From Saccharospirillum sp. (GTDB lineage: Bacteria; Pseudomonadota; Gammaproteobacteria; Pseudomonadales; Natronospirillaceae), in assembly GCA_018402545.1 (NCBI GenBank), contig JAGYIL010000001.1, forward strand, positions 372,001-436,000: a stretch of 64,000 bases of DNA. Direction: 5' to 3'. The notes beneath the pieces were generated by a model. That model had not been told where the DNA came from. It saw nothing but the letters and a program-made list of their open reading frames with translations, and made no database searches. Positions 1 through 64,000 of the stretch are shown piece by piece. The stretch's first letter is position 1; the number at the start of each line of letters is the position of its first letter. Both the position numbers and the translations under genes were made by a program.

Positions 1-543
1 GGACGTTTTCGGGTCGAGTGAGGCGGTTGGTTCATCGGCCAGCAGAATCTCGGGCTCCTGCATCAGAGCGCGCACCACAGCAACCCGCTGGCGTTCACCA
101 CCGGAGAGCTGATCGGCCCGTTTGTTGGCGTAGTGCGCTATGCCCACGCGCTCCATCAGATTGAAGGCACGGTCAATATCGGTTTGCGGAAAGCGGCGGG
201 TCAGCGCCTGGAAAAACGACACATAACCGAGCCGCCCGGACAGGACGTTCTCCATTACCGTCAGCCGGTCGATCAGGTTGAACCCCTGAAACACCATGCC
301 GATGCGTCGGCGGGAATGGCGAAGTTCGCTGCCGCGAAGATTGACCAGTTCATGGCCGTTGAGCTTGATCGAACCCGAAGTCGGCTCGACCAGTCGGTTG
401 ATGCAGCGCAGCATGGTGCTCTTGCCCGCACCGGATGCACCGACTATCGACACAACGCTGCTGCCGTCGACGCTCAGATTAAGGCCTTTGAGCACCGGAT
501 CGTTGCGCCCATATCGTTTTACCAGGTTGGTGATTTCTAACAT
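1..543 (-). CDS. phnC: Phosphonate/phosphite ABC transporter ATP-binding protein PhnC (partial)
   Basis: This is the ATPase that would power import of phosphonate or phosphite together with the PhnD binding protein encoded just upstream. The start is the ATG at 541-543, giving [12 protein letters not shown]. Visible in order are a Walker A (GASGAGKST, about residues 36-44), a Q-loop ([10 protein letters not shown]), the ABC signature (LSGGERQRV) and a Walker B with D-loop ([13 protein letters not shown]). The reading frame then runs off the left edge, so the C-terminal H-loop and end are missing. The Q-loop region and the order phnD-phnC fit PhnC rather than a general amino-acid ATPase. A permease (phnE) would be expected beyond the window. 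Confidence 0.93.
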
Positions 544-558
544 CTGTTTCACTCCCGA

Positions 559-589
559 CGGTGCCTCCAGCCCTTGGGCGGAGGCACCC
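559..589 (-). promoter_or_regulatory. Intercistronic stem-loop between phnD and phnC
   Basis: A 9-bp perfect inverted repeat (GGTGCCTCC at 560-568 and GGAGGCACC at 580-588, 11-nt loop) sits in the 63-bp space between phnD and phnC. There is no T-tract after it on the minus strand, so it is not a typical terminator. Similar hairpins after periplasmic-binding-protein genes are known to stabilise upstream mRNA and raise binding protein over ATPase levels; that role here is inference. Confidence 0.55.
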
Positions 590-606
590 GTTCTTATTTG
601 AAGCGC

Positions 607-1599
607 TTATTGAAGATTATCGCGGGTGTACTGCACACCATTGGAGGCCTGAATGGTGCGGATGACGCGCCAGTTATCCTTGTAGTTGATCGGGATAAAG
701 GTTTCGACACCTTCAAACTCTTCACCCAGCTCGGTACCGGCAAACTCGAACGTATAAAACGCTTCGCGTACTTTCTCGGCCAGATCCGGGTGCAGGTTGT
801 AGGCGTGGTTGTAGGAGGTGGTCGGGAAGCGGTCGGACTCCCAGATCAGGCGCACTTCATCTTCGTCATACATGCCCCGCGCCGCCATGCGTTCAACCAC
901 TTCAGAAGCCACAGGCGCCGCGTCGTAGTCTTTTGCAACGACACCGAGCATGGACTGGTCGTGGCTGCCGGAGAACGAAATTTCATAGTCTTCACCCGGT
1001 ACCACACCCAGCTCCGGGAACAGGGCCTGGGGTGCCTGGTTGCCGGAATTGGACGTTGGCGAAGTATGGGCGATACGCTTGCCTTTCAAGTCGGCCATTT
1101 CATGAATATCGGAATCAACGTGGGTGTACACCTGCAGTGAATACCCAAACTGCCCGGAGTCTGAGCCCATCAGCGCAAAGGGAACGGCGCCTGCCAGGTT
1201 AACCGCGAATGGCGTTGGCCCGGTGGAAAAACCAGCCACATGCAAACGCCCGCTGCGCATGGCTTCTACCTGGGCCGAGTTGGATTGCACGGCAAAAAAG
1301 CGCACATCCTTGCCGGTTACTTCCGCCAGGTGATCGATGAAGGGCTGCCAGATGTCGGAATAAATGGCCGGATCTTCAACCGGGGTGTAGGCGAAAATCA
1401 GCGTGTCGGGATCAACCCATTGTGATTCATCGGTGGGCAGGTCGGCCACCATATCACCGTCTGTATCGCAATACAGGGCGTCGAGTGCGCCACGTTCACA
1501 GTCGGCCAGTGCCTGGCTGCTAAGGCCTAGTAGCAGGGCAGAGGCCACTAATGTCGCCGTGGGTGACAGGCGGGTAAATACTTTTTTATGCAGACTCAT
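607..1599 (-). CDS. phnD: Phosphonate/phosphite ABC transporter substrate-binding protein PhnD
   Basis: The 330-residue protein is a periplasmic binding protein for phosphonates or phosphite. It has a signal peptide (MSLHKK followed by a hydrophobic stretch ending ALA near residue 32). The mature part has family features: a strand FAYTPVEDP, the stretch SGRLHVAGFSTGPTPFAVN, and the DLKGKRIAHTSPTSNSGNQAP segment that lines the anion site. The mature N-terminus carries a Cys-containing acidic insert (CERGALDALYCDTDGD) that could form a disulphide. It is the first gene of the phnD-phnC operon. Binding specificity (phosphonate versus phosphite) cannot be decided from sequence alone. Confidence 0.92.
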   Translation of the reverse strand: MSLHKKVFTRLSPTATLVASALLLGLSSQALADCERGALDALYCDTDGDMVADLPTDESQWVDPDTLIFAYTPVEDPAIYSDIWQPFIDHLAEVTGKDVRFFAVQSNSAQVEAMRSGRLHVAGFSTGPTPFAVNLAGAVPFALMGSDSGQFGYSLQVYTHVDSDIHEMADLKGKRIAHTSPTSNSGNQAPQALFPELGVVPGEDYEISFSGSHDQSMLGVVAKDYDAAPVASEVVERMAARGMYDEDEVRLIWESDRFPTTSYNHAYNLHPDLAEKVREAFYTFEFAGTELGEEFEGVETFIPINYKDNWRVIRTIQASNGVQYTRDNLQ

Positions 1600-1648
1600 G
1601 GTTGGTTCTCCATTGGGTGCGGTCCATGCTTAAAGGCTCCATGCCTTG

Positions 1649-1659
1649 AATTGAACATC
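1649..1659 (-). promoter_or_regulatory. Candidate operator, copy 1 (GATGTTCAATT)
   Basis: The minus strand reads GATGTTCAATT here, about 50 bp upstream of the phnD start codon. It repeats the core of the perfect palindrome at 1696-1711. It may be a binding half-site for the regulator of the phn operon; the regulator is unknown. Confidence 0.4.
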
Positions 1660-1695
1660 CTGAAAGGACCTGCCCCAGACGTTTGTTATTGTTAG

Positions 1696-1711
1696 ATGTT
1701 CAATTGAACAT
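1696..1711. promoter_or_regulatory. 16-bp perfect palindrome, candidate operator of phnD
   Basis: ATGTTCAATTGAACAT is a perfect 16-bp palindrome about 97 bp upstream of phnD. Its core recurs at 1649-1659 and 1824-1838. The symmetric form and the repetition upstream of a transporter operon fit a dimeric repressor or activator site. It does not match the Pho box consensus that I know. Confidence 0.5.
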
Positions 1712-1823
1712 TCATACTAACAGCAAACCCTTAATAGGCAAGGCTGAATGCCTCAAAAAAGTGCATCTCGGTGCTGGAGTGAGCGTAAGCTATTGAATTC
1801 TAACCGGATAATGAATGGCTGGA

Positions 1824-1838
1824 GATGTTCAATTGAAT
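1824..1838 (+). promoter_or_regulatory. Candidate operator, copy 3 (GATGTTCAATTGAAT)
   Basis: A third copy of the GATGTTCAATT core, with four of the five following palindrome bases kept, lies 225 bp upstream of phnD and 217 bp upstream of the VOC gene. With the two other copies it suggests one regulator acting over the divergent region. Confidence 0.4.
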
Positions 1839-2055
1839 GATCGGGTGCAATCTGGTGTAACCGTAAATCGGAGTACTGCAAGGTTTCACCAAGCAGGGCG
1901 TGTCGCCCGTTCCCGCCCGGTTTCAGGGGTAACGTTCGGCTGTTCGACGGTTTATGAAGGTGCTTTAATTTATTGGTTACCATCTGTCGAAATCGTTCGT
2001 TGCCGCCCGACTACACAAGCTAGCATTCCATTAACAGCGTTCCAGGAGACGGACC

Positions 2056-2463
2056 ATGACTAAAATGATTTTCGTGAACCTGCCGGTGACTGATCTCGAT
2101 AGGTCGAAGGCTTTTTACACGGCCCTTGGCTTCGAGAATAACCCCCAATTCACCGACGAGACAGCCGCCTGTATGGTGTTTAGCGAGGCGATCAATGTCA
2201 TGCTGCTGACGCATGCCAAGTGGCAGGAGTTCACCAGCCGCCCGATCCCCCCGTCGACCTCCAGCGAGGTGATGCTTGCCCTGTCCTGCGACACTCGTGA
2301 GGCCGTGGATGCCATGAACGACGCCGCCGTTGCACACCATGGCACAGCGGATATTAATCCGACTCAGGATCACGGTTTTATGTACAGCCGCAGTCTGGCG
2401 GACCCCGACGGCCACGTCTGGGAGCCCATGTGGATGGACATGTCGGCAATGCCTGCAGAATAG
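2056..2463 (+). CDS. VOC-superfamily (glyoxalase/bleomycin-resistance-like) protein
   Basis: This 135-residue protein has one vicinal-oxygen-chelate unit pair. The N-terminal strand-helix FVNLPVTDLDRSKAFYTALGF and the C-terminal ADPDGHVWEPMWMD block are typical of the family. The glutamate in HVWEP is the usual C-terminal metal ligand. The substrate is unknown; members include dioxygenases, isomerases and drug-binding proteins. The start ATG at 2056 is preceded by GGAGACGG. It stands alone, ending at a shared hairpin with the convergent cheB-cheR gene. Confidence 0.85.
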   Translation: MTKMIFVNLPVTDLDRSKAFYTALGFENNPQFTDETAACMVFSEAINVMLLTHAKWQEFTSRPIPPSTSSEVMLALSCDTREAVDAMNDAAVAHHGTADINPTQDHGFMYSRSLADPDGHVWEPMWMDMSAMPAE

Positions 2464-2483
2464 TCAGACAAAGGGGTTTTAAA

Positions 2484-2514
2484 CCGCAGTCACGGGAATG
2501 CGAGGTGACTGCGG
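2484..2514. terminator. Stem-loop terminator between convergent genes
   Basis: A 10-bp perfect stem (CCGCAGTCAC at 2484-2493, GTGACTGCGG at 2505-2514) lies between the stop of the VOC gene and the stop of the CheB-CheR gene. On the minus strand it is followed by TTTAAAA, so it most likely ends transcription of the CheB-CheR gene. Confidence 0.55.
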
Positions 2515-2534
2515 GTAGGTCTGCCCCGAAGGAT

Positions 2535-5105
2535 TCAGGATTTCAAATCCTGGCGCAGGGCCTGCTCCAGCTCTTTGGTTTCGGTAATGTCGAGCAGGGT
2601 GATGACGACGCCGTCGATGACGTTGTCGAGGCGGCGATAGGGCATGATTCTGACCGTGAACCAGCGGCCATCGGTGCTGGAAATTTGTTTCTCGGAATAG
2701 ACCAGTGTGTTCAGCGTTGAATGGGCATCGTCGTTCAGGTCCGGGTAGTTGAGGGTGGTGGTCAGGTCGCTGAGCGGGCGGCCGATGTCGCTGTCGCGAA
2801 TGCTGATGATCTTTGAGGCGCGGTCGGTAAAGCGACGCAGGTTGAGGTTCTGGTCGAGAAACAGAATGGCAATTTCAATGCTGTTGAGCAGGTTTTTCAT
2901 GTCGCTCTGCGCCAGGGCGAGGTCGTCGAGCTTGGTCTGCATTTCGGCATTGATGGTTTGCAGCTCTTCGTTCATAGACTGCATTTCTTCTTTTGAGGTT
3001 GTCAGTTCCTCGTTGGTGGATTGCAGTTCTTCATTGGTCGATTGCAGTTCCTCATTGGCCGATTGCAATTCTTCGCGAGAGGCCCGGTTTTCTTCACGCA
3101 GCGTCTGAATTTCATCCTGGCATTGCTGCAGTTCTTCGGCATGAACTTGCTGAGTGGCTGATTTTGGCGAGCGTTTGCCGGCTTTACTGGTCTTCACCGG
3201 GGCGACGTCCCTGAACACGATCATGCTCATGCCGCGCAACGCGTTGGGCTCTCGCAGTGTCTGTACGGTGACATCCACATTTTGCAGGGCACCGCCCGGC
3301 AATTGCACCTGCAGTTCATGCAGATGCAGCGGTTCGCTTTGTTCAGTTACCTGCCGCAATGCACTGGCGATTGGGGCGCGCAAACCATCGCGCACCATGG
3401 CGTGAAAGTTCCAGTTGGCTTTACCGGCGGCCGGTTCCAGATACTTGCCCGTGCGCCCGCTGATGTAAACGATGTCACCCTCATCGCTGACCACGACGGC
3501 GGCCGGGGAGTAGACCTGCAAGAGTACCTGGTCGGCCGCGGTTTGCAGATTGTCGGTGGCCGGAGGGGGGGTGTTGCTGGGTGGCACGGGAAGCTCCTTG
3601 GCGATCCGGGTTAGGGGAGGAAACGACTTTACCGGTAATCGGGTGTCGCTGTCCTGCGAATTCTCCTGGCGTTGGTAGAGACGCAGTTTCGATTGAATGG
3701 GGGCAAACAATTGGGTGTAACGTCCAACCGTTTCTGAACTGCCCAGCAACAATACACCGTTATTGCGCAGGCTGTAATGAAACAGTGGAATCAGCTTGCG
3801 TTGCAGGCTCTGGTCGAAGTAAATCAGCAGATTGCGACAGGAGATCAGATCGAGGCGGGTGAACGGCGGGTCGAGTACCACATCCTGCTGGGCAAAGAGG
3901 ACCCGGTCGCGCAGCTCGCTGTTGATCCGGTAGCCGTCGTCCTGTGCGGTGAAAAATCGGGTCAGGCGCTGCGGTGACACGCAGGTACTGATGTCGGCCG
4001 GGTAGAAGCCGCGGCGAGCAGTGGCTATGGCGTCCGGACTCAGGTCGGAGGCGAATATTTGCAGGGTAACGTTGTGTGGGCGAGGCAGGTCGTCGAGCGC
4101 TTCGAGAAACGTGATTGCCAGGGAGTAGGCTTCTTCGCCGGTTGAGCAACCCACTACCCAGGCACGCAGGTTGGCCTCTCGGTCGGGGTGTGCCAGCAGG
4201 TCTGGCAGTGTGTGGTCTGCCAGGTGTTGCCATACGGGTGCATCCCGAAAAAAACTGGTCACCCCGATCAGCACTTCCTTGAACAGCAGGTCGATTTCCT
4301 GCGGGTTGTTCTGCAGAAAATCGGCGTAATGCGGCAGTGAGTCGATGCTGTGTATCGCCATGCGCCGTTCGATTCGACGGTTCAGGGTGCTGGGCTTGTA
4401 GAGTGAGAAGTCATGCCGGGTGCGCCGCTGCAACAGATGCAAAATGCGTTTTAGCGGGGTAGAGGCCACCTGGGTTTCCTGCGGCGGCTCGCGAGGTGAA
4501 ACCGGGTCGGGCATGTGTTCAATACACGATCGGATGCGGGCGGGCAGATCTTCGGGTGGCGCAACGATATCGGCACAGTGTGCAGCAATGGCGCTGTTGG
4601 GCATGGCGTCAGACTGAGCGGTATCGGGTTGTTGCACGGCAGTGAGGCCACCGACGGCTTTAATCGCCTGCAAGCCCAGGGTGCCGTCTGAGCCCATGCC
4701 CGAGAGCACCACGCCGACGGCTTTGTCGCCACAGGCGCTGGCCAGTGACGAAAACAGTACGTTGATCGGCAGTCGCATGCCTCTGGGCTCTGCAGGGGGG
4801 GCCAGGTGCAGGGCGCCGTCGACAACGCTGAGTTCGGTATTGGGGGGAATGACATACACACAATCAGGTTCGATGCGTTTGCCCTGGGTGGCTTCCTCGA
4901 CTGACATCGGAGTCGCGCGTTGCAGCAGTTCCGACAGCATCGCTTTGTGGTTGGGGTCGAGATGCTGAACCACGATGTACGCCATCTGGCTGTTTGGCTG
5001 AATGTGCGCCAGCAATTGCTCCAACGGAGCCAGACCCCCGGCAGAGGCGCCTATGCCCATGATACGCAGGGTCACTGATCCATCAGTGGCGTGAGCGGAA
5101 ACCAT
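2535..5105 (-). CDS. CheB methylesterase - CheR methyltransferase - PAS fusion protein
   Basis: The 856-residue cytoplasmic protein fuses two chemotaxis adaptation enzymes. Residues 12-195 are a CheB methylesterase without a receiver domain; the catalytic Ser21 (GIGASAGG), His48 (VVQHLDPNH) and the Asp in LSGMGSDGTLG are present. Residues 210-475 are CheR, with the SAM motif VVGCSTGEEAYSLA and the RNLLIYF block. A PAS-like segment follows at 520-630. A coiled coil with repeated ELQSTNEELQS units spans 650-715 and a second PAS domain spans 725-850. Many relatives carry a histidine kinase at the C-terminus; this one stops at DITETKELEQALRQ. It is 30 bp downstream of a PAS protein gene, so the two are probably co-transcribed. 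Confidence 0.93.
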   Translation of the reverse strand: MVSAHATDGSVTLRIMGIGASAGGLAPLEQLLAHIQPNSQMAYIVVQHLDPNHKAMLSELLQRATPMSVEEATQGKRIEPDCVYVIPPNTELSVVDGALHLAPPAEPRGMRLPINVLFSSLASACGDKAVGVVLSGMGSDGTLGLQAIKAVGGLTAVQQPDTAQSDAMPNSAIAAHCADIVAPPEDLPARIRSCIEHMPDPVSPREPPQETQVASTPLKRILHLLQRRTRHDFSLYKPSTLNRRIERRMAIHSIDSLPHYADFLQNNPQEIDLLFKEVLIGVTSFFRDAPVWQHLADHTLPDLLAHPDREANLRAWVVGCSTGEEAYSLAITFLEALDDLPRPHNVTLQIFASDLSPDAIATARRGFYPADISTCVSPQRLTRFFTAQDDGYRINSELRDRVLFAQQDVVLDPPFTRLDLISCRNLLIYFDQSLQRKLIPLFHYSLRNNGVLLLGSSETVGRYTQLFAPIQSKLRLYQRQENSQDSDTRLPVKSFPPLTRIAKELPVPPSNTPPPATDNLQTAADQVLLQVYSPAAVVVSDEGDIVYISGRTGKYLEPAAGKANWNFHAMVRDGLRAPIASALRQVTEQSEPLHLHELQVQLPGGALQNVDVTVQTLREPNALRGMSMIVFRDVAPVKTSKAGKRSPKSATQQVHAEELQQCQDEIQTLREENRASREELQSANEELQSTNEELQSTNEELTTSKEEMQSMNEELQTINAEMQTKLDDLALAQSDMKNLLNSIEIAILFLDQNLNLRRFTDRASKIISIRDSDIGRPLSDLTTTLNYPDLNDDAHSTLNTLVYSEKQISSTDGRWFTVRIMPYRRLDNVIDGVVITLLDITETKELEQALRQDLKS

Positions 5106-5135
5106 GCCGTCATCTTGTTGCTGTCAACCATGAGG

Positions 5136-5738
5136 CTACTGCGCATTTCCAGGCTCGTAACAGACCAGCAGCAGTTGCTCGCGCTCGGGCCCGGGGGTTG
5201 CCTGGAACTGCAACTGACGCGGCGGCTGTGTATCTCTGCCGGTTTCAGCCAGGCAGCTGCCGCGGCTTCCGTCTCTGGCAACTGTGGCGAGTAAGCTCAG
5301 CAGTTTTGGCAGGTCTCGCGGGTTTAGAAAGGCGTCGAGGTGCTGACCTTCCAGATGCGCCCTGGGCACGCCAAACAATTCTGCAGCGGCAATATTGCCA
5401 TGAATGACGCAGCTTTCCGGGTCTACCACACAGTAGGCGAAGGGCGCACATTCGTAGAGGGTTTCATAAAGCCCGAGATCGTCGGCCAGGGTTTGTTCGT
5501 TAGCGGCGATCTCTTCATGTTGCAGATCAAGCTCCACCTGGTGAACCTGCAGTTCGTGCAGAAACTTGAGGGCATCGTCTGCTTTCTCCGGGTTACTGGA
5601 TAGGCGATGCAGCAGGCGCAGGGCATCGACACCCATGGTGCCGTGGCCACCACTGGGTGACGTGCCCGCCCGCAACTGGGCTTCAGCCTTGTCGCGCAGC
5701 TTTTTGTAGATACTGGGTTGATCAATGGGTGTGGACAT
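5136..5738 (-). CDS. PAS-domain protein, partner of the CheB-CheR fusion
   Basis: The 200-residue soluble protein has an N-terminal helical part with a heptad-like stretch (DALKFLHELQVHQVELDLQ, also seen in CheB-CheR partners). A single PAS domain follows (ETLYECAPFAYCVVDPES through FGVPRAHLEGQHLDAFL). No output domain is recognised. I start at ATG 5738 (MSTPIDQ) because AGGAG lies six bases before it; an in-frame ATG at 5753 would contain that site. It is the first gene of a two-gene operon with the CheB-CheR fusion and probably supplies a sensory input to it. Confidence 0.8.
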   Translation of the reverse strand: MSTPIDQPSIYKKLRDKAEAQLRAGTSPSGGHGTMGVDALRLLHRLSSNPEKADDALKFLHELQVHQVELDLQHEEIAANEQTLADDLGLYETLYECAPFAYCVVDPESCVIHGNIAAAELFGVPRAHLEGQHLDAFLNPRDLPKLLSLLATVARDGSRGSCLAETGRDTQPPRQLQFQATPGPEREQLLLVCYEPGNAQ

Positions 5739-5851
5739 GCGTGCTCCTGGCATTTCCCCGGGTTCAGTTACTCATAGTACCTGAATGCGAGATGGATTAA
5801 TGTGGCGATCTTTTGCAACGGTCAACGATCAAATTTAACGGCGCCGCCGGC

Positions 5852-6709
5852 TCAGAAAAGCGGTGCGCTGCTGGCCTGTTGCCTTGACCGGTCGGGCTGG
5901 CGTTCGATGATTTCATCGGTGTATACCTTGAACGATTGCAGCACGTTCGGCCCGAACGAGGTACTGATGGCAACGTCGGCCGCATCGCGACCGCGGGCAA
6001 TCAGAATGCGGCCAATGCGACGTTCATTGTTGCGCGGGTCGAATATGTACCACTGGCCATCGAGCCAGGCTTCGAACCAGGCTGCGAAGTCCATCTCACC
6101 ATAGGGCGGGGGAATGCCGATATCGCTCAGGTAGCCGGTGCAATAGCGGGCGGGAATGTTCATGCTGCGACACAGAGCAATGGCCAGATGGGAAAAATCG
6201 CGGCACACCCCCTGTTTCTCCTGCATGGCTTCCAGTGCTGTTCTGGTAGGGCGCGCATGGTGGTAACCAAACTCAATATGATGGTGCACAAAGTCGCAGA
6301 TCGCCTGGACCCTGTCCCAGCCCGTGGTGTAATGGCCACACACTCGCCAGGCGGTATCGGCGAGCGGGTCGGTTTCGCAATAGCGACTGCCGAGCAGGTA
6401 GAGCAATACCTCGTCCGGCAGGTCTTCGACCGGAGACTGCTGTGCGGCGGGGTTCATGGTATCGGCCAAGCCGCTGTCGTCGATGACGGCATTGGCGGAT
6501 AGACGCAGAATGCCACTTGGGGCCACGAGGCGTGTACAACGGTTGCCATAGCTGTCGACATAATCGACAAGCGGGATGGGCGGTTTTGCTGCAATATCGT
6601 CGGGCTCGGCCAGGTCCGGGACGCGGCTGGCGTGCACTCTCAGTGAGAGGATCATCGGCGTCGGTTGCGGGCAGTTGAATTCCAGTTCGTAGCCAATGCG
6701 GATCTTCAT
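5852..6709 (-). CDS. Transglutaminase-like cysteine protease family protein (catalytic His apparently replaced)
   Basis: The 285-residue protein has an N-terminal beta-rich domain (residues 1-90) and a transglutaminase-like core (125-245). The nucleophile is Cys169 in KQGVCRDFSHLA and the acid is Asp224 in WYIFDPRNN. At the position where DxHAW normally supplies the catalytic His, the sequence reads DFAAW (Ala209). The block RIGRILIARGRDAADVA is typical of the bacterial family near peptide-metabolism genes. Start chosen at 6709 (MKIRIGYELEF) with AAGG upstream; an upstream ATG at 6742 adds a non-conserved tail. It may be inactive or use another base. Confidence 0.8.
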   Translation of the reverse strand: MKIRIGYELEFNCPQPTPMILSLRVHASRVPDLAEPDDIAAKPPIPLVDYVDSYGNRCTRLVAPSGILRLSANAVIDDSGLADTMNPAAQQSPVEDLPDEVLLYLLGSRYCETDPLADTAWRVCGHYTTGWDRVQAICDFVHHHIEFGYHHARPTRTALEAMQEKQGVCRDFSHLAIALCRSMNIPARYCTGYLSDIGIPPPYGEMDFAAWFEAWLDGQWYIFDPRNNERRIGRILIARGRDAADVAISTSFGPNVLQSFKVYTDEIIERQPDRSRQQASSAPLF

Positions 6710-6995
6710 GGTAAAAGCCTTGTGCTGTCGCGTTCCCGCCATGCCGGGTGTTAGCCGGGCGATGGGTCACTGAACGGCGATGGTGGTTGAATCTCCAATA
6801 GCCCAGTATGCGCTTCCAGAGCGGGTTACTCTGTTCGATAAACCACAAAGCCATCCGGGTGATGCACCGGTATGAGGCGTAGCGAACGGAAACCGGCCCG
6901 GTTTCCCGCTAATCTGGGCAAGCGTGACGGGTACACTGGCTGACCCAAGTGTTGCCATCCCCCACTTTTCATTTGCCCGATACGGAAAACGAACC

Positions 6996-8306
6996 ATGTC
7001 TGCTTCGCTCTGGTTTCTGCTGGTTGGCGGCTTGATGCTGGCGCGGGGGTTAACGGCTACCGTGCTGGAACGCTCGCCCATTACGCCGGCCATGTTCTAT
7101 CTGGCGCTAGGAATGCTGCTCGGCCCAACGGTATTAAATGTATTTCACTTCAATCCGCTTGAGGAATCGGCCTTACTGGAAATACTCACCGAAGTCGTGG
7201 TGCTGATTTCGCTGTTCTCCGCCGGTGTAAAAATGCCGGTGCCGTTCACGCTCTCCAGTTGGCGTGCGCCGGTGATGCTGGCGTCGGTATCGATGATTAT
7301 CAGTGTCGGTATGGTCGCGGCTTTTACCTATTATGTGTTTGGTTTTCCGCTGGGGGTTGGCATCCTGCTGGGTGCCATTCTTGCGCCGACCGACCCGGTG
7401 CTGGCGACTGATGTTCAGACCCGCCACCCCGGCGATCGTGATCCGCTGCGTTTTACGCTGACCAGCGAAGCGGGCATGAACGATGGCAGTGCCTTTCCGT
7501 TTGTGATGCTTGGGCTGGGCATGCTGGGTCTGCACGATCTGGGTGAATTCAATCTGCGTTGGGTATTGGTCGATGTGGTGTGGGCAACAGCAGCGGGAAT
7601 TGCCATCGGGGTGGTGTGTGGCGGTGTTCTGGCCCGGGTCGCCTTTAAACTGCGCGAATTGCCGCCGCGCCATAACCTGATGGATAACTTCCTGGGTATG
7701 GGGCTGATCGGAGTGGCCTATGGCCTGAGTCTGCTCGTGGGTGCCTGGGGGTTTCTGGCGGTTTTTTTCGCAGCGGTGAGCTTGCGCAACACCGAGCTCA
7801 CACTGGCCAGCCCCCGTGCACGCCCGCCCAAACCGGACCTGACGTTAATTGAACCGGAAGCACAAACCAGTGACCCCTATGACGAGCCGCCACCGTCCGT
7901 CAGTGGTGGGTCACTGTTGTTCAAGGAGCAACTGGAGCGCCTCTCGGAAATGGTGCTGGTGTTGTTGATCGGTGGCACGTTGTTTCTCGACTCCTGGAGT
8001 TTGCGTTCGGTCTTGCTGGCCTTGTTTGTGTTTGTGGTCATCCGCCCGGTGAGCGTTTACGTCGGCTTGCTGGGTACGAAAACCTCCCGGCCTCTGCGTG
8101 CCATGGTGGGGTGGTTCGGCGTTCGTGGCATTGGCTCCCTGTACTACCTGATGTATGCGATTCAGCACGGCCTGCCCGAAGTAATCGCGCTGGAGCTGGT
8201 TGGCCTGACGCTAATTGTGGTGACCATGTCCATCGTCCTGCACGGCCTCAGCGTCAAACCTCTGATGGAGCGTTTCAAGCAGGATGATGACCCGCCGGAT
8301 GCCTGA
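6996..8306 (+). CDS. Cation:proton antiporter, CPA1/NhaP type
   Basis: The 436-residue polytopic membrane protein has about 12 hydrophobic segments. Hallmarks are APTDPVLATDVQ in the mid-membrane region and the GMNDGSAFPFV motif with the ion-binding Asn-Asp pair. A hydrophilic loop (ASPRARPPKPDLTLIEPE and on, about residues 267-305) splits the protein before the last five segments. It should exchange Na+ (or K+) for H+. I start at ATG 6996 (MSASLWFLL) because the upstream in-frame extension is polar and unlike a membrane start. It is a single-gene unit. Confidence 0.87.
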   Translation: MSASLWFLLVGGLMLARGLTATVLERSPITPAMFYLALGMLLGPTVLNVFHFNPLEESALLEILTEVVVLISLFSAGVKMPVPFTLSSWRAPVMLASVSMIISVGMVAAFTYYVFGFPLGVGILLGAILAPTDPVLATDVQTRHPGDRDPLRFTLTSEAGMNDGSAFPFVMLGLGMLGLHDLGEFNLRWVLVDVVWATAAGIAIGVVCGGVLARVAFKLRELPPRHNLMDNFLGMGLIGVAYGLSLLVGAWGFLAVFFAAVSLRNTELTLASPRARPPKPDLTLIEPEAQTSDPYDEPPPSVSGGSLLFKEQLERLSEMVLVLLIGGTLFLDSWSLRSVLLALFVFVVIRPVSVYVGLLGTKTSRPLRAMVGWFGVRGIGSLYYLMYAIQHGLPEVIALELVGLTLIVVTMSIVLHGLSVKPLMERFKQDDDPPDA

Positions 8307-8342
8307 GCAGCGTTGTACTCTCTAGGGTAGGGAGTTGTAAGG

Positions 8343-8366
8343 CGTTATATATGGCTATATATTTCG
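8343..8366 (+). promoter_or_regulatory. ModE-type operator upstream of modA
   Basis: The sequence CGTTATATATGGCTATATAT followed by TTCG has the CGTTATAT...ATATA arrangement of ModE operators known from Escherichia coli. It ends 33 bp before the modA start. A ModE-like protein is encoded at the other end of the operon, which supports molybdate-dependent repression. Confidence 0.65.
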
Positions 8367-8398
8367 GTGGCATAAGCCCTAACGTCAGGAAGCCTACC

Positions 8399-9184
8399 AT
8401 GTGGATCCGTCAGACGGTGTTGGCTGGCCTGGCGGCAACGATGCTGCTGATGGTGACGGCGGTGATGCCGGTTCACGCCCAGCAAATTACCCGGGTGGCA
8501 GCGGCTGCCCAGCTTCGTTTCGTACTGGAGGCGATAGCGACACAGTATCGCGAGCGTTATCCGGACAACACCATCGAGGTTCAATACGGGTCGTCGGGCC
8601 GGTTTTACGCGCAAATCACCCACGGTGCCCCCTTCGATGTGTTTCTCTCTGCTGATATGGACTACCCCGCAGCGCTGGTGGAAGACGGCTTTGCCGCCAG
8701 TGAGGCAATGCCCTACGCCATCGGTCGCATCGCGATCTGGAGCAGTACCGTCGATGCGCAATCGCTGGCGCTGACTGACCTGGCCGATGAGCGTTTCCGC
8801 CGGGTAGCCATCGCCAACCCCCGGCTTGCGCCCTATGGCGCGCGGACAGAAGAAGCGCTGATTTCTGCTGGCGTCTGGGACGTTCTGCAGCCCCGGCTGG
8901 TCTATGGCGACAACGCCTCCGGCACCCTGCAGCTGGTGCAAAGCGGCGCAGCCGAGGTTGGTATCGTTGCCCTGGCACAGGTGCTAAACCCCGGTGTCGC
9001 GGCGCAGGGTGGGCATGCGCTGATCGAGGCTGGCGCTCACCAGTCACTGGAGCAGGGGCTGGTGATCACTCGCCGTGCAGCGCAAAACGAGGTCGCCCGG
9101 CATTTTGCCGATTACCTGCGCGGGCCTGAAGCGGCCACCCTGTTTCGGACGTACGGGTATGATCTGCCCGCCGACTTACCCTGA
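8399..9184 (+). CDS. modA: Molybdate ABC transporter periplasmic binding protein ModA
   Basis: The 261-residue protein binds molybdate in the periplasm for ModBC. A signal peptide runs from MWIRQTVLAGL to PVHAQQ. The mature part shows family blocks: VAAAAQLRFVLEAIA, VQYGSSGRFYAQI and GAPFDVFLSAD, which form the oxyanion site, and GDNASGTLQLV. I start at ATG 8399 rather than 8351, since the earlier one lies inside the ModE-type operator. The order modA-modB-modC is standard and the genes nearly touch. Confidence 0.93.
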   Translation: MWIRQTVLAGLAATMLLMVTAVMPVHAQQITRVAAAAQLRFVLEAIATQYRERYPDNTIEVQYGSSGRFYAQITHGAPFDVFLSADMDYPAALVEDGFAASEAMPYAIGRIAIWSSTVDAQSLALTDLADERFRRVAIANPRLAPYGARTEEALISAGVWDVLQPRLVYGDNASGTLQLVQSGAAEVGIVALAQVLNPGVAAQGGHALIEAGAHQSLEQGLVITRRAAQNEVARHFADYLRGPEAATLFRTYGYDLPADLP

Positions 9185-9193
9185 GGTGCTGAG

Positions 9194-9892
9194 ATGGTGA
9201 TAGCCGGCATCGCCGAGGCAGACTGGATAGCCTTGTTGCTGACACTCAGGCTCGCCCTGATCAGCACGGTTCTGCTGCTGGTGCTCTGCGTTCCCCTGGC
9301 CTGGTGGCTGGCGTTTACCCCAAGCCGGGCCAAGGTGCTGATAGAAGCGCTGGTGGCGTTGCCGCTGGTGTTGCCACCGACGGTGATCGGTTTCTATCTA
9401 TTGATTTTACTGGGCCCGAGGGGCGCCATAGGCGGGGCGCTGGAGTCGATTGGGCTAACCCATCTGGCGTTCAGCTTTACCGGCCTGGTCATCGGGTCGA
9501 TGGTCTATTCCCTGCCCTTTGTGGTGCAACCGCTGCAAAATGCCTTTCAAAGCCTGGGCACCCGGCCGCTCGAAGCCGCCGCGACGCTGCGCGCCGGGCC
9601 TTTCGATCGTTTTCTGACCGTTGTGTTGCCGCTGACCCGGCGCGGTTTTCTTACTGCCTTTGTGTTGTCTTTTGCCCATACCCTGGGTGAATTCGGTGTG
9701 CTGCTGATGATTGGCGGCAGCATTCCCGGCCAGACGCAGGTGGCGTCAATTGCCATCTACAATCACGTCGAGGCACTGGACTACGGCGCAGCTCACGGCC
9801 TTTCGCTGGTGTTGCTGGTGCTGGCGTTCTCGTTACTGCTGGCTGTGTACGCTCTGAACCGGCGTTTTCGTCTGGTAGGGGTGGCGCAATGA
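9194..9892 (+). CDS. modB: Molybdate ABC transporter permease ModB
   Basis: The 232-residue inner-membrane permease has five or six hydrophobic segments. The cytoplasmic EAA loop is visible as LEAAATLRAGPFDRFLTVVLP, which contacts the ATPase. The N-terminal DWIALLLTLRLALIST and PLVLPPTVIGFYLL stretches are typical of ModB. It starts 9 bp after modA and its last codons overlap the start of modC by 4 bp (ATGA), indicating translational coupling. Confidence 0.93.
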   Translation: MVIAGIAEADWIALLLTLRLALISTVLLLVLCVPLAWWLAFTPSRAKVLIEALVALPLVLPPTVIGFYLLILLGPRGAIGGALESIGLTHLAFSFTGLVIGSMVYSLPFVVQPLQNAFQSLGTRPLEAAATLRAGPFDRFLTVVLPLTRRGFLTAFVLSFAHTLGEFGVLLMIGGSIPGQTQVASIAIYNHVEALDYGAAHGLSLVLLVLAFSLLLAVYALNRRFRLVGVAQ

Positions 9893-10950
9893 AGGTCCGT
9901 TTTCAGCTTAAACGGGGTGATTTCACGCTGGATGCCGCCTTTGATCTGGCTGAGCAGGGCATTACCGCTGTTTTTGGTCGCTCCGGCTGTGGCAAAACCA
10001 GCCTGCTGCGCTGCATGGCCGGGCTCGAGCCGGAGGCCAGGGGGCAGTTAGAGGTTGCTGGCGTCGTCTGGCAAGCGGACAGTCAGTGCCTGCCAACACA
10101 CCGGCGTGCTCTGGGCTATGTGTTTCAGGAAGCCAGTCTCTTTGCCCACCTGACCGTGGAGCGCAACCTGCGCTATGGCTGGCGGCGAGTGGCGCCGTCG
10201 CATCGGCGCGTTGAGTGGCAGACGACCGTCGAACTGCTGGGGCTGGCACCCCTGCTGAATCGCTACCCGGACCAGCTCTCCGGCGGCCAGCGCCAGCGTG
10301 TGGCGCTGGGCAGGGCACTGCTGACAAGCCCTGATCTGCTGCTGATGGATGAGCCCCTGGCCTCGCTCGACAGCGACAGCAAGGCTGAGATTCTGCCGTA
10401 CCTCGAGCAGCTGCATCGCACCCTGGCGTTGCCCGTGGTGTACGTCAGCCACAGTCAGGATGAAGTGTTGCGACTGGCTGACCAGTTGGTGTTGATGGAC
10501 GACGGCCGGGTATTGACCCAGGGTCCGGTGGCCCGGGTGCTCACCCGGCTCGACATGCCGCTGGCGCATCAGCAGGGCGCGCAAGCGCTGCTGGAAGGTG
10601 TTGTTACCCGCCAGGATGACGCAGACCACCTGACCGAGGTGGAGTGCGATGGCCAGTCGGTTTGGGTTTCTCAGCTGAACCAGGCCTGTGGCACCCGGGT
10701 GCGGTTGAGCGTATCGGCCCGGGATGTAACGATCAGCCGGGTACCGGCGACCGACAGCAGTGTGCTTAATTGCCTGGCGGTTCAGATTGAGGCGCTGGAA
10801 GCCGACTTGCAGCCGGGGCATGTGCTGATCGCACTCAGGCTTGGGAATCAGACGTTACTGTCGCGCATTACCGAACGCTCACGCCGGCTACTGGCCTTGC
10901 AGCCGGGAGATCAGGTGTACGCCCTGGTCAAAGGCATAGCCGTTCACTGA
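9889..10950 (+). CDS. modC: Molybdate ABC transporter ATPase ModC
   Basis: The 353-residue ATPase drives molybdate import. Walker A is GRSGCGKTS (about residues 31-39), the signature is LSGGQRQRVALGRALL and Walker B is LLLMDEPLASLD. The last 65 residues form a Mop/TOBE domain (LNCLAVQIEALEADLQPGH and on) that can bind molybdate and sense supply. The gene overlaps modB at ATGA, and its 3' end overlaps the convergent modE-like gene by 7 bp. Confidence 0.95.
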   Translation: MKVRFQLKRGDFTLDAAFDLAEQGITAVFGRSGCGKTSLLRCMAGLEPEARGQLEVAGVVWQADSQCLPTHRRALGYVFQEASLFAHLTVERNLRYGWRRVAPSHRRVEWQTTVELLGLAPLLNRYPDQLSGGQRQRVALGRALLTSPDLLLMDEPLASLDSDSKAEILPYLEQLHRTLALPVVYVSHSQDEVLRLADQLVLMDDGRVLTQGPVARVLTRLDMPLAHQQGAQALLEGVVTRQDDADHLTEVECDGQSVWVSQLNQACGTRVRLSVSARDVTISRVPATDSSVLNCLAVQIEALEADLQPGHVLIALRLGNQTLLSRITERSRRLLALQPGDQVYALVKGIAVH

Positions 10951-11300
10951 GGTTTTAGGTGTGCCATTAGCGCTGCAATGTCCGATTCAATACTGTGCAG
11001 GGCAGTCTGCTCCATCTGCTGGTATTGCCTCAGTACCTGTTCACCCAGTTCCGTCAAATGAGCGCCGCCACCGCCTTTGCCGCCTTTGGCGGTGCTGACC
11101 AGTGGTGCCTTGAAGCACTGATTCATGGTATCGATCAGCAGCCAGGCACGGCGATAGCTCATCTTCATGCTGCGCGCCGCAGAGCTGATGGAGCCGGTGG
11201 TGCGCAGCGCTTCGAGCAGCTCAATTTTACCCGGGCCAAGCGCGATGGCATCGCCCTGATGCAGGCGCACTTTCAGACTGAAACGGGGCTCTGTTGTCAC
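10944..11300 (-). CDS. ModE-like transcriptional regulator, DNA-binding domain only
   Basis: The 118-residue protein matches the winged helix-turn-helix part of ModE: GPGKIELLEALRTTGSISSA, then ARSMKMSYRRAWLLIDTMNQ, then a Gly-rich wing KGGKGGGGAHLTELG. Full ModE proteins are about 260 residues and have two Mop domains that bind molybdate; these are absent here and the frame ends cleanly at HLKPQ. It sits tail-to-tail with modC and is the likely partner of the operator before modA. How it would sense molybdate is open; the TOBE domain of ModC or another protein may do so. Confidence 0.85.
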   Translation of the reverse strand: MTTEPRFSLKVRLHQGDAIALGPGKIELLEALRTTGSISSAARSMKMSYRRAWLLIDTMNQCFKAPLVSTAKGGKGGGGAHLTELGEQVLRQYQQMEQTALHSIESDIAALMAHLKPQ

Positions 11301-11312
11301 GCAGTGAGCTCC

Positions 11313-11603
11313 CTATGGGCAATCGCCGGTTACGGCATAGCCAATAATGGTGCCATTGGGCCGGGTGGTTATGTTGTTTTTGCAGCCGTTGATGTCCCAG
11401 ATATGAAGCTGCTGTTCGTCAGCGGTCGCATTGGAGCGGTATTCGGGTTCTCCCCACTGCTGGTACAACAGGCGAACGTCTTGCCCGAGGAGGTTATCGT
11501 CGTCGTTCGGGGCGGGCATTGGGGTCGTTGCGCACCCTGCCAGCACGGTCGTGGCCACCAGGCATAGCGCCATAAAGGTGACTGGTAATTTTTTGACTAA
11601 CAT
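11313..11603 (-). CDS. Small putative lipoprotein of unknown function
   Basis: The 96-residue protein has a lipoprotein signal peptide (MLVKKLPVTFMALCLVA) and a lipobox VLAGC, with the lipidated Cys at residue 23. The mature part has a stretch LLYQQWGEPEYR that recalls outer-membrane SmpA/BamE-like small lipoproteins, where a GxP turn is common, and two further Cys residues (INGCKNN, TGDCP) that could pair. Start at ATG 11603; an upstream in-frame ATG at 11657 would spoil the signal peptide. It ends 12 bp before the modE-like gene's start and may be its upstream operon partner. I do not recognise the family with confidence. Confidence 0.65.
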   Translation of the reverse strand: MLVKKLPVTFMALCLVATTVLAGCATTPMPAPNDDDNLLGQDVRLLYQQWGEPEYRSNATADEQQLHIWDINGCKNNITTRPNGTIIGYAVTGDCP

Positions 11604-11712
11604 CCCGGCGTTCCCTAGGGTTTTACAAAGGTGACTTCTGGTCATTGGCGCAGCCAAGCGACTGGTTTACATCTACTTCACAGCTCAATCAGAGCTTTCC
11701 AAGGTAACCCCA

Positions 11713-12861
11713 GTGTTTGCAATGAACAAGTTCACTCGTCGAAATTATCGCGTAATGCTATTGGCCGGCTTGATGCTGTTTTTGCACGGGCAGGCGATCA
11801 GTCTGGCCGAGGAGAGGGAGCAGGTTATGGACGATGTCTGGCTACAGCAGCAACAGGCTGAAACTGGCCTGGTCGGCATGGCGGCTGTCGTGATTCAGGG
11901 TGGTGAGGTTCGATACCTCGGCGCCGCCGGTGGTCGCAAGAAAGGGTCTGGCGTTCCGGTCACTGCGACCGATCGCTGGCACATTGGTTCGGTCACCAAG
12001 TCGATGACGGCGACGGTACTGGCCGGTTTGGTAGAGGCCGGTGACATAGACTGGGATACACCGCTGCTTCCCGTTCTGGGCATGTCCGACACGGCAGACC
12101 CGGGCTGGGAAGGGCTGACGCTGGCGCAGGTGCTCAGCCATACCTCAGGCTTGCCGGCGAACTTTTCGCTACGGGTCAATATGAAGGCATCACCCGAAGA
12201 AGCAGATCGCCCGGCTGCACGCCGCCAGGCCGTGCTGGAGGTACTGAGAAAGCCGCCGAAATCCACGCCTGGCTCCGGGTTCGAGTACTCCAATGTGGGG
12301 TATACCCTCGCTGGCGTCGTGATAGAAACCCTGACTGGCCAGGGCTGGGAGCAAGCCATGCGCGAGCGTTTGTTCGCGCCGCTGGATCTTGGTAGTGCCG
12401 GCTTTGGGCCACCCCAGAGTGGCGGGGAATCACTAACCGAGCCACGTGGCCATCGACACCTGCTGGGCATCACCCTGGCCGCCGGTGAGACAGCAGACAA
12501 CAATGCCATCATCGGCCCGGCCGGGACGGTGCATATGACGGTCGAAGACCTGGCGCGCTATGGCTACGAGCACCTGCGCGGTGAGCGGGGTGAAGGCACC
12601 CTGCTGAGTGCCGGCAGTTATCAGCGCCTGCACCGCCCTGTTCTTGAAAACTATGCCTTTGGCTGGGTGCTGCGTGAAGGCAACGCTGACACCGGGCCCA
12701 TGCTCTGGCACAACGGCTCCAATACCATGTGGTACAGCCTGCTGGTGCTGGCTCCCGAACGGGATACCGTGGTCGCCATGGTGTTCAATGAAGGTAATGT
12801 AGCCCTTGCTGACGCTCTGGCCTGGGAATGGGTGGCGCGGAGTCTTGGGGTGGGACTGTGA
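11713..12861 (+). CDS. Serine hydrolase, class C beta-lactamase/penicillin-binding-protein-like
   Basis: The 382-residue exported enzyme has an N-terminal hydrophobic signal (LLAGLMLFLHGQAISLA). Active-site motifs are Ser93-Val-Thr-Lys96 (SxxK), Tyr192-Ser-Asn194 (YxN) and His333-Asn-Gly335 in the KTG position. The HTSGLPANFS block is typical of esterase/D-aminopeptidase-type members, so a true beta-lactamase role is not implied. The start is the GTG at 11713 with AAGG eight bases before it; an ATG at 11722 is possible. It is a single-gene unit. Confidence 0.88.
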   Translation: MFAMNKFTRRNYRVMLLAGLMLFLHGQAISLAEEREQVMDDVWLQQQQAETGLVGMAAVVIQGGEVRYLGAAGGRKKGSGVPVTATDRWHIGSVTKSMTATVLAGLVEAGDIDWDTPLLPVLGMSDTADPGWEGLTLAQVLSHTSGLPANFSLRVNMKASPEEADRPAARRQAVLEVLRKPPKSTPGSGFEYSNVGYTLAGVVIETLTGQGWEQAMRERLFAPLDLGSAGFGPPQSGGESLTEPRGHRHLLGITLAAGETADNNAIIGPAGTVHMTVEDLARYGYEHLRGERGEGTLLSAGSYQRLHRPVLENYAFGWVLREGNADTGPMLWHNGSNTMWYSLLVLAPERDTVVAMVFNEGNVALADALAWEWVARSLGVGL

Positions 12862-12901
12862 GTTGCGAGCTGCGAGCAAACAGTTCACAGCTAGAAGCTT
12901 A
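12859..12901. repeat. Family C repeat, degenerate copy
   Basis: Immediately after the hydrolase stop the sequence reads GAGTTGCGAGCTGCGAGC and then CAGTTCACAGCTAGAAGCTT. Both arms resemble those of the strong hairpin at 17029-17097 (GAGTTTCGAGCTTCGAGC and CTCACAGCTCGAAGCTC), but pairing is weaker here. Confidence 0.5.
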
Positions 12902-13294
12902 TCTCAGGGCATGAGCGAAATGCTGCACCTTGAGCAAGGTGTATTGCACCCCCGGGTCAGGGCGGGAACCAGGATTGCGACTGACTACTCATAAATACCC
13001 TGGCTCTGTACCAGAGCGATGTACCGATAAAGCTAGCCCCGGCCAGTCGAGAGAGTTCGGAGGTAATGGCGGTAAACATATCCATCAGGGCCCGGTCTTG
13101 TTCGGCGAAGATTCTCAGGTTGTAGCATTCATCGTGGGTGGGTATGAGTTGTGGCTGTGTCAATTCAGGGTGTGATGGACAACACCAGTGAGGATGATGA
13201 GGGTTTATATAGACACTAATGATTATGATTTGCATTTGCATTTGCAGGAGTGGTTATCTACCATCGGCGCTTCAACCATTCAGGAGTGCCAACC
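12862..13294. other. Intergenic region with repeat C1, a doubtful small frame and a Fur-box-like site
   Basis: This 433-bp gap begins with the short repeat related to the 17.03-kb hairpin. The minus strand has an open frame (12957-13241) whose central part, with NLRIFAEQDRALMDMFTAIT, uses codons like the real genes. Its apparent N-terminus is read from the Fur-box-like DNA and is unlikely to be translated; a TTG start near 13170 is possible. I do not recognise the product. Upstream of fecB lies the Fur-like site. Confidence 0.5.
13218..13236 (+). promoter_or_regulatory. Fur-box-like site upstream of fecB
   Basis: TAATGATTATGATTTGCAT, followed by repeated TTGCAT units, resembles overlapping NATWAT hexamers of Fur sites. 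It lies about 60 bp before the fecB start, where iron-dependent repression of fecBCDE would be expected. The match is partial. Confidence 0.5.
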
Positions 13295-14191
13295 ATGCTA
13301 CGCGTGCTGTCTTTGTTCCTTGTATTGATGCTGTACGGAGCTTCCCTGGCGGAAGTCCGGGTGGCTGGCGAGTTGGGCGACGTTGTTTTGCCCGCCCCTC
13401 CACAACGGGTGGTGGCGCTGGAGTTTTCTTTCGTTGATGCGCTGGCGACGTTGGGCGTGTCACCGGTTGGCGTGGCCGACGATGGCGATGCGGCCCGGGT
13501 GATCGATCCGATTCGGGCCAAGCTGGATGAGTGGACATCTCTGGGGTCCCGTTCCCAGCCGAGTCTGGAAGTCATCGCCTCGCTCAATCCCGACTTGATC
13601 ATTGCCGATGTCGAGCGCCACGCCGCCGTCTATGAAGACCTGCAGCGCATTGCACCCACCCTGATTCTGAAAAGCCGTGGCGAAACCTACGAAGACAACC
13701 TGAACGCGGTGATGAAAGTCGCTCAGGCCTTCGGTCAGGAAGAGGCCATGGCGGAGCGCATCGCGCAGCACAACGCGATCATGGATGCTTACGCCGCCCA
13801 GGTGAACAGCAATGCCACCGTGCAGTTCGCGGTATCGAGCGAGAAGGGAGTTTGGTTGCACGGCCCGCGTGCCTATGCCGGCGGTGTTATTGCTCGATTG
13901 GGCCTGAACAGTCCCATCCCGGAAGAGACCGAGCAAGCCTACATCCAGATTACGCTTGAGCGTCTGGTTCAGGCCAACCCGGATTATTTTCTGGTTGGCG
14001 AGTACGGCGATCAGACCGCTGTCGATACCTATAAACAAAACCCGCTGTGGTCTGTTATTACCGCGGTAAAGAACGACCATTACGTTGAAACCGACCCGCG
14101 CCTCTGGTCGCTCAACCGGGGCATGATCTCGGCGGAAATCATGGCCGGAGAGTTGGTTGAAATGCTGGGTACCTCCACGGCCGCTCAGTAA
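13295..14191 (+). CDS. fecB: Fe(3+)-dicitrate/siderophore ABC transporter binding protein FecB
   Basis: The 298-residue periplasmic protein has a signal peptide (MLRVLSLFLVLMLYGASLA). It resembles Escherichia coli FecB through PQRVVALEFSFVDALATLGV, SLGSRSQPSLEVIASLNPDL and RIAPTLILKSRGETYEDNL. It delivers ferric dicitrate or a related hydroxycarboxylate siderophore to FecCD. I start at ATG 13295 with CAGGAG eight bases before; an earlier ATG at 13250 lacks a signal peptide. The TAA stop overlaps the fecC ATG. No fecA, fecI or fecR is seen in the window, so the outer-membrane receptor must be elsewhere. Confidence 0.88.
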   Translation: MLRVLSLFLVLMLYGASLAEVRVAGELGDVVLPAPPQRVVALEFSFVDALATLGVSPVGVADDGDAARVIDPIRAKLDEWTSLGSRSQPSLEVIASLNPDLIIADVERHAAVYEDLQRIAPTLILKSRGETYEDNLNAVMKVAQAFGQEEAMAERIAQHNAIMDAYAAQVNSNATVQFAVSSEKGVWLHGPRAYAGGVIARLGLNSPIPEETEQAYIQITLERLVQANPDYFLVGEYGDQTAVDTYKQNPLWSVITAVKNDHYVETDPRLWSLNRGMISAEIMAGELVEMLGTSTAAQ

Positions 14192-15222
14192 TGACGCTAG
14201 CCTTGCCAGTCAGGCAAACCCTCTCACCTTTGTGGCGGATTGGGGCGTTGCTCCCGGTTCTGCTGGTGGCGTTTGGCCTGGCCCTGACCAGCTATTCCCA
14301 GTTCGATCTGCGCTTGCGGGATGTTGTCACCCTGGTATTGGCATTCGACCCTGACAATCTGAAACATCAGGTGATCGCGTCATTGCGCCTGCCGCGCGCC
14401 CTGGCCGCAACCTTTGTCGGTGCGGCCCTGGCCGTCGCCGGCCTGGTGATGCAGGGCATGACCCGGAACCCCCTGGCATCGCCATCGGTGTTTGGTGTCA
14501 GTTCCGGAGCGGCACTGGCGTTCGCCGTCTCCGCGACGGGTCTGATCGCCTGGGTAGCCGCCTTGCCACTGCTGCTGGTGACCTTTTGCGGCGCGGGTCT
14601 GGCCGGTGTGCTGGTGTTCTTTCTGGGTGGTTTGCACCGCACGCCCATCCACCCCGTGCGAGTGATTCTGGCGGGCGTCGCGTTGAATTTCCTGTTTCTT
14701 TCCATGACCCGGGGCGCGGTTATCCTCGCCGATGAAAACGCCTACGGCGTGTTTCACTGGCTGACCGGCAGCCTCGGCAACGTCACCTTTGATGACGTCC
14801 GGTTGGTGGTGCCCTGGACGGTACTGGGGCTTGCCGGAGCGTTGTGGCTTGGGCAACCGTTGAACCTGTTGCGCCTGGGTGAAGAGCGCATGCAGAACCT
14901 CGGTGGCGGTTTACGGCAAGTGCGTTGGCTGGGCAGCCTGGTAGTGGTACTGCTGGTTGCCGCTGCGGTAAGTGTCGCGGGCCCGATCGGGTTTGTCGGC
15001 CTGATGGTGCCGCATATTGCCCGCGCCCTGATCGGGTCGGATTATCGATTGCTGGTACTGGCCTGTGCCCTGCTGGGTGCGATCCTGCTGCTGGTAGCCG
15101 ATACGCTGGCGCGTGGACTGCGTTTTCCAAACGACAGCCCGGTTGGCATCCTTACCACGCTCCTCGGTGCGGGTTTCTTTCTGTTCCTGGCACGACGGAA
15201 GATTCTGGAGGCCATGGCATGA
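14191..15222 (+). CDS. fecC: Iron(III) dicitrate-type ABC transporter permease FecC
   Basis: The 343-residue inner-membrane permease belongs to the FecCD family, with eight to ten membrane segments. Landmarks are LRLPRALAATFVGAALAVAG, MTRNPLASPSVFGVSSGAAL and the ATPase-contacting loop SVAGPIGFVGLMVPHIAR. DENAYGVFHWLTGSLG matches the FecC subtype. Its start overlaps the stop of fecB (TAATG), and its TGA overlaps the fecD ATG (ATGA). Confidence 0.92.
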   Translation: MTLALPVRQTLSPLWRIGALLPVLLVAFGLALTSYSQFDLRLRDVVTLVLAFDPDNLKHQVIASLRLPRALAATFVGAALAVAGLVMQGMTRNPLASPSVFGVSSGAALAFAVSATGLIAWVAALPLLLVTFCGAGLAGVLVFFLGGLHRTPIHPVRVILAGVALNFLFLSMTRGAVILADENAYGVFHWLTGSLGNVTFDDVRLVVPWTVLGLAGALWLGQPLNLLRLGEERMQNLGGGLRQVRWLGSLVVVLLVAAAVSVAGPIGFVGLMVPHIARALIGSDYRLLVLACALLGAILLLVADTLARGLRFPNDSPVGILTTLLGAGFFLFLARRKILEAMA

Positions 15223-16196
15223 CTCGCTGGTTGCCAATGTCCGTTACCCTGATGGCGATTCTCCTCGTCTTTGCTGCCTGGCACCTGGGGTTTGGCGCGG
15301 TAAACATTTCGCCACCGGAGCTGTGGCAGACTTTGGTGCATGGCCAGCCCGACTATGAATTCATTCTCTACGGCTATCGCATGCCGAGGCTATTCATCGC
15401 CGCGCTGGTCGGTGCCGCTTTGGCGTTGTCCGGACTGCTGGTGCAGGGGGTGGTGCGCAACCCCCTGGCTTCGCCCGACATTCTGGGCGTCACTGGTGGC
15501 GCCAGCCTGGCCGTCGTCGGTTTCTCCATTGCGTGGACCGGCGCCTCCGTCGTCTGGGTCCCGTTCGTTGCACTGGCGGGCGGTTTTGCCAGCCTCGGGT
15601 GCCTGCTTTGGCTGGCGCGGCCGGTGCTGAACCAGCCGGCTTCACTGGCACTGGTCGGTGTGGCTCTCTCGGCTCTCTTCGCGGCGGCCATTGATTTCTT
15701 GCTGACGATGTATCCTTTGGAAATCAATTCGTCGCTGATCTGGCTGACCGGGTCTGTCTGGGGGCGCAACTGGTCGCATCTGCCGTTAATAGCCCCCTGG
15801 CTGGCGGTGTTGATTCCCGTCGCTACCTTTCTCGCCTACCGGCTCGATCTACTCGATCTGGGCGACGAAGCCGCCACCAGCCTGGGCACCCGTGTTGGTT
15901 GGTTGCGACTGCTGGCTCTGTTAACTGCCGTGGCGCTGGCCAGTGCATCCGTTTCGGTGTGCGGCGCCATCAGTTTCGTCGGCCTGGTGGCGCCGCATAT
16001 GGCCCGCTTTCTGGTCGGGTACCGGCACTTGCCGCTGATCCCGGTCTGTCTGCTGCTGGGCGCTATTCTGATGGTCAGCGCCGACCTGTTCGCCCGCATT
16101 CTGATGCCTCCGATCGAATTGCCGGCCGGCATTGTCACGGCTTTTATCGGTGCGCCCTATTTCGTTTTTCTGATCACCCGCTACAAACATTGGTGA
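15219..16196 (+). CDS. fecD: Iron(III) dicitrate-type ABC transporter permease FecD
   Basis: The 325-residue second permease pairs with FecC in the membrane. It shows RMPRLFIAALVGAALALSGL, VVRNPLASPDILGV, LTGSVWGRNWSHL and ISFVGLVAPHMARFLVG, which match the FecD side of the family. The correct start is ATG 15219 (MTRWLPMSV), overlapping the fecC stop by 4 bp; the longer open frame upstream is a shadow of fecC. fecE starts 4 bp after the stop. Confidence 0.92.
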   Translation: MTRWLPMSVTLMAILLVFAAWHLGFGAVNISPPELWQTLVHGQPDYEFILYGYRMPRLFIAALVGAALALSGLLVQGVVRNPLASPDILGVTGGASLAVVGFSIAWTGASVVWVPFVALAGGFASLGCLLWLARPVLNQPASLALVGVALSALFAAAIDFLLTMYPLEINSSLIWLTGSVWGRNWSHLPLIAPWLAVLIPVATFLAYRLDLLDLGDEAATSLGTRVGWLRLLALLTAVALASASVSVCGAISFVGLVAPHMARFLVGYRHLPLIPVCLLLGAILMVSADLFARILMPPIELPAGIVTAFIGAPYFVFLITRYKHW

Positions 16197-16200
16197 CGCC

Positions 16201-17070
16201 ATGACCCTGAATCCCGCTTTCCATGTCCAGAACCTGAGCGTCGGCTATGACCTGCGCATCATCATTGACCGCCTGACACTCAGCCTCGGCCAGGGCCGAC
16301 TGACCGCGCTGGTTGGCCCGAATGGCTGTGGCAAGTCCACGTTACTGAAAAGCCTGGCGCACCTGCTGACGCCGCACAACGGGCAGGTCGAGCTGCAGGA
16401 CGGTGCCACACTGACTGGCCTGAGCACCAAAGCCATCGCCCGACGCATCGCCCTGTTGCCACAGACGCCCCTGGTGCCGGAAGGTATTCGGGTGTTCGAC
16501 CTGGTTGCCTACGGTCGCGCGCCTCACCTCAACGCCTTTGGCCAGCTTAGAGAGCACGATCGCGAACAGGTACGCCTGGCGATGGCGCGGATGGATGTCA
16601 CCGGGCTGGCGACCCGGCCGGTATCGCAGCTTTCCGGCGGCCAGCGCCAGCGAGTCTGGATGGCGATGATCCTGGCGCAGGAAACCGACATCGTACTGCT
16701 CGACGAGCCCACCACCTATCTGGATCTGGCGCACCAGTATGATCTGTTAGAACTGGTGCGGGACCTGATCGACGAGGGGCGCACGGTGATTACCGTGCTG
16801 CACGATCTGAATCAGGCCTGCCGCTTCGCAGACGAGCTGGTCGTCATGAAAGAAGGCCGGGTTATGGCCCAGGGCAAACCGGAAGCCGTCATGTCCGAGC
16901 CCTTGCTGGCCGGGGTGTTCGGCCTGGACGCACGCATTGTCCCCGACCCGGAAAGCGGTACGCCCCTGTGTGTGCCGCGCGTCAAACGACCCGTTGCGGC
17001 CCGCATAAAGGCGGCTGGTAAGGGGTTTGAGTTTCGAGCTTCGAGCTGTGAGTTAACAGCTCCGAGCTAA
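16201..17070 (+). CDS. fecE: Iron(III) dicitrate-type ABC transporter ATPase FecE
   Basis: The 289-residue ATPase has Walker A GPNGCGKSTLLKSL, signature LSGGQRQRVWMAMILAQ and Walker B IVLLDEPTTYLDLAHQ, characteristic of siderophore-transport ATPases. It drives import through FecCD. The last 15 residues or so (GFEFRASSCELTAPS) are encoded by the inverted-repeat element that starts near 17029, so this tail was probably acquired when the repeat inserted over the original stop; it is unlikely to be functional. It is the last gene of fecBCDE and is convergent with the RND transporter. Confidence 0.92.
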   Translation: MTLNPAFHVQNLSVGYDLRIIIDRLTLSLGQGRLTALVGPNGCGKSTLLKSLAHLLTPHNGQVELQDGATLTGLSTKAIARRIALLPQTPLVPEGIRVFDLVAYGRAPHLNAFGQLREHDREQVRLAMARMDVTGLATRPVSQLSGGQRQRVWMAMILAQETDIVLLDEPTTYLDLAHQYDLLELVRDLIDEGRTVITVLHDLNQACRFADELVVMKEGRVMAQGKPEAVMSEPLLAGVFGLDARIVPDPESGTPLCVPRVKRPVAARIKAAGKGFEFRASSCELTAPS

Positions 17071-17097
17071 TAGCTCACAGCTCGAAGCTCGAAGCTC
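17029..17097. repeat. Family C repeat: 24-bp inverted repeat overlapping the end of fecE
   Basis: Arms at 17029-17052 and 17074-17097 match at 23 of 24 positions and consist of tandem TCGAGCT-type units. The loop carries a smaller AGCTCCGAGCT dyad and contains the fecE stop codon. It lies exactly between convergent fecE and the RND gene and may act as a two-way transcription barrier, though no T-tract is present. A degenerate relative is at 12859-12901. Confidence 0.75.
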
Positions 17098-17102
17098 ATA
17101 GC

Positions 17103-20100
17103 TTACAAAAACACCCGCCGTTTGACCCATCCGGCGAATTGCTGGCGCCGGTGATTGGCCGATTCAATAAACGTCAGGGTGGCGGGAATCACGACCAGCA
17201 CCAGCAAGGTGCCATAGGCCAACCCGAAGGCCAGCGAAGTGGCCATGCTTTTCACCAGCTGCGCCTGCACAGAGTCAGCCATAAGAATGGGTATCAGCCC
17301 GGCTACGGTGGTGATGGAGGTCAGCATGACGGCGCGAAAGCGCTGGCAACTGGCGTCGATAATGGCCAGTCTCGAGTCGAGTTCCGGTTGTTCAACGCGA
17401 ATTTCCTGGTAGCGGTTGATCAGAATAATGGCGTCGTTGATGATGATGCCGCCGAGGCCAAACAAGCCGAAGAACGACAAAAACGTCAGTTCAAAGCCGA
17501 GCAGCCAGTGCCCGAAAATAGCCCCGGTCATCCCGAGCGGTATGGCCGACATAACGGCCAGCGGCCAGCTGTAACTGCCGAACATCCACACCAGTATGAA
17601 GTAGATCAGCGCGAACCCGCCGAGGGCTGCGAAGATCAGGTTCTGCTGCATTTCCTGAATGTCCTGGGCGCTGCCCTGAATCTCGGCCGTCAGTCCGTAG
17701 CGGTCGAGAATGGGTTGCAGCTCCTGTGCGCGAATGTCGTTGGCTATGTCGGCCAGGTTAGCGTCTTCGCCGAGCACGTCGGCTTTGACTTCCACGCCCA
17801 GTTGGCCGTTGTTGTGAAATATGGAACTGAGTTCGCGCTCGGTTCGAAAATCGACAACGTCAGCCAGGCGCACATACTGACCCGTCGCGGTTCGCACGGG
17901 CAGGTCATACAAGGCGCCCGGCGCTTCCCGGTCTGCTTCGGCAAGCCGCACCATTACCGGAATATCATGGCCGTCTTCGGTAAACGACTGGGCTTCAATG
18001 CCCATAAAAGCCTGACGGATCTGGGCAGCTATGTCTGGCTCGCTCAGCCCCAGGCCCTGGCCGGTGGCATTCAGTTCGAACAGGCGCTGTTCATCACCCC
18101 AGGGCAGGGTATCGCGCACGTTCGCCAGCCCGGCGTAGTCTTCGAGTCGGGCTTTCAGAGCGTCGGCCCCTTGTTTGAGATCGACCAGGGTGCGGCCGGC
18201 GAGAAAAAACGTCAGCGTTGACTGGCCACTGCCCTCTTCATTGCCGGTCGACAGATAGGAGACTTCCGGTCCGGCTTCGATTCGTTCACCCCAGGCTTGC
18301 AGAAAGTCACCGTTGGAAACCGGTCGGTTGTCGCGGTCGACCAGCCGTGCCTGTATCTGGGTGAAGCCTTCGTCGGCGCTGTATATTTCATACACCTGGT
18401 CGACGATTGGCTGGCCATTGCCCAGTGCGGTTTCGGTGTTTGCCAGGGCAGACTTTGCCTGGGCGGTATAGCGGTCAATCACGGCTTCATCGGTACCGTC
18501 GTAGAACTCGATGTAGGCGGTCACCATGTTGTCTTCAATGTTGTTCATATCGGTCACCGGTACCAGGCCCGACAAGGGCAGCCCACAGGCCAGCACAAAG
18601 AGACCAATGGCAAGGCTCAGGGTGACCGCCCGGTTTCGGATGCTCCAGGTCACAAAAGGGCGATAATAATGTTCGCGCAGCCGGTGGACCCGGTTATCCA
18701 TCGCCAGCCGAAAACGGCTGCGTGTGGGGTTGCGACCGTGAAAACTGTGGTTCAGATGGCCCGGTAAAATTAAAAAACATTCGATCAGTGAGGCGACAAT
18801 AACGCTGATGATAACCACCGGTATGGGTCGCAACAGTTCACCAAAGGGGCCGGGTACCAGCAGCAACGGAAAGAAAGCGGCAATGGTCGTCAGCGAGCTG
18901 GCCATGACCGGGCCAAACATGCGTTTGGCGGCAACCCGGGTGGCTTCGTCCGGTGCCAGGCCTTTTTCCATTTGGGTCACGGTTTCTTCGCCGACAACAA
19001 TGGCGTCGTCGACGATGATGCCCAGCGCCATCAGAAAGGCGAACATCGACAGAAAGTTCATCGACCCGCCGGTAAAATACAGCAGAATCAGTGTGCCCAG
19101 CACCGAGACGGGAATGCCCATGGCCGTCCACCAGGCAACTCGCCGGTTCAGGAAAACAAACAGAATCACGATGACGAGTACCAGGCCCATCAGGCTGTTT
19201 TGCAGCAGCATGTCCATGTTGCCTTGCACGAATTCAGACATGTCCCACCAGACAACGATGTTGGTGCCGGCGGGCAAGCCGGGGCGAACTTCATCCAGCC
19301 AGTTGTGGACGATGTCGCTGGTGTCGAGGCTGTCGAGGTGATCGGACCGGTAGATCAGCAGGCGTGCGACGGACTGTCCTTCGAGGACATAATGGCGGGC
19401 GCCGGGCGCTACTTGCCGGTTGATGTCAGCCAGGGAAGACAGGGGGTGCTGGTTGGCCAGCGGCAAGTCAGTCAGGGCAATGGCCCCGTCGTCGCGCCGC
19501 TGGCTGCCAATCGATGCGCGGTTAAAATCGTCACCTACCTGGCCGGCACTGTCATCCCGGTTGACGGTGCGAACCTGGTTGGCGATCTCGTTGAGCGAGG
19601 CTCCGCTTGCCAGTAACCGGTCGAGCGGGACGTCGATGGCGATCTCCTGATCCGGGAAGCCACGCACATCCACATCGGCAATGCCCCGGCTCATCAGGTC
19701 GGTTTTGAAATCGTGCACCAGGGGGCGCAATTCGCTCAGCGGCCCGGCTGAGCCAATCAACAGAGAGAACACCGCCTCTTTCTCGACCACCTGCTGGTGG
19801 TTGGGTGTTTCGGCGCCTTCCGGAAGGTCGTTAAAACCACTCAGCAAGCCGGACATGTCCGACAGGGCGCTGTCCATGTCGGCATCCATCGTATAGCGCA
19901 CGATGATCTGACTGTGCCCCTGGCTCGACCAGGACCAGACTTCTTCTACGTCATCCAGTTGTCGAAAAGCCTGTTCCAGCGGTGTGGTCAGGTAGGTTTC
20001 AACCGCCTGGGCATTGGCTTCCGGCCAGGCGGTCGATATCTCAATGCCCGGCAAGCTGTAATCGGGCATCAATTGGGTCGGTAATCGGCTGAGCGCCATT

Positions 20101-20195
20101 AAGCCAAACAGCACCACAACGATCATGATGAGGTTGGCGGCGACCCGGTGCTGACTGAAATAGGCCAGCAGGCCGTGGTTGTTGTGCGTTGTCAT
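17103..20195 (-). CDS. RND efflux transporter, inner-membrane permease
   Basis: The 1030-residue protein has the RND layout: one N-terminal membrane segment (LIMIVVVLFGLMALSRLPTQ), a large periplasmic loop, six segments with the proton-relay motif ALGIIVDDAIVVGEETV (paired Asp), a second periplasmic loop (about 560-840) and five more segments. The motif GLFGLGGIIINDAIILINRY near residue 935 mirrors the first. It belongs to the AcrB/HAE1-like group and should export drugs or other hydrophobic compounds. Its ATG overlaps the end of the adaptor gene by 4 bp. An outer-membrane TolC partner is not in the window. Confidence 0.92.
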   Translation of the reverse strand: MTTHNNHGLLAYFSQHRVAANLIMIVVVLFGLMALSRLPTQLMPDYSLPGIEISTAWPEANAQAVETYLTTPLEQAFRQLDDVEEVWSWSSQGHSQIIVRYTMDADMDSALSDMSGLLSGFNDLPEGAETPNHQQVVEKEAVFSLLIGSAGPLSELRPLVHDFKTDLMSRGIADVDVRGFPDQEIAIDVPLDRLLASGASLNEIANQVRTVNRDDSAGQVGDDFNRASIGSQRRDDGAIALTDLPLANQHPLSSLADINRQVAPGARHYVLEGQSVARLLIYRSDHLDSLDTSDIVHNWLDEVRPGLPAGTNIVVWWDMSEFVQGNMDMLLQNSLMGLVLVIVILFVFLNRRVAWWTAMGIPVSVLGTLILLYFTGGSMNFLSMFAFLMALGIIVDDAIVVGEETVTQMEKGLAPDEATRVAAKRMFGPVMASSLTTIAAFFPLLLVPGPFGELLRPIPVVIISVIVASLIECFLILPGHLNHSFHGRNPTRSRFRLAMDNRVHRLREHYYRPFVTWSIRNRAVTLSLAIGLFVLACGLPLSGLVPVTDMNNIEDNMVTAYIEFYDGTDEAVIDRYTAQAKSALANTETALGNGQPIVDQVYEIYSADEGFTQIQARLVDRDNRPVSNGDFLQAWGERIEAGPEVSYLSTGNEEGSGQSTLTFFLAGRTLVDLKQGADALKARLEDYAGLANVRDTLPWGDEQRLFELNATGQGLGLSEPDIAAQIRQAFMGIEAQSFTEDGHDIPVMVRLAEADREAPGALYDLPVRTATGQYVRLADVVDFRTERELSSIFHNNGQLGVEVKADVLGEDANLADIANDIRAQELQPILDRYGLTAEIQGSAQDIQEMQQNLIFAALGGFALIYFILVWMFGSYSWPLAVMSAIPLGMTGAIFGHWLLGFELTFLSFFGLFGLGGIIINDAIILINRYQEIRVEQPELDSRLAIIDASCQRFRAVMLTSITTVAGLIPILMADSVQAQLVKSMATSLAFGLAYGTLLVLVVIPATLTFIESANHRRQQFAGWVKRRVFL

Positions 20196-21466
20196 AAATT
20201 AACCCCGGCTGGTTCGGCCGATTCAGCCTCGGCCTGTGGATCCGGATCCGGGTCGACGCCGGGCTCGTGAACCCGCATGCCGGTAATGGGGTTACTCAGG
20301 CGGGTGGTCAGCAGCCGCAAGTCACCGGTGAGCTCGGGGCCCTGAACCACCAGCCAGCGGTTATCGCCTTCCTGATTAATGCCCAGAATGTCGACCGCTT
20401 CAGCCTGCAGGCGGCGCTCGTCGGTAATACGGTAGAGCCAACCGTCCTGAAAAACTGCGGCTTCCGGTACCCGGTAACTGAACCTGGCCGGCAGTTGCAC
20501 GGTGGCTTTGGCATAACCACCCGGTAGCCAGCCTGTTGTGTCGGTCAGGTTGAACCAGGCGGTAAAACCGCTCTGACTGGCGTTCATTTGGGCCTGGGCA
20601 CGATCGAATTGAAGTTCCGTCTCGCGATTACCCTGCGTCAGGGTGGCGCCGAGCGAATTTACCTCACCGGCCAGGGCATGGGGGAGTTGCACTTTCAATT
20701 GCAGGGCGTCATCCGAGTACAGGGTGAGCAATGCCTGGCCCGGCTGGGTGGTTTGGCCGTGGCGGACCTCTACGCTGGCAATGCGACCGGCAAAGGGCGC
20801 TCGAATGACAGTATGGTCCAGTGTACGTTGCGCACGTTCCAGGTTGAGCTCCAGCTTGGCACGGCTGGCATTCAGTCGAGCGAGTTCGGCGGGATGACTG
20901 TCGACGCTGGTGCGGTGTTGCAAGACGCTTAATTGCTGCTGGTCGACTTGCTGTTGCAGGTCTTCTATTTGTTGCTGGGAGGCGAGCCCGCGTTCGGCCA
21001 ACCGCTGTTGTTGGGTCAGGCGCGCCTGTAATTGTTCTAGTTCGGCGTTGGCCACTGCCAGAGCCCGGGTTTCCTGAACTTGTTGCAGTTGGCGAATTTC
21101 GAGTTGAGAGGTGATGTCGGCGAGGTCGGCTTCGGCCTGTTCGCGTTGCTGGCGGCTATCGAAGTCGTCCAGACGCAGCAGCAGGTCACCGGGTTCAACC
21201 CGGCTACCTTCTGTTATAGTCAGTTCAATAATGTCGGCACTCAGCGTTGTTGTCACGGTAAGCTGACGCGCCGCTTCAAGTTGACCGACCAAGCGAATTT
21301 CGGGGTGATAAAAACCGGCTTCAGCCCGAACGCTTTCAATACGCCACTCGGTTTCCGCCGCTTCGGTTTTTTCCGGTTCGGGTGTCTGGTTCATCATGAT
21401 TCCAACGGCCGTCCCGGCCGCCGCCAAAATAGCGGCGCTTACTAACAGCGTCTGCCAGGTTTTCAT
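20192..21466 (-). CDS. RND efflux periplasmic adaptor (membrane fusion protein)
   Basis: The 424-residue protein has an N-terminal anchor (LLVSAAILAAAGTAVGIMM), a lipoyl-like half motif around LTITEGSRVEPGDLLLRLD, a long helical hairpin (about residues 105-205, Gln-rich) and a second lipoyl half DHTVIRAPFAGRIASVEVRH. Beta-barrel and membrane-proximal domains follow. It should link the RND permease encoded downstream to an outer-membrane channel. The two genes form an operon with a 4-bp overlap. No regulator gene adjoins it. Confidence 0.92.
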   Translation of the reverse strand: MKTWQTLLVSAAILAAAGTAVGIMMNQTPEPEKTEAAETEWRIESVRAEAGFYHPEIRLVGQLEAARQLTVTTTLSADIIELTITEGSRVEPGDLLLRLDDFDSRQQREQAEADLADITSQLEIRQLQQVQETRALAVANAELEQLQARLTQQQRLAERGLASQQQIEDLQQQVDQQQLSVLQHRTSVDSHPAELARLNASRAKLELNLERAQRTLDHTVIRAPFAGRIASVEVRHGQTTQPGQALLTLYSDDALQLKVQLPHALAGEVNSLGATLTQGNRETELQFDRAQAQMNASQSGFTAWFNLTDTTGWLPGGYAKATVQLPARFSYRVPEAAVFQDGWLYRITDERRLQAEAVDILGINQEGDNRWLVVQGPELTGDLRLLTTRLSNPITGMRVHEPGVDPDPDPQAEAESAEPAGVNL

Positions 21467-21727
21467 TCATGCTCTCCTTGTCGCCCCTTGGTTGGGCTGT
21501 TGTTATACAAAACGCAAAGTGTTCAGCGTTTTGCCAGGTCGTCACAGTGCCAGCGGTCATATTACTGCCTGTGACTTTTGGATAATGAATAACCGGTCAC
21601 ACCGGGTTGTTGATTTGGTTTGACCCTGGCTCGCGTTGGCTGATCGTCACTTCTTTTGCCGCTAACGTTGACGCCCGCACCGTTGCGATATAGAACGGAG
21701 TGATCAGTTTAGGAGCCGCCAGATGTT

Positions 21728-22696
21728 ATGAAATCCATCATTTACCGTCGCTACGGCACGCCTGAAGTGATGCAGTTGCTCGAACAACCCGAGCCCATTG
21801 CTGCCAGAGACCAGGTGCTGGTTAAAGTCCATGCCACTGCCATTAATGATTGGGACTGGACGCTGTTGCGTGGCCAGCCATTAATTCTGCGTTTGTTATC
21901 CGGGCCATTCAAACCCAAAACGTCGATACTGGGAACGGAAGTCGCGGGCGTTGTTGCAGCACTGGGAGACGGAGTCACCGGCTTTTCAGTGGGCGACCGG
22001 GTTTATGGTGATTTGTCGGAAGCGGGGTTTGGCGGGTTTGCTGAATACGTCAGCGTTCCGGAAAAGGCCGTGCATCCGATGACTGCCAACATGACATTCG
22101 AGCAGGCGGCTGCCTTGCCTCATGCCGGGTTGCTTGCCTTGCAGGGTCTGGTTGATGTTGGTGGTATTCGCCAGGGCGACAGGGTTTTGATTAATGGCGC
22201 CGGCGGAGGTGTCGGTGCGATTGGTCTGGGTATCGCGAAAGCCTTTGGTTGCAAGGTGACCGGCGTAGACAAAGCATCAAAACTCGGTGCACTGAACGCC
22301 ATGGGATTTGACGACACGCTCGACTACGAACAAACGGATTTTACCCGGCATGGGCAACGCTACGATCTGGTGCTGGATGCCAAAACAACACGCTCGCCGT
22401 TGCGGTATTTGAAGGCGCTGGAACCCGGTGGGCGTTACGTATCGGTGGGCGGGTATTTACCAAAACTGTTTCAGTTGTTTTGCGCGGGCCCGGTTATTCG
22501 CAAGGTGACGAACAAGCAGTTGAAAATACTGGCACTCAAGCCAAACCAGGGGCTCGACAGACTCAAAGATTTGTTCGAATCGGGTGCCTTGAATTGCATG
22601 ATCGACGGGCCTTTTGCTCTGGCCGACGTACCCGCCGCCATGGCTCGGTTTGGTCGGGCTGATCATCTGGGCAAAATTGTAATAAGCGTGGTGTAG
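21728..22696 (+). CDS. Zinc-independent MDR-family NAD(P)-dependent alcohol dehydrogenase/quinone oxidoreductase
   Basis: The 322-residue medium-chain dehydrogenase has an N-terminal GroES-like half (residues 1-120) and a Rossmann half with INGAGGGVGAIGLGIAKAFG. Cys ligands for structural or catalytic zinc are missing, placing it with quinone-oxidoreductase-like members such as those acting on alpha,beta-unsaturated ketones. AGGAG lies upstream of ATG 21728. It is a single-gene unit, divergent from the RND operon. The substrate is unknown. Confidence 0.86.
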   Translation: MKSIIYRRYGTPEVMQLLEQPEPIAARDQVLVKVHATAINDWDWTLLRGQPLILRLLSGPFKPKTSILGTEVAGVVAALGDGVTGFSVGDRVYGDLSEAGFGGFAEYVSVPEKAVHPMTANMTFEQAAALPHAGLLALQGLVDVGGIRQGDRVLINGAGGGVGAIGLGIAKAFGCKVTGVDKASKLGALNAMGFDDTLDYEQTDFTRHGQRYDLVLDAKTTRSPLRYLKALEPGGRYVSVGGYLPKLFQLFCAGPVIRKVTNKQLKILALKPNQGLDRLKDLFESGALNCMIDGPFALADVPAAMARFGRADHLGKIVISVV

Positions 22697-22732
22697 TGCA
22701 TACCCATGTACGGGGGTATGCAATGTCAGCTC

Positions 22733-23506
22733 TCATTCAAGGGGCGGTGCCAAAGGGTCACGGGACCAGGTAACCCGGTACGGGTCAAAGCCGGCGGCAA
22801 TTCGGGGTTTGATGATCTGGAAAAAGGGCGATACATCAAAATCCCGCGGGGTAAACAGGCTGTGGTGGCGAATATGCAGTATTTCGTCGCGGCAGCGAAT
22901 GCACCCCGGGTCCTGACGGTCAATGTGTTCTATGTCTGGCAATATGGGGTAGTGAACGTGCTGGAAGGCTTTGGCAATGAGTGAGGAGCAAATGGCCCGG
23001 GTCGGGTCACCACTGCCCAGCGCGATCATACGACGCCGCCAGTGTTGTGGTACCGGCGGTGTGGGCAAGAGGTAGCGTACCAGATCAATAATGTTCTTTA
23101 AGTCGTACTGGTGCCCCAGGTGTTGCATGGCGTAAGCGATCAGCCGATCTATATCGTCGTCACTGAGCCCTACAGGGCGGCAGATACGGGTATGAAAACT
23201 GGCATAACGGCTAACCGGAACCAGCCCTACACCGTCGCGCACATCGGCCTCGATCAGTGCGGGCGTCGGTGAACCCTGACTTCCGGGCACCAGGGTTTCG
23301 CCAATGTAGAGCGCTGCGTGCGACCAGGTAGACTGGGTCAGGTACTTGATGCCCTGGCTTATTTTGCTGTTGCCTTCAACCAGTAACACATCGGCCCGTT
23401 TCAGAGCGGGTAATACGGAAACCAGGGCACTGGTTTCAACTGACTGATTCTTGGGGTTACCGCGACTTAGGTAAGCGGCCATCATTCGGCCAATGGATTG
23501 CATCAT
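22733..23506 (-). CDS. YiiX-like permuted NlpC/P60 cysteine hydrolase
   Basis: The 257-residue protein looks like the permuted papain-fold group (YiiX/YebB). The His comes first in TQSTWSHAALYIGE (about residue 78), and the Cys follows late in TRAICSSLIAKAFQ (about 168). LVEGNSKISQGIKYLTQS and GHQYDLKNIIDL are typical of the group. Such enzymes are thought to hydrolyse peptide or lipid amide bonds. There is no signal peptide. It is convergent with the MDR gene and followed upstream by the MITE-like element. Confidence 0.78.
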   Translation of the reverse strand: MMQSIGRMMAAYLSRGNPKNQSVETSALVSVLPALKRADVLLVEGNSKISQGIKYLTQSTWSHAALYIGETLVPGSQGSPTPALIEADVRDGVGLVPVSRYASFHTRICRPVGLSDDDIDRLIAYAMQHLGHQYDLKNIIDLVRYLLPTPPVPQHWRRRMIALGSGDPTRAICSSLIAKAFQHVHYPILPDIEHIDRQDPGCIRCRDEILHIRHHSLFTPRDFDVSPFFQIIKPRIAAGFDPYRVTWSRDPLAPPLE

Positions 23507-23527
23507 GTCTACTTCCGCAAGGTAATA

Positions 23528-23814
23528 TTAAGGAGCCTCTGAACAACTCCCCCAGGGCTCTGCGCGAGCTAAAACGTTTTGCCACAAGGCGCACTTCGCA
23601 GCGCAATGGCCGTAGCCCTTGTCAAGAAGTGCAACGCCGGGGCAGAACGTTTTGGCCGCGCCCTACGGGTGGTGCGGCATTCCGACTTTCCGAGGAACGC
23701 TGCCACTGCGTTGGACTCATTTGAAAGGTCTAGACATTCCTGCATGAGTCCGCCTTGTGGCAGCGTCCCTCGGATAAGCCAGAGCCCCGGGGGAGTTGTT
23801 CAGGGGCTCCTTAA
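23528..23814. mobile_element. MITE-like element with 35-bp terminal inverted repeats
   Basis: The ends TTAAGGAGCCTCTGAACAAC (23528 onward) and its inverted counterpart ending at 23814 match over 35 bp with two mismatches. The 287-bp element has no transposase frame. Its interior folds: GCTGCCAC at 23699-23706 pairs with GTGGCAGC at 23757-23764, and GGACTCAT at 23713-23720 with ATGAGTCC at 23744-23751. The TTAA at both outer ends may be part of the repeat or a target duplication. It looks like a non-autonomous derivative of an insertion sequence whose parent is not in this window. Confidence 0.75.
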
Positions 23815-24089
23815 CCACCGCTATCGGTTGTTGTGGATCAACCTGACCGGCCCGGGTGCATGTCCGGAAAGCCGCACCAGAGCAGTGCAAAATCAACACC
23901 GCCATTCAAGCTGTTTCCCTCTCTTTTTTACTTATAACATTTTGGTATTTAAGTTGCTGTGTTATAGGTCGATTAAAAGGTTATTCTGGTAATACTCAGA
24001 AACGTTGCACTCCTGATGCAACACTGAGAATGACCCCCCGTCAATTCAGCCTGAGCACGGGCAAACAACCCAGTCCGGGAGACCATTCC

Positions 24090-26258
24090 ATGGCTCGAGT
24101 ACTGACCATCAAGGGTTTGATCTACTCACTGTTCGGGTTTGTGGTTTTCTGGCTGGTGGTTATTGGTGGTTATGCATTGTACGGCGTGCATCAGCTCAGT
24201 GGCAGCCTGATACACCTGATGTCGGAAACCGAAGACGTGTCTGGCAATCTGGAACAATCGCTGGTTGCCCTGAGTGATCTCGATTCGCAACTGGCAGCAC
24301 TGTCGGGCGCTCAGGAGTCCTTTGACCGGTTACGGGATCTGGAGCAGCAACTGGAACGCACCGGTCAGGCTGCCGTCGAAATCGACAGTGGCCTGCAGAA
24401 TCTTCAACGCGTTGCGGCAACCCAGAATGAAAGCTTACAGGCCATCAGCGACCGTTCCAGCCGGATTACGGAAGATCTGGCCCTGGTATCAGGGCCACTG
24501 CTGACCATGATCACCACCTCCCAGACCATCAATGGCAACGCGCAGCGAATACTTCTGAACCTGTATCAGCTCTCCGCCGGCATCAGCGTTGATGAATCCG
24601 CTATTGGCGATGATGTCATTGGTATCACCCGGGGGCTCGCCATCATGACCAGTGCCATGTTCAATGTCGATCAGAGCGATGACACCCGGCAAGAGCTGAT
24701 CGAGTTGCGTCGGGAGTTGCGAGCCTTGCGGGGCGACTTCAATAGCTTCACCCGCAGTGACGACGAACAGGAACGAAGCACGCTGTTGCCTGAGTTGATA
24801 TTGGCAGCCACCGGGGTCGCCGAACGCACCAGTCGCATTCAGAACGGCAGCCTGGAACTGGCCAATACGACAGCTGCACAGGTTAATGAACTGGCAGAGG
24901 CGGCGCAGGTTGCCGTGGCTGAGCAGCGGGAAACCAATGCAGAATCCGAAGCTGCACTGGCGAGCACTTTGTCCATTGTCAGCAGCAATAATGAAGTGAC
25001 CCGGGCATTGACAGACGATTTGTCCAACACCGCCCAGGACCTCGGTGAATCACTGGAGATTATCCCCAGGGTGCAGACTGAGTTTCAGCAATCCATTCAG
25101 TCTATAAGAAGCATTGTATCTGCCGACCAGTCGGAACGGCTCGATGCGGTGCAGGACCAGGCGATCAGCCGGCAACGGCAGGCTCAGCATCTGCCGGTGA
25201 TTTTAGTGTCGCTGTGTGTCATCGCCCTTAGCTTCAGCCTGGTGGCAATTGTTGGTCTGCAGCGACTGCTCGTTCAGCCGATTTCCCGTTTTGTGGCGGG
25301 TGTTAATCGGGTTGCCCGAAATGATTTGCGCCAGGAAATTGAAACCCGGGGTGCAATCGGCGAACTCAAAACGGTGATCGTGCAGGTCAATGGGCTGATT
25401 CAGTCTTTGCGTCAGAATGTTAATGACATGATCGCAGCCGGCGATGCCATTGCCAGCAGTGTCGCGGCCATGCACCGTACCACTGTAACGACCCAGGCTG
25501 CGGTTGAAGCCCAGCAGCGCAGCGAAGCCGAGATTGAAACGGCAACCCGGCAACTGGGTGCCCTGGTGCATTCGGTCGCGGATATCGGTGAGCAGGTGCA
25601 GAAGGATGCCAAGCAGGTTGATGGCACGATACAGACCAGTCAGCAGGGCGTTCAGCAAGCTAAAAGCGAAATGGATGCTCTGTCCAACCGTATAGCGGCG
25701 GTGAATGACGCCATGAGCCGGCTGAAAACCGACAGCGACAACATCAGTCGAACTCTGGTCGTTATTCGTGAAATTTCCGAGCAAACCAATTTGCTCGCGT
25801 TGAATGCAGCGATCGAAGCTGCGCGAGCCGGTGATTCAGGTCGGGGGTTTGCCGTCGTCGCCGATGAAGTACGGCAACTGGCACAGCGCACCGGTGATGC
25901 CACCGTCGAGATCGAAGCTCTGACGCAGTCGTTAAAAACCGGGGCCAACAGCGGTAATGAGGCTATCAACGTCAGCCTGGAACAACTTGAACGTAACGTC
26001 CGGGCGACCGATGAGGTGGCGAAGGCGCTCAGTGCTGTTATTCATCAGGTGGGTGACATCAATGCACAGAACATTGAGATTGGCAGTCTGACGCATAGCC
26101 AGCGCGAGCAACTGGTTATTATCGATCAGGGTATAGACAATGTACGCCACCAGTCTGACGAAGCCAGAAAGACAGCGGAGGCAAATATCAAGGCCAGCCA
26201 GGGATTGCAGCAAACCTCCGATCAGTTGAAAACACTGGTCCAACGCTTTGAACTCTGA
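24090..26258 (+). CDS. Methyl-accepting chemotaxis protein
   Basis: The 722-residue chemoreceptor has a first membrane segment ([21 protein letters not shown]), a large helical periplasmic region (residues 35-360, rich in heptads), a second segment ([20 protein letters not shown]), a HAMP domain and a signalling domain. The conserved hairpin tip [20 protein letters not shown] is present, followed by [14 protein letters not shown]. There is no C-terminal NWETF-like CheR tether. The start ATG 24090 has GGGAG before it; the longer upstream frame is not credible. The ligand is unknown; the periplasmic part resembles all-helical sensors. Confidence 0.93.
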
Positions 26259-26638
26259 GGAAACTCTTAAGCCGTTTTAGGGAGTCTCTACTTGACGTTG
26301 GACGATGCTATTTTCCCGTAAGCGAGGCAAACGTCCCCGCTGCGAACTACTCATTAGCGCTTTGGCTGGCATGTGGCGACGCCAACAATAACAGCAATGG
26401 CCGGATTTTTGCTCCGCCTCTAACGGAAGACCTGTTATGGATTATCGGGCATCTTTAAAGGGGTAGCGTAAGGAGAAGCCGCAATACTGGAATACTGGCG
26501 GGCGTGATGCTTTATGGACTGGTATTGGCGGGTGTCGTTTACGCACTCATTGCCTGAGGCTGCCAACCACCTGGCAACCCAAGCAATCATCGGTTAGTTT
26601 TGGGGCTCCACACTTGGTCACATACAAGGAGCACTATA
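26259..26638. other. Intergenic region with no confident gene
   Basis: This 380-bp gap between the chemoreceptor and an SDR gene has no convincing gene. A short hydrophobic frame ends at 26559 (the last residues read MLYGLVLAGVVYALIA). It has no clear start or ribosome-binding site and may be the remnant C-terminus of a lost membrane protein. Confidence 0.45.
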
Positions 26639-27301
26639 ATGAAGCAGGTACTGATAACCGGCGCGAATCGGGGTGTTGGTCTGGCGTTGGCCCATTATTA
26701 TGCTGGCAACGGCTGGCAGGTTATCGGCGTATGCCGCCAGTCGTCGCCGGAGCTGGATGCAGTGGCCAGAAAAGTGGTTCAGGGTGTCGACGTTACCCGA
26801 GCAACAGACATTGAAACGCTGGTCTCAGCCGTTGCCGGTGAAAGCATCGATTTATTGATTAACAACGCAGGCCTTTTGCAGGATGAGCAGCTCGGGTCGA
26901 TCGATTTTGATTCGATTCGCAGCCAGATGGAAATCAACGCCTATGCGCCACTGCGTGTCACGGAAGCGTTGCTGCCCACCCTGAGCACCGGTAGCAAAGT
27001 TGTCCTGATCACCAGCCGCATGGGGTCCATCGCCGATAACGATTCCGGAGGGCGCTATGGCTATCGGGCGTCGAAAGCCGCGCTGAATGCCTTTGGCAAG
27101 TCGCTCGCTGTAGACCTCAAACCCAAAGGCATCGCAGTGGCGTTATTGCACCCCGGTTACGTTAAGACCCGAATGGTGAATTTTGGTGGCATGATTACGC
27201 CAGAAGAGGCCGCTGCTGGCCTGGCTGCGCGCATAGACGGCCTGACGCTGGAAAATACCGGTTCGTTCTGGCACAGCAACGGCGATGCGCTTCCCTGGTG
27301 A
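26639..27301 (+). CDS. Short-chain dehydrogenase/reductase
   Basis: The 220-residue SDR has the cofactor motif ITGANRGVGLAL (TGxxxGxG), the NNAG motif (LLINNAGLL), and the catalytic Tyr and Lys in YGYRASKAALN with a Ser in LITSRMGS before them. It resembles C-factor/CsgA-type SDRs. The start ATG 26639 has AAGGAG seven bases before it. The substrate is not known. It stands alone. Confidence 0.87.
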   Translation: MKQVLITGANRGVGLALAHYYAGNGWQVIGVCRQSSPELDAVARKVVQGVDVTRATDIETLVSAVAGESIDLLINNAGLLQDEQLGSIDFDSIRSQMEINAYAPLRVTEALLPTLSTGSKVVLITSRMGSIADNDSGGRYGYRASKAALNAFGKSLAVDLKPKGIAVALLHPGYVKTRMVNFGGMITPEEAAAGLAARIDGLTLENTGSFWHSNGDALPW

Positions 27302-27327
27302 CCTGGAGGCTCCCTCGCTGGCTGACG

Positions 27328-27723
27328 TTATCGCCCGGGGAGCGAAACGGTCATGGTTTCACCGCCATAGCCGTGCGCCTGATCGCGCCCCTGAACGACC
27401 ACCCGGGTAATGCCGGGCGTGATGGATACGCCTGACAGGCTTCGGGTGAACGGCTGTTCGCTGGCGTGGTCGTGCAGCAATTCCCGTACCCCCAGGGTGT
27501 CTCCCTCCTCGGACATCACTCTGAACGCGTCAGCGTATCGCTGTGGCGTGTCGTAGGGGGATGACAGCGTCACCTGGAAGGTGAAGCGGTCGTCGCCCGT
27601 GGCACTGACACTGACGTCGATCACATCCGGGTAACGCTGCTCGGTATCTGTTTCGCCAAACGCCAGACTTGCCGCAAGCAAGGTCACCAGGGCAGTGAAC
27701 CCCACCATCAGAACAGGTTTCAT
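27328..27723 (-). CDS. Hypothetical secreted protein
   Basis: The 131-residue protein has a signal peptide (MKPVLMVGFTALVTLLAASLAFG). The mature part is predicted as a small beta-sandwich: alternating strands such as DVSVSATGDDRFTFQVTLSS and VVVQGRDQAHGYGGETMTVS, without Cys. I do not recognise the family by name. It sits 32 bp downstream of the epimerase-like gene and may be co-transcribed with it. Confidence 0.65.
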   Translation of the reverse strand: MKPVLMVGFTALVTLLAASLAFGETDTEQRYPDVIDVSVSATGDDRFTFQVTLSSPYDTPQRYADAFRVMSEEGDTLGVRELLHDHASEQPFTRSLSGVSITPGITRVVVQGRDQAHGYGGETMTVSLPGR

Positions 27724-27755
27724 AACACCCTCTCTTTTACCGTTCTCGTGCCGGG

Positions 27756-28835
27756 TTAACCACCGGCTTTGCGAATCTGACCGGTTTCCAGCAACTGATT
27801 GAAAAAATCGGTGATCGAGTCACGCAGCGGCCGGTATTGCACGCCCAGTTCACGCTCACTCTTGCTGTGATCAAAGCGGATTGGGTGCCCCACGTTGCGA
27901 CTGACCATGGCACGAGTCATGGCTTTATCCGCCAGTGGCCCTACCAGCCAGACCAGCGGTTTGGGCAGAATGCGCTTCGGGAAGCCGTACCCTTCGCCAA
28001 ATTCTTTGCGCAGAATCTCGGCGAACTCGATAAAACTGCTGTCGTGACCGGAGACAATGTAGCGGCCTTTGGCATGCGGCATGAAGGCGGCTTTGATGTG
28101 CGCATCGGCCACTTCACGCACATCGACAGCCGCGATGTAGAAGGCAGGAACGCCCGCCTTGAGTCGACCACTGGCAAATTGTTTGAACATGCCGAGCGAA
28201 GCCGAAGTACTGCGCGGGTTGATGCCCGGCCCCAGCACCAGGGAGGGATTAATGGTTACCAGATCCCAGCGCGACTGTTTTTCCACGGCCTCCCAGGCGG
28301 CCTGTTCGGCCAGGGTCTTGGAGTAGGAATACGGCTGGTGGGTCAGCGACGATGTCCGGTTCCAGTCGGTTTCATCCAGAGCCGGCTTGCCGGAGGTTTC
28401 CAGATCGATGTTGTCGCCATAGATGGCCGCGCAGCTGCTGGTCAGTACCACGCGTTTGACGCTTTCGGTGTTATTCACACTGTCGAGCACATTCAGGGTG
28501 CCCTGGCGGGCCGGTTCGATCAGGTCTTTCTGCGCATCGTCGAACGACAAAATAAACGGAGAGGCGGTATGGAACACGACTGAACAGCCGGCCATGGCGT
28601 CGGAATAGGAGCCCGGGTCGAGCAGATCGGCTTTGAACAGTTTCAGCGCGCCCGGAGCATTCTGTTCCAGTTGCTTGAGGTGTGCGACCTTGTCGGCGTT
28701 GTCCGGGTCGCGCACGGCGGCGTGCACGGTGACGCCGGCGTCGAGCAGGTTTTTCACAATCCAGCCGGCGACGTAGCCGGTGGCGCCGGTCACCAGTACG
28801 GACTGATTCGGGTCTATCGTTAATGCGTCGGTCAT
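27756..28835 (-). CDS. Extended SDR: NAD-dependent epimerase/dihydroflavonol-reductase-like aldehyde reductase
   Basis: The 359-residue extended SDR has the nucleotide motif VTGATGYVAGWIVKNLL near its N-terminus, a Ser in LTSSCAAIYGD and a Tyr-x-x-x-Lys in QPYSYSKTLAEQ. VFHTASPF is typical of dihydroflavonol-4-reductase-like aldehyde and ketone reductases. It likely reduces a carbonyl compound with NADPH. It shares orientation with the flavin-dependent oxidoreductase gene 44 bp upstream, which may be in the same operon. Confidence 0.87.
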   Translation of the reverse strand: MTDALTIDPNQSVLVTGATGYVAGWIVKNLLDAGVTVHAAVRDPDNADKVAHLKQLEQNAPGALKLFKADLLDPGSYSDAMAGCSVVFHTASPFILSFDDAQKDLIEPARQGTLNVLDSVNNTESVKRVVLTSSCAAIYGDNIDLETSGKPALDETDWNRTSSLTHQPYSYSKTLAEQAAWEAVEKQSRWDLVTINPSLVLGPGINPRSTSASLGMFKQFASGRLKAGVPAFYIAAVDVREVADAHIKAAFMPHAKGRYIVSGHDSSFIEFAEILRKEFGEGYGFPKRILPKPLVWLVGPLADKAMTRAMVSRNVGHPIRFDHSKSERELGVQYRPLRDSITDFFNQLLETGQIRKAGG

Positions 28836-28879
28836 AGAATGGGTTCCTGATACATTGTTGGGAGAATAGGGGCCAGTGG

Positions 28880-29899
28880 TTATACGGCCACCTGGCTGGC
28901 GGCGATGGCTCGCATAGCATCGGCCGCTATGTCGAACGATTTGAACCGGGCCTTGTCGTCGAACATCTGGCCGGTGAAGATGATTTCGTCGACATCGGTC
29001 CGGTCGATAAAGCGCCGCAACCAGGCTACCACCTGGCCGGGTGTGCCTACGGCCGATTCAGCCAGAGCGTGATCCACCTGGGCGCGCTCAATCGGGCTGC
29101 CAACCTGGTCCGGCTCGACCGGGGGTTTCAATGGGCCCGGTGTGCCGCGACGCAGCGCCATGAACTGCTGTTCCACCGAAGTTTTCAGCACCCGGGCCTG
29201 ATGCTCGGTATCGGCCGCAAACACATTCACGGCTGCCATGGCGTACGGAGCGTCCAGATAGTCGGATGGCTTGAAGCGTTCGCGGTAAATGGCCAGGGCC
29301 TGATCGAGATGGTCGGGCGCAAAGTGTGAGGCGAACGCAAACGGCAGGCCGAGTGCGGCGGCAAGCTGGGCACTGTAGAGGCTGGAGCCGAGCAACCAGA
29401 CTGGCACTCTTAATCCAGCACCAGGCACGGCCTGCACCGTCTGGCCAGGCTGTACCGGTTCAAAGTAGTGCAACAGTTCCTGCACATCGTCCGGAAAGGT
29501 ATCGGCCGCGTTCATTGGGTTACGGCGCAGAGCCCGCATGGTGGCGCCATCGGTGCCGGGCGCGCGGCCGAGGCCAAGGTCCACCCGGTCTGGGTAGAGG
29601 GCGGCCAGGGTGCCGAACTGTTCAGCGATGGTCAGTGGTGCGTGATTGGGCAGCATGACACCACCGGCGCCGATGCGGATACGCTCAGTACCTTCGGCGA
29701 CAAAGCCGAGCGCTACCGCCGTCGCGGCGCTGGCGATGCCGGGCATGTTGTGATGTTCGGCCATCCAGAACCGGGTGTAACCGGCTTTTTCGGCGTGCTG
29801 CGCCAGGGCCCTGGAGCGATGCAAGGCCTCTCGGGCGGTACTGCCCTGATTGACGGGGGATAAATCGAGTATCGAAAAGGCGGTCACTGTGATCTCCAT
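28880..29899 (-). CDS. LLM-class flavin-dependent oxidoreductase (luciferase-like)
   Basis: The 339-residue TIM-barrel flavoprotein matches the luciferase-like monooxygenase family: [19 protein letters not shown] at the N-terminus, [19 protein letters not shown] and [20 protein letters not shown]. The group includes alkanal and FMNH2-dependent oxidases of unknown substrate (YhbW-like). It lies just downstream of the direct repeat that bounds the unknown ten-gene block, and is followed by the aldehyde-reductase-like SDR, a plausible partner. Confidence 0.88.
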
Positions 29900-29930
29900 G
29901 AGCGAATTCAGTGAATGATGCCCACAACAT

Positions 29931-29961
29931 GAGGGGCATCCCGCCAGTCACAAGGTGTCGA
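29931..29961. repeat. 31-bp direct repeat, left copy, bounding the ten-gene block
   Basis: This 31-bp sequence (beginning GAGGGGCATCCCGCCAGTCA) matches 39594-39624 at 28 of 31 positions in the same orientation. It lies 3 bp past the stop of the last gene of the block. It may be a site-specific or target-site duplication; no recombinase gene is present between the copies. Confidence 0.7.
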
Positions 29962-29964
29962 TAG

Positions 29965-30645
29965 TCACGGTGCCAGTGTAAGCAGGATCTCATCTCCGGC
30001 ACGGGCAATGCTGTCGGGGCTTGGATCCTGGCTGGCGATCAGCGAGTCGTCACTGGCGTCTGTGTCGTCCGCAGCCAGCGCAACCCTCAAGCCCAGTTGT
30101 TCGAGCACGGCGCGGGCAGCAGCGAGGCTGCGTGGGTTCCCGTCCCGGTCGGTTACCAGATTCGGCACCAGGCGCAGTTCATCGACACCGTCTGGTGGCG
30201 GGATGGGCACTATGCGAAAGGTCAGCTTGGCACTGACGTCGGCACTGAATCCGTACTGGTTGGTGTAACCGGCATCGACCGGTGAGGCGTAGAGCTTCCG
30301 GCTGGTGTTCAGTCCCTGTCGCCCAAGCGCCGCGCGAACCGCCGGCACCGGTGTTTTCTTAACCGCGGTCGCCTGTGACGCGCCGGCCGCCCCCTGCCCC
30401 AGGCGCAAGGCCACCCGAACTTCACCGGTCGTTTCCGGCAGGGCGTAGAAGGTGGGCCGGTAGCCGATGTCCTGCAATAGCTTCATTTTGGCGTCATTAT
30501 TCTCGGCGTACAGCTCGAGCACGGCGGCCAGCGATCCGTCATCGAGTGCCTGTTGCGCGCTTGCGACGCCTTCGCCGACCGAGGCAATGACATCGCCCAG
30601 TGGCGAGGCCACTACATCTTGTACCAGTGAGCGCAAATTTTTCAT
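29965..30645 (-). CDS. Unknown-cluster paralog with C-terminal PASTA domain
   Basis: This 226-residue protein is one of six paralogs in the block. The helix block GDVIASVGEGVASAQQALDD (residues 18-37) and the strand block LQDIGYRPTFYALPETTGEV (57-76) align with the other members. The third block (about 134-150) reads SADVSAKLTFRIVPIPPP. Residues 160-226 look like a PASTA domain (VPNLVTDRDGNPRSLAAARA, then LEQLGLRVAL). PASTA domains normally bind peptidoglycan fragments on kinases or penicillin-binding proteins, but no signal peptide or membrane segment is seen. It is the last gene in transcription order, separated from the others by repeat A1. Function unknown. Confidence 0.75.
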   Translation of the reverse strand: MKNLRSLVQDVVASPLGDVIASVGEGVASAQQALDDGSLAAVLELYAENNDAKMKLLQDIGYRPTFYALPETTGEVRVALRLGQGAAGASQATAVKKTPVPAVRAALGRQGLNTSRKLYASPVDAGYTNQYGFSADVSAKLTFRIVPIPPPDGVDELRLVPNLVTDRDGNPRSLAAARAVLEQLGLRVALAADDTDASDDSLIASQDPSPDSIARAGDEILLTLAP

Positions 30646-30675
30646 GGACGTGCTCCTGTTGTTAATGACTCGAGT

Positions 30676-30849
30676 TTCGGAGTTCGCGGTTGGTTACGTT
30701 GCCAGTCGCCCGCACCGGCCACCAGGTAGGGCTATCGAGGGTCGGCGTAAACCCGTCCATGGGGCCTGGACCGCAGCATCCTTGCTGCGGACCACCCTCG
30801 ATAGCCCTACCTGGCACCCGGTGCTAGTCCTTTGCCTGCGAACTCCGAA
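30676..30849. repeat. Family A palindromic repeat, copy 1
   Basis: A 174-bp element lies between the last two genes of the unknown block. Outer ends TTCGGAGTTCGC and GCGAACTCCGAA are inverted. Inside is a 21-bp perfect stem (30722-30742 and 30794-30814), and at the tip GTCGGCGTAAA, TCCATGG and the small hairpin CCGCAGCATCCTTGCTGCGG. A second copy with different stem arms but the same tip is at 56135-56301. Confidence 0.8.
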
Positions 30850-30875
30850 GCACCGGAAAGGCCCGTGTATCAGGA

Positions 30876-32075
30876 TCATTTCGGCGCAGCCTCTTGTTTG
30901 CGTTCGCCAAACACCACCATGACCGAGCTGCCGTGTTCCGCTTCGCTGCTGGGGGCCGGGTGTTGGCTGAGTGCCTGGCCGGGCACGCCCGCGCCCTCGG
31001 CAAGTTGCTGGTGGGCGCTGGCCATGCGCAACCCGACTGATCGCAATACCCGGCGTGCGGCACTTTCCGTCAGGCCGATGACGTCCGGGACCGACGTTCT
31101 GGTTGCGCCTGTATCGGACGATTCACTGATCAGCTCGGTGCTGAAGCCGCCACCGGCTTCGCCCATTACGATGGAACTCCCGTCGTCCGACATTGATCCG
31201 CGCAGATCGATTTTCACGTTACCCAGCCGGTAAGGCAGCGCCTCGGCTTTCATGCGGGTATTGGAGCTGCTTACCTTGGAGCCCAGACCTACCAGCACGG
31301 TTTCAATCGCGGCCGGTTGGCGGGTGTTGGATTCCAGTTGTTTGACTTTTGCAGCCAGCGCTTCCTTTTCGGTCGCGGTTTGCGACAAGTTGGTTTCCAA
31401 CGTGTTGATGCGGCTTTTGGCGGTTGAGAGTTGTTCGTTGGTCAGCGTAAATTCCCGGCTTTTATCCAGCAATTGGGCGTTCAGCTGCACTTCGCGGGCT
31501 TTGAGCGTATCCAGTTCTTTGGTGTTCAGCAGGGTGGCGGTGATGGCCGGGTCCAGCTTCGCTTCGGTGGCTTCTAGCTGTGGGCGTGCCCGTTCTCCCG
31601 CCACATCGACCCGGGTCAGATTGGCGGTCAGCGTCGGGTTGGCCATTACCAGGCGGTTGACGGCCAGCGTTGAAATCTGTGGCGCAACCGGTGCCCCGGC
31701 CACTGACTCGTTGGTGCGGGCAAAGCGAGGGTCGACGTGTTGCAACCGGTGTGCGGTTTCTTCGAGACGTTCGATTTTGCCAAAATCGAGAAACAGGGTT
31801 TGCTGACGGGTGTCATATTGCATCAGCCCGCCGTGAGCCAGGACGCGCGGCGCCGGTGAACCGGTTTCAGTCAGGCGCATTGCCGGAGCCATGGTCTCAC
31901 TGACAACGGTGGCGGCGCTGGTTAACGTGGCTTTGCCTTCGGCGTCGGTTTTGCCTCTGGCAACGGGCTGCCAGCGACGGCTTTTCAACTGGTAGGCTTC
32001 CAGACTCAGGGTATGGCCTTCGGCGACTTTGCCTTCGTCGGTCAGCAGGTGAACGGTGGCGACGACTTTGCCCAT
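30876..32075 (-). CDS. Unknown-cluster coiled-coil protein with PASTA domain
   Basis: The 399-residue protein has an N-terminal beta domain (residues 2-58, VATVHLLTDEGKVAEGHTLS) resembling Ig-like or carboxypeptidase-regulatory folds. A linker follows, then a coiled coil (about 185-250, LNTKELDTLKAREVQLNAQL), a short beta region (275-318, LPYRLGNVKIDLRGSMSDD), and a PASTA domain (328-390, SVPDVIGLTESAARRVLRSV). No signal peptide or membrane segment is present. Its ATG overlaps the TGA of the upstream gene. Together with the other PASTA protein it suggests a PASTA-binding partner within the block; function is unknown. Confidence 0.7.
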   Translation of the reverse strand: MGKVVATVHLLTDEGKVAEGHTLSLEAYQLKSRRWQPVARGKTDAEGKATLTSAATVVSETMAPAMRLTETGSPAPRVLAHGGLMQYDTRQQTLFLDFGKIERLEETAHRLQHVDPRFARTNESVAGAPVAPQISTLAVNRLVMANPTLTANLTRVDVAGERARPQLEATEAKLDPAITATLLNTKELDTLKAREVQLNAQLLDKSREFTLTNEQLSTAKSRINTLETNLSQTATEKEALAAKVKQLESNTRQPAAIETVLVGLGSKVSSSNTRMKAEALPYRLGNVKIDLRGSMSDDGSSIVMGEAGGGFSTELISESSDTGATRTSVPDVIGLTESAARRVLRSVGLRMASAHQQLAEGAGVPGQALSQHPAPSSEAEHGSSVMVVFGERKQEAAPK

Positions 32076-32716
32076 CAGCTCACCTCCTTGCCAATGACCA
32101 GGCGCAGGGTTTCAAAGCCAAGCTCTGCGACCAGAACCACCCTGGCGGCGGTTTGCAGGGCACCGCCGAGTTGCACTTCAGTGACCGCCACGCCCGACTC
32201 ATCGGTTTGCACCACCGCACTGCTTAGCGACACCGCCGTTAGCCGGGGTGAGCTGACACCAGCGGCTTTGGACAAACCGATTGAGGCTTCGCGGTCGAGG
32301 TTCAGTTCAATGTCGGCACCGGTCAGCACTTCGCCAGCGCTGGTGGTGGCCGTAAAGGTCAGGGTGCGTCGGTTACCCGTTGCAGTGATGTCGGCGGCCA
32401 GTTGCGGGACCGGCATCCCTTCGCCTGGGGGCACGGCCACAAACCGGCCGGTAATGCGGCTGGTCACTTCCTTGGACGCTTCGCCACTGCTAACCGGGGC
32501 AAAAATAAGTCGGACGCCGCCGCTGGATTTGGTTTCTGACTTGAGTTGAAAGCCCACTTCGAAATCCAGGTGCGGAATGCGGTATTGGGGGGCGGGCCGT
32601 CCGTAACCGTCGAGCGGCGCAATGCTGTTCAGTTCTTCCTGGGCTTCGCGCAGACTTTCGGCAATGCCGACCAGAACGCTTTCCAGCGTGTCCGCAATGA
32701 ATTTTCCTTCGCTCAT
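32075..32716 (-). CDS. Unknown-cluster paralog with C-terminal Ig-like domain
   Basis: The 213-residue paralog starts with the helix LESVLVGIAESLREAQEELN (11-30). The strand block is shorter than in its relatives (YRIPHLDFEVGFQLKS, 45-60), and the third block is EVTSRITGRFVAVPPGEG (83-100). Residues 105-210 are rich in alternating strands (TLTFTATTSAGEVLTGADIE) and look like an Ig-like fold with Big-like character. No signal peptide or metal site is seen. It shares a 1-bp overlap with the gene after it, so they are co-translated. Function unknown. Confidence 0.7.
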   Translation of the reverse strand: MSEGKFIADTLESVLVGIAESLREAQEELNSIAPLDGYGRPAPQYRIPHLDFEVGFQLKSETKSSGGVRLIFAPVSSGEASKEVTSRITGRFVAVPPGEGMPVPQLAADITATGNRRTLTFTATTSAGEVLTGADIELNLDREASIGLSKAAGVSSPRLTAVSLSSAVVQTDESGVAVTEVQLGGALQTAARVVLVAELGFETLRLVIGKEVS

Positions 32717-32784
32717 TCAACTACCTCGTTTAATGCCCGTTGCTTGAACGGCTGTTGCCTGTCTGTAATGAAAAGCAGGGCGTA

Positions 32785-33774
32785 TCAGACACTGTCCTGT
32801 TCCCGTGATCGTTCGCGCTGTTTGGCCAGCGCCCGCTCCCGGCGCTGCTGATCGCGTTGTTCCGCCTGTTGTTGTTCGCGCCGTCGCTCCAGAGCGCGTT
32901 GCCGGTTCGCCTGCATGCGGGCGAACAGGTCTCCGGAGCCGCCGCTGTCGAGCGACAGGCGCTGTTCGCGACGATCGGCGTAGCTGGAAAACCGGTCCAT
33001 GGCGCCAGTCAGGCGTTGTTCACGGGCTTGCCAGCCGGATTCGATGCGATCGACAACCTGCTTCGGTGCATCGAGTGCCGACTGGGCGCGGTTCAACACT
33101 GAGCTGGTTTTGTCGAGCCGGTCACCCTGTAGCGTATTGCGCAGCTCGGCCCGTTCTGCTTCGGATACCCCTTCGCTGGCCAGTTGCTGGTCGAGATCGC
33201 GCAGTTGATCGCGAGCGCCGTCGACTGACTGCCGGGCGTCTCGTACCGGCTGGCTGACCGATTGCAGTGGCGTCAGTGCGTCGCCAACGCGACGCAAGCC
33301 AGAGCGAGCCTGACGGCTGGCCGTGGCAAAGCGATTGTCCGGCCCCTCGCTCAGGCCACTGCGGCCCGGCAGCCCGGCATCCATACGGCCTTCGAGTGGC
33401 GACGCAGGAAGACTGCCGCGAGGCGTACCTATCGGCGCAAGGTCACTACTCTGCCGTTGCCGGGCGGCAGCCCGTTGTGCAGCCCATTCCTGCTCCTGCC
33501 GGCGCCGTTCGGCGAAGCTGGCCACCGGAAAACGCTGGCTGATGGCCGGGTCCTGTTGCGGATCACCGGTCAGGCCGCGCAGTTTCGATTCCAGTTCATT
33601 GCGCCGGGTCAGAAGCTGGTTGAGCTGGCTGTTCGGCGCCAGCCGGGCGGCCTCGGCCAGATCCGCTGCCCCACGATTGCCTGTTACTGCAGCAGAGGCT
33701 GGTAAAGGCCCAGCGGACGATGTTGAGCGCCCGTTTGAGTCCTGATCCAGGTCACGCCAGGTCCTTCGGGTCAT
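32785..33774 (-). CDS. Unknown-cluster Arg/Gln-rich coiled-coil protein
   Basis: This 329-residue protein has no family name that I can give. It is strongly charged and rich in Arg, Gln and Ala. A flexible N-terminal part (residues 1-160) is followed by helical segments (about 165-250, QSVDGARDQLRDLDQQLASE) and a C-terminal helix of Arg/Gln/Glu (285-329, MQANRQRALERRREQQQAEQ). It does not carry the three paralog blocks. Its ATG lies 4 bp after the upstream stop. A scaffold or nucleic-acid/peptide-binding role would fit the composition, but this is inference. Confidence 0.65.
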   Translation of the reverse strand: MTRRTWRDLDQDSNGRSTSSAGPLPASAAVTGNRGAADLAEAARLAPNSQLNQLLTRRNELESKLRGLTGDPQQDPAISQRFPVASFAERRRQEQEWAAQRAAARQRQSSDLAPIGTPRGSLPASPLEGRMDAGLPGRSGLSEGPDNRFATASRQARSGLRRVGDALTPLQSVSQPVRDARQSVDGARDQLRDLDQQLASEGVSEAERAELRNTLQGDRLDKTSSVLNRAQSALDAPKQVVDRIESGWQAREQRLTGAMDRFSSYADRREQRLSLDSGGSGDLFARMQANRQRALERRREQQQAEQRDQQRRERALAKQRERSREQDSV

Positions 33775-33777
33775 GGT

Positions 33778-34344
33778 TTACTCATCGTCGGCGTCGGTCA
33801 GGGTGCTGGCAATCATTGAGCGGATGCGCTCTTCCAATATTGCCGGGGCCGGTACCGGTACCAGCTTGGTGCGCATCAGCGAGGAGCCCTCTGCCGAGTA
33901 CTGATATTTGGAGGAATAACTGGCCGACACTGAACTGACGCTCATTTTGGCGGAGGCCGAAAAGAACCCGACCTTGCCGCTGACCGAGGCATTCACATTG
34001 GTGGATGAGCGTTTGAAGTTGGTCTCCCGCGACATCGAAATCGACAGTTTCAGTTCGATCAGAGTGTCGACAAACTGATAGAAAGTGGGCACGAAGCCGA
34101 GCTCTAGCAGGGAGTACTCATTGCCATCGCCCAGCTTCACCAGCATGTTGCGTTCCGGTGGTGTGGTTGGCGTGGGGGCCGGTTCACCGTCTTCGGGTTC
34201 CGGGTCGGGCGCATAGCCGGCCATCATCCGGGCGATCTTGAGTGATACCAGATCGAGTTCATACTGGGCTTCTGCGATGCCTATCCCGAGCGTTCGAACC
34301 ATCTCGGGGAAGGGCGTGTTTTGCATTTCTGTGCCAATGGACAT
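33778..34344 (-). CDS. Unknown-cluster paralog, core form
   Basis: The 188-residue paralog is one of the clearest members. Block 1 is EMVRTLGIGIAEAQYELDLV (14-33). An acidic Pro-rich linker (47-63) follows. Block 2 is LLELGFVPTFYQFVDTLIEL (79-98). A Ser-rich beta segment (105-142) leads to block 3, YSAEGSSLMRTKLVPVPAPA (149-168), and an ending helix EERIRSMIAS. It is very close to the 267-residue neighbour, consistent with a recent duplication. No signal peptide is present. Function unknown. Confidence 0.75.
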   Translation of the reverse strand: MSIGTEMQNTPFPEMVRTLGIGIAEAQYELDLVSLKIARMMAGYAPDPEPEDGEPAPTPTTPPERNMLVKLGDGNEYSLLELGFVPTFYQFVDTLIELKLSISMSRETNFKRSSTNVNASVSGKVGFFSASAKMSVSSVSASYSSKYQYSAEGSSLMRTKLVPVPAPAILEERIRSMIASTLTDADDE

Positions 34345-34387
34345 GGGTTAGCCCTCCGCCTGTCGGCCGCAAAAAACGTGCGGGAAT

Positions 34388-35191
34388 TTATGCATCGTCG
34401 TCAGTGTCCAGACCCAGGTCACGGCGCCGGACTTCCAGGTTAGCTTCGCGCCGTGCTTCTTCGGATTCCATGAAAGAACGAATGCGATCTTCCAGTACGG
34501 TCGGTGGCGGCACGGGAACGATCTTGGTACGTAAAATGGATGCACCTTCGGCGGTGTAGGAATATTTACTGGAATAAGTGGCATCGACCTGGCTGGTGGT
34601 GACCTTGCTTTCTGAGCCTGATGATTTGGAAGTGCCCCAGAACGACCGTTTGCGCTTGTAAGCATTGGCCCGGTCTGTGGTTTTGTTGCTGCGGGTATGA
34701 GTGTACTCGCGTTCACGGGTAATCTTGATCGCGATCTTGACTTCGATAATAGTGTCGACGAATTGATAGAAGGTGGGTACAAAGCCGAGTTCCATCATCG
34801 AATGTCGAACGGGTACCCGAATCTCGAGTTTTTTCTGGTCGGCATTCAGGCTGGCCACATCATCAACATCGTGCAGGTCTTTGGCGATCTTTTTGACCAG
34901 ATCAAGCAGTTTGACGGCCTCGTTCTCGTCTAACGAGCCTGAAACGGCATCATCAACGGTGGCATAGGCCACAGCCTCGGCCAGGGTCATGTATTCGTAG
35001 CCAAAAAAGACCCGGCTGTCGTCGAAGGTGACATTGCCACGTTCGTCGTACACCGTGGTCAGACCACCCATCATTTCAGCGACGTTGATCGAGTTTTCAT
35101 CGAGCTGATACTGACCATCGGCGATGGCAAAGGCCATTTGCCGGATCATATCGCCCATGGGTACATTCAGCAGTTCTTGTCCAATTGCCAT
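34388..35191 (-). CDS. Unknown-cluster paralog, long-linker form
   Basis: The 267-residue paralog carries block 1 DMIRQMAFAIADGQYQLDEN (14-33), then an inserted acidic helical part (about 85-120, LDENEAVKLLDLVKKIAKDL) not found in the sister. Block 2 is MMELGFVPTFYQFVDTIIEV (132-151) and block 3 is YTAEGASILRTKIVPVPPPT (212-231), with RTKxVPVPxP shared with the 188-residue sister. A Lys/Arg-rich stretch (NAYKRKRSFWGTSK) lies between them. It is probably the closest relative of that sister and duplicated from it. Function unknown. Confidence 0.75.
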   Translation of the reverse strand: MAIGQELLNVPMGDMIRQMAFAIADGQYQLDENSINVAEMMGGLTTVYDERGNVTFDDSRVFFGYEYMTLAEAVAYATVDDAVSGSLDENEAVKLLDLVKKIAKDLHDVDDVASLNADQKKLEIRVPVRHSMMELGFVPTFYQFVDTIIEVKIAIKITREREYTHTRSNKTTDRANAYKRKRSFWGTSKSSGSESKVTTSQVDATYSSKYSYTAEGASILRTKIVPVPPPTVLEDRIRSFMESEEARREANLEVRRRDLGLDTDDDA

Positions 35192-35229
35192 TGCCGCTCT
35201 CCTCTGGCTGACTGTTCAGTTCCGGTTGG

Positions 35230-35694
35230 TCAGATCTCTTGCTGGTATTGTTGTTTCAGTAACAATAAAAACGTTTCCGGCGCGGGCAACGACACCAGCC
35301 GCGCCGCGATGGATGACATGCCTTCGGCCGATACCGAGAACTTTCGGGCATAGCCCACATCCACCGACGCCGCTGCCATGAAGACGCCGTATTGAACGCC
35401 CACCTGCACCCCGACATTCACCGAGGTTTCGGTGCTTTCCGTCATGCTGAAGCTGAGCTTGGCTTCCACCGTCGCCTCGGTAAATGCATAAAAGCTGGGC
35501 ACAAACCCGAGCGATAACAGGTTGTAGGTGGTGTCGCCAATTTCGACTTCCGACTCGGCCAGCGACTGCGCAATCTCGATCGAGTTTTTATCGAGTGCCA
35601 GTTGCGCCTGGGCAATGGCGACCCCCAGCTTTTCAATAATTTGCGGCAGCGGGGCCGACATTAACGAGCGAGTAACCGCCGGTACCTCACTCAT
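35230..35694 (-). CDS. Unknown-cluster paralog, minimal form
   Basis: At 154 residues this is the smallest paralog and helps define the core domain. Block 1 is QIIEKLGVAIAQAQLALDKN (18-37), block 2 is LLSLGFVPSFYAFTEATVEA (59-78), and block 3 is VSAEGMSSIAARLVSLPAPE (120-139), ending in a helix LLLLKQQYQQ. A smooth beta segment lies between (TETSVNVGVQVGVQYGVFM). There is no appended domain. The core is therefore an amphipathic helix plus beta-sandwich-like strands of about 140 residues. Confidence 0.75.
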   Translation of the reverse strand: MSEVPAVTRSLMSAPLPQIIEKLGVAIAQAQLALDKNSIEIAQSLAESEVEIGDTTYNLLSLGFVPSFYAFTEATVEAKLSFSMTESTETSVNVGVQVGVQYGVFMAAASVDVGYARKFSVSAEGMSSIAARLVSLPAPETFLLLLKQQYQQEI

Positions 35695-35728
35695 GATGAA
35701 TGCTCCTCGGTCGTTGCTTCATGGCCGT

Positions 35729-37519
35729 TCAATCGTTCTGTGCCAGAAAGGTTTTTATGGTTTCCAGAAACTCCGGTGGCGCGGGAATGGAGACCAGCCG
35801 CGCCGAAATGGAAGAGTTGCCGGTGACGTTCATTTCAAACTGACGTGAGAAACGTACATCCAGTGATGCGCCAACCGCCACGGTGCGATTGCCGGTGTTT
35901 TGCCGCGTAAGACTCGACGACTCGGTGCGCGTGAACTGCCGGGTTACGGTGACACCCTCGGTTCCGCTGATTTGTATCGAGCGTTCTTCAGACGACACCA
36001 GGGTCAGCCGGAACGGTGCGCTCTTGCCAAACACCGTCACCACATTGGCCTCGGCGGAGGCACTGAAATCGACACTGGCGTTGGCGTTAATGTCGTTTTT
36101 CAGGTTCTCGGCATAGGCTGACGGGCTGCCCGCCGCATGGCCTGCGGCTGAAGCGCCGGAGAAGGGGAAATCGGTCCCCTCAATGGTGACTTTCTTGCCA
36201 GACAGAGACAGCGGTTGAGGCCGGTACAACCAGGCGAACCCATTGCCGCTGGTACCGGGCGTGGTTTTATCCGGTGTGACGCTTTCGATTGTCAGGCCTG
36301 AGTTGGGCGAGCGCACCAGCAGGTAGTAGACCGAGCGGTTTTTAATGCGAATTTCTGCTTTGCGAAAATTTACGTTGTCAGGCGTACCACCGGCAGTGAG
36401 GGCGTCGGCAGAGCCCCGGGAAGCCTTTCGGGTAACCTTGTTGGCTGGCAGACCCTGACCCACCAGAATCCGGATGATCTCATCCGCCCGGCGGTTGCCC
36501 AGATCAATGTTGCTCTGGTCGGAACTGGAAGAAGATTGGTTGCGATAGGGTTGGGCGTCGGCAAAGCCTTCGACTTCCAGGTCAAAATTATGATCCTTTG
36601 CGAACTGGGCCAGATAGCCGAGGCTTTGAATCATGTCGTCGTTATAGGTAGTGCCATCAATGCTGAAGGTTTCCAGGTGGTGCTTGCCTGTTTTGAAATG
36701 GGTGGTGGTGATTGGGACAGTAGGCGCATAGAGCGTTGCGGTGTAACCCGCTCCTTCCACTTCGGTTTTCACATGGTCGGCGTATGCCTGCAGTGACCCC
36801 TGAGCGGTGGTGTTTACGGTGGTACTGCCATTGAACTCATAATCGGTAGCGCTGTTGGCATCGATCTGAATCACGCAGCGGTCGAAGCCGCCGCCCTTGA
36901 ACGCGACGGTGCGGTCGGTGGTGGCAACTTTTTCGGGTTCGGCATCGGTGCTGATGGCGAAGCTACGGTCAGGGTGTTCGTACAACAGGCGCGGTACACC
37001 AGCCTGGGCATCGGACGTCACGGCCTCCTGCAGTGCGCGGATGCGTGCCAGAGGGTCATCACCGCTGATCTGGAATTGGCGGCCGCCCAGGGTCAGTGCG
37101 CCGGTACTGGATGATTGCACGCTGATTTCAGCGGTGCGCTCACGCGAGGCCGTGCTCGACCCGCTCTCGGTGCTTTCACTGCTTTCGGACTGGTTACTGT
37201 CGGAGGTTTGAGTGTCGCTAAAGGAACCGTTCAGGTTCAGACCTACACTCAGGTCTTTTTCGACGCGCAAGCTCAATTGCAAGGAACAGGCAATATCGGC
37301 GTGCTGGTAATGATAAAACGCCGGCGACAAACCCAGGTCGAGTAAGGTGCGACCGCCAAGCCCGTCTCTGGGGGTAATGAATTCGGCGATTTGATCAACC
37401 GAATTTTCATCCAGTGCCTGTTGCGCCTCGGCAATGGACAAGCCCAGAGTTTTAATGAATTCGGCGACACTGGCGTCTGCCAGTACCTGGCCGGGTGTGA
37501 GTCCATCGTAATCTGCCAT
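35729..37519 (-). CDS. Unknown-cluster paralog with OmpA-like domain and internal repeat modules
   Basis: The 596-residue protein has block 1 EFIKTLGLSIAEAQQALDEN (20-39) and block 2 LLDLGLSPAFYHYQHADIAC (59-78). Block 3 is at the C-terminus (MNVTGNSSISARLVSIPAPP, 563-582). Between them are a Ser-rich linker (100-130), three weakly similar beta-helix-beta modules (about 142-205, 217-275 and 440-515, the last two with AYADHV and AYAENL helices), and an OmpA/MotB-like domain (290-395, VEGFADAQPYRN and NRRADEIIRILVGQGLPANK). The domain therefore looks inserted into a paralog. No signal peptide is seen, so peptidoglycan binding is not assured. Confidence 0.75.
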   Translation of the reverse strand: MADYDGLTPGQVLADASVAEFIKTLGLSIAEAQQALDENSVDQIAEFITPRDGLGGRTLLDLGLSPAFYHYQHADIACSLQLSLRVEKDLSVGLNLNGSFSDTQTSDSNQSESSESTESGSSTASRERTAEISVQSSSTGALTLGGRQFQISGDDPLARIRALQEAVTSDAQAGVPRLLYEHPDRSFAISTDAEPEKVATTDRTVAFKGGGFDRCVIQIDANSATDYEFNGSTTVNTTAQGSLQAYADHVKTEVEGAGYTATLYAPTVPITTTHFKTGKHHLETFSIDGTTYNDDMIQSLGYLAQFAKDHNFDLEVEGFADAQPYRNQSSSSSDQSNIDLGNRRADEIIRILVGQGLPANKVTRKASRGSADALTAGGTPDNVNFRKAEIRIKNRSVYYLLVRSPNSGLTIESVTPDKTTPGTSGNGFAWLYRPQPLSLSGKKVTIEGTDFPFSGASAAGHAAGSPSAYAENLKNDINANASVDFSASAEANVVTVFGKSAPFRLTLVSSEERSIQISGTEGVTVTRQFTRTESSSLTRQNTGNRTVAVGASLDVRFSRQFEMNVTGNSSISARLVSIPAPPEFLETIKTFLAQND

Positions 37520-37560
37520 TGCCTTTCTCCTGGCCGCCTGAAGGCGGAGTCATCAGCGGT

Positions 37561-38193
37561 TTATAACAGTGAACTGCGGGTGCGGTGCGACGCCGGGCCG
37601 GCGGTCGCCGCTGCCGGTAACGGGCGTGCCCGGCGAGCGTCGACCTGGTCGGCACGAACGCTGAAATAGTGATGCTTGCGCTGAGCGTCGGTCAGGCGGG
37701 CCGGGTCCGGGTGCAGACCGCGTTGCAACCAGCCGATCACCTGTTCGGTCAGCCCCAGGGTGTTTTGCCCAGCAATCTGGCGTGCCTTTTCCAGGCTGGC
37801 AAAGGCCGCCTTGCGATCGCCGAGCTTGGCGTAGATCAGGCCCTGGCGTTCGAGGATGCTGCCGTGATCCCGGGCGTGCAGCTGGCGCTGGTTGCCCGGC
37901 TCCTGGCGAAGGGTCTGATAGTAGACATCCGCCTTTTCGCAGTAGTCCAGCACGTCCTGATAGCTGCCGGTCAGTTCCAGACTTTCCAGAACGCATTGGC
38001 TGTAGTGCCGGAAAAACACTTCGGGTGCCCGGGCCGATACGGCGAGCTTGATGGCCTCGCGATAGTGACGCAGGGCTTCATCATGGTCGCCTTTTAGTGC
38101 ACAGCATTTTCCGGCTTCAGCCACACCGAGATGGTAGGCGTGCGCGTCAGCGCTGGTTGGCTTGTCTGACTGTGTTGCCTTCGCCTGGGTCAT
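37561..38193 (-). CDS. Unknown-cluster TPR-repeat protein
   Basis: The 210-residue protein consists mostly of TPR-like helical pairs: GKCCALKGDHDEALRHYREA, then YSQCVLESLELTGSYQDVLD, then GLIYAKLGDRKAAFASLEKA. A basic, Ala/Pro-rich tail follows (175-210). TPR proteins bind peptides or assemble complexes, so this is a plausible adaptor for the block. Its ATG overlaps the stop of the preceding gene (ATGA). No signal peptide is present. Confidence 0.75.
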   Translation of the reverse strand: MTQAKATQSDKPTSADAHAYHLGVAEAGKCCALKGDHDEALRHYREAIKLAVSARAPEVFFRHYSQCVLESLELTGSYQDVLDYCEKADVYYQTLRQEPGNQRQLHARDHGSILERQGLIYAKLGDRKAAFASLEKARQIAGQNTLGLTEQVIGWLQRGLHPDPARLTDAQRKHHYFSVRADQVDARRARPLPAAATAGPASHRTRSSLL

Positions 38194-39323
38194 GAGGCTA
38201 TCTCCACCAGTTCTGCGGCTGTGCCGGTTGCCTCCAAAGCACCGCGTACCACCCGGGCCTGCAATTCAGGCAGGGCGTAGGGCAATTGGAAGGGGAGTGC
38301 AGGCAGGGTCGCTTGAGCACCGTCGAGCAAGCCCAGAGACTGCAGCGTACGCTGTAATTGCCGGGGTTCCCGTGTGTGCGTGATCTTCAGCCCCAGTGGC
38401 ATAAAACTGATCAGGTCGGCACGGACGCTGAGCCCGGCCTGTGTCAGAGCCAGCAACGTGGATTGCAGTTGCTGGTTGGGCAGTGCTTCGATCAGGGTGA
38501 TGGGGGTATTGGCAAAGAGTTTCGGGATGATGTGCTCGGGGATGCCCGCTAATTCGCCAAGGGCGGCACAGGCGTCGGCGGTGGCGCCCTGGCCGGGTTC
38601 GGTCAGCACCAGATCGTAGCGCAGAAAATCCTGATTGATCACCCGCAGGGTGTTGGCTTTCTGAAAGGCGGACCAGAGCGCATCGGCCTGGGTTTTATCG
38701 AGGTCAATCAATACGCAGCCCTGATCGGCGATGGGCTGATAACCCCGGCGACGCAGTTCCAGTCCGGTACGTTGGGCCTGCTCGGGGCTGTCTACCGTCA
38801 GAAAGACGCTGTAGCGAGCGGTTTTCGGGTTTGAGGCGATCAGTTCAATGCCATCGCCCAGACGGTCACGCAGCGCAGTTAGAGTAGCCTGGCTGACATT
38901 GCCGAGAATGATGCCGGGCGGCGAGGTGAGCAGGTGCGATGTCTCAGCGGCGGTCGTGCCCAGAAAGCGCGCGAGTTCATCGAGGATGCGGTCGTAAGCC
39001 TGAACGTCAGTGATATAAGCGGCGATATCGAAGTAGTCATGCGCAGGCGTCAGGGGCTGATCGCAGGAGTCAATCCGCGTCTCGTAGCCCAGGCTGGTCA
39101 GCAGTGATTGCATCTGTTCGGCGATGTCGAACGACACCCGGTCAACTAGAATGGAGGGCGCGCGGTAAAGGGCATTGAGTACGCTTTGAACGGAAACGCC
39201 GAGTCCGAGTGCGATGGATTTGGCGGACGCCGGTGTGGCCTTGCCAATAGAGGTGACGACCAGTCGGTAATCACCTTCAGCAGGCGGTGTTTGTGGCACA
39301 GTATTGGCTGAAGCGTCAGACAT
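38190..39323 (-). CDS. Unknown-cluster protein with five L7/L12-CTD-like repeats
   Basis: The 377-residue protein is the first gene of the block. It is built of about five repeats of the beta-alpha-alpha-beta-alpha-beta shape of the ribosomal L7/L12 C-terminal (or ClpS) fold: about 19-84 (YRLVVTSIGKATPASAKSIA), 97-164 (YFDIAAYITDVQAYDRIL), 170-230, 236-303 (YDLVLTEPGQGATADACAAL) and 306-375. Each has a helix with a Gly-Leu turn, a short strand and a second helix ending in Gly. No known enzyme motif is seen. A protein-binding scaffold role is inferred. Confidence 0.7.
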   Translation of the reverse strand: MSDASANTVPQTPPAEGDYRLVVTSIGKATPASAKSIALGLGVSVQSVLNALYRAPSILVDRVSFDIAEQMQSLLTSLGYETRIDSCDQPLTPAHDYFDIAAYITDVQAYDRILDELARFLGTTAAETSHLLTSPPGIILGNVSQATLTALRDRLGDGIELIASNPKTARYSVFLTVDSPEQAQRTGLELRRRGYQPIADQGCVLIDLDKTQADALWSAFQKANTLRVINQDFLRYDLVLTEPGQGATADACAALGELAGIPEHIIPKLFANTPITLIEALPNQQLQSTLLALTQAGLSVRADLISFMPLGLKITHTREPRQLQRTLQSLGLLDGAQATLPALPFQLPYALPELQARVVRGALEATGTAAELVEIAS

Positions 39324-39644
39324 GGGCTAACCCCGTCCCTAGCTGGTGCAATGACACCAGTGGATGTTCCTTGTCCACGCAGACAGCAACACGATACGGG
39401 ACACCCAGGTCACTTCACGATCAGATCATCGCGACAACGTAAGTGCATGAGGAAGAAAAGCAGCGTGTGGAGGGGGTGTCAAACTGACTTGATCAGTTGG
39501 CCGTTTGAAACGTCATATTTGTGTTGGATTTGTGAGCAAATACTCAATTTTACCGGCGGTAGACTCGCTACCGCTGGAGAGCAGGGGTACTTTGAGGGGT
39601 CTCCCGCCAGTTACAAGGTGTCGAATGCCTCAGGTTACCGGCGT
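39324..39644. other. Intergenic region upstream of the ten-gene block, with right direct repeat
   Basis: This 321-bp gap should hold the promoter of the ten-gene block. It has a dyad AACTGACTTGATCAGTT at 39482-39498 (6-bp arms, 5-nt spacer), about 160 bp before the first start codon, which may be an operator. The 31-bp direct repeat is at 39594-39624. I see no further gene. Confidence 0.5.
39594..39624. repeat. 31-bp direct repeat, right copy, bounding the ten-gene block
   Basis: This copy (GAGGGGTCTCCCGCCAGTTA and on) matches 29931-29961 at 28 of 31 positions in the same orientation. It lies 20 bp past the stop of mrpG. The distance between the copies is about 9.66 kb and covers just the unknown block. 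Confidence 0.7.
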
Positions 39645-39956
39645 TTAGCGTCTTGTGCCGTCTTTGTGCCACATTTTATAGCCCTTATCGAGCATAGACT
39701 TGCCCAGCATGTGGGCGGCAACAGGGGCTGTCAGCACCAGAAAAATCATGATAGCAGCCGCGCGCGACACCGAAGCCACATCCCGGAAATGCAGAGCGAC
39801 GGCGACCATCAGCAAGCCCAGACCGATGGTGCCGGCTTTGGTGCTGGCGTGCATGCGGATGTAAAGGTCCGGCATGCGCAGAATGCCCAGGCCTGCGACC
39901 GTGATGAAGAACACGCCCATCAGCATGAATAGAACCGTTAACGCTTCAAAAATCAC
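39645..39956 (-). CDS. mrpG: Mrp antiporter subunit G (second operon)
   Basis: The 103-residue small membrane protein has three hydrophobic segments. LRMPDLYIRMHASTKAGTIG and the AAAIMIFLVLTAPVAAHMLG tail are typical of MrpG/MnhG. It is a subunit of the hetero-oligomeric Na+/H+ antiporter complex and is the last gene of the seven-gene operon, overlapping the mrpF stop by 4 bp. Confidence 0.93.
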   Translation of the reverse strand: MIFEALTVLFMLMGVFFITVAGLGILRMPDLYIRMHASTKAGTIGLGLLMVAVALHFRDVASVSRAAAIMIFLVLTAPVAAHMLGKSMLDKGYKMWHKDGTRR

Positions 39957-40255
39957 AATTCGTCCTCCGAATCAACAACCTTGTCCAGTTGGCTTTTCAT
40001 GATCCAGCGTGCAAAGGCAATGGTGCCCAGAAAGGCGACCAGGGCAAGGGTGATGGCAATATCCAGAAACGCGGGCTCGTCGCTGCTAATGCTGTAGACT
40101 CCGATGAAGCCAATTGTCAGAAAGGCGATCAGGTCAAGGGCGACCACACGATCCGCCAGCGTGGGGCCTTTTACCATGCGCATCAGACAGAATACCAGGC
40201 CGAAGATCAGGCTGACGAAAGACAGGTTGGTTGCAACGCTGAGAACGCTATCCAC
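39953..40255 (-). CDS. mrpF: Mrp antiporter subunit F (second operon)
   Basis: The 100-residue subunit has three membrane segments, with RMVKGPTLADRVVALDLIAF and AFLDIAITLALVAFLGTIAF, typical of MrpF/MnhF. It overlaps mrpE by 8 bp and mrpG by 4 bp. MrpF is thought to help Na+ transport in the complex. Confidence 0.93.
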   Translation of the reverse strand: MDSVLSVATNLSFVSLIFGLVFCLMRMVKGPTLADRVVALDLIAFLTIGFIGVYSISSDEPAFLDIAITLALVAFLGTIAFARWIMKSQLDKVVDSEDEL

Positions 40256-40724
40256 GGGTCACCTCCAGCAAGCGTTTTTCCAGTCCGTTTTTCAGCTCTT
40301 CAATGACGGCTGCCTTGTCCCGCGCAAACATGGCGTGAATGATCAGGTAAGCCCGGTCTTCGCTGACATCCAGTGTCAGGGAGCCGGGTGTCATTGAAAC
40401 CATGTTGGCCAGCAGCATGATTTCCAGATCAGATTTCGCATCAAGCGGATAATAGATGATGTCGGGCTCGCTGAGGTGAGTGGGCGTCAACACGTCCCAC
40501 ACGACCTTTATGCTGGTAATGACGACTTCTTTCAGGAAGTAAATCAGTAGTTTCACGGCAGCCCACCCCTGCCGGCCATAATTCAAGGGACCGCTGGTAG
40601 CCTGAGTCAGTGACAGACAGACAAACCCGACGACAAAGCCCACGATAAAATTGAAAATGCTGAAACTGCCATTGATCAGCATCCAAGAGACGCCGAGTAC
40701 AATGTTGAGGGTTAACAGGTTCAT
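40248..40724 (-). CDS. mrpE: Mrp antiporter subunit E (second operon)
   Basis: The 158-residue subunit starts with two hydrophobic segments (LTLNIVLGVSWMLINGSFSI and on), followed by a cytoplasmic domain with IIYYPLDAKSDLEIMLLANM and SMTPGSLTLDV, the hallmark of MrpE. It joins the complex without acting as a channel itself. It overlaps mrpD by 4 bp. Confidence 0.93.
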   Translation of the reverse strand: MNLLTLNIVLGVSWMLINGSFSIFNFIVGFVVGFVCLSLTQATSGPLNYGRQGWAAVKLLIYFLKEVVITSIKVVWDVLTPTHLSEPDIIYYPLDAKSDLEIMLLANMVSMTPGSLTLDVSEDRAYLIIHAMFARDKAAVIEELKNGLEKRLLEVTRG

Positions 40725-42220
40725 CGCAGGACTCCCATGACGGTATCCACATACTGGGTGGTATCGAGCAATTGCCGTGCGGCGGTATCGGCGAATTGAT
40801 ACAGGGGCTCAACGGCCAGGCCGATGATGATCGTCATGATTGCCAGTACTACGATGGGCGTCAAATAGAGCCAGTGTTCCTTGCGGGTCAGGGGCTCGTT
40901 CGGCTGGCCATCAGGCCGGGCTTTCCAAAAAGCTTCGGACCAGATTTTCGTCATCGAGAAAATGGTCATTAACCCGACAAACAGCGCTGTGGCAGCCAGG
41001 ATGTACTGGCCGGTCTCCAGGCTGGCCCGGATGACCATGAACTTGCCCCAGAAACCCGACAAGGGTGGAAAACCGGCCAGGGAAAAGGCAGGAATGATAA
41101 ACAGAACGCCCAGCCAGGGCAGTGCCTTGTAGGTTCCCCCCAGATCGGAGAGATTGTCACTGCCATGTTTGCGTTGCAGGTAACCGCCGATCAGGAACAG
41201 GTTCGCCTTAACAATGATGTGATGGATAATGTAGAAGATACCCCCGGCAATGGCCAGTGGCGTATACAGCGCCAGCCCCATAACCATATAGCCGATCTGG
41301 CTGATGATGTGAAATGACAGAATGCGTTTGATATTGAACTGACTGGCGGCTCCCAATACCCCGGTGAGCATGGTTAAGCCGGCAATGATGATCAGGAGTG
41401 TCTGCAGCCCGGTGTTTGGCAGTGAAAAAACCAGAGTAAACACCCGCATAAGTGCATAAACGCCAACCTTGGTCAGCAGGCCGGCAAAGATGGCGACCAC
41501 CCCACTCGGCAAGGTGTGATAGGAGGCCGGTAGCCAGGCGAACACCGGAAACAGCGCCGATTTGATCGCGAAGCCAAACAGAAAGAGGCTGGCGATCAGT
41601 GTGGTCTTGCCACTGTCCAACATCGGTACTTTCAGGCTCAGATCGGCCATATTCAAGGTGCCGGTGGCGCCATGCAGCAAGCCGATGGCCAGCAGGAATA
41701 CCAGCGTGGAGACGAGGTTCAGAATAACGTACTTGACGGCCCCTTCGATCTGAACCCGGTTTGCATCGAGAATCATCAGGCCAAAAGATGAGATCAGCAT
41801 GACCTCAAACCAGACATAGAGATTGAAAATATCGCCGGTCAGAAAACTGCCGTAGACACCGACCAGCAGAATCTGGATCAAAACATGGTATAGCGGGTAG
41901 GAAGGGCGTAAAGCCAGATCTGCCGAGGCATAGGCCACGGTTGCCAGCCCGATGATGGCCGTAATCAGCACCATGGCGGCACTCAGATTATCGGCGACGA
42001 AACTGATGCCAAAGGGCGCCGGCCAATTGCCGACCGCCACGGCAACGATGCCTTCGTCCAGCACGCTCATTAACAAGGCAATGGCGGAGACCACCTGTAC
42101 CACCGCGCCCACCCAGATAACCACGAGCGACAGGGTTCGCCAGCGCATGAACAGTGCTGCGAAGGTGCCCGTACTCAGTGCCAGGATAACCGGCGCCACC
42201 AAAAGCCACTCGGTCATCAT
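40721..42220 (-). CDS. mrpD: Mrp antiporter subunit D, NuoN/NuoL-like (second operon)
   Basis: The 499-residue polytopic subunit is a complex-I-like antiporter module of about 14 membrane segments. A Glu in the mid-membrane LYVWFEVMLISSFGLMILD and a Lys in FGFAIKSALFPVFAWLPASY mark the proton path. MrpD and MrpA are the two antiporter-like subunits of the complex. It overlaps mrpC and mrpE by 4 bp. Confidence 0.94.
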   Translation of the reverse strand: MMTEWLLVAPVILALSTGTFAALFMRWRTLSLVVIWVGAVVQVVSAIALLMSVLDEGIVAVAVGNWPAPFGISFVADNLSAAMVLITAIIGLATVAYASADLALRPSYPLYHVLIQILLVGVYGSFLTGDIFNLYVWFEVMLISSFGLMILDANRVQIEGAVKYVILNLVSTLVFLLAIGLLHGATGTLNMADLSLKVPMLDSGKTTLIASLFLFGFAIKSALFPVFAWLPASYHTLPSGVVAIFAGLLTKVGVYALMRVFTLVFSLPNTGLQTLLIIIAGLTMLTGVLGAASQFNIKRILSFHIISQIGYMVMGLALYTPLAIAGGIFYIIHHIIVKANLFLIGGYLQRKHGSDNLSDLGGTYKALPWLGVLFIIPAFSLAGFPPLSGFWGKFMVIRASLETGQYILAATALFVGLMTIFSMTKIWSEAFWKARPDGQPNEPLTRKEHWLYLTPIVVLAIMTIIIGLAVEPLYQFADTAARQLLDTTQYVDTVMGVLR

Positions 42221-42567
42221 GATTCCTCGGATTCACGGTATTGATCAAGATCCGCGGTGCCCATTTCGGTGGACGCCCGATACGCCAGAATCATGGTGAA
42301 CAGCAGTAACCCGAAGCCGATAACGATGGCGGTTAGAATCAATGCCTGGGGCAAGGGGTTGGCAAAGCCTTCGGCCAGCTCCAGGGCGCCTTCATCAATG
42401 AGAGGCGGGTTCCCCTTGGTCAGTCTGCCGGCCACGAAGATACCTAGGTTGACGGCGTTGCTCACGATCATCAGGCCAAAAATGAAACGAACGAGGTGGC
42501 GCTCCATCATCAGGTAGATGCCGGCACCGAGCATGACGCCGACTACGATGCTCCACAGGGTCTCCAT
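42217..42567 (-). CDS. mrpC: Mrp antiporter subunit C, NuoK-like (second operon)
   Basis: The 116-residue subunit has three membrane segments like NuoK: VGVMLGAGIYLMMERHLVRF, GLMIVSNAVNLGIFV and PLPQALILTAIVIGFGLLLF. It touches mrpB by 1 bp and overlaps mrpD by 4 bp. Confidence 0.94.
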   Translation of the reverse strand: METLWSIVVGVMLGAGIYLMMERHLVRFIFGLMIVSNAVNLGIFVAGRLTKGNPPLIDEGALELAEGFANPLPQALILTAIVIGFGLLLFTMILAYRASTEMGTADLDQYRESEES

Positions 42568-42968
42568 CAGCTCAATTCCTCTTCCACTTTTAACAGAATG
42601 CCGAGTACGCCGCCGATCACTGCCAGGTAAACACCCAGGTCAAACAGCAGCGGAGTGCCCAGAGGCAGAATCTCCTTCCACCAGAGACCGGTCAGCAGAG
42701 GCTGACCAAAAAACAGTGGCATCACAGCGGCGGCCAGCAGGCAGAGCACACCAATCAGGCTCATGAACAGGGGGGTTTGTTTCAACTGACGTCGAACATA
42801 GTCCGGTGACTCGGACAGCATTAGCAGGCCGAAGGCGATCACGGCAATCAAAGCGCCGATAAAGCCTCCGCCCGGCTGGTTGTGCCCCCGGAAAAACAGG
42901 TAGACGCTGAACAGAAGCATCAGCCCCGATACAATGTGCGAGGCGGTGCGAAAGATAATGGAGTTCAT
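42567..42968 (-). CDS. mrpB: Mrp antiporter subunit B (second operon)
   Basis: The 133-residue membrane subunit shows the family block [20 protein letters not shown] and the ending [20 protein letters not shown]. In the second operon it is a separate gene; in the operon upstream the equivalent sequence is fused to MrpA. It overlaps mrpA by 4 bp. Confidence 0.94.
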
Positions 42969-45199
42969 TGCTCATCCCCCTTCCTGAAGCGGCGAACGAC
43001 ACTGATGGCGGCAATGGCCGCGACCACCACGACCACGACCTCACCGAGCGTATCGAAGGCGCGGAAATCCACCAGAATAACGTTGACGACATTGCGACCA
43101 TTCGCAATGGGGTAACTGTATTGCGAGAAATATTCCGGCAGACTCTGGTCAAGCGGGTCGGAGGTAATCATCAGCATCAGTAGGGTCATGCACAGCCCGA
43201 TGGTTCCCGCCACAGACAATTGCACCAGGCGCCGACGGCGGCTTGGCTTGGGAACCGTGTTAAGCAGAGGCAATTTACGCATCACGATCGCAATAAAAAC
43301 AACCGACAGGGTCTCAACCAGCAACTGGGTTTTGGAGACGTCCGGTGCGCTGTAGATCATGAAAATCAGCGTTGTCAGGAAGCCGATCATGCCCAGGGTG
43401 GCGATGGACGTCAGTCGTGATGGAGAGGCCAGTACAATCGCTGCACAGCCAACCATAAGAATCCCGATGGCGTACTCGTAGAACTCGGCATCGAAACTCA
43501 GGTTGGGCAGCGCGCCAGTGGCGTATACCCCGTAAACCAGAATGGCGGCGAGCACGATGAAAAATTGCAAGGTATAGCCGCTGAGTTGACCGTGTTGCAG
43601 GGTTCGGGTCTGCCAGCTTGCCAGTTTAATCACCGCATCCAGAATTCTGGCATAGACATCCGGTCCATTCGGCAGCGCACCGGTCAGGCGCACCAGGAAT
43701 TGATGGAGCGGCGTATAGAACCTGTAGAGCACAGCACCGGATATCAGGGTTAGCAGGCTTAATATCAGCGCAAGGTTGATGCCCGACCAGAGTTTCACGG
43801 CTTCCGGCGACCCATTGCCAAGCATCGCCAGCATGGCCGGGTCGATGATGATGGCCTGAAACTGGCCCAGGAACAGCAGCGGGACAATGAGGCCCAGGCA
43901 GGTCAGTAGCAGTGGGGGCATCCACAGTAGTTTGTACTGTTCGACCGGTTTGATCTCAGCCGTGTGGTTGTCTTTTTCCCCGAGAAACGGCTTCATCACC
44001 AGCACAAGGGCCAGGGTCACCAGCAGGATGTTAATGGCTACCATCGCGATGGTGACGAACACATCGGTATAGGCGCCGGCCTTGTACATGTATTCCTTGC
44101 TCAGGAAGCCCATGGTCGGTGGAAAACCGGCTTTGGATGCGGCCCCGACAACGGCCGCCACGAAACTGATGCCCAGTACCGGTTTCAGCGCCCGCAACTG
44201 AGCGTATTCCCGGGTGCCAGTGGCTTTGTCGACGATACCGATCACCATGAACAGCCCGGCCTTGTAGAAAGCATGCGCAGCGATCAACAGCAGGGCTGCA
44301 GACACAGCCGTTTCAGTGCCGATACCCAGTAACATGACGAGTTTGCCGAGAACCACATTGGTACTGAAGGCGAGCATCAGTTTGAGATCGGTCTGCCGCA
44401 GAGCCAGCAGCCCGCACCAGAGGCCGGTGATTGCTCCGGCCAGGCCCAGCGACCAGCCCCACAAGGCGGTTTCACCGTAAACTGGCAGCAGTCGCGCCAG
44501 CAGGTAAACCCCGGCTTTGACCATGGTGGCCGAGTGAAGGTAGGCACTGACTGGTGTCGGAGCGGCCATGGCACCGGGAAGCCAGAAATGCAACGGGAAC
44601 TGGGCTGATTTGGCAAAAGCACCGACCAGCACACAGATCAGGGAGGGGATGAACCAGACGCTGTTCTGATAGCCCGGCGCACGCTCGATGATGAGGCTCA
44701 ACTGATAGCTGTCTGCTAGGTTGCCCAACATAAGCAGCCCGGCCAGCAACGCCAGCCCACCAGCACCGGTAATAATCATGGCCTGTAGTGCGTTCTTGCG
44801 TGATTTGGCTTCTTCGTGGTTATAGCCGATCAGCAGATACGAGGTGAGCGTGGTCAGTTCCCAGAACACGAACAGCAGCAGGATGTTGTCCGCCAGCACC
44901 AGACCCAGCATTGACAGCATGAACAGGGTCAGCAGCAGGTGGAATGAGAACCGGGCCGGTTTGCCTTTCATGTAGGCCAGGGAGTAAAGCTGAACCAACA
45001 GACCAACGCCGGTGATCAGCCCGGCAAACAGGACGCTGAGACCGTCCAGCCGAAACATCAGATTAATATCGAGTGAGGGAACCCAGGGCCAGGATAGCTG
45101 GGTCAGTGGGGGCTGATAGGTAAACACCACCCACATAAATAGAACGAACGGCAGCAGGACCATGGAGCCCAGTGCAATATTCAGCCGAGTTTGAGCCAT
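42965..45199 (-). CDS. mrpA: Mrp antiporter subunit A, NuoL-like, without fused B domain (second operon)
   Basis: The 744-residue subunit has about 20 membrane segments. The NuoL-like half shows [17 protein letters not shown] and [20 protein letters not shown], with [18 protein letters not shown]. The C-terminal part is the MrpA-specific domain (about 520-744; [20 protein letters not shown]). It is the start of the seven-gene operon ABCDEFG; a 154-bp gap separates it from the operon before. Confidence 0.94.
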
Positions 45200-45353
45200 A
45201 ATGAATTACACACTCCTCTAGCCTGGCGGGGCCGATACTTAGCTTGCCAAAGTCAGGGCGATCAGGAGGTGTAGAATGTAACAGATTTTAACGCTGTGCA
45301 TAGCCGTTGACAGCGTTTCCCATATAAGCAGGTCGTTCCCGGTTCTGTCGTCT

Positions 45354-45743
45354 TTACGGTTTGCTGACAGTGTCGTCAAGCTCCGCATCCGGGCTCAGGC
45401 GCAACCTGGCATTCTCGAACAGATCCTGATTTTGGGTACGCTCGAGACGATGCAAGCGCTGGTGTAGGGCTGTTTTGGCCATCATGTGAGCGGTGATGGG
45501 GGCGGTAAAAAACAGAAACACCGTGACCAGCAATTCGCTGATGCTAATGCCGTCGTTGGTCAGGGTTGCGTAGATGGCCGAGACCAGCAGCACCAGGCCA
45601 ATACCGAGGGTCGACGCCTTGGTCGGTGCGTGCAAACGCATGTAGATGTCTTGAAGTCTGACCAGGCCGATTGATCCGGCCAGCAGAAAGACACCGCCGG
45701 TTAGCAGCAGAATTGATAAAACCCATTCAGTCACAGTACTCAT
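45354..45743 (-). CDS. mrpG: Mrp antiporter subunit G (first operon)
   Basis: The 129-residue subunit shows IGLVRLQDIYMRLHAPTKAS and LFFTAPITAHMMAKTAL like its paralog, with a longer polar C-terminal tail (HRLERTQNQDLFENARLRLS). It ends the six-gene operon. A dyad AACGCTGT/ACAGCGTT at 45290-45317 lies in the gap before the next operon and could be a control site. Confidence 0.92.
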   Translation of the reverse strand: MSTVTEWVLSILLLTGGVFLLAGSIGLVRLQDIYMRLHAPTKASTLGIGLVLLVSAIYATLTNDGISISELLVTVFLFFTAPITAHMMAKTALHQRLHRLERTQNQDLFENARLRLSPDAELDDTVSKP

Positions 45744-45755
45744 GTCAGGTCTCCG

Positions 45756-46025
45756 CTATTCAATCAGGTCGCCGCGAATCAGGAATTTGCAAAGGGCAGT
45801 GGAACTGATAAAGCCCAGCAGGGCGATCAGCAACGCGCCTTCAAAGTAGAGGGCAGACCGGAAATAGATGCCCAGCAGTACAATCAGGGCGATGCCGTTG
45901 ATGTACATGGTGTCCAGCGCCAGTACCCGGTCGAGCACATCGGGGCCGACCAGCAGGCGATAGAGGTTCAGGATCAGCGCCAGGCTGACCATGCCGGAAA
46001 CAATCATGACGACGGTGTTCAGCAT
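45756..46025 (-). CDS. mrpF: Mrp antiporter subunit F (first operon)
   Basis: The 89-residue subunit has LLVGPDVLDRVLALDTMYIN and ALYFEGALLIALLGFISSTA, which define MrpF. It overlaps mrpE by 7 bp and precedes mrpG by 12 bp. Confidence 0.92.
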   Translation of the reverse strand: MLNTVVMIVSGMVSLALILNLYRLLVGPDVLDRVLALDTMYINGIALIVLLGIYFRSALYFEGALLIALLGFISSTALCKFLIRGDLIE

Positions 46026-46522
46026 TCGAAAATCCTCTTCAGTGGGGCTTCGTAGCGTTCCTTGATCTCGGCGATGCGCGCGGCTTCATCCTCCAGGTGC
46101 AGGCAATGCACATAGAGGTATTGCTTGTCGGCGGAAACTTCAGCGCTGACGGTACCGGGTGTCAGTGTGATGGTGTTGGCCAGCATGGTGATTGGCAGGG
46201 GCTCGCGGATGTCCAGCGGCACGACAATCATGCCCGGTTGCAAGTGATCCATCGGGCCCAGTACCAGCTTTAACACCTCGAGGTTCGATTTGATGATGTC
46301 CCAGACCAGGTGAGCGATGTACAGCATCGCCAGGTCCGGGCGCACCATGCGCGGGTGGCGTTGCTGAAAGAGGTCGGTCAGCAAGGGGATGGCGAAGGCA
46401 AGAATCAGGCCCAGAATGACATTCCCCGCCGAAATGGAACTGTTCAACAGCAACCAGACGAGAAGAATAAGCAGACTGTGGTAGGGGCTGGGCAACCAGC
46501 GCCAGTGAGACGTTTGTTTCAT
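46019..46522 (-). CDS. mrpE: Mrp antiporter subunit E (first operon)
   Basis: The 167-residue subunit begins at ATG 46522 (MKQTSHWRWLPSPYHSLL), overlapping the mrpD stop by 4 bp; a longer open frame upstream is a shadow of mrpD. It has the MrpE markers LPITMLANTITLTPGTVSAE and the two N-terminal membrane segments. Confidence 0.92.
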   Translation of the reverse strand: MKQTSHWRWLPSPYHSLLILLVWLLLNSSISAGNVILGLILAFAIPLLTDLFQQRHPRMVRPDLAMLYIAHLVWDIIKSNLEVLKLVLGPMDHLQPGMIVVPLDIREPLPITMLANTITLTPGTVSAEVSADKQYLYVHCLHLEDEAARIAEIKERYEAPLKRIFEC

Positions 46523-48009
46523 TGCAGGGCGACCTCCGTTGCCGATGTCAGCAGTTGTCCGGCGGTCTGCGCGAGGGCGTCTGTCAGCGGTCCGGCCAGG
46601 ACGACCATGACCGGGGCCGAGAGCACAAACAGCATCAGTGCTGCTATAGGCAGGGCGCTGGTGGTTTCCGCCGGAGCCTTGCTGCCGGTGGTGTGCCATA
46701 ACAGCGACGTGCCCGCACGCGACAAGCCAATCAGTGATGCCAGGCTACCGATCAGAATAAAGGACCAGGCGGCCAGTTGCTGACTGCCGCTCTGCGCTGA
46801 GACCAGAATCAGTGTTTTGCCGATAAAACCGGACATGGGCGGCATGCCGACCACAGTAATGGCGACGGCCATGAAGGTTAGGCTGATCAGGGTACGCTGA
46901 CTCATGGGCCGCGCGGGTACGAAGTTGTCGGCCGCCGGTCCGCGTTTGTGGGCAATGATGTCAGCCAGTAAAAACAGGGCAGCCGTTACCAGTGTGGAGT
47001 GAATCAGGTAGTAGAGCCCGGCAGAGACTGCCGCTTCGCTGCCCAGTGCCACGGTGAACATCAGGGTGGCGACAGAAATCAGTACCAGGTTGGCAGTGAG
47101 GGTGCGCAGATTCTTGCTGCCCAGCACGCCGATGATGGCCACCACCATGGTCACCGCCGCCATGATCCAGAACAGCGTTTGCATGGGCCCGCTGTTCAAT
47201 TCGGGTTGATGACCAAAGGTACCAATGTGCACCCGGTAAAAACCGTAGATGCCAATTTTGGTCATGATAGCAAACAGGGCAGCCACCGGCGCGGTGGCCG
47301 CCGCATAACTGCGCACCAGCCAGAACTGCAGCGGCACCAGGGCGGTCTTCAGGCCAAACACCACCACCAGAATCAGCAGCGCGGCTTCAAGCAGCACCAG
47401 TTGGTCGTCCCGCATCATCGCCACGCGGTCGGCCATGTCGGCCATGTTCAGGGTGCCCAGAGTGCCGTACAGCAGACCCAGGGCGACCAGGAAGAGGGCC
47501 GACCCGATCAGGTTCAGCGTCACATACTGGACGCTGGCACGAATGCGGGCCTTGCCGCCCGAGTGCGCCAGCAAGCCATAGGAGGCCAGCAGCAGGATCT
47601 CGAAAAAGACAAAGAGGTTAAACATATCGCCGGTTAAAAAGGCGCCGTAAATGCCCATTAACTGATACTGAAACAACGGGTGGAAAAAGGAGCCAGCTTC
47701 GTCGGTTCCGGCGTTGGCATACAGGACCACGCCAAAGCTCAGTACTGCCGTCAGCAGAACCAGCAGGGTGGACAGGCGGTCTGCAACCAGAACGATACCA
47801 AAGGGTTGCTCCCAGTTGCCGAGCAGGTAATGCGTGGTTGCTTCGCCGCTGCTGTTATAGAGCGCCAGGGCGGCGAACAGGGTCAGTAGCGTTGCGGCCA
47901 GACTGAGCAGTCGCTGGTGGCGCATGCTGCGTTGCAGTGGCGGCAACAGCAGCAGCGCCCCGGTCAGAGCCGGTATCAGAATGGGGAGTATGGGCAGGTG
48001 GTTGATCAC
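46519..48009 (-). CDS. mrpD: Mrp antiporter subunit D, NuoN/NuoL-like (first operon)
   Basis: The 496-residue polytopic subunit shows LFVFFEILLLASYGLLAHSG with the key Glu and FGLKTALVPLQFWLVRSYAA with the Lys. It overlaps mrpC and mrpE by 4 bp each. It differs clearly from the 40.7-42.2-kb paralog, so the two operons are not a recent duplication. Confidence 0.93.
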   Translation of the reverse strand: MINHLPILPILIPALTGALLLLPPLQRSMRHQRLLSLAATLLTLFAALALYNSSGEATTHYLLGNWEQPFGIVLVADRLSTLLVLLTAVLSFGVVLYANAGTDEAGSFFHPLFQYQLMGIYGAFLTGDMFNLFVFFEILLLASYGLLAHSGGKARIRASVQYVTLNLIGSALFLVALGLLYGTLGTLNMADMADRVAMMRDDQLVLLEAALLILVVVFGLKTALVPLQFWLVRSYAAATAPVAALFAIMTKIGIYGFYRVHIGTFGHQPELNSGPMQTLFWIMAAVTMVVAIIGVLGSKNLRTLTANLVLISVATLMFTVALGSEAAVSAGLYYLIHSTLVTAALFLLADIIAHKRGPAADNFVPARPMSQRTLISLTFMAVAITVVGMPPMSGFIGKTLILVSAQSGSQQLAAWSFILIGSLASLIGLSRAGTSLLWHTTGSKAPAETTSALPIAALMLFVLSAPVMVVLAGPLTDALAQTAGQLLTSATEVALQ

Positions 48010-48383
48010 TCCTTTTGGCCTCCCTTGTCGGCGGCGATGGAGCTGTCGTGCACGCGCTCATCGGCGGGCTTGCCATCAACGTGGTCGTTACCGTTTTCGG
48101 AGTAGGCCCGAATGGACAACACCAGCATAAAGGCGGTCATGGCAAAGCCAATGACGATGGCGGTCAGGACCAGTGCCTGGGGTAGCGGGTCGGCAAAGGT
48201 GTCGGATTCCCCGAGAATGGTGGCCATGTTGGAATTGAGACGACCACTGGCAAAAAGGAACAGGTTGACCGCATAGGACAGCATGATGAGGCCCAGTATC
48301 ACCGGAAACGTCCGGCCCCGCAGCAACAGGTAGATACCGCAACTGGTCAGCACCCCGACACAAATAGCGTATAAGCCTTCCAT
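48006..48383 (-). CDS. mrpC: Mrp antiporter subunit C, NuoK-like (first operon)
   Basis: The 125-residue subunit has NuoK-like segments (GVLTSCGIYLLLRGRTFPVI, LGLIMLSYAVNLFLFAS, PLPQALVLTAIVIGFAMTAF), plus a polar 25-residue tail. It meets the mrpAB stop by 1 bp. Confidence 0.93.
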   Translation of the reverse strand: MEGLYAICVGVLTSCGIYLLLRGRTFPVILGLIMLSYAVNLFLFASGRLNSNMATILGESDTFADPLPQALVLTAIVIGFAMTAFMLVLSIRAYSENGNDHVDGKPADERVHDSSIAADKGGQKE

Positions 48384-51175
48384 CAGATTGCCTCCTCTTC
48401 GCGCGGCCTGTGCGCGGTGGTCAGTTTGCCCAGATTGGTCAGAATCATCAGGGTTGATCCCACAACGGTCAGATAAACACCCAGGTCGAAGGCAATGGCG
48501 CTGGCTACTTCGAATTTGCCGACAATGGGCCAGGTGATGTAATCGAACCAGGATGTCAGGAAGGGGTAACCCAGAACCATGGATCCCATGCCGGTCAGTG
48601 TGGCCACCAGCAGCCCGCTGGCGATGAGAATGCTGTATTCAAAACGGAAGCGGCTTTGCAACCAGTCGATGCCATGGGCGATGTATTGCTGAATGATGGC
48701 CACGGCGGTAATCAGCCCCGCGATGAACCCTCCGCCCGGCATGTTGTGGCCGCGCAGGAAGATATAGGCCGATACCAGCAATGCCAGCGGGAGCATGCTC
48801 TGGGAAACCACATTCAGCATGAAGGGGTGCTTGTCGCCGGACCAGGTCATACCGGCAGCGTCAGCACTGCGGTAGTGCAAGCGCACACCTGCCAACAGTT
48901 TGAATATTCCCAGCGCCGCGATGCCCAGAACGGTTATCTCACCAAAAGTATCGAACCCGCGGAAATCGACCAGAATCACATTCACCACGTTGGTGCCACC
49001 ACCGCCGGTTTTGGCGTTCTCGGTGAAAAAGCCGGAAATAGTGTCGAACGGACGAGTGATCAGTGCATAGGTCAGAGTGCCCATCAGGGCACCAAACAAG
49101 CCTGCGATGCCCAGGTCGCGCATGACTCGGGGTGAACTGGATTCTTCGGGTGTTTTGTGAGGCAGGAAGAACAGGGCCAGCACAATGAGAATCAGTGTGA
49201 CCACTTCAACCGAAAGCTGGGTCAGGGCGAGGTCCGGTGCAGAATAAAGCACGAAAATCAGCGCGACGACCAGGCCGACGACAGACATCATCAACAGGGA
49301 AAGCAGGCGCTTGTGATGCAGGATAACGACCATGATGGCACCAAACACCAATAGCAGGGTTCCCGACAGCATGGCACCGTCCATCGGCTTGACATTGAAC
49401 ACCGGGCCCGGGCCAGCCTTGGCGGTCAGTGTTGGCAGCAGGATGACGAGTGTGAAACTCAGCAGCAAAAAGGTCGCCCGTTGCAACGACCCATTGTCGA
49501 TTCGCTGATACCAGTCCCGGCATTTGTACATGACGTTTTTGACACCACGGTCGAAATTCTCGCTTGCATTGATTTCCGGAAAGCGTTCCTGGAAGTCATA
49601 GAGATGCAGGCGTCGCCCGTAAATCCACAGGCCAGTGCCGATGGCAATGGCACTCATGACCAGAGCCATGTTGAATCCGTGCCAGAGTTGCAGGTGCGTA
49701 TCCGGTGCAGGCTGGCCGCTGGCGGCGGAGACCGCGCTTAATAACAGCGGCTCGACGATAACGGGTGCAACACCCACCAGGACAACCAGCACCACAAAAA
49801 ACGCCACGGGAAGCCACATCATGACCGGAGGTTCGTGCGGCATGCGCGGCAGGCGTTTGGGCTCACCGTTGAAGAAGAGATCGTGCACCAGGCGGATGGA
49901 GTAAGCGACCGAAAAAATTGCCCCGAACACGACCATGACGGGAATCAGCCAGGAGAGCGCCCCGAAATGATCAAACTTGAGTGTCTCGGCCATCAGCATT
50001 TCTTTCGACAGAAAGCCATTGAGCAACGGCAGGCCCGCCATGGACGCAGCGGCTGTCATAGTCAGAGTGGCGGTGATTGGCATGTACTTCCACAAGCCGT
50101 TTAGCTGGCGCAAGTCTCGCGTGCCGGTCTCATGATCCACTATACCTGCCGCCATAAACAGCGGAGCCTTGAACAGGGCGTGATTGATCACATGGAACAG
50201 GGCCGCCATTAGAGCGAGCTCCGTTCCCAGGCCCATCAGCAGGGTGATCAGGCCCAGATGGCTGACGGTGGAATAGGCCAGCAATGCCTTGATGTCGTGC
50301 TTGAACAGAGCGAAATAGGCCGCCAGTGCCAGGGTAGTCAGGCCAGTGAGGGTGACAATCGAGACCCACAGGTCGGTATCAGCCAGAACCGGGTGAAAGC
50401 GCGCCATCAAGAAAATGCCGGCTTTGACCATGGTGGCTGAGTGCAGATAGGCGCTGACCGGTGTCGGTGCGGCCATGGCGTGGGGTAGCCAGAAGTGAAA
50501 CGGGAACTGCGCCGACTTGGTGAAGGCTCCCAGCAGCACCAGGACCAGAATGATCGGATAGAGGCTGTGTTCACGCAGCAGGTCGCCGCTGGCGAGAACC
50601 ACAGAAAGGTCAAAACTGCCAACTACCTGTCCGATCAGCACCAAACCGGCCAGCAGTGCCAGACCGCCCATCGCCGTCACCGTTAGCGCCTGGCGTGCAC
50701 CTTTGCGGGCGGCGGAGTTATCGTGCCAGAACGCAATCAGCAGAAAAGAGCTGAGGCTGGTCAGCTCCCAGAACATCCACAGTTGCAGCAGGTTGTTGGA
50801 CAGTACAATGCCCAGCATGGCAGTCATGAACAGCAACAGGCTGGCGTAGAAGCGAACGATGGAATCGTCTTTGGACAAATAATAGCGAGCGTAGAGAATC
50901 ACCAGCAGGCCGATGCCGAGAATCAGCAAGCTGAACAAATAGCCCAGGCCGTCCAGTCGAAAGGCCAGGTCCAGCCCCAGCACGGGTACCCAGCTCAGAC
51001 TGAAGGTCAGGGTATTGCCGGAAAAGACCTCGCCCGTGAAGCTGAGCAGCAGAATCAGAGCGAGGGTCGGCGCGATTGCCGTCAACGCCAGAATGAGGGT
51101 GCGCTCCAGCTTGGCAGCCAGCAGCGGAATCAGAGTGCCCAGCAGGGGTAGCAGCGGTATCCATAGCAACGACAT
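48383..51175 (-). CDS. mrpA: Mrp antiporter fused subunits A and B (first operon)
   Basis: The 930-residue protein fuses MrpA and MrpB, the arrangement of six-gene group 2 Mrp operons. The A part (residues 1-770) has [40 protein letters not shown] and the [15 protein letters not shown] motif near 740. The B part (about 790-925) has [20 protein letters not shown] and [18 protein letters not shown] start at ATG 51175 (MSLLWIPLL), with AGGAG upstream; the longer frame adds an improbable tail. It heads the thirteen-gene double Mrp region. Confidence 0.93.
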
Positions 51176-51458
51176 GAGCGACGTTGGCTCCTCTCTTAAA
51201 GCAATCGAGTTGTACGATAAACGAGCGCTTCCGGGCACGGATTGTCCGCTGAAACAGCGAGGCACGCTGATCGAAGCGCCTCGTCTGTAGCAGATCACCA
51301 TCTATATATAAGAAGGCTCTGGGAAGGCGCGGGATGATATAGGTTGGGTCCGGATTCGTCTAGCATGAAAACCGCTGGAATCCTCAACAATGGATGTCGA
51401 GGTTGACAAGCCAAGTGGCACTGGCCTGTCGACCTCGGTGAAGGGCGTATTGGAGGGG

Positions 51459-52949
51459 TTACAGTTTAATCCAGGTGGCCTTGATCTCACTGTATTTGTC
51501 GAAGGCATGCAGCGATTTGTCGCGACCGTTGCCGGATTGCTTGTAGCCCCCGAAAGGTGCGGTCATGTCGCCGCCATCCCATTGGTTGACCCAGACCGAC
51601 CCGGCCCGCAGACCGCGAGCAAAGCGGTGCGCCCGGCTCAGGTTGCTGGTCCAGACGGCGGCAGCCAGACCGTAGATGGTGTCGTTGGCGATGGCCAGGG
51701 CGTCTGCTTCATCGGAAAATCGTACTACCGAAAGCACGGGTCCGAAAATCTCTTCCTTGAAGATCGTCATATCCCGGGTGACGTCTTCGAAGACAGTCGG
51801 CTCCATAAAGAAACCGCCGTCGACGGTGTCGGCGCGGTTACCCCCGGTCGAGAGCCGGGCGCCCTGGGTCTTGCCCGTGTCGATATAGCCCTGAACCCGT
51901 TTTAGCTGGGTTTCGTCGACGATGGCACCGACGTTGGTGGCCGGGTCTAGCGGGTTACCGGGCTTCCAGTCCTGTACGGCGCGCACGACTTCGGCCATGA
52001 AGTCGTCGGCGATGCTGGCCTCCACCAAAAGACGAGAGCCAGCGGTGCAGACTTCGCCCATGTTGAAGCAGATGCCTTCAGCAGCGGCTTTGGCGGCAGC
52101 CGAGAGATCCGGTGCGTCCGCAAAGACGACGTTGGGGGATTTACCGCCCGCTTCGGTCCAGACTCGCTTCATGTTTGATTCACCGGCGTAGATCATCAGT
52201 TGCTTGGCAATAGCCGTAGAACCGGTGAACACCAGGGTGTCGACATCCATATGCAGGGCAAGCGCCTTGCCGACGGTGTGGCCGAAGCCGGGCAGTACGT
52301 TGAAAACACCGTCTGGAATGCCCGCCTCTTTGGCCAGGGCCGCCAGGCGCAGTGCGGACAGCGGGGATTTTTCAGACGGCTTGAGAATCACCGAATTGCC
52401 CATGGCCAGGGCCGGGCCAATTTTCCAGCTGGCCATGATCAGCGGGAAGTTCCAGGGAACGATGGCGGCCACCACACCAACGGCTTCGCGCGTCACCAGG
52501 CCGAGCTCGCCCGGACCTGTCGGGGCGACTTCGTCATAGAGTTTGTCAATGGCTTCAGCCGACCATTGCAGGCTGCGACGGGTGGCCGGGATATCGACAT
52601 TGCGGGCATCGGAGATGGGTTTGCCCATGTCGAGCGTTTCCAGCAGGGCAAGCTCGTCACCGTGCTGTTTGATCAGGTCGACGAAGCGCAGCATGATGGT
52701 TTTGCGCCTGGCGGGCGGCAGTTGCGACCAGCGGCCATCGTTAAAGGCGGCGCGTGCGTGACGCACAGCAATATCGGCATCGGCACTGTCGCAGGCCGCT
52801 ACGTTGGCCAGCAACCGGTTGTCGATCGGGCTGCGGCTTTCGAACGTCTCACCTGAGTGAGCCGGCTGATAGTCGCCATTGATAAAGGCACGGCCTTCCG
52901 GCTTGAGCTCGGCGGCGCGTTGAGTCCAGTATTCGAGGGTATCGGTCAT
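51459..52949 (-). CDS. puuC: Gamma-glutamyl-aminobutyraldehyde dehydrogenase (PuuC/PauC-like)
   Basis: The 496-residue aldehyde dehydrogenase has the NAD motif FTGSTAIAKQLMIYAGESN, the catalytic Cys in FNMGEVCTAGSR and the general base Glu in WTEAGGKSPN. The N-terminal EYWTQRAAELKPEGRAFING and the ending DKYSEIKATWIKL match PuuC of the putrescine utilisation pathway. It oxidises gamma-glutamyl-gamma-aminobutyraldehyde or related amino-aldehydes. It is divergent from the bauA-mmsA pair. Confidence 0.9.
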   Translation of the reverse strand: MTDTLEYWTQRAAELKPEGRAFINGDYQPAHSGETFESRSPIDNRLLANVAACDSADADIAVRHARAAFNDGRWSQLPPARRKTIMLRFVDLIKQHGDELALLETLDMGKPISDARNVDIPATRRSLQWSAEAIDKLYDEVAPTGPGELGLVTREAVGVVAAIVPWNFPLIMASWKIGPALAMGNSVILKPSEKSPLSALRLAALAKEAGIPDGVFNVLPGFGHTVGKALALHMDVDTLVFTGSTAIAKQLMIYAGESNMKRVWTEAGGKSPNVVFADAPDLSAAAKAAAEGICFNMGEVCTAGSRLLVEASIADDFMAEVVRAVQDWKPGNPLDPATNVGAIVDETQLKRVQGYIDTGKTQGARLSTGGNRADTVDGGFFMEPTVFEDVTRDMTIFKEEIFGPVLSVVRFSDEADALAIANDTIYGLAAAVWTSNLSRAHRFARGLRAGSVWVNQWDGGDMTAPFGGYKQSGNGRDKSLHAFDKYSEIKATWIKL

Positions 52950-53241
52950 GTTGGGAACCTGTTAGTCAGCGTCATTCTTATTGCACGCTACCTTACCCCA
53001 GTCGCTGCCCGGGTTTCAATATATTGAACGCGAAGGGTACACTCTGCCCTGAGTACCGATGCCAGCCATATGACCTTCAGCTATTAGCAGTTATGCCTTG
53101 ATGACCCTATCGAATCAGGGCGACAGCAAGACTTGATGTTTTAATTATTTTACATACACTGGCCTCCATGTGTTCGAAATAACAAACATCGAAGGTGCAC
53201 CCTGACGGTAGCGCCGCGGTTCAGTCGGAGTGAGAACGGCC

Positions 53242-54603
53242 ATGACCCAGACCCCAGACAATACGTCCCAGCAAACCCAGACGACCCGCCCGGCCGATTC
53301 ACCGGCAAAAACCGATGCGTTCTGGATGCCCTTTACGGCCAACCGGCAATTCAAGTCTGAACCCCGGCTGATGGTCGGTGCCGAAGGCATGCATTACACG
53401 ACGGAAGACGGCCGCAGTGTGCTGGACGGTACGGCGGGTCTGTGGTGCGTAAATGCCGGTCATGGCAGGGCCCACATCTCCGAGGCCGTTGCCCGGCAGA
53501 TCAGCGAGATGGACTATGCGCCAACCTTTCAGATGGGCCACCCGAGGCCCTTTGAGCTGGCAGAGCGGCTGATCAAGCACACGCCCGATGGCATTAATAA
53601 GGTGTTTTTTACCAACTCTGGTTCGGAGTCGGTTGATACCGCCCTGAAGATCGCTCTGGCGTATCACCGGGCACGTGGCCAGGGCGAGCGTACCCGCCTG
53701 ATCGGCCGTGAACGGGGTTACCATGGCGTTGGCTTCGGTGGCATCTCTGTCGGTGGTTTGGTTAATAATCGCAAAGCGTTCGGCATGGGACTGAACGGCG
53801 TCGACCATATGCGTCATACGCTGTTACCGGAAAATGCCTTCAGCAAGGGGTTGCCCGAGCACGGCGCTGACCTGGTTCTGGATCTTGAACGGATGATTGC
53901 GCTGCATGGCGCTGAAACCATTGCGGCTGTCATTGTGGAACCGGTCGCCGGGTCGGCAGGCGTTATTCTGCCTCCGAAAGGCTACTTGCAACGTCTGCGT
54001 GAGCTGACCAGGCAGCACGGTATTCTGCTGATTTTCGATGAAGTAATTAGTGGCTTTGGCCGCGTCGGCAAGCCTTTCGCTGCCAATCGGTTTGGCGTAA
54101 CGCCGGATCTGATGACTACTGCCAAGGGCCTGACCAACGGCGCTATTCCAATGGGTGCGGTGTTTGCTGCTGACTTCATTCACGATGCCTTCATGCACGG
54201 TCCGGAGTCGGTGATCGAACTCTTTCATGGCTACACCTATTCCGGTCATCCGGTGGCCGCCGCCGCAGGCCTGGCGACACTCGACATTTACGAGCAGGAA
54301 GGGCTGTTCGAGCGCACGCTGGAGATGGAGCCCATCTGGCAAGATGCCCTGCACAGTCTGAAGGGCACACGCAACGTCAAAGACATTCGCAACATCGGTC
54401 TGATCGGTGGTGTAGAACTGGAATCGCGCGAAGCACCCGGTGCCCGTGGCTATGATGTATTTCATCATTGCTACTGGAAAGGCAACGCGCTGGTGCGGTG
54501 CACGGGCGACACCATTGCCATGTCGCCGCCGCTGATCATCAATGAAGCGCAGATCGCCGAGTTGATAGCGACACTGAAAACGGCCATTGAAGCCACCGAC
54601 TGA
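53242..54603 (+). CDS. bauA: Beta-alanine/omega-amino acid:pyruvate aminotransferase (BauA-like)
   Basis: The 453-residue class III aminotransferase has the PLP Lys in TTAKGLTNGAIPMGAV and the Asp in LLIFDEVISGFGRVGK. Motifs AFWMPFTANRQFKS, NSGSESVDTALKIA and RGYHGVGFGGISVGG match Pseudomonas BauA. It would turn beta-alanine (or other omega-amines) and pyruvate into malonate semialdehyde and alanine. The start ATG 53242 has GGAG upstream. It is followed 41 bp later by mmsA, the enzyme for the next step. Confidence 0.88.
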   Translation: MTQTPDNTSQQTQTTRPADSPAKTDAFWMPFTANRQFKSEPRLMVGAEGMHYTTEDGRSVLDGTAGLWCVNAGHGRAHISEAVARQISEMDYAPTFQMGHPRPFELAERLIKHTPDGINKVFFTNSGSESVDTALKIALAYHRARGQGERTRLIGRERGYHGVGFGGISVGGLVNNRKAFGMGLNGVDHMRHTLLPENAFSKGLPEHGADLVLDLERMIALHGAETIAAVIVEPVAGSAGVILPPKGYLQRLRELTRQHGILLIFDEVISGFGRVGKPFAANRFGVTPDLMTTAKGLTNGAIPMGAVFAADFIHDAFMHGPESVIELFHGYTYSGHPVAAAAGLATLDIYEQEGLFERTLEMEPIWQDALHSLKGTRNVKDIRNIGLIGGVELESREAPGARGYDVFHHCYWKGNALVRCTGDTIAMSPPLIINEAQIAELIATLKTAIEATD

Positions 54604-54644
54604 GCCGGCCCCGATAGACATTTACTGATCAAACTGGACATTCG

Positions 54645-56132
54645 ATGAAACAGATTAGCCATTTTATTAACGGCGCAACCACCGCGCCGAGCAAGCGCAC
54701 CGGCCCGGTGTATAACCCCGCGCTGGGTGAACAGACAGCCGAGGTCTCTCTGGCCAGTGCCGACGAAGTCGCCGGTGCCATTGAAGCGGCAAAGGCCGCC
54801 TTTGTAGACTGGTCTGAAACCACTCCTCTCAACCGGTCGCGCGTTCTGTTTCGCTTTAAAATGCTGCTTGAAGAACGGCTGGACGAGCTGGCTGAAGTGA
54901 TCAGCGCCGAGCACGGCAAAGTGTTTGAAGACGCGCGCGGTGAAGTGGTGCGCGGGATGGAAGTGGTCGAATTTGCCTGTGGCATTCCGCATCTGCTTAA
55001 AGGCGAAATCACCGAGCAGGTCGGTCGTGGTGTGGATGCCTGGTCGGTCAATCAGCCTCTGGGTGTGGTCGCTGGCATTTCGCCCTTCAACTTTCCGGCC
55101 ATGGTGCCGATGTGGATGTGGCCCGTGGCCATTGCTTGCGGCAACACCTTCATTATGAAGCCCTCGGAAAAAGACCCGAGTGCGCCTTTACTGGTCGCCG
55201 AATGGCTCAAAGAAGCCGGCTTGCCCGATGGCGTGTTCAACGTGGTAAATGGCGATAAGGAAGCTGTTGATGTACTGCTGACCCATCCGGCCATTCAGGC
55301 CGTCAGCTTTGTCGGTTCGACCCCCATCGCGGAATATATTTACAGCACCGCCAGTGCCCATGGTAAACGTGTACAGGCACTCGGCGGCGCCAAGAACCAC
55401 CTGGTGGTCATGCCTGATGCCGACATTGATGGCGCCGTCAGTGCCCTGACTGGCGCGGCCTATGGTTCAGCCGGTGAACGTTGCATGGCGATCTCAGTTG
55501 CCGTCGCGGTCGGCGACATCGCCGACGAACTGGTCGACAAGCTCGCAGAAAAAGCCCGCACTCTGAAAATCGGCAACGGCGCTGAAAAAGGCCTGGACAT
55601 GGGGCCGCTGGTTACCCGAGAACATCTGGCCAAGGTGGCGGGTTATGTCGATGCCGGTGTCAAGGAAGGTGCTGCGCTGGTTGTCGATGGCCGTGGCCAC
55701 AAAGTAGCCGGACATGAGTCGGGCTATTTCATCGGTGGCTGCCTGTTCGACCACGTGACCCCTGAAATGACGATCTATCAGGAAGAAATTTTCGGCCCGG
55801 TATTGTGCGTGGTGCGTGTGCCGGATTACGTTAGCGCGGTCAAGCTGATCAACGCCCATGAATACGGCAACGGCACCTCAATTTACACCCGCAGCGGTGG
55901 CGCGGCGCGTCAGTTTACCCGCGATATTCAGGTCGGCATGGTCGGCATCAACGTGCCGATTCCAGTACCGATGGCCTTCCATGCCTTCGGCGGCTGGAAG
56001 CGCTCGCTGTTCGGCAGCAACCACATGCACGGCATGGAAGGAGTACGTTTTTACACCCGTCGCAAAGCCGTGACTGCACGCTGGCCGGAAGGTGACATGG
56101 GAGCAGATTTCTTGATGCCCACGCTTGAGTAA
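54645..56132 (+). CDS. mmsA: CoA-acylating (methyl)malonate-semialdehyde dehydrogenase MmsA/BauC
   Basis: The 495-residue enzyme shows [20 protein letters not shown], the catalytic Cys in [16 protein letters not shown] and the conserved [12 protein letters not shown] motif. The [19 protein letters not shown] ending is specific for the CoA-dependent MmsA family. It produces acetyl-CoA from malonate semialdehyde, or propionyl-CoA from methylmalonate semialdehyde. Next to bauA, the former role is likely. Confidence 0.94.
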
Positions 56133-56134
56133 AA

Positions 56135-56301
56135 TTCGGAGTTCGGGCTGTTTCGGTGGCTTTGGTCCGCATCGGATACCGGGTATGCCTCTGTGGGGTC
56201 GGCGTAAATCTGTCCATGGCGGTCCGACGTCTCGGGCCTAGGCCGCAGCATCCCTGCTGCGGACTACCCCACAGAGGCACACCCGGCACCCGCTGCTAGT
56301 C
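56135..56301. repeat. Family A palindromic repeat, copy 2
   Basis: It begins with TTCGGAGTTCG right after the mmsA stop and ends with TGCTAGTC, as does copy 1. The arms at 56179-56199 and 56266-56286 pair at 20 of 21 positions but differ in sequence from copy 1, while the tip (GGTCGGCGTAAA, TCCATGG, CCGCAGCATCCCTGCTGCGG) is conserved. The pairing is thus kept although sequence changed. Confidence 0.8.
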
Positions 56302-56406
56302 ATCCCAGTAAACCCCGATATCTACACAGAACGCTCGGCTGGGCGGTATATTATTCCCGTCCGATCCTAATGTTATATTCACCATTCTTTGTTTGTGGAG
56401 CCTCAG

Positions 56407-57693
56407 ATGACCCGTCGTACCGAACACACCGGTTCCTATTATGCCGCCAGTGCCAACCCGACCCCGGATCGCCCGGCCCTGACTGACTCTGTTCAGGCTG
56501 ATGTCTGTGTGATTGGCGCGGGCTTTACCGGCCTGTCGACCGCATTGCATCTGGCCGAAGCCGGTTTCAGCGTGGTGGTGCTTGAGGCCGCACGTATCGG
56601 CTATGGTGCCAGTGGTCGCAACGGCGGCCAGCTGGTAAACAGCTATAGCCGCGACATCGATGTGATCGAAAAAAACTACGGCATGGATACCGCCAAAATG
56701 CTTGGCGGCATGGCCTTTGAAGGCGCTGACATCATTCGTCAGCGCATTCGCGACTACAACATCGATTGTGACTATCGCGATGGCGGTGTGTTTGTGGCGT
56801 TCAACAAACGCCAGCTTCATGAGCTGCAGGAGCAAAAAGCGCTGTGGGAACGTTATGGTCACACTCAGCTCGATTTTCTCGATCGGGATGCGGTACGCAA
56901 CGTGGTGAATTCTGATCAGTATATCGGCGGCTTGCGCGATAACCGGGCCGGGCATATTCACCCACTGAATCTTGCGTTAGGCGAAGCAGCAGCGATTGAG
57001 CAGCACGGTGGCCAGATTTTCGAAGACTCGCCGGTGGTAAAAATAGACCGGGGTGAATCGCCGGTGGTTCACACGGAAAAAGGCCAGGTGCGAGCTAAAT
57101 ACGTGATGGTCGCCGGCAATGCCTACCTGGGCAATCTGGTTCCCGAACTGGCCGCTAAATCAATGCCTTGTGGTACCCAGATTGTTGCCACTGAAGTGCT
57201 CGGTGAAGAGCGCGCCCGGTCTTTGATTCCACAGCTGGAATGCGTGGAAGACTGCAACTACAAGCTCGATTATTACCGGATCACCGGCGATTTCCGCCTA
57301 CTATACGGCGGCGGTGTCACCTATGGCGGTGGTGACCCGGCCTCGATTGAACGCTTCCTGCGTCCACGCCTGGAGGCGACCTTCCCCAGCCTGGCCGGCA
57401 TCAAGCTGGACTACGCCTGGGGCGGGGACTTCCTGCTCACCATGAGCCGGCTGCCGCAATTCGGCCGCATCGGCGACAATATCTATTACGCCCAGGGCTA
57501 CAGCGGCCACGGTGTCACCACCACCCACCTGGCCGGCAAGCTGATCGCCGAAGCCCTGCGCGGCCAGGCCGAACGCTTCGATGCTTTCGCTAGCCTGAAA
57601 CACTTTCGTTTCCCAGGTGGTCAATTGTTCAGGGCGCCTTATACAGCCATTGGTGCCACCTATTACGGGCTGCGAGACAAACTGGGCATCTAA
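56407..57693 (+). CDS. puuB: Gamma-glutamylputrescine oxidase-like FAD oxidoreductase (PuuB/PauB)
   Basis: The 428-residue DAO-family flavoprotein has the FAD motif VCVIGAGFTGLSTALHLAEA and ends with GYSGHGVTTTHLAGKLIAEA. TEHTGSYYAASANPTPDRPA at the start and ASGRNGGQLVNSYSRDID match the PuuB/PauB group that oxidises gamma-glutamyl-putrescine or other gamma-glutamyl-polyamines. The start ATG 56407 has GGAG six bases before. It follows mmsA after repeat A2. Confidence 0.88.
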   Translation: MTRRTEHTGSYYAASANPTPDRPALTDSVQADVCVIGAGFTGLSTALHLAEAGFSVVVLEAARIGYGASGRNGGQLVNSYSRDIDVIEKNYGMDTAKMLGGMAFEGADIIRQRIRDYNIDCDYRDGGVFVAFNKRQLHELQEQKALWERYGHTQLDFLDRDAVRNVVNSDQYIGGLRDNRAGHIHPLNLALGEAAAIEQHGGQIFEDSPVVKIDRGESPVVHTEKGQVRAKYVMVAGNAYLGNLVPELAAKSMPCGTQIVATEVLGEERARSLIPQLECVEDCNYKLDYYRITGDFRLLYGGGVTYGGGDPASIERFLRPRLEATFPSLAGIKLDYAWGGDFLLTMSRLPQFGRIGDNIYYAQGYSGHGVTTTHLAGKLIAEALRGQAERFDAFASLKHFRFPGGQLFRAPYTAIGATYYGLRDKLGI

Positions 57694-57737
57694 ATGGTTC
57701 GGGAGACACGGAAACTTTGACCGATTCAGACCAGCAA

Positions 57738-57842
57738 CCGGTATCGGGTGCGGTTTTGGCGGGCGTCGGTCCCCATGGATGGGGACCGTCGAGCTTACAA
57801 GGATGTACTTGCAGCGACCGCCAGAGCCGCGCCCGGTGCCGG
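57738..57842. repeat. Family B stem-loop repeat, copy 1
   Basis: Outer arms 57738-57762 and 57818-57842 pair over 25 positions. All five non-identical pairs are T against G, so the plus-strand RNA would pair fully with G-U wobbles. The tip has CGGTCCCC (57767-57774) opposite GGGGACCG (57781-57788), then GAGCTTACAAGGATGTACTT. About 57 of the inner 61 positions match copy 2 at 62562-62666. Confidence 0.8.
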
Positions 57843-57981
57843 TTGCGGACGACTGCCTCCGCACAACTTTAAGCCTCAGCCGAAAGTGCCTCCCAGCCAA
57901 CCAGTGCCACCGATCTGAAGTCCCATTCAACCCCCAAAGCATGCGAAAATACCGCCAAACCAGCAATGCAGTGAATTTGAT

Positions 57982-58437
57982 ATGCGCATTTGGGTAGATG
58001 CCGACGCTTGTCCGACTGTGATCCGCGACATTATTGTGAGGGCTGCGGAGCGGACGCAGGTTCAGACCACCTTTGTGGCCAATCAGTACATCAAGACGCC
58101 GCCGTCGAAATACGTGACCTCGGTGCAGGTGCCGGCCGGGTTTGATGTGGCGGATAATGAAATTGTTCGACTGGCGGAAGCGGATGATCTGGTGATCACC
58201 AGTGATATTCCGCTGGCGGCAGAAGTGATTGAGAAAGGCGCCAGCGCGCTGAGTCATCGGGGTGAAGCCTTTACCCGCGACAATATTCGTGGTCGGCTGA
58301 ACGTGCGCGACTTCATGGAGACGCTGCGCGCCAGCGGCATTCAGTCTGGCGGGCAGAAGACGATGGATAATACCGACCGGATGGCGTTTGCCAACAAACT
58401 TGACAGCTACCTCGCCCGATACGGCCGCAAAAGCTGA
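57982..58437 (+). CDS. YaiI/YqxD family (UPF0178) protein
   Basis: The 151-residue protein is a small PIN-like domain protein: [40 protein letters not shown] and [18 protein letters not shown] with conserved acidic residues, then [19 protein letters not shown]. Family members are thought to be nucleases but have no proven role. It follows repeat B1 and is a single gene. No strong ribosome-binding site is seen before ATG 57982. Confidence 0.9.
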
Positions 58438-58530
58438 TATCCTGCTTTTTGTGTTCGCTTGCATCCAAAACCCGCTAGGCTTCGTCTAAGCAGTACGACT
58501 CTCAAATTCATAGACCAGGAAGGTAGCAGG

Positions 58531-59184
58531 ATGAAGCAAAGAACCATCAGTATGGCTGGGTGTTGTGTGGCGTTGGCTCTGATGAGTGGCGTTCAGGCCG
58601 AGTCCACCATGAACGTTGCGCACATGCATTTGGAACACGTCTCGACCAATTGGCCGGAGGCGCCCGGTCAGGTGGGGCTCATGACCGTGGCCCTTCAGGA
58701 AGCCGAGATCGCTCTGACTCACGTCAGGCTGGCCGAAGATCACAACGGAGACCTCGCTACCCTCAAATTGCATGTGGCTCATGCACTGCATGCGCTGGAC
58801 CCCGATGAACAGAGCAGTGGGCCAGGCCTGGGTTTTGGTGTTATCGAGGGGGCCGACGGCGCAGAAAAACACACTCTGTATGCTGCCCAGTCGCCGGGCG
58901 CATCCGACAACATCATTAATAATAACCTCAGGGTACGTAATCCGTTGCGCAATGCCGAATCACTGGCCAAACTGGCCGTTCGCGCCGGCAATGCAGCTCT
59001 TGACGCCCGGTCCGTTTCTGCCGCTCAGGAGCCGCTCGACGACATGGCCTGGCTGATCAATGCCCTGGTTAACGGAGTTGATGAAAACGGTGATGGCACC
59101 ATCGACGCGACGCGTGAAGAAGGGGGGCTGGTGGTTGCCCGGGAAGAGTTGACGGCAATACGTCAGGTAGAAGGGCTCGACTGA
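58531..59184 (+). CDS. Hypothetical secreted protein with EF-hand-like loop
   Basis: The 217-residue protein has a signal peptide (MKQRTISMAGCCVALALMSGVQA). The mature part is helical, with a regular His/Asp content (LTHVRLAEDHNGDLATLKLH). Near the end is DENGDGTID, which resembles a calcium-binding EF-hand loop, though the Glu at position 12 is shifted by one. AGGAAGG lies upstream of ATG 58531. I do not know the family. It may bind Ca2+ in the periplasm. Confidence 0.65.
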   Translation: MKQRTISMAGCCVALALMSGVQAESTMNVAHMHLEHVSTNWPEAPGQVGLMTVALQEAEIALTHVRLAEDHNGDLATLKLHVAHALHALDPDEQSSGPGLGFGVIEGADGAEKHTLYAAQSPGASDNIINNNLRVRNPLRNAESLAKLAVRAGNAALDARSVSAAQEPLDDMAWLINALVNGVDENGDGTIDATREEGGLVVAREELTAIRQVEGLD

Positions 59185-59259
59185 CCTGACCAGGGGGTGA
59201 AGACACCCCAGAGCGATAGCGGTATGCTGAGCAGAACGGTCACAGCACGGTAAGCGTCG

Positions 59260-59685
59260 ATGAGTGTTAAGAAAATAATGAACCCCAACCCGGTGGTGGT
59301 TGGCATGGAAGATACCGTGGCGCGCATGCGCGAGTTGTTTGAAGAACACCGGTTTCACCACTTGCTGGTTACCGAACGCGGCATTCTCAAGGGCATCGTA
59401 TCCGATCGGGATATTCTGAAAGCACTGTCCCCCTACGTGGGGACACCGTCGGAACAAACGCGGGATACGAGCACCCTGTTCCGGCGCGCCCATCAGGTGA
59501 TGACGCGCGACCCCATCACCATATCGCCAGAGGCCTCTCTGGCTGACGCTATCAGCCTGTTCAACCGGAATAAAATTTCCTGCCTGCCTGTGGTTTCTCA
59601 GGGTAACCAGCCCTTGGGGATGGTCAGTTGGCGGGATATTCTCCGGACGATGGAGCGGGTGTCGCGGCATAAACAGGGTGACTAG
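59260..59685 (+). CDS. Two-CBS-domain protein
   Basis: The 141-residue protein consists of a pair of CBS domains: MNPNPVVVGMEDTVARMREL and ERGILKGIVSDRDILKAL for the first, VMTRDPITISPEASLADAIS and QPLGMVSWRDILRTM for the second. CBS pairs bind adenosine nucleotides and regulate partners. No partner domain is fused. It is followed by a strong hairpin. Confidence 0.9.
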   Translation: MSVKKIMNPNPVVVGMEDTVARMRELFEEHRFHHLLVTERGILKGIVSDRDILKALSPYVGTPSEQTRDTSTLFRRAHQVMTRDPITISPEASLADAISLFNRNKISCLPVVSQGNQPLGMVSWRDILRTMERVSRHKQGD

Positions 59686-59727
59686 GAAGGCTCTGAATTG
59701 TTCGGATCCGTCCTGGAGCAGATACAG

Positions 59728-59752
59728 AAAAGGCGGCATTAAGCCGCCTTTT
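59728..59752. terminator. Bidirectional Rho-independent terminator
   Basis: The sequence AAAAGGCGGC, a five-base loop, and GCCGCCTTTT with further T's forms a 10-bp stem with a T-tract on both strands. It serves the CBS gene and the convergent DUF4397 gene. Confidence 0.9.
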
Positions 59753-59777
59753 TTAATACAGATAGACTGCCTGTAAA

Positions 59778-61172
59778 TCAGTTGCTGTCGTCCTGAACAC
59801 CCAGTTCAACCGCGGCACCATTGTCTCTGGCCCACACGGTATAGATTTCACCGGCTTCCAGCGTCAGGGCTTCCTGAACGGCAATGGTTTTATCATTGGC
59901 TGGGGTGACCGTGAAGTTATAGGTGCCCGCTGCCAGCTCGATAAAGCCCGTGCTGTCTTTGTAAGCAACATCTTCGAATGCCGGGTTTTCATTGGTGATG
60001 TCAGTACCGGCGGTGGCATATAAATCAACATCTGCTGTAGCGGCTGAGCCGTGAATGATGCGGATTTTGGCGGCTGTCGCAATGGCGCGACGGTCATCCG
60101 CATAGGGCACCAGTTCCAGATCGGCATCGTCATTGGTATCAGCGGTGCCCATGGCAAACACGGTATAGCTCATACCATTGGCAAGTGTTACCCCTTCTGC
60201 AGAGATGGCCGCGGTGGCATTGTCGGTGCTGACTGCCACATCGTAGTCACCTGCACCCACTTCGGCGTAATTGGAAACGCCAGTGTAGGTGACGTTGTTG
60301 AACAGGGCGTTGCCATCACTGAAATCGGCGACGTCCAGATTCTCAGTCGAATCCGCTGCTGCGAAAATATCGACCTCGCCTGCGTCTTCAGCGTTGTGGA
60401 CTGCCCGCACCGCAGCACCATCCTCCGTATCGTAGAGAATGCTGGTGGTCGTACCATCAGACACGGAAAGGGAAATTGGTGAATCGCCTATGCCCGACAC
60501 ATTCGGTATGGCACCTATGAACAGGTCACTACCCGCCGCGAGCTCAACTGAGCCAGAATCGTAAACGGGAGTAGTCCCACCCTGAGCAGTCACTCGAATC
60601 TGATAAGTGCCTTCATCAACCAGAACAGGGCCCAGTGTATCTGTATCTGCGAAATCCACAGTACCCAGCACTGAATTGCCGTCCAGTGTGGCGCCAGGCG
60701 CCGTTACGTGAACATCAACGGTCGGCGCGTCGGGTGCCAGGTGGGCAACCTGAACCCGCACTTTGGTACTGTCTTGCATTGAACCGTCATCAGCAAAGAC
60801 TTTAGCACTGATGCTAGCCAGTGGATTGACCGCAACCACGGTGTATTCCATATCCTCTTCCAGGGTCAGGTCAGCATCGATAACGGCGTCATCGGTGTCG
60901 GCTCCGCCTGGCAGAATTCCATAAACTTCGGTGCCATAGGTGCCAGCGTCCACAGACGCAAAAGCAGATGCCGAGCCATAATCGAGCGTGTCGACGGCGG
61001 GCGTCATGGCATCGTTCAGGTAGACGTTGACTGCAGGGGCATCGGGTGACGCATGGAGCACCCGCAGCGAAGCCTGAGCGGTTGTGGTGTCATCATCGTC
61101 GCTGGTGGACTCACAGCCGGCCAGAATCAGGCCACTGACCGCGATTCCGGCGATCACTTTTAGAGTGTGCAT
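59778..61172 (-). CDS. DUF4397-domain lipoprotein
   Basis: The 464-residue protein has a lipoprotein signal (IAVSGLILAGC, lipidated Cys at 19) with an acidic Asp-rich linker (ESTSDDDD) after it. It contains four similar domains, each opening with a line such as SLRVLHASPDAPAVNVYLND, VRVQVAHLAPDAPTVDVHVT, VRAVHNAEDAGEVDIFAAAD or IRIIHGSAATADVDLYATAG. This is the DUF4397 repeat, seen in surface and periplasmic proteins of unknown function. The Asp-rich content fits a halophilic or cation-binding exterior. Confidence 0.85.
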   Translation of the reverse strand: MHTLKVIAGIAVSGLILAGCESTSDDDDTTTAQASLRVLHASPDAPAVNVYLNDAMTPAVDTLDYGSASAFASVDAGTYGTEVYGILPGGADTDDAVIDADLTLEEDMEYTVVAVNPLASISAKVFADDGSMQDSTKVRVQVAHLAPDAPTVDVHVTAPGATLDGNSVLGTVDFADTDTLGPVLVDEGTYQIRVTAQGGTTPVYDSGSVELAAGSDLFIGAIPNVSGIGDSPISLSVSDGTTTSILYDTEDGAAVRAVHNAEDAGEVDIFAAADSTENLDVADFSDGNALFNNVTYTGVSNYAEVGAGDYDVAVSTDNATAAISAEGVTLANGMSYTVFAMGTADTNDDADLELVPYADDRRAIATAAKIRIIHGSAATADVDLYATAGTDITNENPAFEDVAYKDSTGFIELAAGTYNFTVTPANDKTIAVQEALTLEAGEIYTVWARDNGAAVELGVQDDSN

Positions 61173-61792
61173 TGTTGTTATCCTTCCAGAATAAGTTGTT
61201 GTGGGTGCTGGCCAGCGAGAAGGAATACGACAAATCAGGTTTCAACTGATCAATCAGAGAATTTGAATGAGATGGTCGGATTACATGAACAATGAAGGAG
61301 GAGAGCGGCAGCCAAATCAGGAAATGCTCGAAAATTCAAACCCTTGGCGTCGCCTGCCGAAAAAGACCAGGTAGAGGAATGACAGGCTAACGGGTGGAGT
61401 AAAAGTCAGATTTTGTGTGTAAAAAGTGAACAGGCGCACATTTCGGCCTCGACGTTAACAGCCCGATCCTCCAGTGAGTCCAAAGCGGGTGTTGGAAAAT
61501 CAGTCAATTTTTCACACCTGGCTGTAACGCCATGATAGTGGGGAAAGATTCGCATTCATCGGGCTTGTCCCAAAGTTATGCAGAAGGTTATCCACATTTT
61601 CTGTGGGTAAGTAGAATGCGATATCATTAGGCGGGTAATGAGGAGGGCAGGCGCTGTCAAGCCTGTTTTAGAGCCTTTTTGACGAAAAAATGGCTTGACA
61701 GCGAAGGGCCGGGTGGCCAATTGAAGTGTGAATAAAAGCCACTTGCGACGGTGATGAGGCTGTGTTATCCACCGGGCTGAACCCGCACCCGA
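61173..61792. other. Long intergenic region with dyads and DnaA-box-like sites, no gene seen
   Basis: This 620-bp gap has no coding frame with a plausible start. It contains TTATCCACA at 61588-61596 (perfect DnaA-box sequence) facing TGTGGGTAA at 61602-61610, a near-box TTATCCACC at 61765-61773, and a 12-bp inverted repeat CGCTGTCAAGCC/GGCTTGACAGCG at 61652-61703. The upstream part is A/T-rich. See the separate finding. Confidence 0.6.
61652..61703. repeat. 12-bp inverted repeat (52-bp dyad)
   Basis: CGCTGTCAAGCC (61652-61663) and GGCTTGACAGCG (61692-61703) are perfect inverted repeats with a 28-bp A/T-rich spacer. No run of T's suited to termination follows. It could be an operator or the loop of a small structured RNA. 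Confidence 0.5.
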
Positions 61793-62452
61793 TCAGGGCT
61801 TGGCGGGTTGTTTGACGGCCTCTGAGTAGATGCGGAAGCCGAAGATCAGGGCAAAGGCACCGACCGGCTTAAAGATCAGTGCAATGATGAAGTTGAGCGG
61901 CCCATAGCCTGCCGCTAAATCCAGACTGCCCACTATGATCTGGCTGACCAGCAATAGAACCCCATAGATCAGCGCGTAGCCGCCAAAGATGATCCAGCCG
62001 AACCCCATGCTGCCAGTCCAGGCTTTGCGCAATGCATCGGGTATGGACTCACGGCCGTCGATCAAATAAAAGGTGGCCAGTGCCAGACGCACCCCAAAAT
62101 AGATCCCCGGAACAATGAGCAACAGACCCAGGCCCACCGCAAAGCCAGTCAGAATTTGCACGCCCGCCAATGGCAATACCCAGGGCAAAGCCTGGGTTAT
62201 GGCGTCTTTGGGAGGCAGGTACTGGTTATTCAGTGAGTGACGAACGTACAGCACCACAGCAGCCGATGACCAGACGCCACCCACCCATTGCAGGAGCATA
62301 AGGGGCCAGGCATAGGGAAAATCGGCGAACGCCCCTTGCAGCAAAACAAACAGCACCTCGAAGATGAACCCCAGGCCTACGGTGATGATGATCAGCGCGA
62401 TCAGGTGCTGGCGAAAGAACTGGGCGGTGTCCTTTAAAAAGGTGTAAAGCAT
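61793..62452 (-). CDS. YciC-like (UPF0259) membrane protein
   Basis: The 219-residue protein has about six membrane segments. LALATFYLIDGRESIPDALR and ALRKAWTGSMGFGWIIFGGY resemble YciC/UPF0259 proteins, which share a helix with a conserved Trp/Ser pair. The function is unknown; family members affect the cell envelope. It is a single gene before the 283-bp gap holding repeat B2. Confidence 0.7.
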   Translation of the reverse strand: MLYTFLKDTAQFFRQHLIALIIITVGLGFIFEVLFVLLQGAFADFPYAWPLMLLQWVGGVWSSAAVVLYVRHSLNNQYLPPKDAITQALPWVLPLAGVQILTGFAVGLGLLLIVPGIYFGVRLALATFYLIDGRESIPDALRKAWTGSMGFGWIIFGGYALIYGVLLLVSQIIVGSLDLAAGYGPLNFIIALIFKPVGAFALIFGFRIYSEAVKQPAKP

Positions 62453-62561
62453 GTAGGTCTCGTCTGGCAGTAAAGAGGTTGGGGAAGAGTAACGAAATGC
62501 GGCGGGAAAGGCATCTTTAACAAAGGAGCATGTTGGTTGATTAAACCCGGGGGATTAGCGT

Positions 62562-62666
62562 CAGGTGTCGGCTACGCCTCAGGCGGGCGTCGGTCCCCGG
62601 GGATGGGGACCGACGAGCTTACATGGATGTACTTGCAGCGACCGCCTGAGGCGTTCCCGATGCCTG
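62562..62666. repeat. Family B stem-loop repeat, copy 2
   Basis: Outer arms 62562-62586 and 62642-62666 pair at 21 of 25 positions, with two of the four others being G-U. The tip again has CGGTCCCC, GGGGACCG, GAGCTTACA and GGATGTACTTGCAGCGACCG. The arms differ from copy 1 while the tip is nearly the same. Confidence 0.8.
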
Positions 62667-62735
62667 GCGCGGATTCTATCCACAACATTGAATTAAGCCG
62701 TCTCCAAAAGGTGACTGCCAGGCTAACTCGCGCTC

Positions 62736-63833
62736 TCAGGCCAATGGTTGCTGCTGGGTAATGCAGTGGATGTTGCCGCCGCCGAGCAGGATTTCACGGC
62801 CCGGCACCTGCACGACTTCCCGGTCTTTGCACAGGTCGCTGAGAATGCTGGCGGCGATGTCGTCTTGCGGGTCATCGAAGCTTGGCAGGATGATGCCGCC
62901 ATTGACCATCAGAAAGTTTACATAGCTCGCTGCCATGCGCTCACCGGCCCGGCGTGGCCAGGCTTTCTGGGCCCAGTCGATGCCGTCGACCTCGGCTTCG
63001 GTCTGCATCAGCGGCTTGGGCAGCGGCATTTTAGTGATGCTCAATGACCGGCCTTTGGCGTCGCGATGGGCGCTGAGGTAATCGTAGGCCTGGCGGCTGC
63101 GATGGTACTGCGGGTCGGCTTCGTCGTCCGTCCAGGCGAGTACCACCTGGCCCGGGCTGACGAAACAGGCCATGTTATCGATGTGGCCGTTGGTTTCGTC
63201 GTTGTAGATACCGTCTGGCACCCACAAAATGGTGTCAATGTTCAGGTGATCCCGCAGACGCTGCTCTATTTCCGCCCGCGTCAGGTGCGGATTGCGGTTG
63301 TTGTTCAGCAGGCACTCTTCGGTGGTCATCAGCGTGCCTTCACCATCGACATGAATGGCGCCGCCCTCGAGCACAAAACCCTCGGTGCGGTAGCGTTCGA
63401 TGCGCTCCATATTGCAGATCTTCTGCGCCACCTGATCATCCCGGTTCCACGGCTGATACAAACCGCCGGTAAGACCGCCCCAGGCGTTGAACTCCCAGTC
63501 GTTGGCGCGCAGCCCGCCATCACCGTTGGTGATAAAGGTCGGCCCGGTATCCCGGACCCAGGCATCGTTGCAAGAGATTTCAACCACGCGAATGCCGGCA
63601 CTGAGCCGGGCACAGGCGTTTTCATACTGATCGGCCGAGACCCCCATGGTTACCGGTTCAAACCGGGCAATGGCTTCGGCAACGGCCGTATAGGCAGCTT
63701 GGGCGGGCTTGGCGCCGTAGCGCCAGTTATCCGGCCGTTCCGGCCACAGCATCCAGGTTTGGCTGTGCGGTGCCCACTCGGCGGGCATGCCATAGCCGTC
63801 AGCGCGCGGAGTCGACGTTAGCGGCGCTGGCAT
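62736..63833 (-). CDS. aguA: Agmatine deiminase AguA
   Basis: The 365-residue enzyme turns agmatine into N-carbamoylputrescine and ammonia. Typical blocks are [73 protein letters not shown] and the catalytic Cys in [12 protein letters not shown] at the end. I start at ATG 63833 ([13 protein letters not shown]), because GGAGG lies seven bases upstream and the stop of aguB overlaps here; an in-frame ATG at 63848 lies in aguB. It is co-transcribed with aguB. Confidence 0.95.
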
Positions 63834-63834
63834 A

Positions 63835-64000
63835 TCAGCGACCTCCATCCTTTGTCATCAGCGGGTTGTACAGATCTGGCCGGCGGTCACGGAAGACCCC
63901 CCAGGCGCGGCGAGTGCTGGCCACCTCATCCAGGTCGAAAGTGTGCACCAGAATACCCTCGTCATCGCGATCAAACTCAGCCACTTTCTGGCCCAGTTCA
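63835..64000 (-). CDS. aguB: N-carbamoylputrescine amidase AguB (3' end, partial)
   Basis: The last 54 or so residues are visible before the window edge, with the ending [18 protein letters not shown] typical of AguB nitrilase-fold amidases. The stop TGA at 63837-63835 is 1 bp from the aguA start. AguB would hydrolyse N-carbamoylputrescine to putrescine, feeding the puu-like genes. Confidence 0.85.

Follow-up and report, generated by a model that had tools for sequence, protein, structure and literature searches.

A ten-gene operon of Saccharospirillum sp. that probably builds a non-enzymatic assembly from seven copies of a DUF2589-like domain

Saccharospirillum sp. carries an operon of ten genes, whose products probably form a non-enzymatic assembly built on an unstudied domain that is present seven times. 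Several clues suggest that the operon product works at the cell wall. The operon spans positions 29965-39323 of the window, the whole 64,000-nucleotide stretch of DNA analysed here (GCA_018402545.1, contig JAGYIL010000001.1, positions 372,001 to 436,000). Most of its proteins have no known family, and the unit very likely works as a whole, because one gene order is kept from Saccharospirillum to Bacteroidota. The literature searched held no described system of this kind, in line with the original prediction, for which no named system of such composition was known.

Operon structure

An ORF check found all ten genes, each on the minus strand, where they had been predicted. The genes and their domains are listed below with the supporting evidence in brackets.

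38190..39323, minus strand: 377-aa repeat protein with L7/L12 C-terminal-like domains, first gene of the operon (PDB profile, Pfam)
37561..38193, minus strand: 210-aa TPR protein (Pfam TPR_1, E 9e-9)
35729..37519, minus strand: 596-aa core protein, its variable loop holding a large insert with an OmpA-like domain (profile; OmpA E 7.8e-8)
36371..36643, minus strand: OmpA-like domain of the 596-aa protein, residues 293-383, with D321 and R344 (Pfam, alignment)
35230..35694, minus strand: 154-aa minimal core protein (model, profile, alignment)
35347..35433, minus strand: variable loop of the 154-aa protein, residues 88-116 (model, alternation test)
34388..35191, minus strand: 267-aa core protein with enlarged segments (profile)
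33778..34344, minus strand: 188-aa core protein (profile, alignment)
32785..33774, minus strand: 329-aa basic Arg/Gln-rich protein (four libraries, profile matches)
32075..32716, minus strand: 213-aa protein with a core-like N-terminus (residues 1-105) and an Ig-like C-terminus (106-213) (profile, model)
30876..32075, minus strand: 399-aa protein with a weak transthyretin/Ig-like start, a coiled coil, a seventh core-like domain and PASTA (Pfam, profile)
31101..31343, minus strand: seventh core-like domain, residues 245-325 of the 399-aa protein (Trypco2 68%, 154-aa core 42%)
30909..31094, minus strand: PASTA of the 399-aa protein (E 6.7e-6, above cut-off)
29965..30645, minus strand: 226-aa core protein with PASTA at the C-terminus, last gene of the operon (Pfam, profile)
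29971..30129, minus strand: PASTA of the 226-aa protein (E 1e-6, above cut-off)

Gene overlap does occur, but the earlier description of several overlapping genes is a little strong because only two pairs overlap, by 4 bp and 1 bp. Relative to the operon of S. impatiens (L030), the window operon shows 0.36-0.54 differences per codon at third positions and 0.005-0.12 at second positions; because third positions diverge far more than second ones, all ten ORFs look like real genes. The 154-aa and 188-aa proteins are 99% and 97% identical to their S. impatiens orthologues, respectively. An Rfam scan of positions 26000-43000 gave no match, and promoter and terminator scans returned counts no higher than in shuffles.

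A 35-bp repeat flanks the window operon on both sides, and L030 has the downstream copy only. Flanking repeats are not a general feature because only 3 of 54 loci exceed the largest control score. A mobile-element reading of the repeat was dropped on both counts.

Shared core domain

By profile-profile comparison, seven of the ten proteins carry one remote DUF2589-like domain, a predicted helix and long hairpin. Against the 154-aa family, the 188-aa family and the core of the OmpA protein scored 100%, the 267-aa family 99.9%, the core of the PASTA protein 99.7% and the N-terminus of the Ig protein 88%, while the negative controls (TPR, repeat and Arg/Gln-rich proteins, the Ig C-terminal part and the N-terminal part of the coiled-coil protein) stayed at or below 0.6%. 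Residues 245-325 of the 399-aa protein scored 42% with the 154-aa core and 68% with Trypco2. The one common core foreseen by the original prediction is therefore retained, and its count of six proteins should be raised to seven by the 399-aa protein.

No Pfam family covers the core, and Pfam, NCBIfam, PHROGs and PADLOC scans of the ten proteins named no family for the cores. The core profile gave a single chance-level match among PDB sequences (E 1.5), and Foldseek searches at E<=0.001 returned 0 of 120 PDB matches for the core and 0 of 1743 for the Ig-protein model (best 0.0015). Flagellar MS-ring chains head the Foldseek list for the core (E at least 0.46), with beta-barrel pore chains lower down, which we treat as a lead only. 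The predicted models of the 154-aa and Ig proteins consist of a long N-terminal helix and two long strands with a poorly placed intervening loop; in the 154-aa protein this loop (residues 88-116) is charge-poor, has an alternating pattern and is modelled with low confidence.

The resemblance to DUF2589 (PF11655), which the original prediction called faint, was recovered as an end-to-end profile match of a mixed 154/188-aa alignment over 146 columns, with the elements in equal order (87%, E 3.5e-6). The 154-aa family alone reached 87% and the 188-aa family alone 14% (37% over 33 columns in another comparison). None of the ten window proteins matches PF11655 in Pfam, so its gathering cut-off is not reached, and for 73 core members at E<=1 PF11655 is absent among the 25 families listed of 28. 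DUF2589 genes, too, often stand as tandem paralogues; a run of DUF2589-related genes, AF0414-AF0417, appears in a section of PMC3949148. Endolysin-type genes lie near two or three of nine DUF2589 clusters examined: in L111 a PF11860 muramidase is found about 2 kb downstream of the cluster, and in L144 the DUF2589 pair is followed after 28 bp by a GH19-type endolysin. However, none of the ten-gene context was seen around DUF2589 clusters.

Trypco2 (PF19631) is the other relative, by the weak match (68%) of the seventh core-like domain. It also matches 2 of 41 Ig-protein orthologues weakly (best E 0.0039), which does not reach the Pfam cut-off, and the window Ig protein has no match. In contrast, the main core does not match Trypco2 (1.4%), and no trypsin, MoxR or vWA gene is present among the ten; none was found among 81 neighbours either, in the 25 families listed of 107.

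Accessory domains and remaining proteins

The extra PASTA and OmpA domains attributed to core paralogues exceed the Pfam cut-offs in the window proteins, the OmpA-like domain of the 596-aa protein with 33 bits against 27.2. Within the OmpA insert, Asp (D321) is kept in 36 of 39 aligned rows, with Ser in the other 3, and Arg (R344) in 38 of 39. Passages of PMC7947798 suggest that OmpA-family proteins bind mDAP through an Asp and an Arg, and the insert thus keeps its likely peptidoglycan-binding D and R. It is not indispensable, because two divergent 596-aa orthologues (L078 and L091) are without it. A counter-point to a wall role is that both folds, OmpA and PASTA, may have ligands other than peptidoglycan.

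In the window copy the Ig-like domain does not reach the cut-off (Big_1, E 0.12); it is supported by its orthologues, 16 of 41 aligned members matching Big_1 at E<=1 (best 1.4e-6). Similarly, the window 377-aa copy has no L7/L12 match and no family in Pfam, NCBIfam, PHROGs or PADLOC, while 21 of 39 aligned members of its family match Ribosomal_L12 (L7/L12 C-terminal) at E<=1. The family profile matches solved L7/L12 chains in the PDB (E 3.3e-6, profile 4-72) with a second stretch at 224-288 (E 4e-4), as expected of the predicted L7/L12-like repeat protein. Pfam also agreed with the proposed TPR protein (210 aa, TPR_1 E 9e-9; orthologue in 60 of 65 loci searched) and coiled-coil/PASTA protein (399 aa, PASTA E 6.7e-6). 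The 329-aa Arg/Gln-rich protein has profile matches in 60 of 65 loci and an R/Q/E/K-rich ORF in the equivalent slot in 3 more; its best family match in Pfam, NCBIfam, PHROGs and PADLOC is at E 0.014.

Signal peptides were checked by a simple hydrophobicity scan, in which signal-peptide-like or membrane-helix-like stretches were few across the ten families. N-terminal 19-residue windows reach 1.6 in five proteins (two PASTA, three repeat protein), so the predicted lack of signal peptides holds as a rule. Pfam found no recognised enzyme domain among the ten products.

Distribution and gene order

Scanning species genomes by pattern yielded 64 loci, most of them in Pseudomonadota and Bacteroidota; the window operon is not counted among them. 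The ten families stand in a single order on a single strand in 52 of the 64, which bears out the expected co-occurrence in distant bacteria; of the rest, three carry a comparable ORF at the place of the family that went undetected, seven are truncated at contig ends and two depart. The operon is rare: a core-profile survey of 398 Pseudomonadota found only the genome of origin. Alpha- and gammaproteobacterial rows are intermixed in the tree, and the operon looks horizontally spread. Outside the ten, no family recurs at a fixed place across distant loci, where only generic families or those of close relatives were seen. The fixed order, the absence of a recurring outside family and the mixed tree rows together mark the operon as a self-contained unit.

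A plasmid search returned one divergent short cluster. PADLOC matched six models among 81 neighbours, with one protein each, and a defence-island reading was rejected on that result.

Lysins beside the operon

In 8 of 64 loci, from six lineages, an endolysin-type hydrolase is found no more than 0.5 kb from the operon, four of them only 13-19 bp away. The three kinds are TIGR02594/CHAP lysins (L040, L054, L077 and L088, with L093 by similarity), an M15 peptidase with PG_binding_1 (L034, with L039 by similarity) and a glycosyl hydrolase 108 (L069). All eight fall within the nearest 1.2 kb (140 kb summed), and the outer flanks, 389 kb in all, have none. Across 96 genomes TIGR02594 is matched 5 times at E<=0.001; these genomes include the genome of origin (no match) and represent relatives of the window rather than all hosts. 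By our own arithmetic the near flanks should then contain about 0.002 matches, whereas 5 were seen, in four lineages. No lysin was detected near the operon in 56 of 64 loci, with five lysins as queries, so that other kinds would escape, and tblastn with the same five found none in the window. For seven of the eight lysins the nearby ORFs were counted by hydrophobicity, which placed membrane proteins close to two (L034 and L054) and identified no holin or spanin.

Proposed function and alternatives

Our tentative preference, held at somewhat less than even confidence and inferred in part, is that the operon builds a non-enzymatic multi-protein assembly that acts at murein after lysis-type release. 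The core proteins would form a hetero-oligomer in the cytoplasm, shaped as a ring, tube or lattice, and the Arg/Gln-rich, TPR and L12-like proteins would serve as its scaffold or adaptors; the original prediction puts the 154-aa protein forward as a putative repeating unit. After a lysin has opened the wall or cell, the OmpA and PASTA domains would bind peptidoglycan, so that the device would act on murein, either that of the producing cell or that of a neighbouring one. The earlier label "cytoplasmic" is probably incomplete because peptidoglycan-binding residues are conserved and lysins stand beside some copies, which suggests the cell wall as the site of action. Lysis cassettes are known to release large complexes that have no signal peptides, as portions of PMC10847048 describe. 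The operon resembles such Type 10 secretion in its signal-less products and, in some lineages, adjoining endolysins; it differs in that neither a holin nor a spanin was identified, that lysins went undetected near most loci and that no toxin was recognised among the ten proteins.

The operon is unlikely to encode a polymer or structural body inside the cell that resembles R-bodies in principle and uses the wall-binding folds just as protein-protein modules. Such a body would fit a horizontally spread set of paralogues of one small structural protein that comes without enzymes, and R-bodies share the small paralogues, the absence of enzymes and the horizontal spread according to parts of PMC3583457 and PMC13430693. 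However, the proteins match neither Reb families (Pfam, NCBIfam) nor other known polymer families (Pfam, NCBIfam, PHROGs, PADLOC), the wall-binding modules are extra to an R-body, and the conserved OmpA residues and lysin neighbours would be left unexplained. We consider quite unlikely a beta-hairpin pore in which charge-poor loops form a barrel giving the lysin or the wall-binding domains access to the periplasm, a holin-like role. Column-averaged loop alternation exceeds shuffles in the 154-aa (p 0.006), 188-aa (p 0.009), OmpA-protein (p 0.02 and 0.04) and DUF2589-A (p 0.017) families, the monomer model of the 154-aa protein gives the loop no confident position, and endolysins adjoin some operons that have no identified holin. 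Yet soluble sheets normally alternate as well; of the control windows, 10% reach p 0.05 and 5% reach p 0.01, and along the full hairpin it is the core strand, not the loop, that alternates most strongly. Moreover, per-sequence beta-amphipathicity tests are weak (median p 0.14-0.15), the 267-aa loop shows no alternation (median p 0.44), the membrane proteins at L034 and L054 are possible holins, and the large OmpA insert at the hairpin tip would be hard to move through a membrane.

The patchy, rare distribution and the Trypco2 resemblances of the seventh domain and of two Ig-protein orthologues are also compatible with a cytoplasmic conflict or stress system, in which Trypco2-like cores serve as adaptors, PASTA and OmpA sense wall fragments in the cytoplasm and the lysin, where present, is a self-killing effector. 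Sections of two papers name Trypco2 as an adaptor in conflict systems (PMC10907252) and define it beside trypsin-like peptidases there (PMC7159879). This is improbable in our estimation: Pfam found no NTPase, peptidase, TIR or other effector among the ten, the neighbours hold only the scattered PADLOC matches given above, and PADLOC matches of the ten fall on PASTA, OmpA and coiled-coil parts (PD-T4-6 1.2e-5, ZorB 2.9e-5), with nothing better than E 0.015 on the cores. Least probable by far is that the operon is a phage tail or tailocin in degraded or minimal form. The Ig-like and wall-binding domains in proteins that lack signal peptides, with lysins near some copies, recall tailocins and extracellular contractile injection systems, a viral predicted protein (A0A516MP19) resembles the core model (E 2e-5), and one unverified 4-kb phage record holds a DUF2589 relative. 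Nevertheless, no sheath, tube, baseplate, spike or AAA+ protein was recognised (Pfam, NCBIfam, PHROGs), matches to PHROG tail families do not rise above noise (at best a tape measure at E 0.023, for the coiled-coil protein; sheath model 0.12), 50,697 phage records contain no relative of the 188-aa protein, and two IMG/VR viral scans confirmed none.

Conclusions

A broader form of the preferred murein-acting reading, possible but doubtful, is that the operon encodes a new kind of horizontally spread non-phage device: a seven-paralogue DUF2589-like hetero-oligomer with peptidoglycan-binding arms and interchangeable endolysins, of which DUF2589 pairs would be minimal relatives. The assembly would be made in the cytoplasm and released or deployed via those endolysins. 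It should then be visible by electron microscopy and bind sacculi through the OmpA protein. If true, this would give the uncharacterised DUF2589 family its first functional setting, that of cell-wall engagement and lysins.

Operon structure

Ten genes on the minus strand fill positions 29965-39323 of the window, in the following order of transcription:

Gene 1, minus strand, 377-aa L7/L12-repeat protein
Gene 2, minus strand, 210-aa TPR protein
Gene 3, minus strand, 596-aa core protein with OmpA insert
Gene 4, minus strand, 154-aa core protein
Gene 5, minus strand, 267-aa core protein
Gene 6, minus strand, 188-aa core protein
Gene 7, minus strand, 329-aa basic Arg/Gln-rich protein
Gene 8, minus strand, 213-aa core+Ig protein
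Gene 9, minus strand, 399-aa coiled-coil/core/PASTA protein
Gene 10 (last), minus strand, 226-aa core+PASTA protein

The window genome is of the Saccharospirillum type, and the joined 154- and 188-aa proteins are closest to those of S. impatiens (locus L030; 98% over 340 columns). Codon-position counts against this locus revealed protein-coding constraint in all ten genes, with the strongest conservation in the 154-aa (99% identity) and 188-aa (97% identity) proteins. Intergenic gaps range from -4 to 68 bp, with the exception of 230 bp ahead of the last gene. This gap holds a 31-nt inverted repeat (window 30712-30824, 90% complementary, arms 51 nt apart), which could be a regulatory hairpin.

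A near-identical 35-bp direct repeat brackets the operon (window 29930-29964 and 39593-39627); elsewhere the genome contains no further exact copy of its 22-bp core, and just one with 3 mismatches, and S. impatiens carries the repeat only as the downstream copy. Upstream (window 39645-47994) lie two Mnh/Mrp-type antiporter gene groups, and in S. impatiens relatives of the second group adjoin the operon instead.

The core family and its kinship with DUF2589

Twelve parts of the ten proteins were compared with each other and with DUF2589 (PF11655) and Trypco2 (PF19631) by profile-profile comparison (91 pairs). The six proteins that the original prediction described as sharing one core grouped with the 154-aa family at 88% to 100%. 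Some direct pairs are weak: the Ig core scores 16% against the 188-aa and 31% against the 267-aa protein, so its link to the family runs through the 154-aa, OmpA and PASTA cores (88%, 96% and 96%, respectively). Residues 245-325 of the 399-aa protein form a seventh core-like domain, matching the 154-aa core at 42% and Trypco2 at 68%. Matches of the cores to the TPR, repeat and Arg/Gln-rich proteins reached at most 1.5%.

No Pfam family matched the window cores well, and at E<=1 each family reached at most 4 of the 73 core members. DUF2589, represented by an alignment of 9 sequences, matched a mixed core alignment end to end (87%, E 3.5e-6); the likeness to it named in the original prediction was correct in kind. 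The match was also 87% with the 154-aa family alone, and only 14% with the 188-aa family alone (37% over 33 columns in another comparison). The relationship is a distant one and falls short of family membership.

The 154-aa model (73 sequences, mean pLDDT 64) comprises a helix (16-47), strands (49-52, 55-58), long strands (67-85, 120-137) and a last helix (140-150), with residues 82-125 not confidently placed. The OmpA insert of the 596-aa protein sits at the matching loop, and is absent from two orthologues of 203 and 215 aa, both divergent. In the 213-aa model (mean pLDDT 84), a helix (3-30) and strands (49-62, 68-71, 82-93) precede a confidently modelled second beta domain. No PDB structure matched either model at E 0.001 or better; the 154-aa core model matched one unnamed viral predicted protein (E 2e-5).

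Putative cell-wall domains and export signals

PASTA domains bind wall material, and the operon encodes two. Across all ten families only 5 proteins have signal-peptide-like N-termini and membrane-helix-like windows are few; none of the ten window proteins matched an enzyme family over its own cut-off. The alignment of the OmpA protein contained 41 of the 63 orthologues found, of which the two without the insert were set aside. In the remaining 39 rows G318 (39/39), D321 (36/39), N337 (39/39), L340 (38/39) and R344 (38/39) are conserved. An Asp and an Arg are the suggested mDAP-binding residues of the OmpA family (PMC7947798); by our reading of the motif, D321 and R344 would be these positions.

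Distribution and synteny

The 188-aa protein, used in a single pattern-based scan of species genomes, yielded 64 loci besides the window, so distant copies may be missed. Gene order and strand, assigned by profile, are canonical in 52 of them. L069, L078 and L091 carry an R/Q/E/K-rich ORF at the position of the Arg/Gln-rich protein, L042 contains only four families of the ten, and contig ends cut L036, L045, L048, L051, L068, L079 and L083. The rearranged L085 (deltaproteobacterial bin, 4789-14935) holds nine of the ten families, including two 154-aa-type genes; its 596-aa orthologue was not detected. A Sphaerotilus sulfidivorans plasmid (L029, 13643-16419) carries a reduced cluster that encodes five hypothetical proteins, of which at least two are related to the core. 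No non-operon family held a fixed place across distant loci, those found in at least 4 loci being generic or from close relatives.

All loci except L084 and L085 entered the tree together with the window, giving 63 rows (62 loci plus the window), 46 from Pseudomonadota and 12 from Bacteroidota; Acidobacteriota, Actinomycetota, Gemmatimonadota and Latescibacterota label one row each, all four metagenome bins. Paracoccaceae rows are nested in a supported clade with gammaproteobacterial rows, which suggests, without proving, horizontal transfer. The operon is rare in whole genomes: counting its own genome, the 188-aa protein occurs in 5 of 96, and the 596-aa protein is matched in 3 of 6 genomes of the genus, one of these matches covering just a brief OmpA-type segment that contains four stops. 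The own genome was also the sole match in a core profile survey of 398 Pseudomonadota.

Lysins beside the operon

The commonest Pfam family among 81 neighbours was PG_binding_1 (in 4). Five neighbours of this kind served as queries for a profile search of the ORFs in every locus, which found lysins in 8 of 64 loci, from six lineages. They are of TIGR02594/CHAP, M15 peptidase and glycosyl hydrolase 108 kinds, L039 and L093 being assigned by similarity only and L054 and L077 falling under the TIGR02594 cut-off (E 2.6e-19 and 1.8e-10). The distance to the operon is 13 bp in L088, 17 bp in L077 and L069, 19 bp in L093, and 272-414 bp in L034, L039, L040 and L054 (L040 and L054 divergent). All eight lie within 1.2 kb of the operon, a near flank that sums to 140 kb over the loci, and the outer flanks (389 kb) gave no lysin match. 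Given 5 TIGR02594 matches in 96 genomes, an estimated ~0.002 would be expected by chance in the near flanks versus 5 seen in 4 lineages. This estimate uses background genomes related to the window, and the lysin kinds surveyed were picked after the neighbours had been seen.

When nine fetched DUF2589 loci were searched automatically with six lysin queries, the sole hit was the PF11860 muramidase of L111 (Pfam E 2e-66), itself the source of one query. Candidates chosen by eye from the ORF lists of L140-L144 were a GH19-type endolysin in L144, 28 bp behind a DUF2589 pair (best PDB match an endolysin, E 1e-39), and a gene in L142 whose endolysin match is no more than weak (E 0.007). On Vibrio sp. 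16 plasmid pVDT1 (L145), the surroundings of a DUF2589 pair include a type I secretion-like pair and a gene whose annotation names a TcdA/TcdB-type glycosyltransferase domain.

Proposed mechanism

Literature searches, with subscription journals and preprints mostly outside coverage, found no account of such a gene set by gene composition and, among the papers listed, only one pertinent paper, on DUF2589; within the literature searched the system is undescribed in print.

That the core proteins form a pore via their hairpin loops has some support from an alternating pattern in those loops, but alternation tested over the whole hairpin peaked in the core strand, and soluble sheets show the same alternation. 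We favour a device that would co-assemble from the operon proteins. The analysis shows the homology, the synteny, the domain residues and, in a minority of loci, lysin adjacency; the co-assembly, release and target of the device are what we infer. One TIGR02594 protein is a predicted T6SS effector (PMC13055248), so the lysin could be payload as well as release tool. The device would be made in the cytoplasm and would meet peptidoglycan only after access has been created by a lysin or by lysis.
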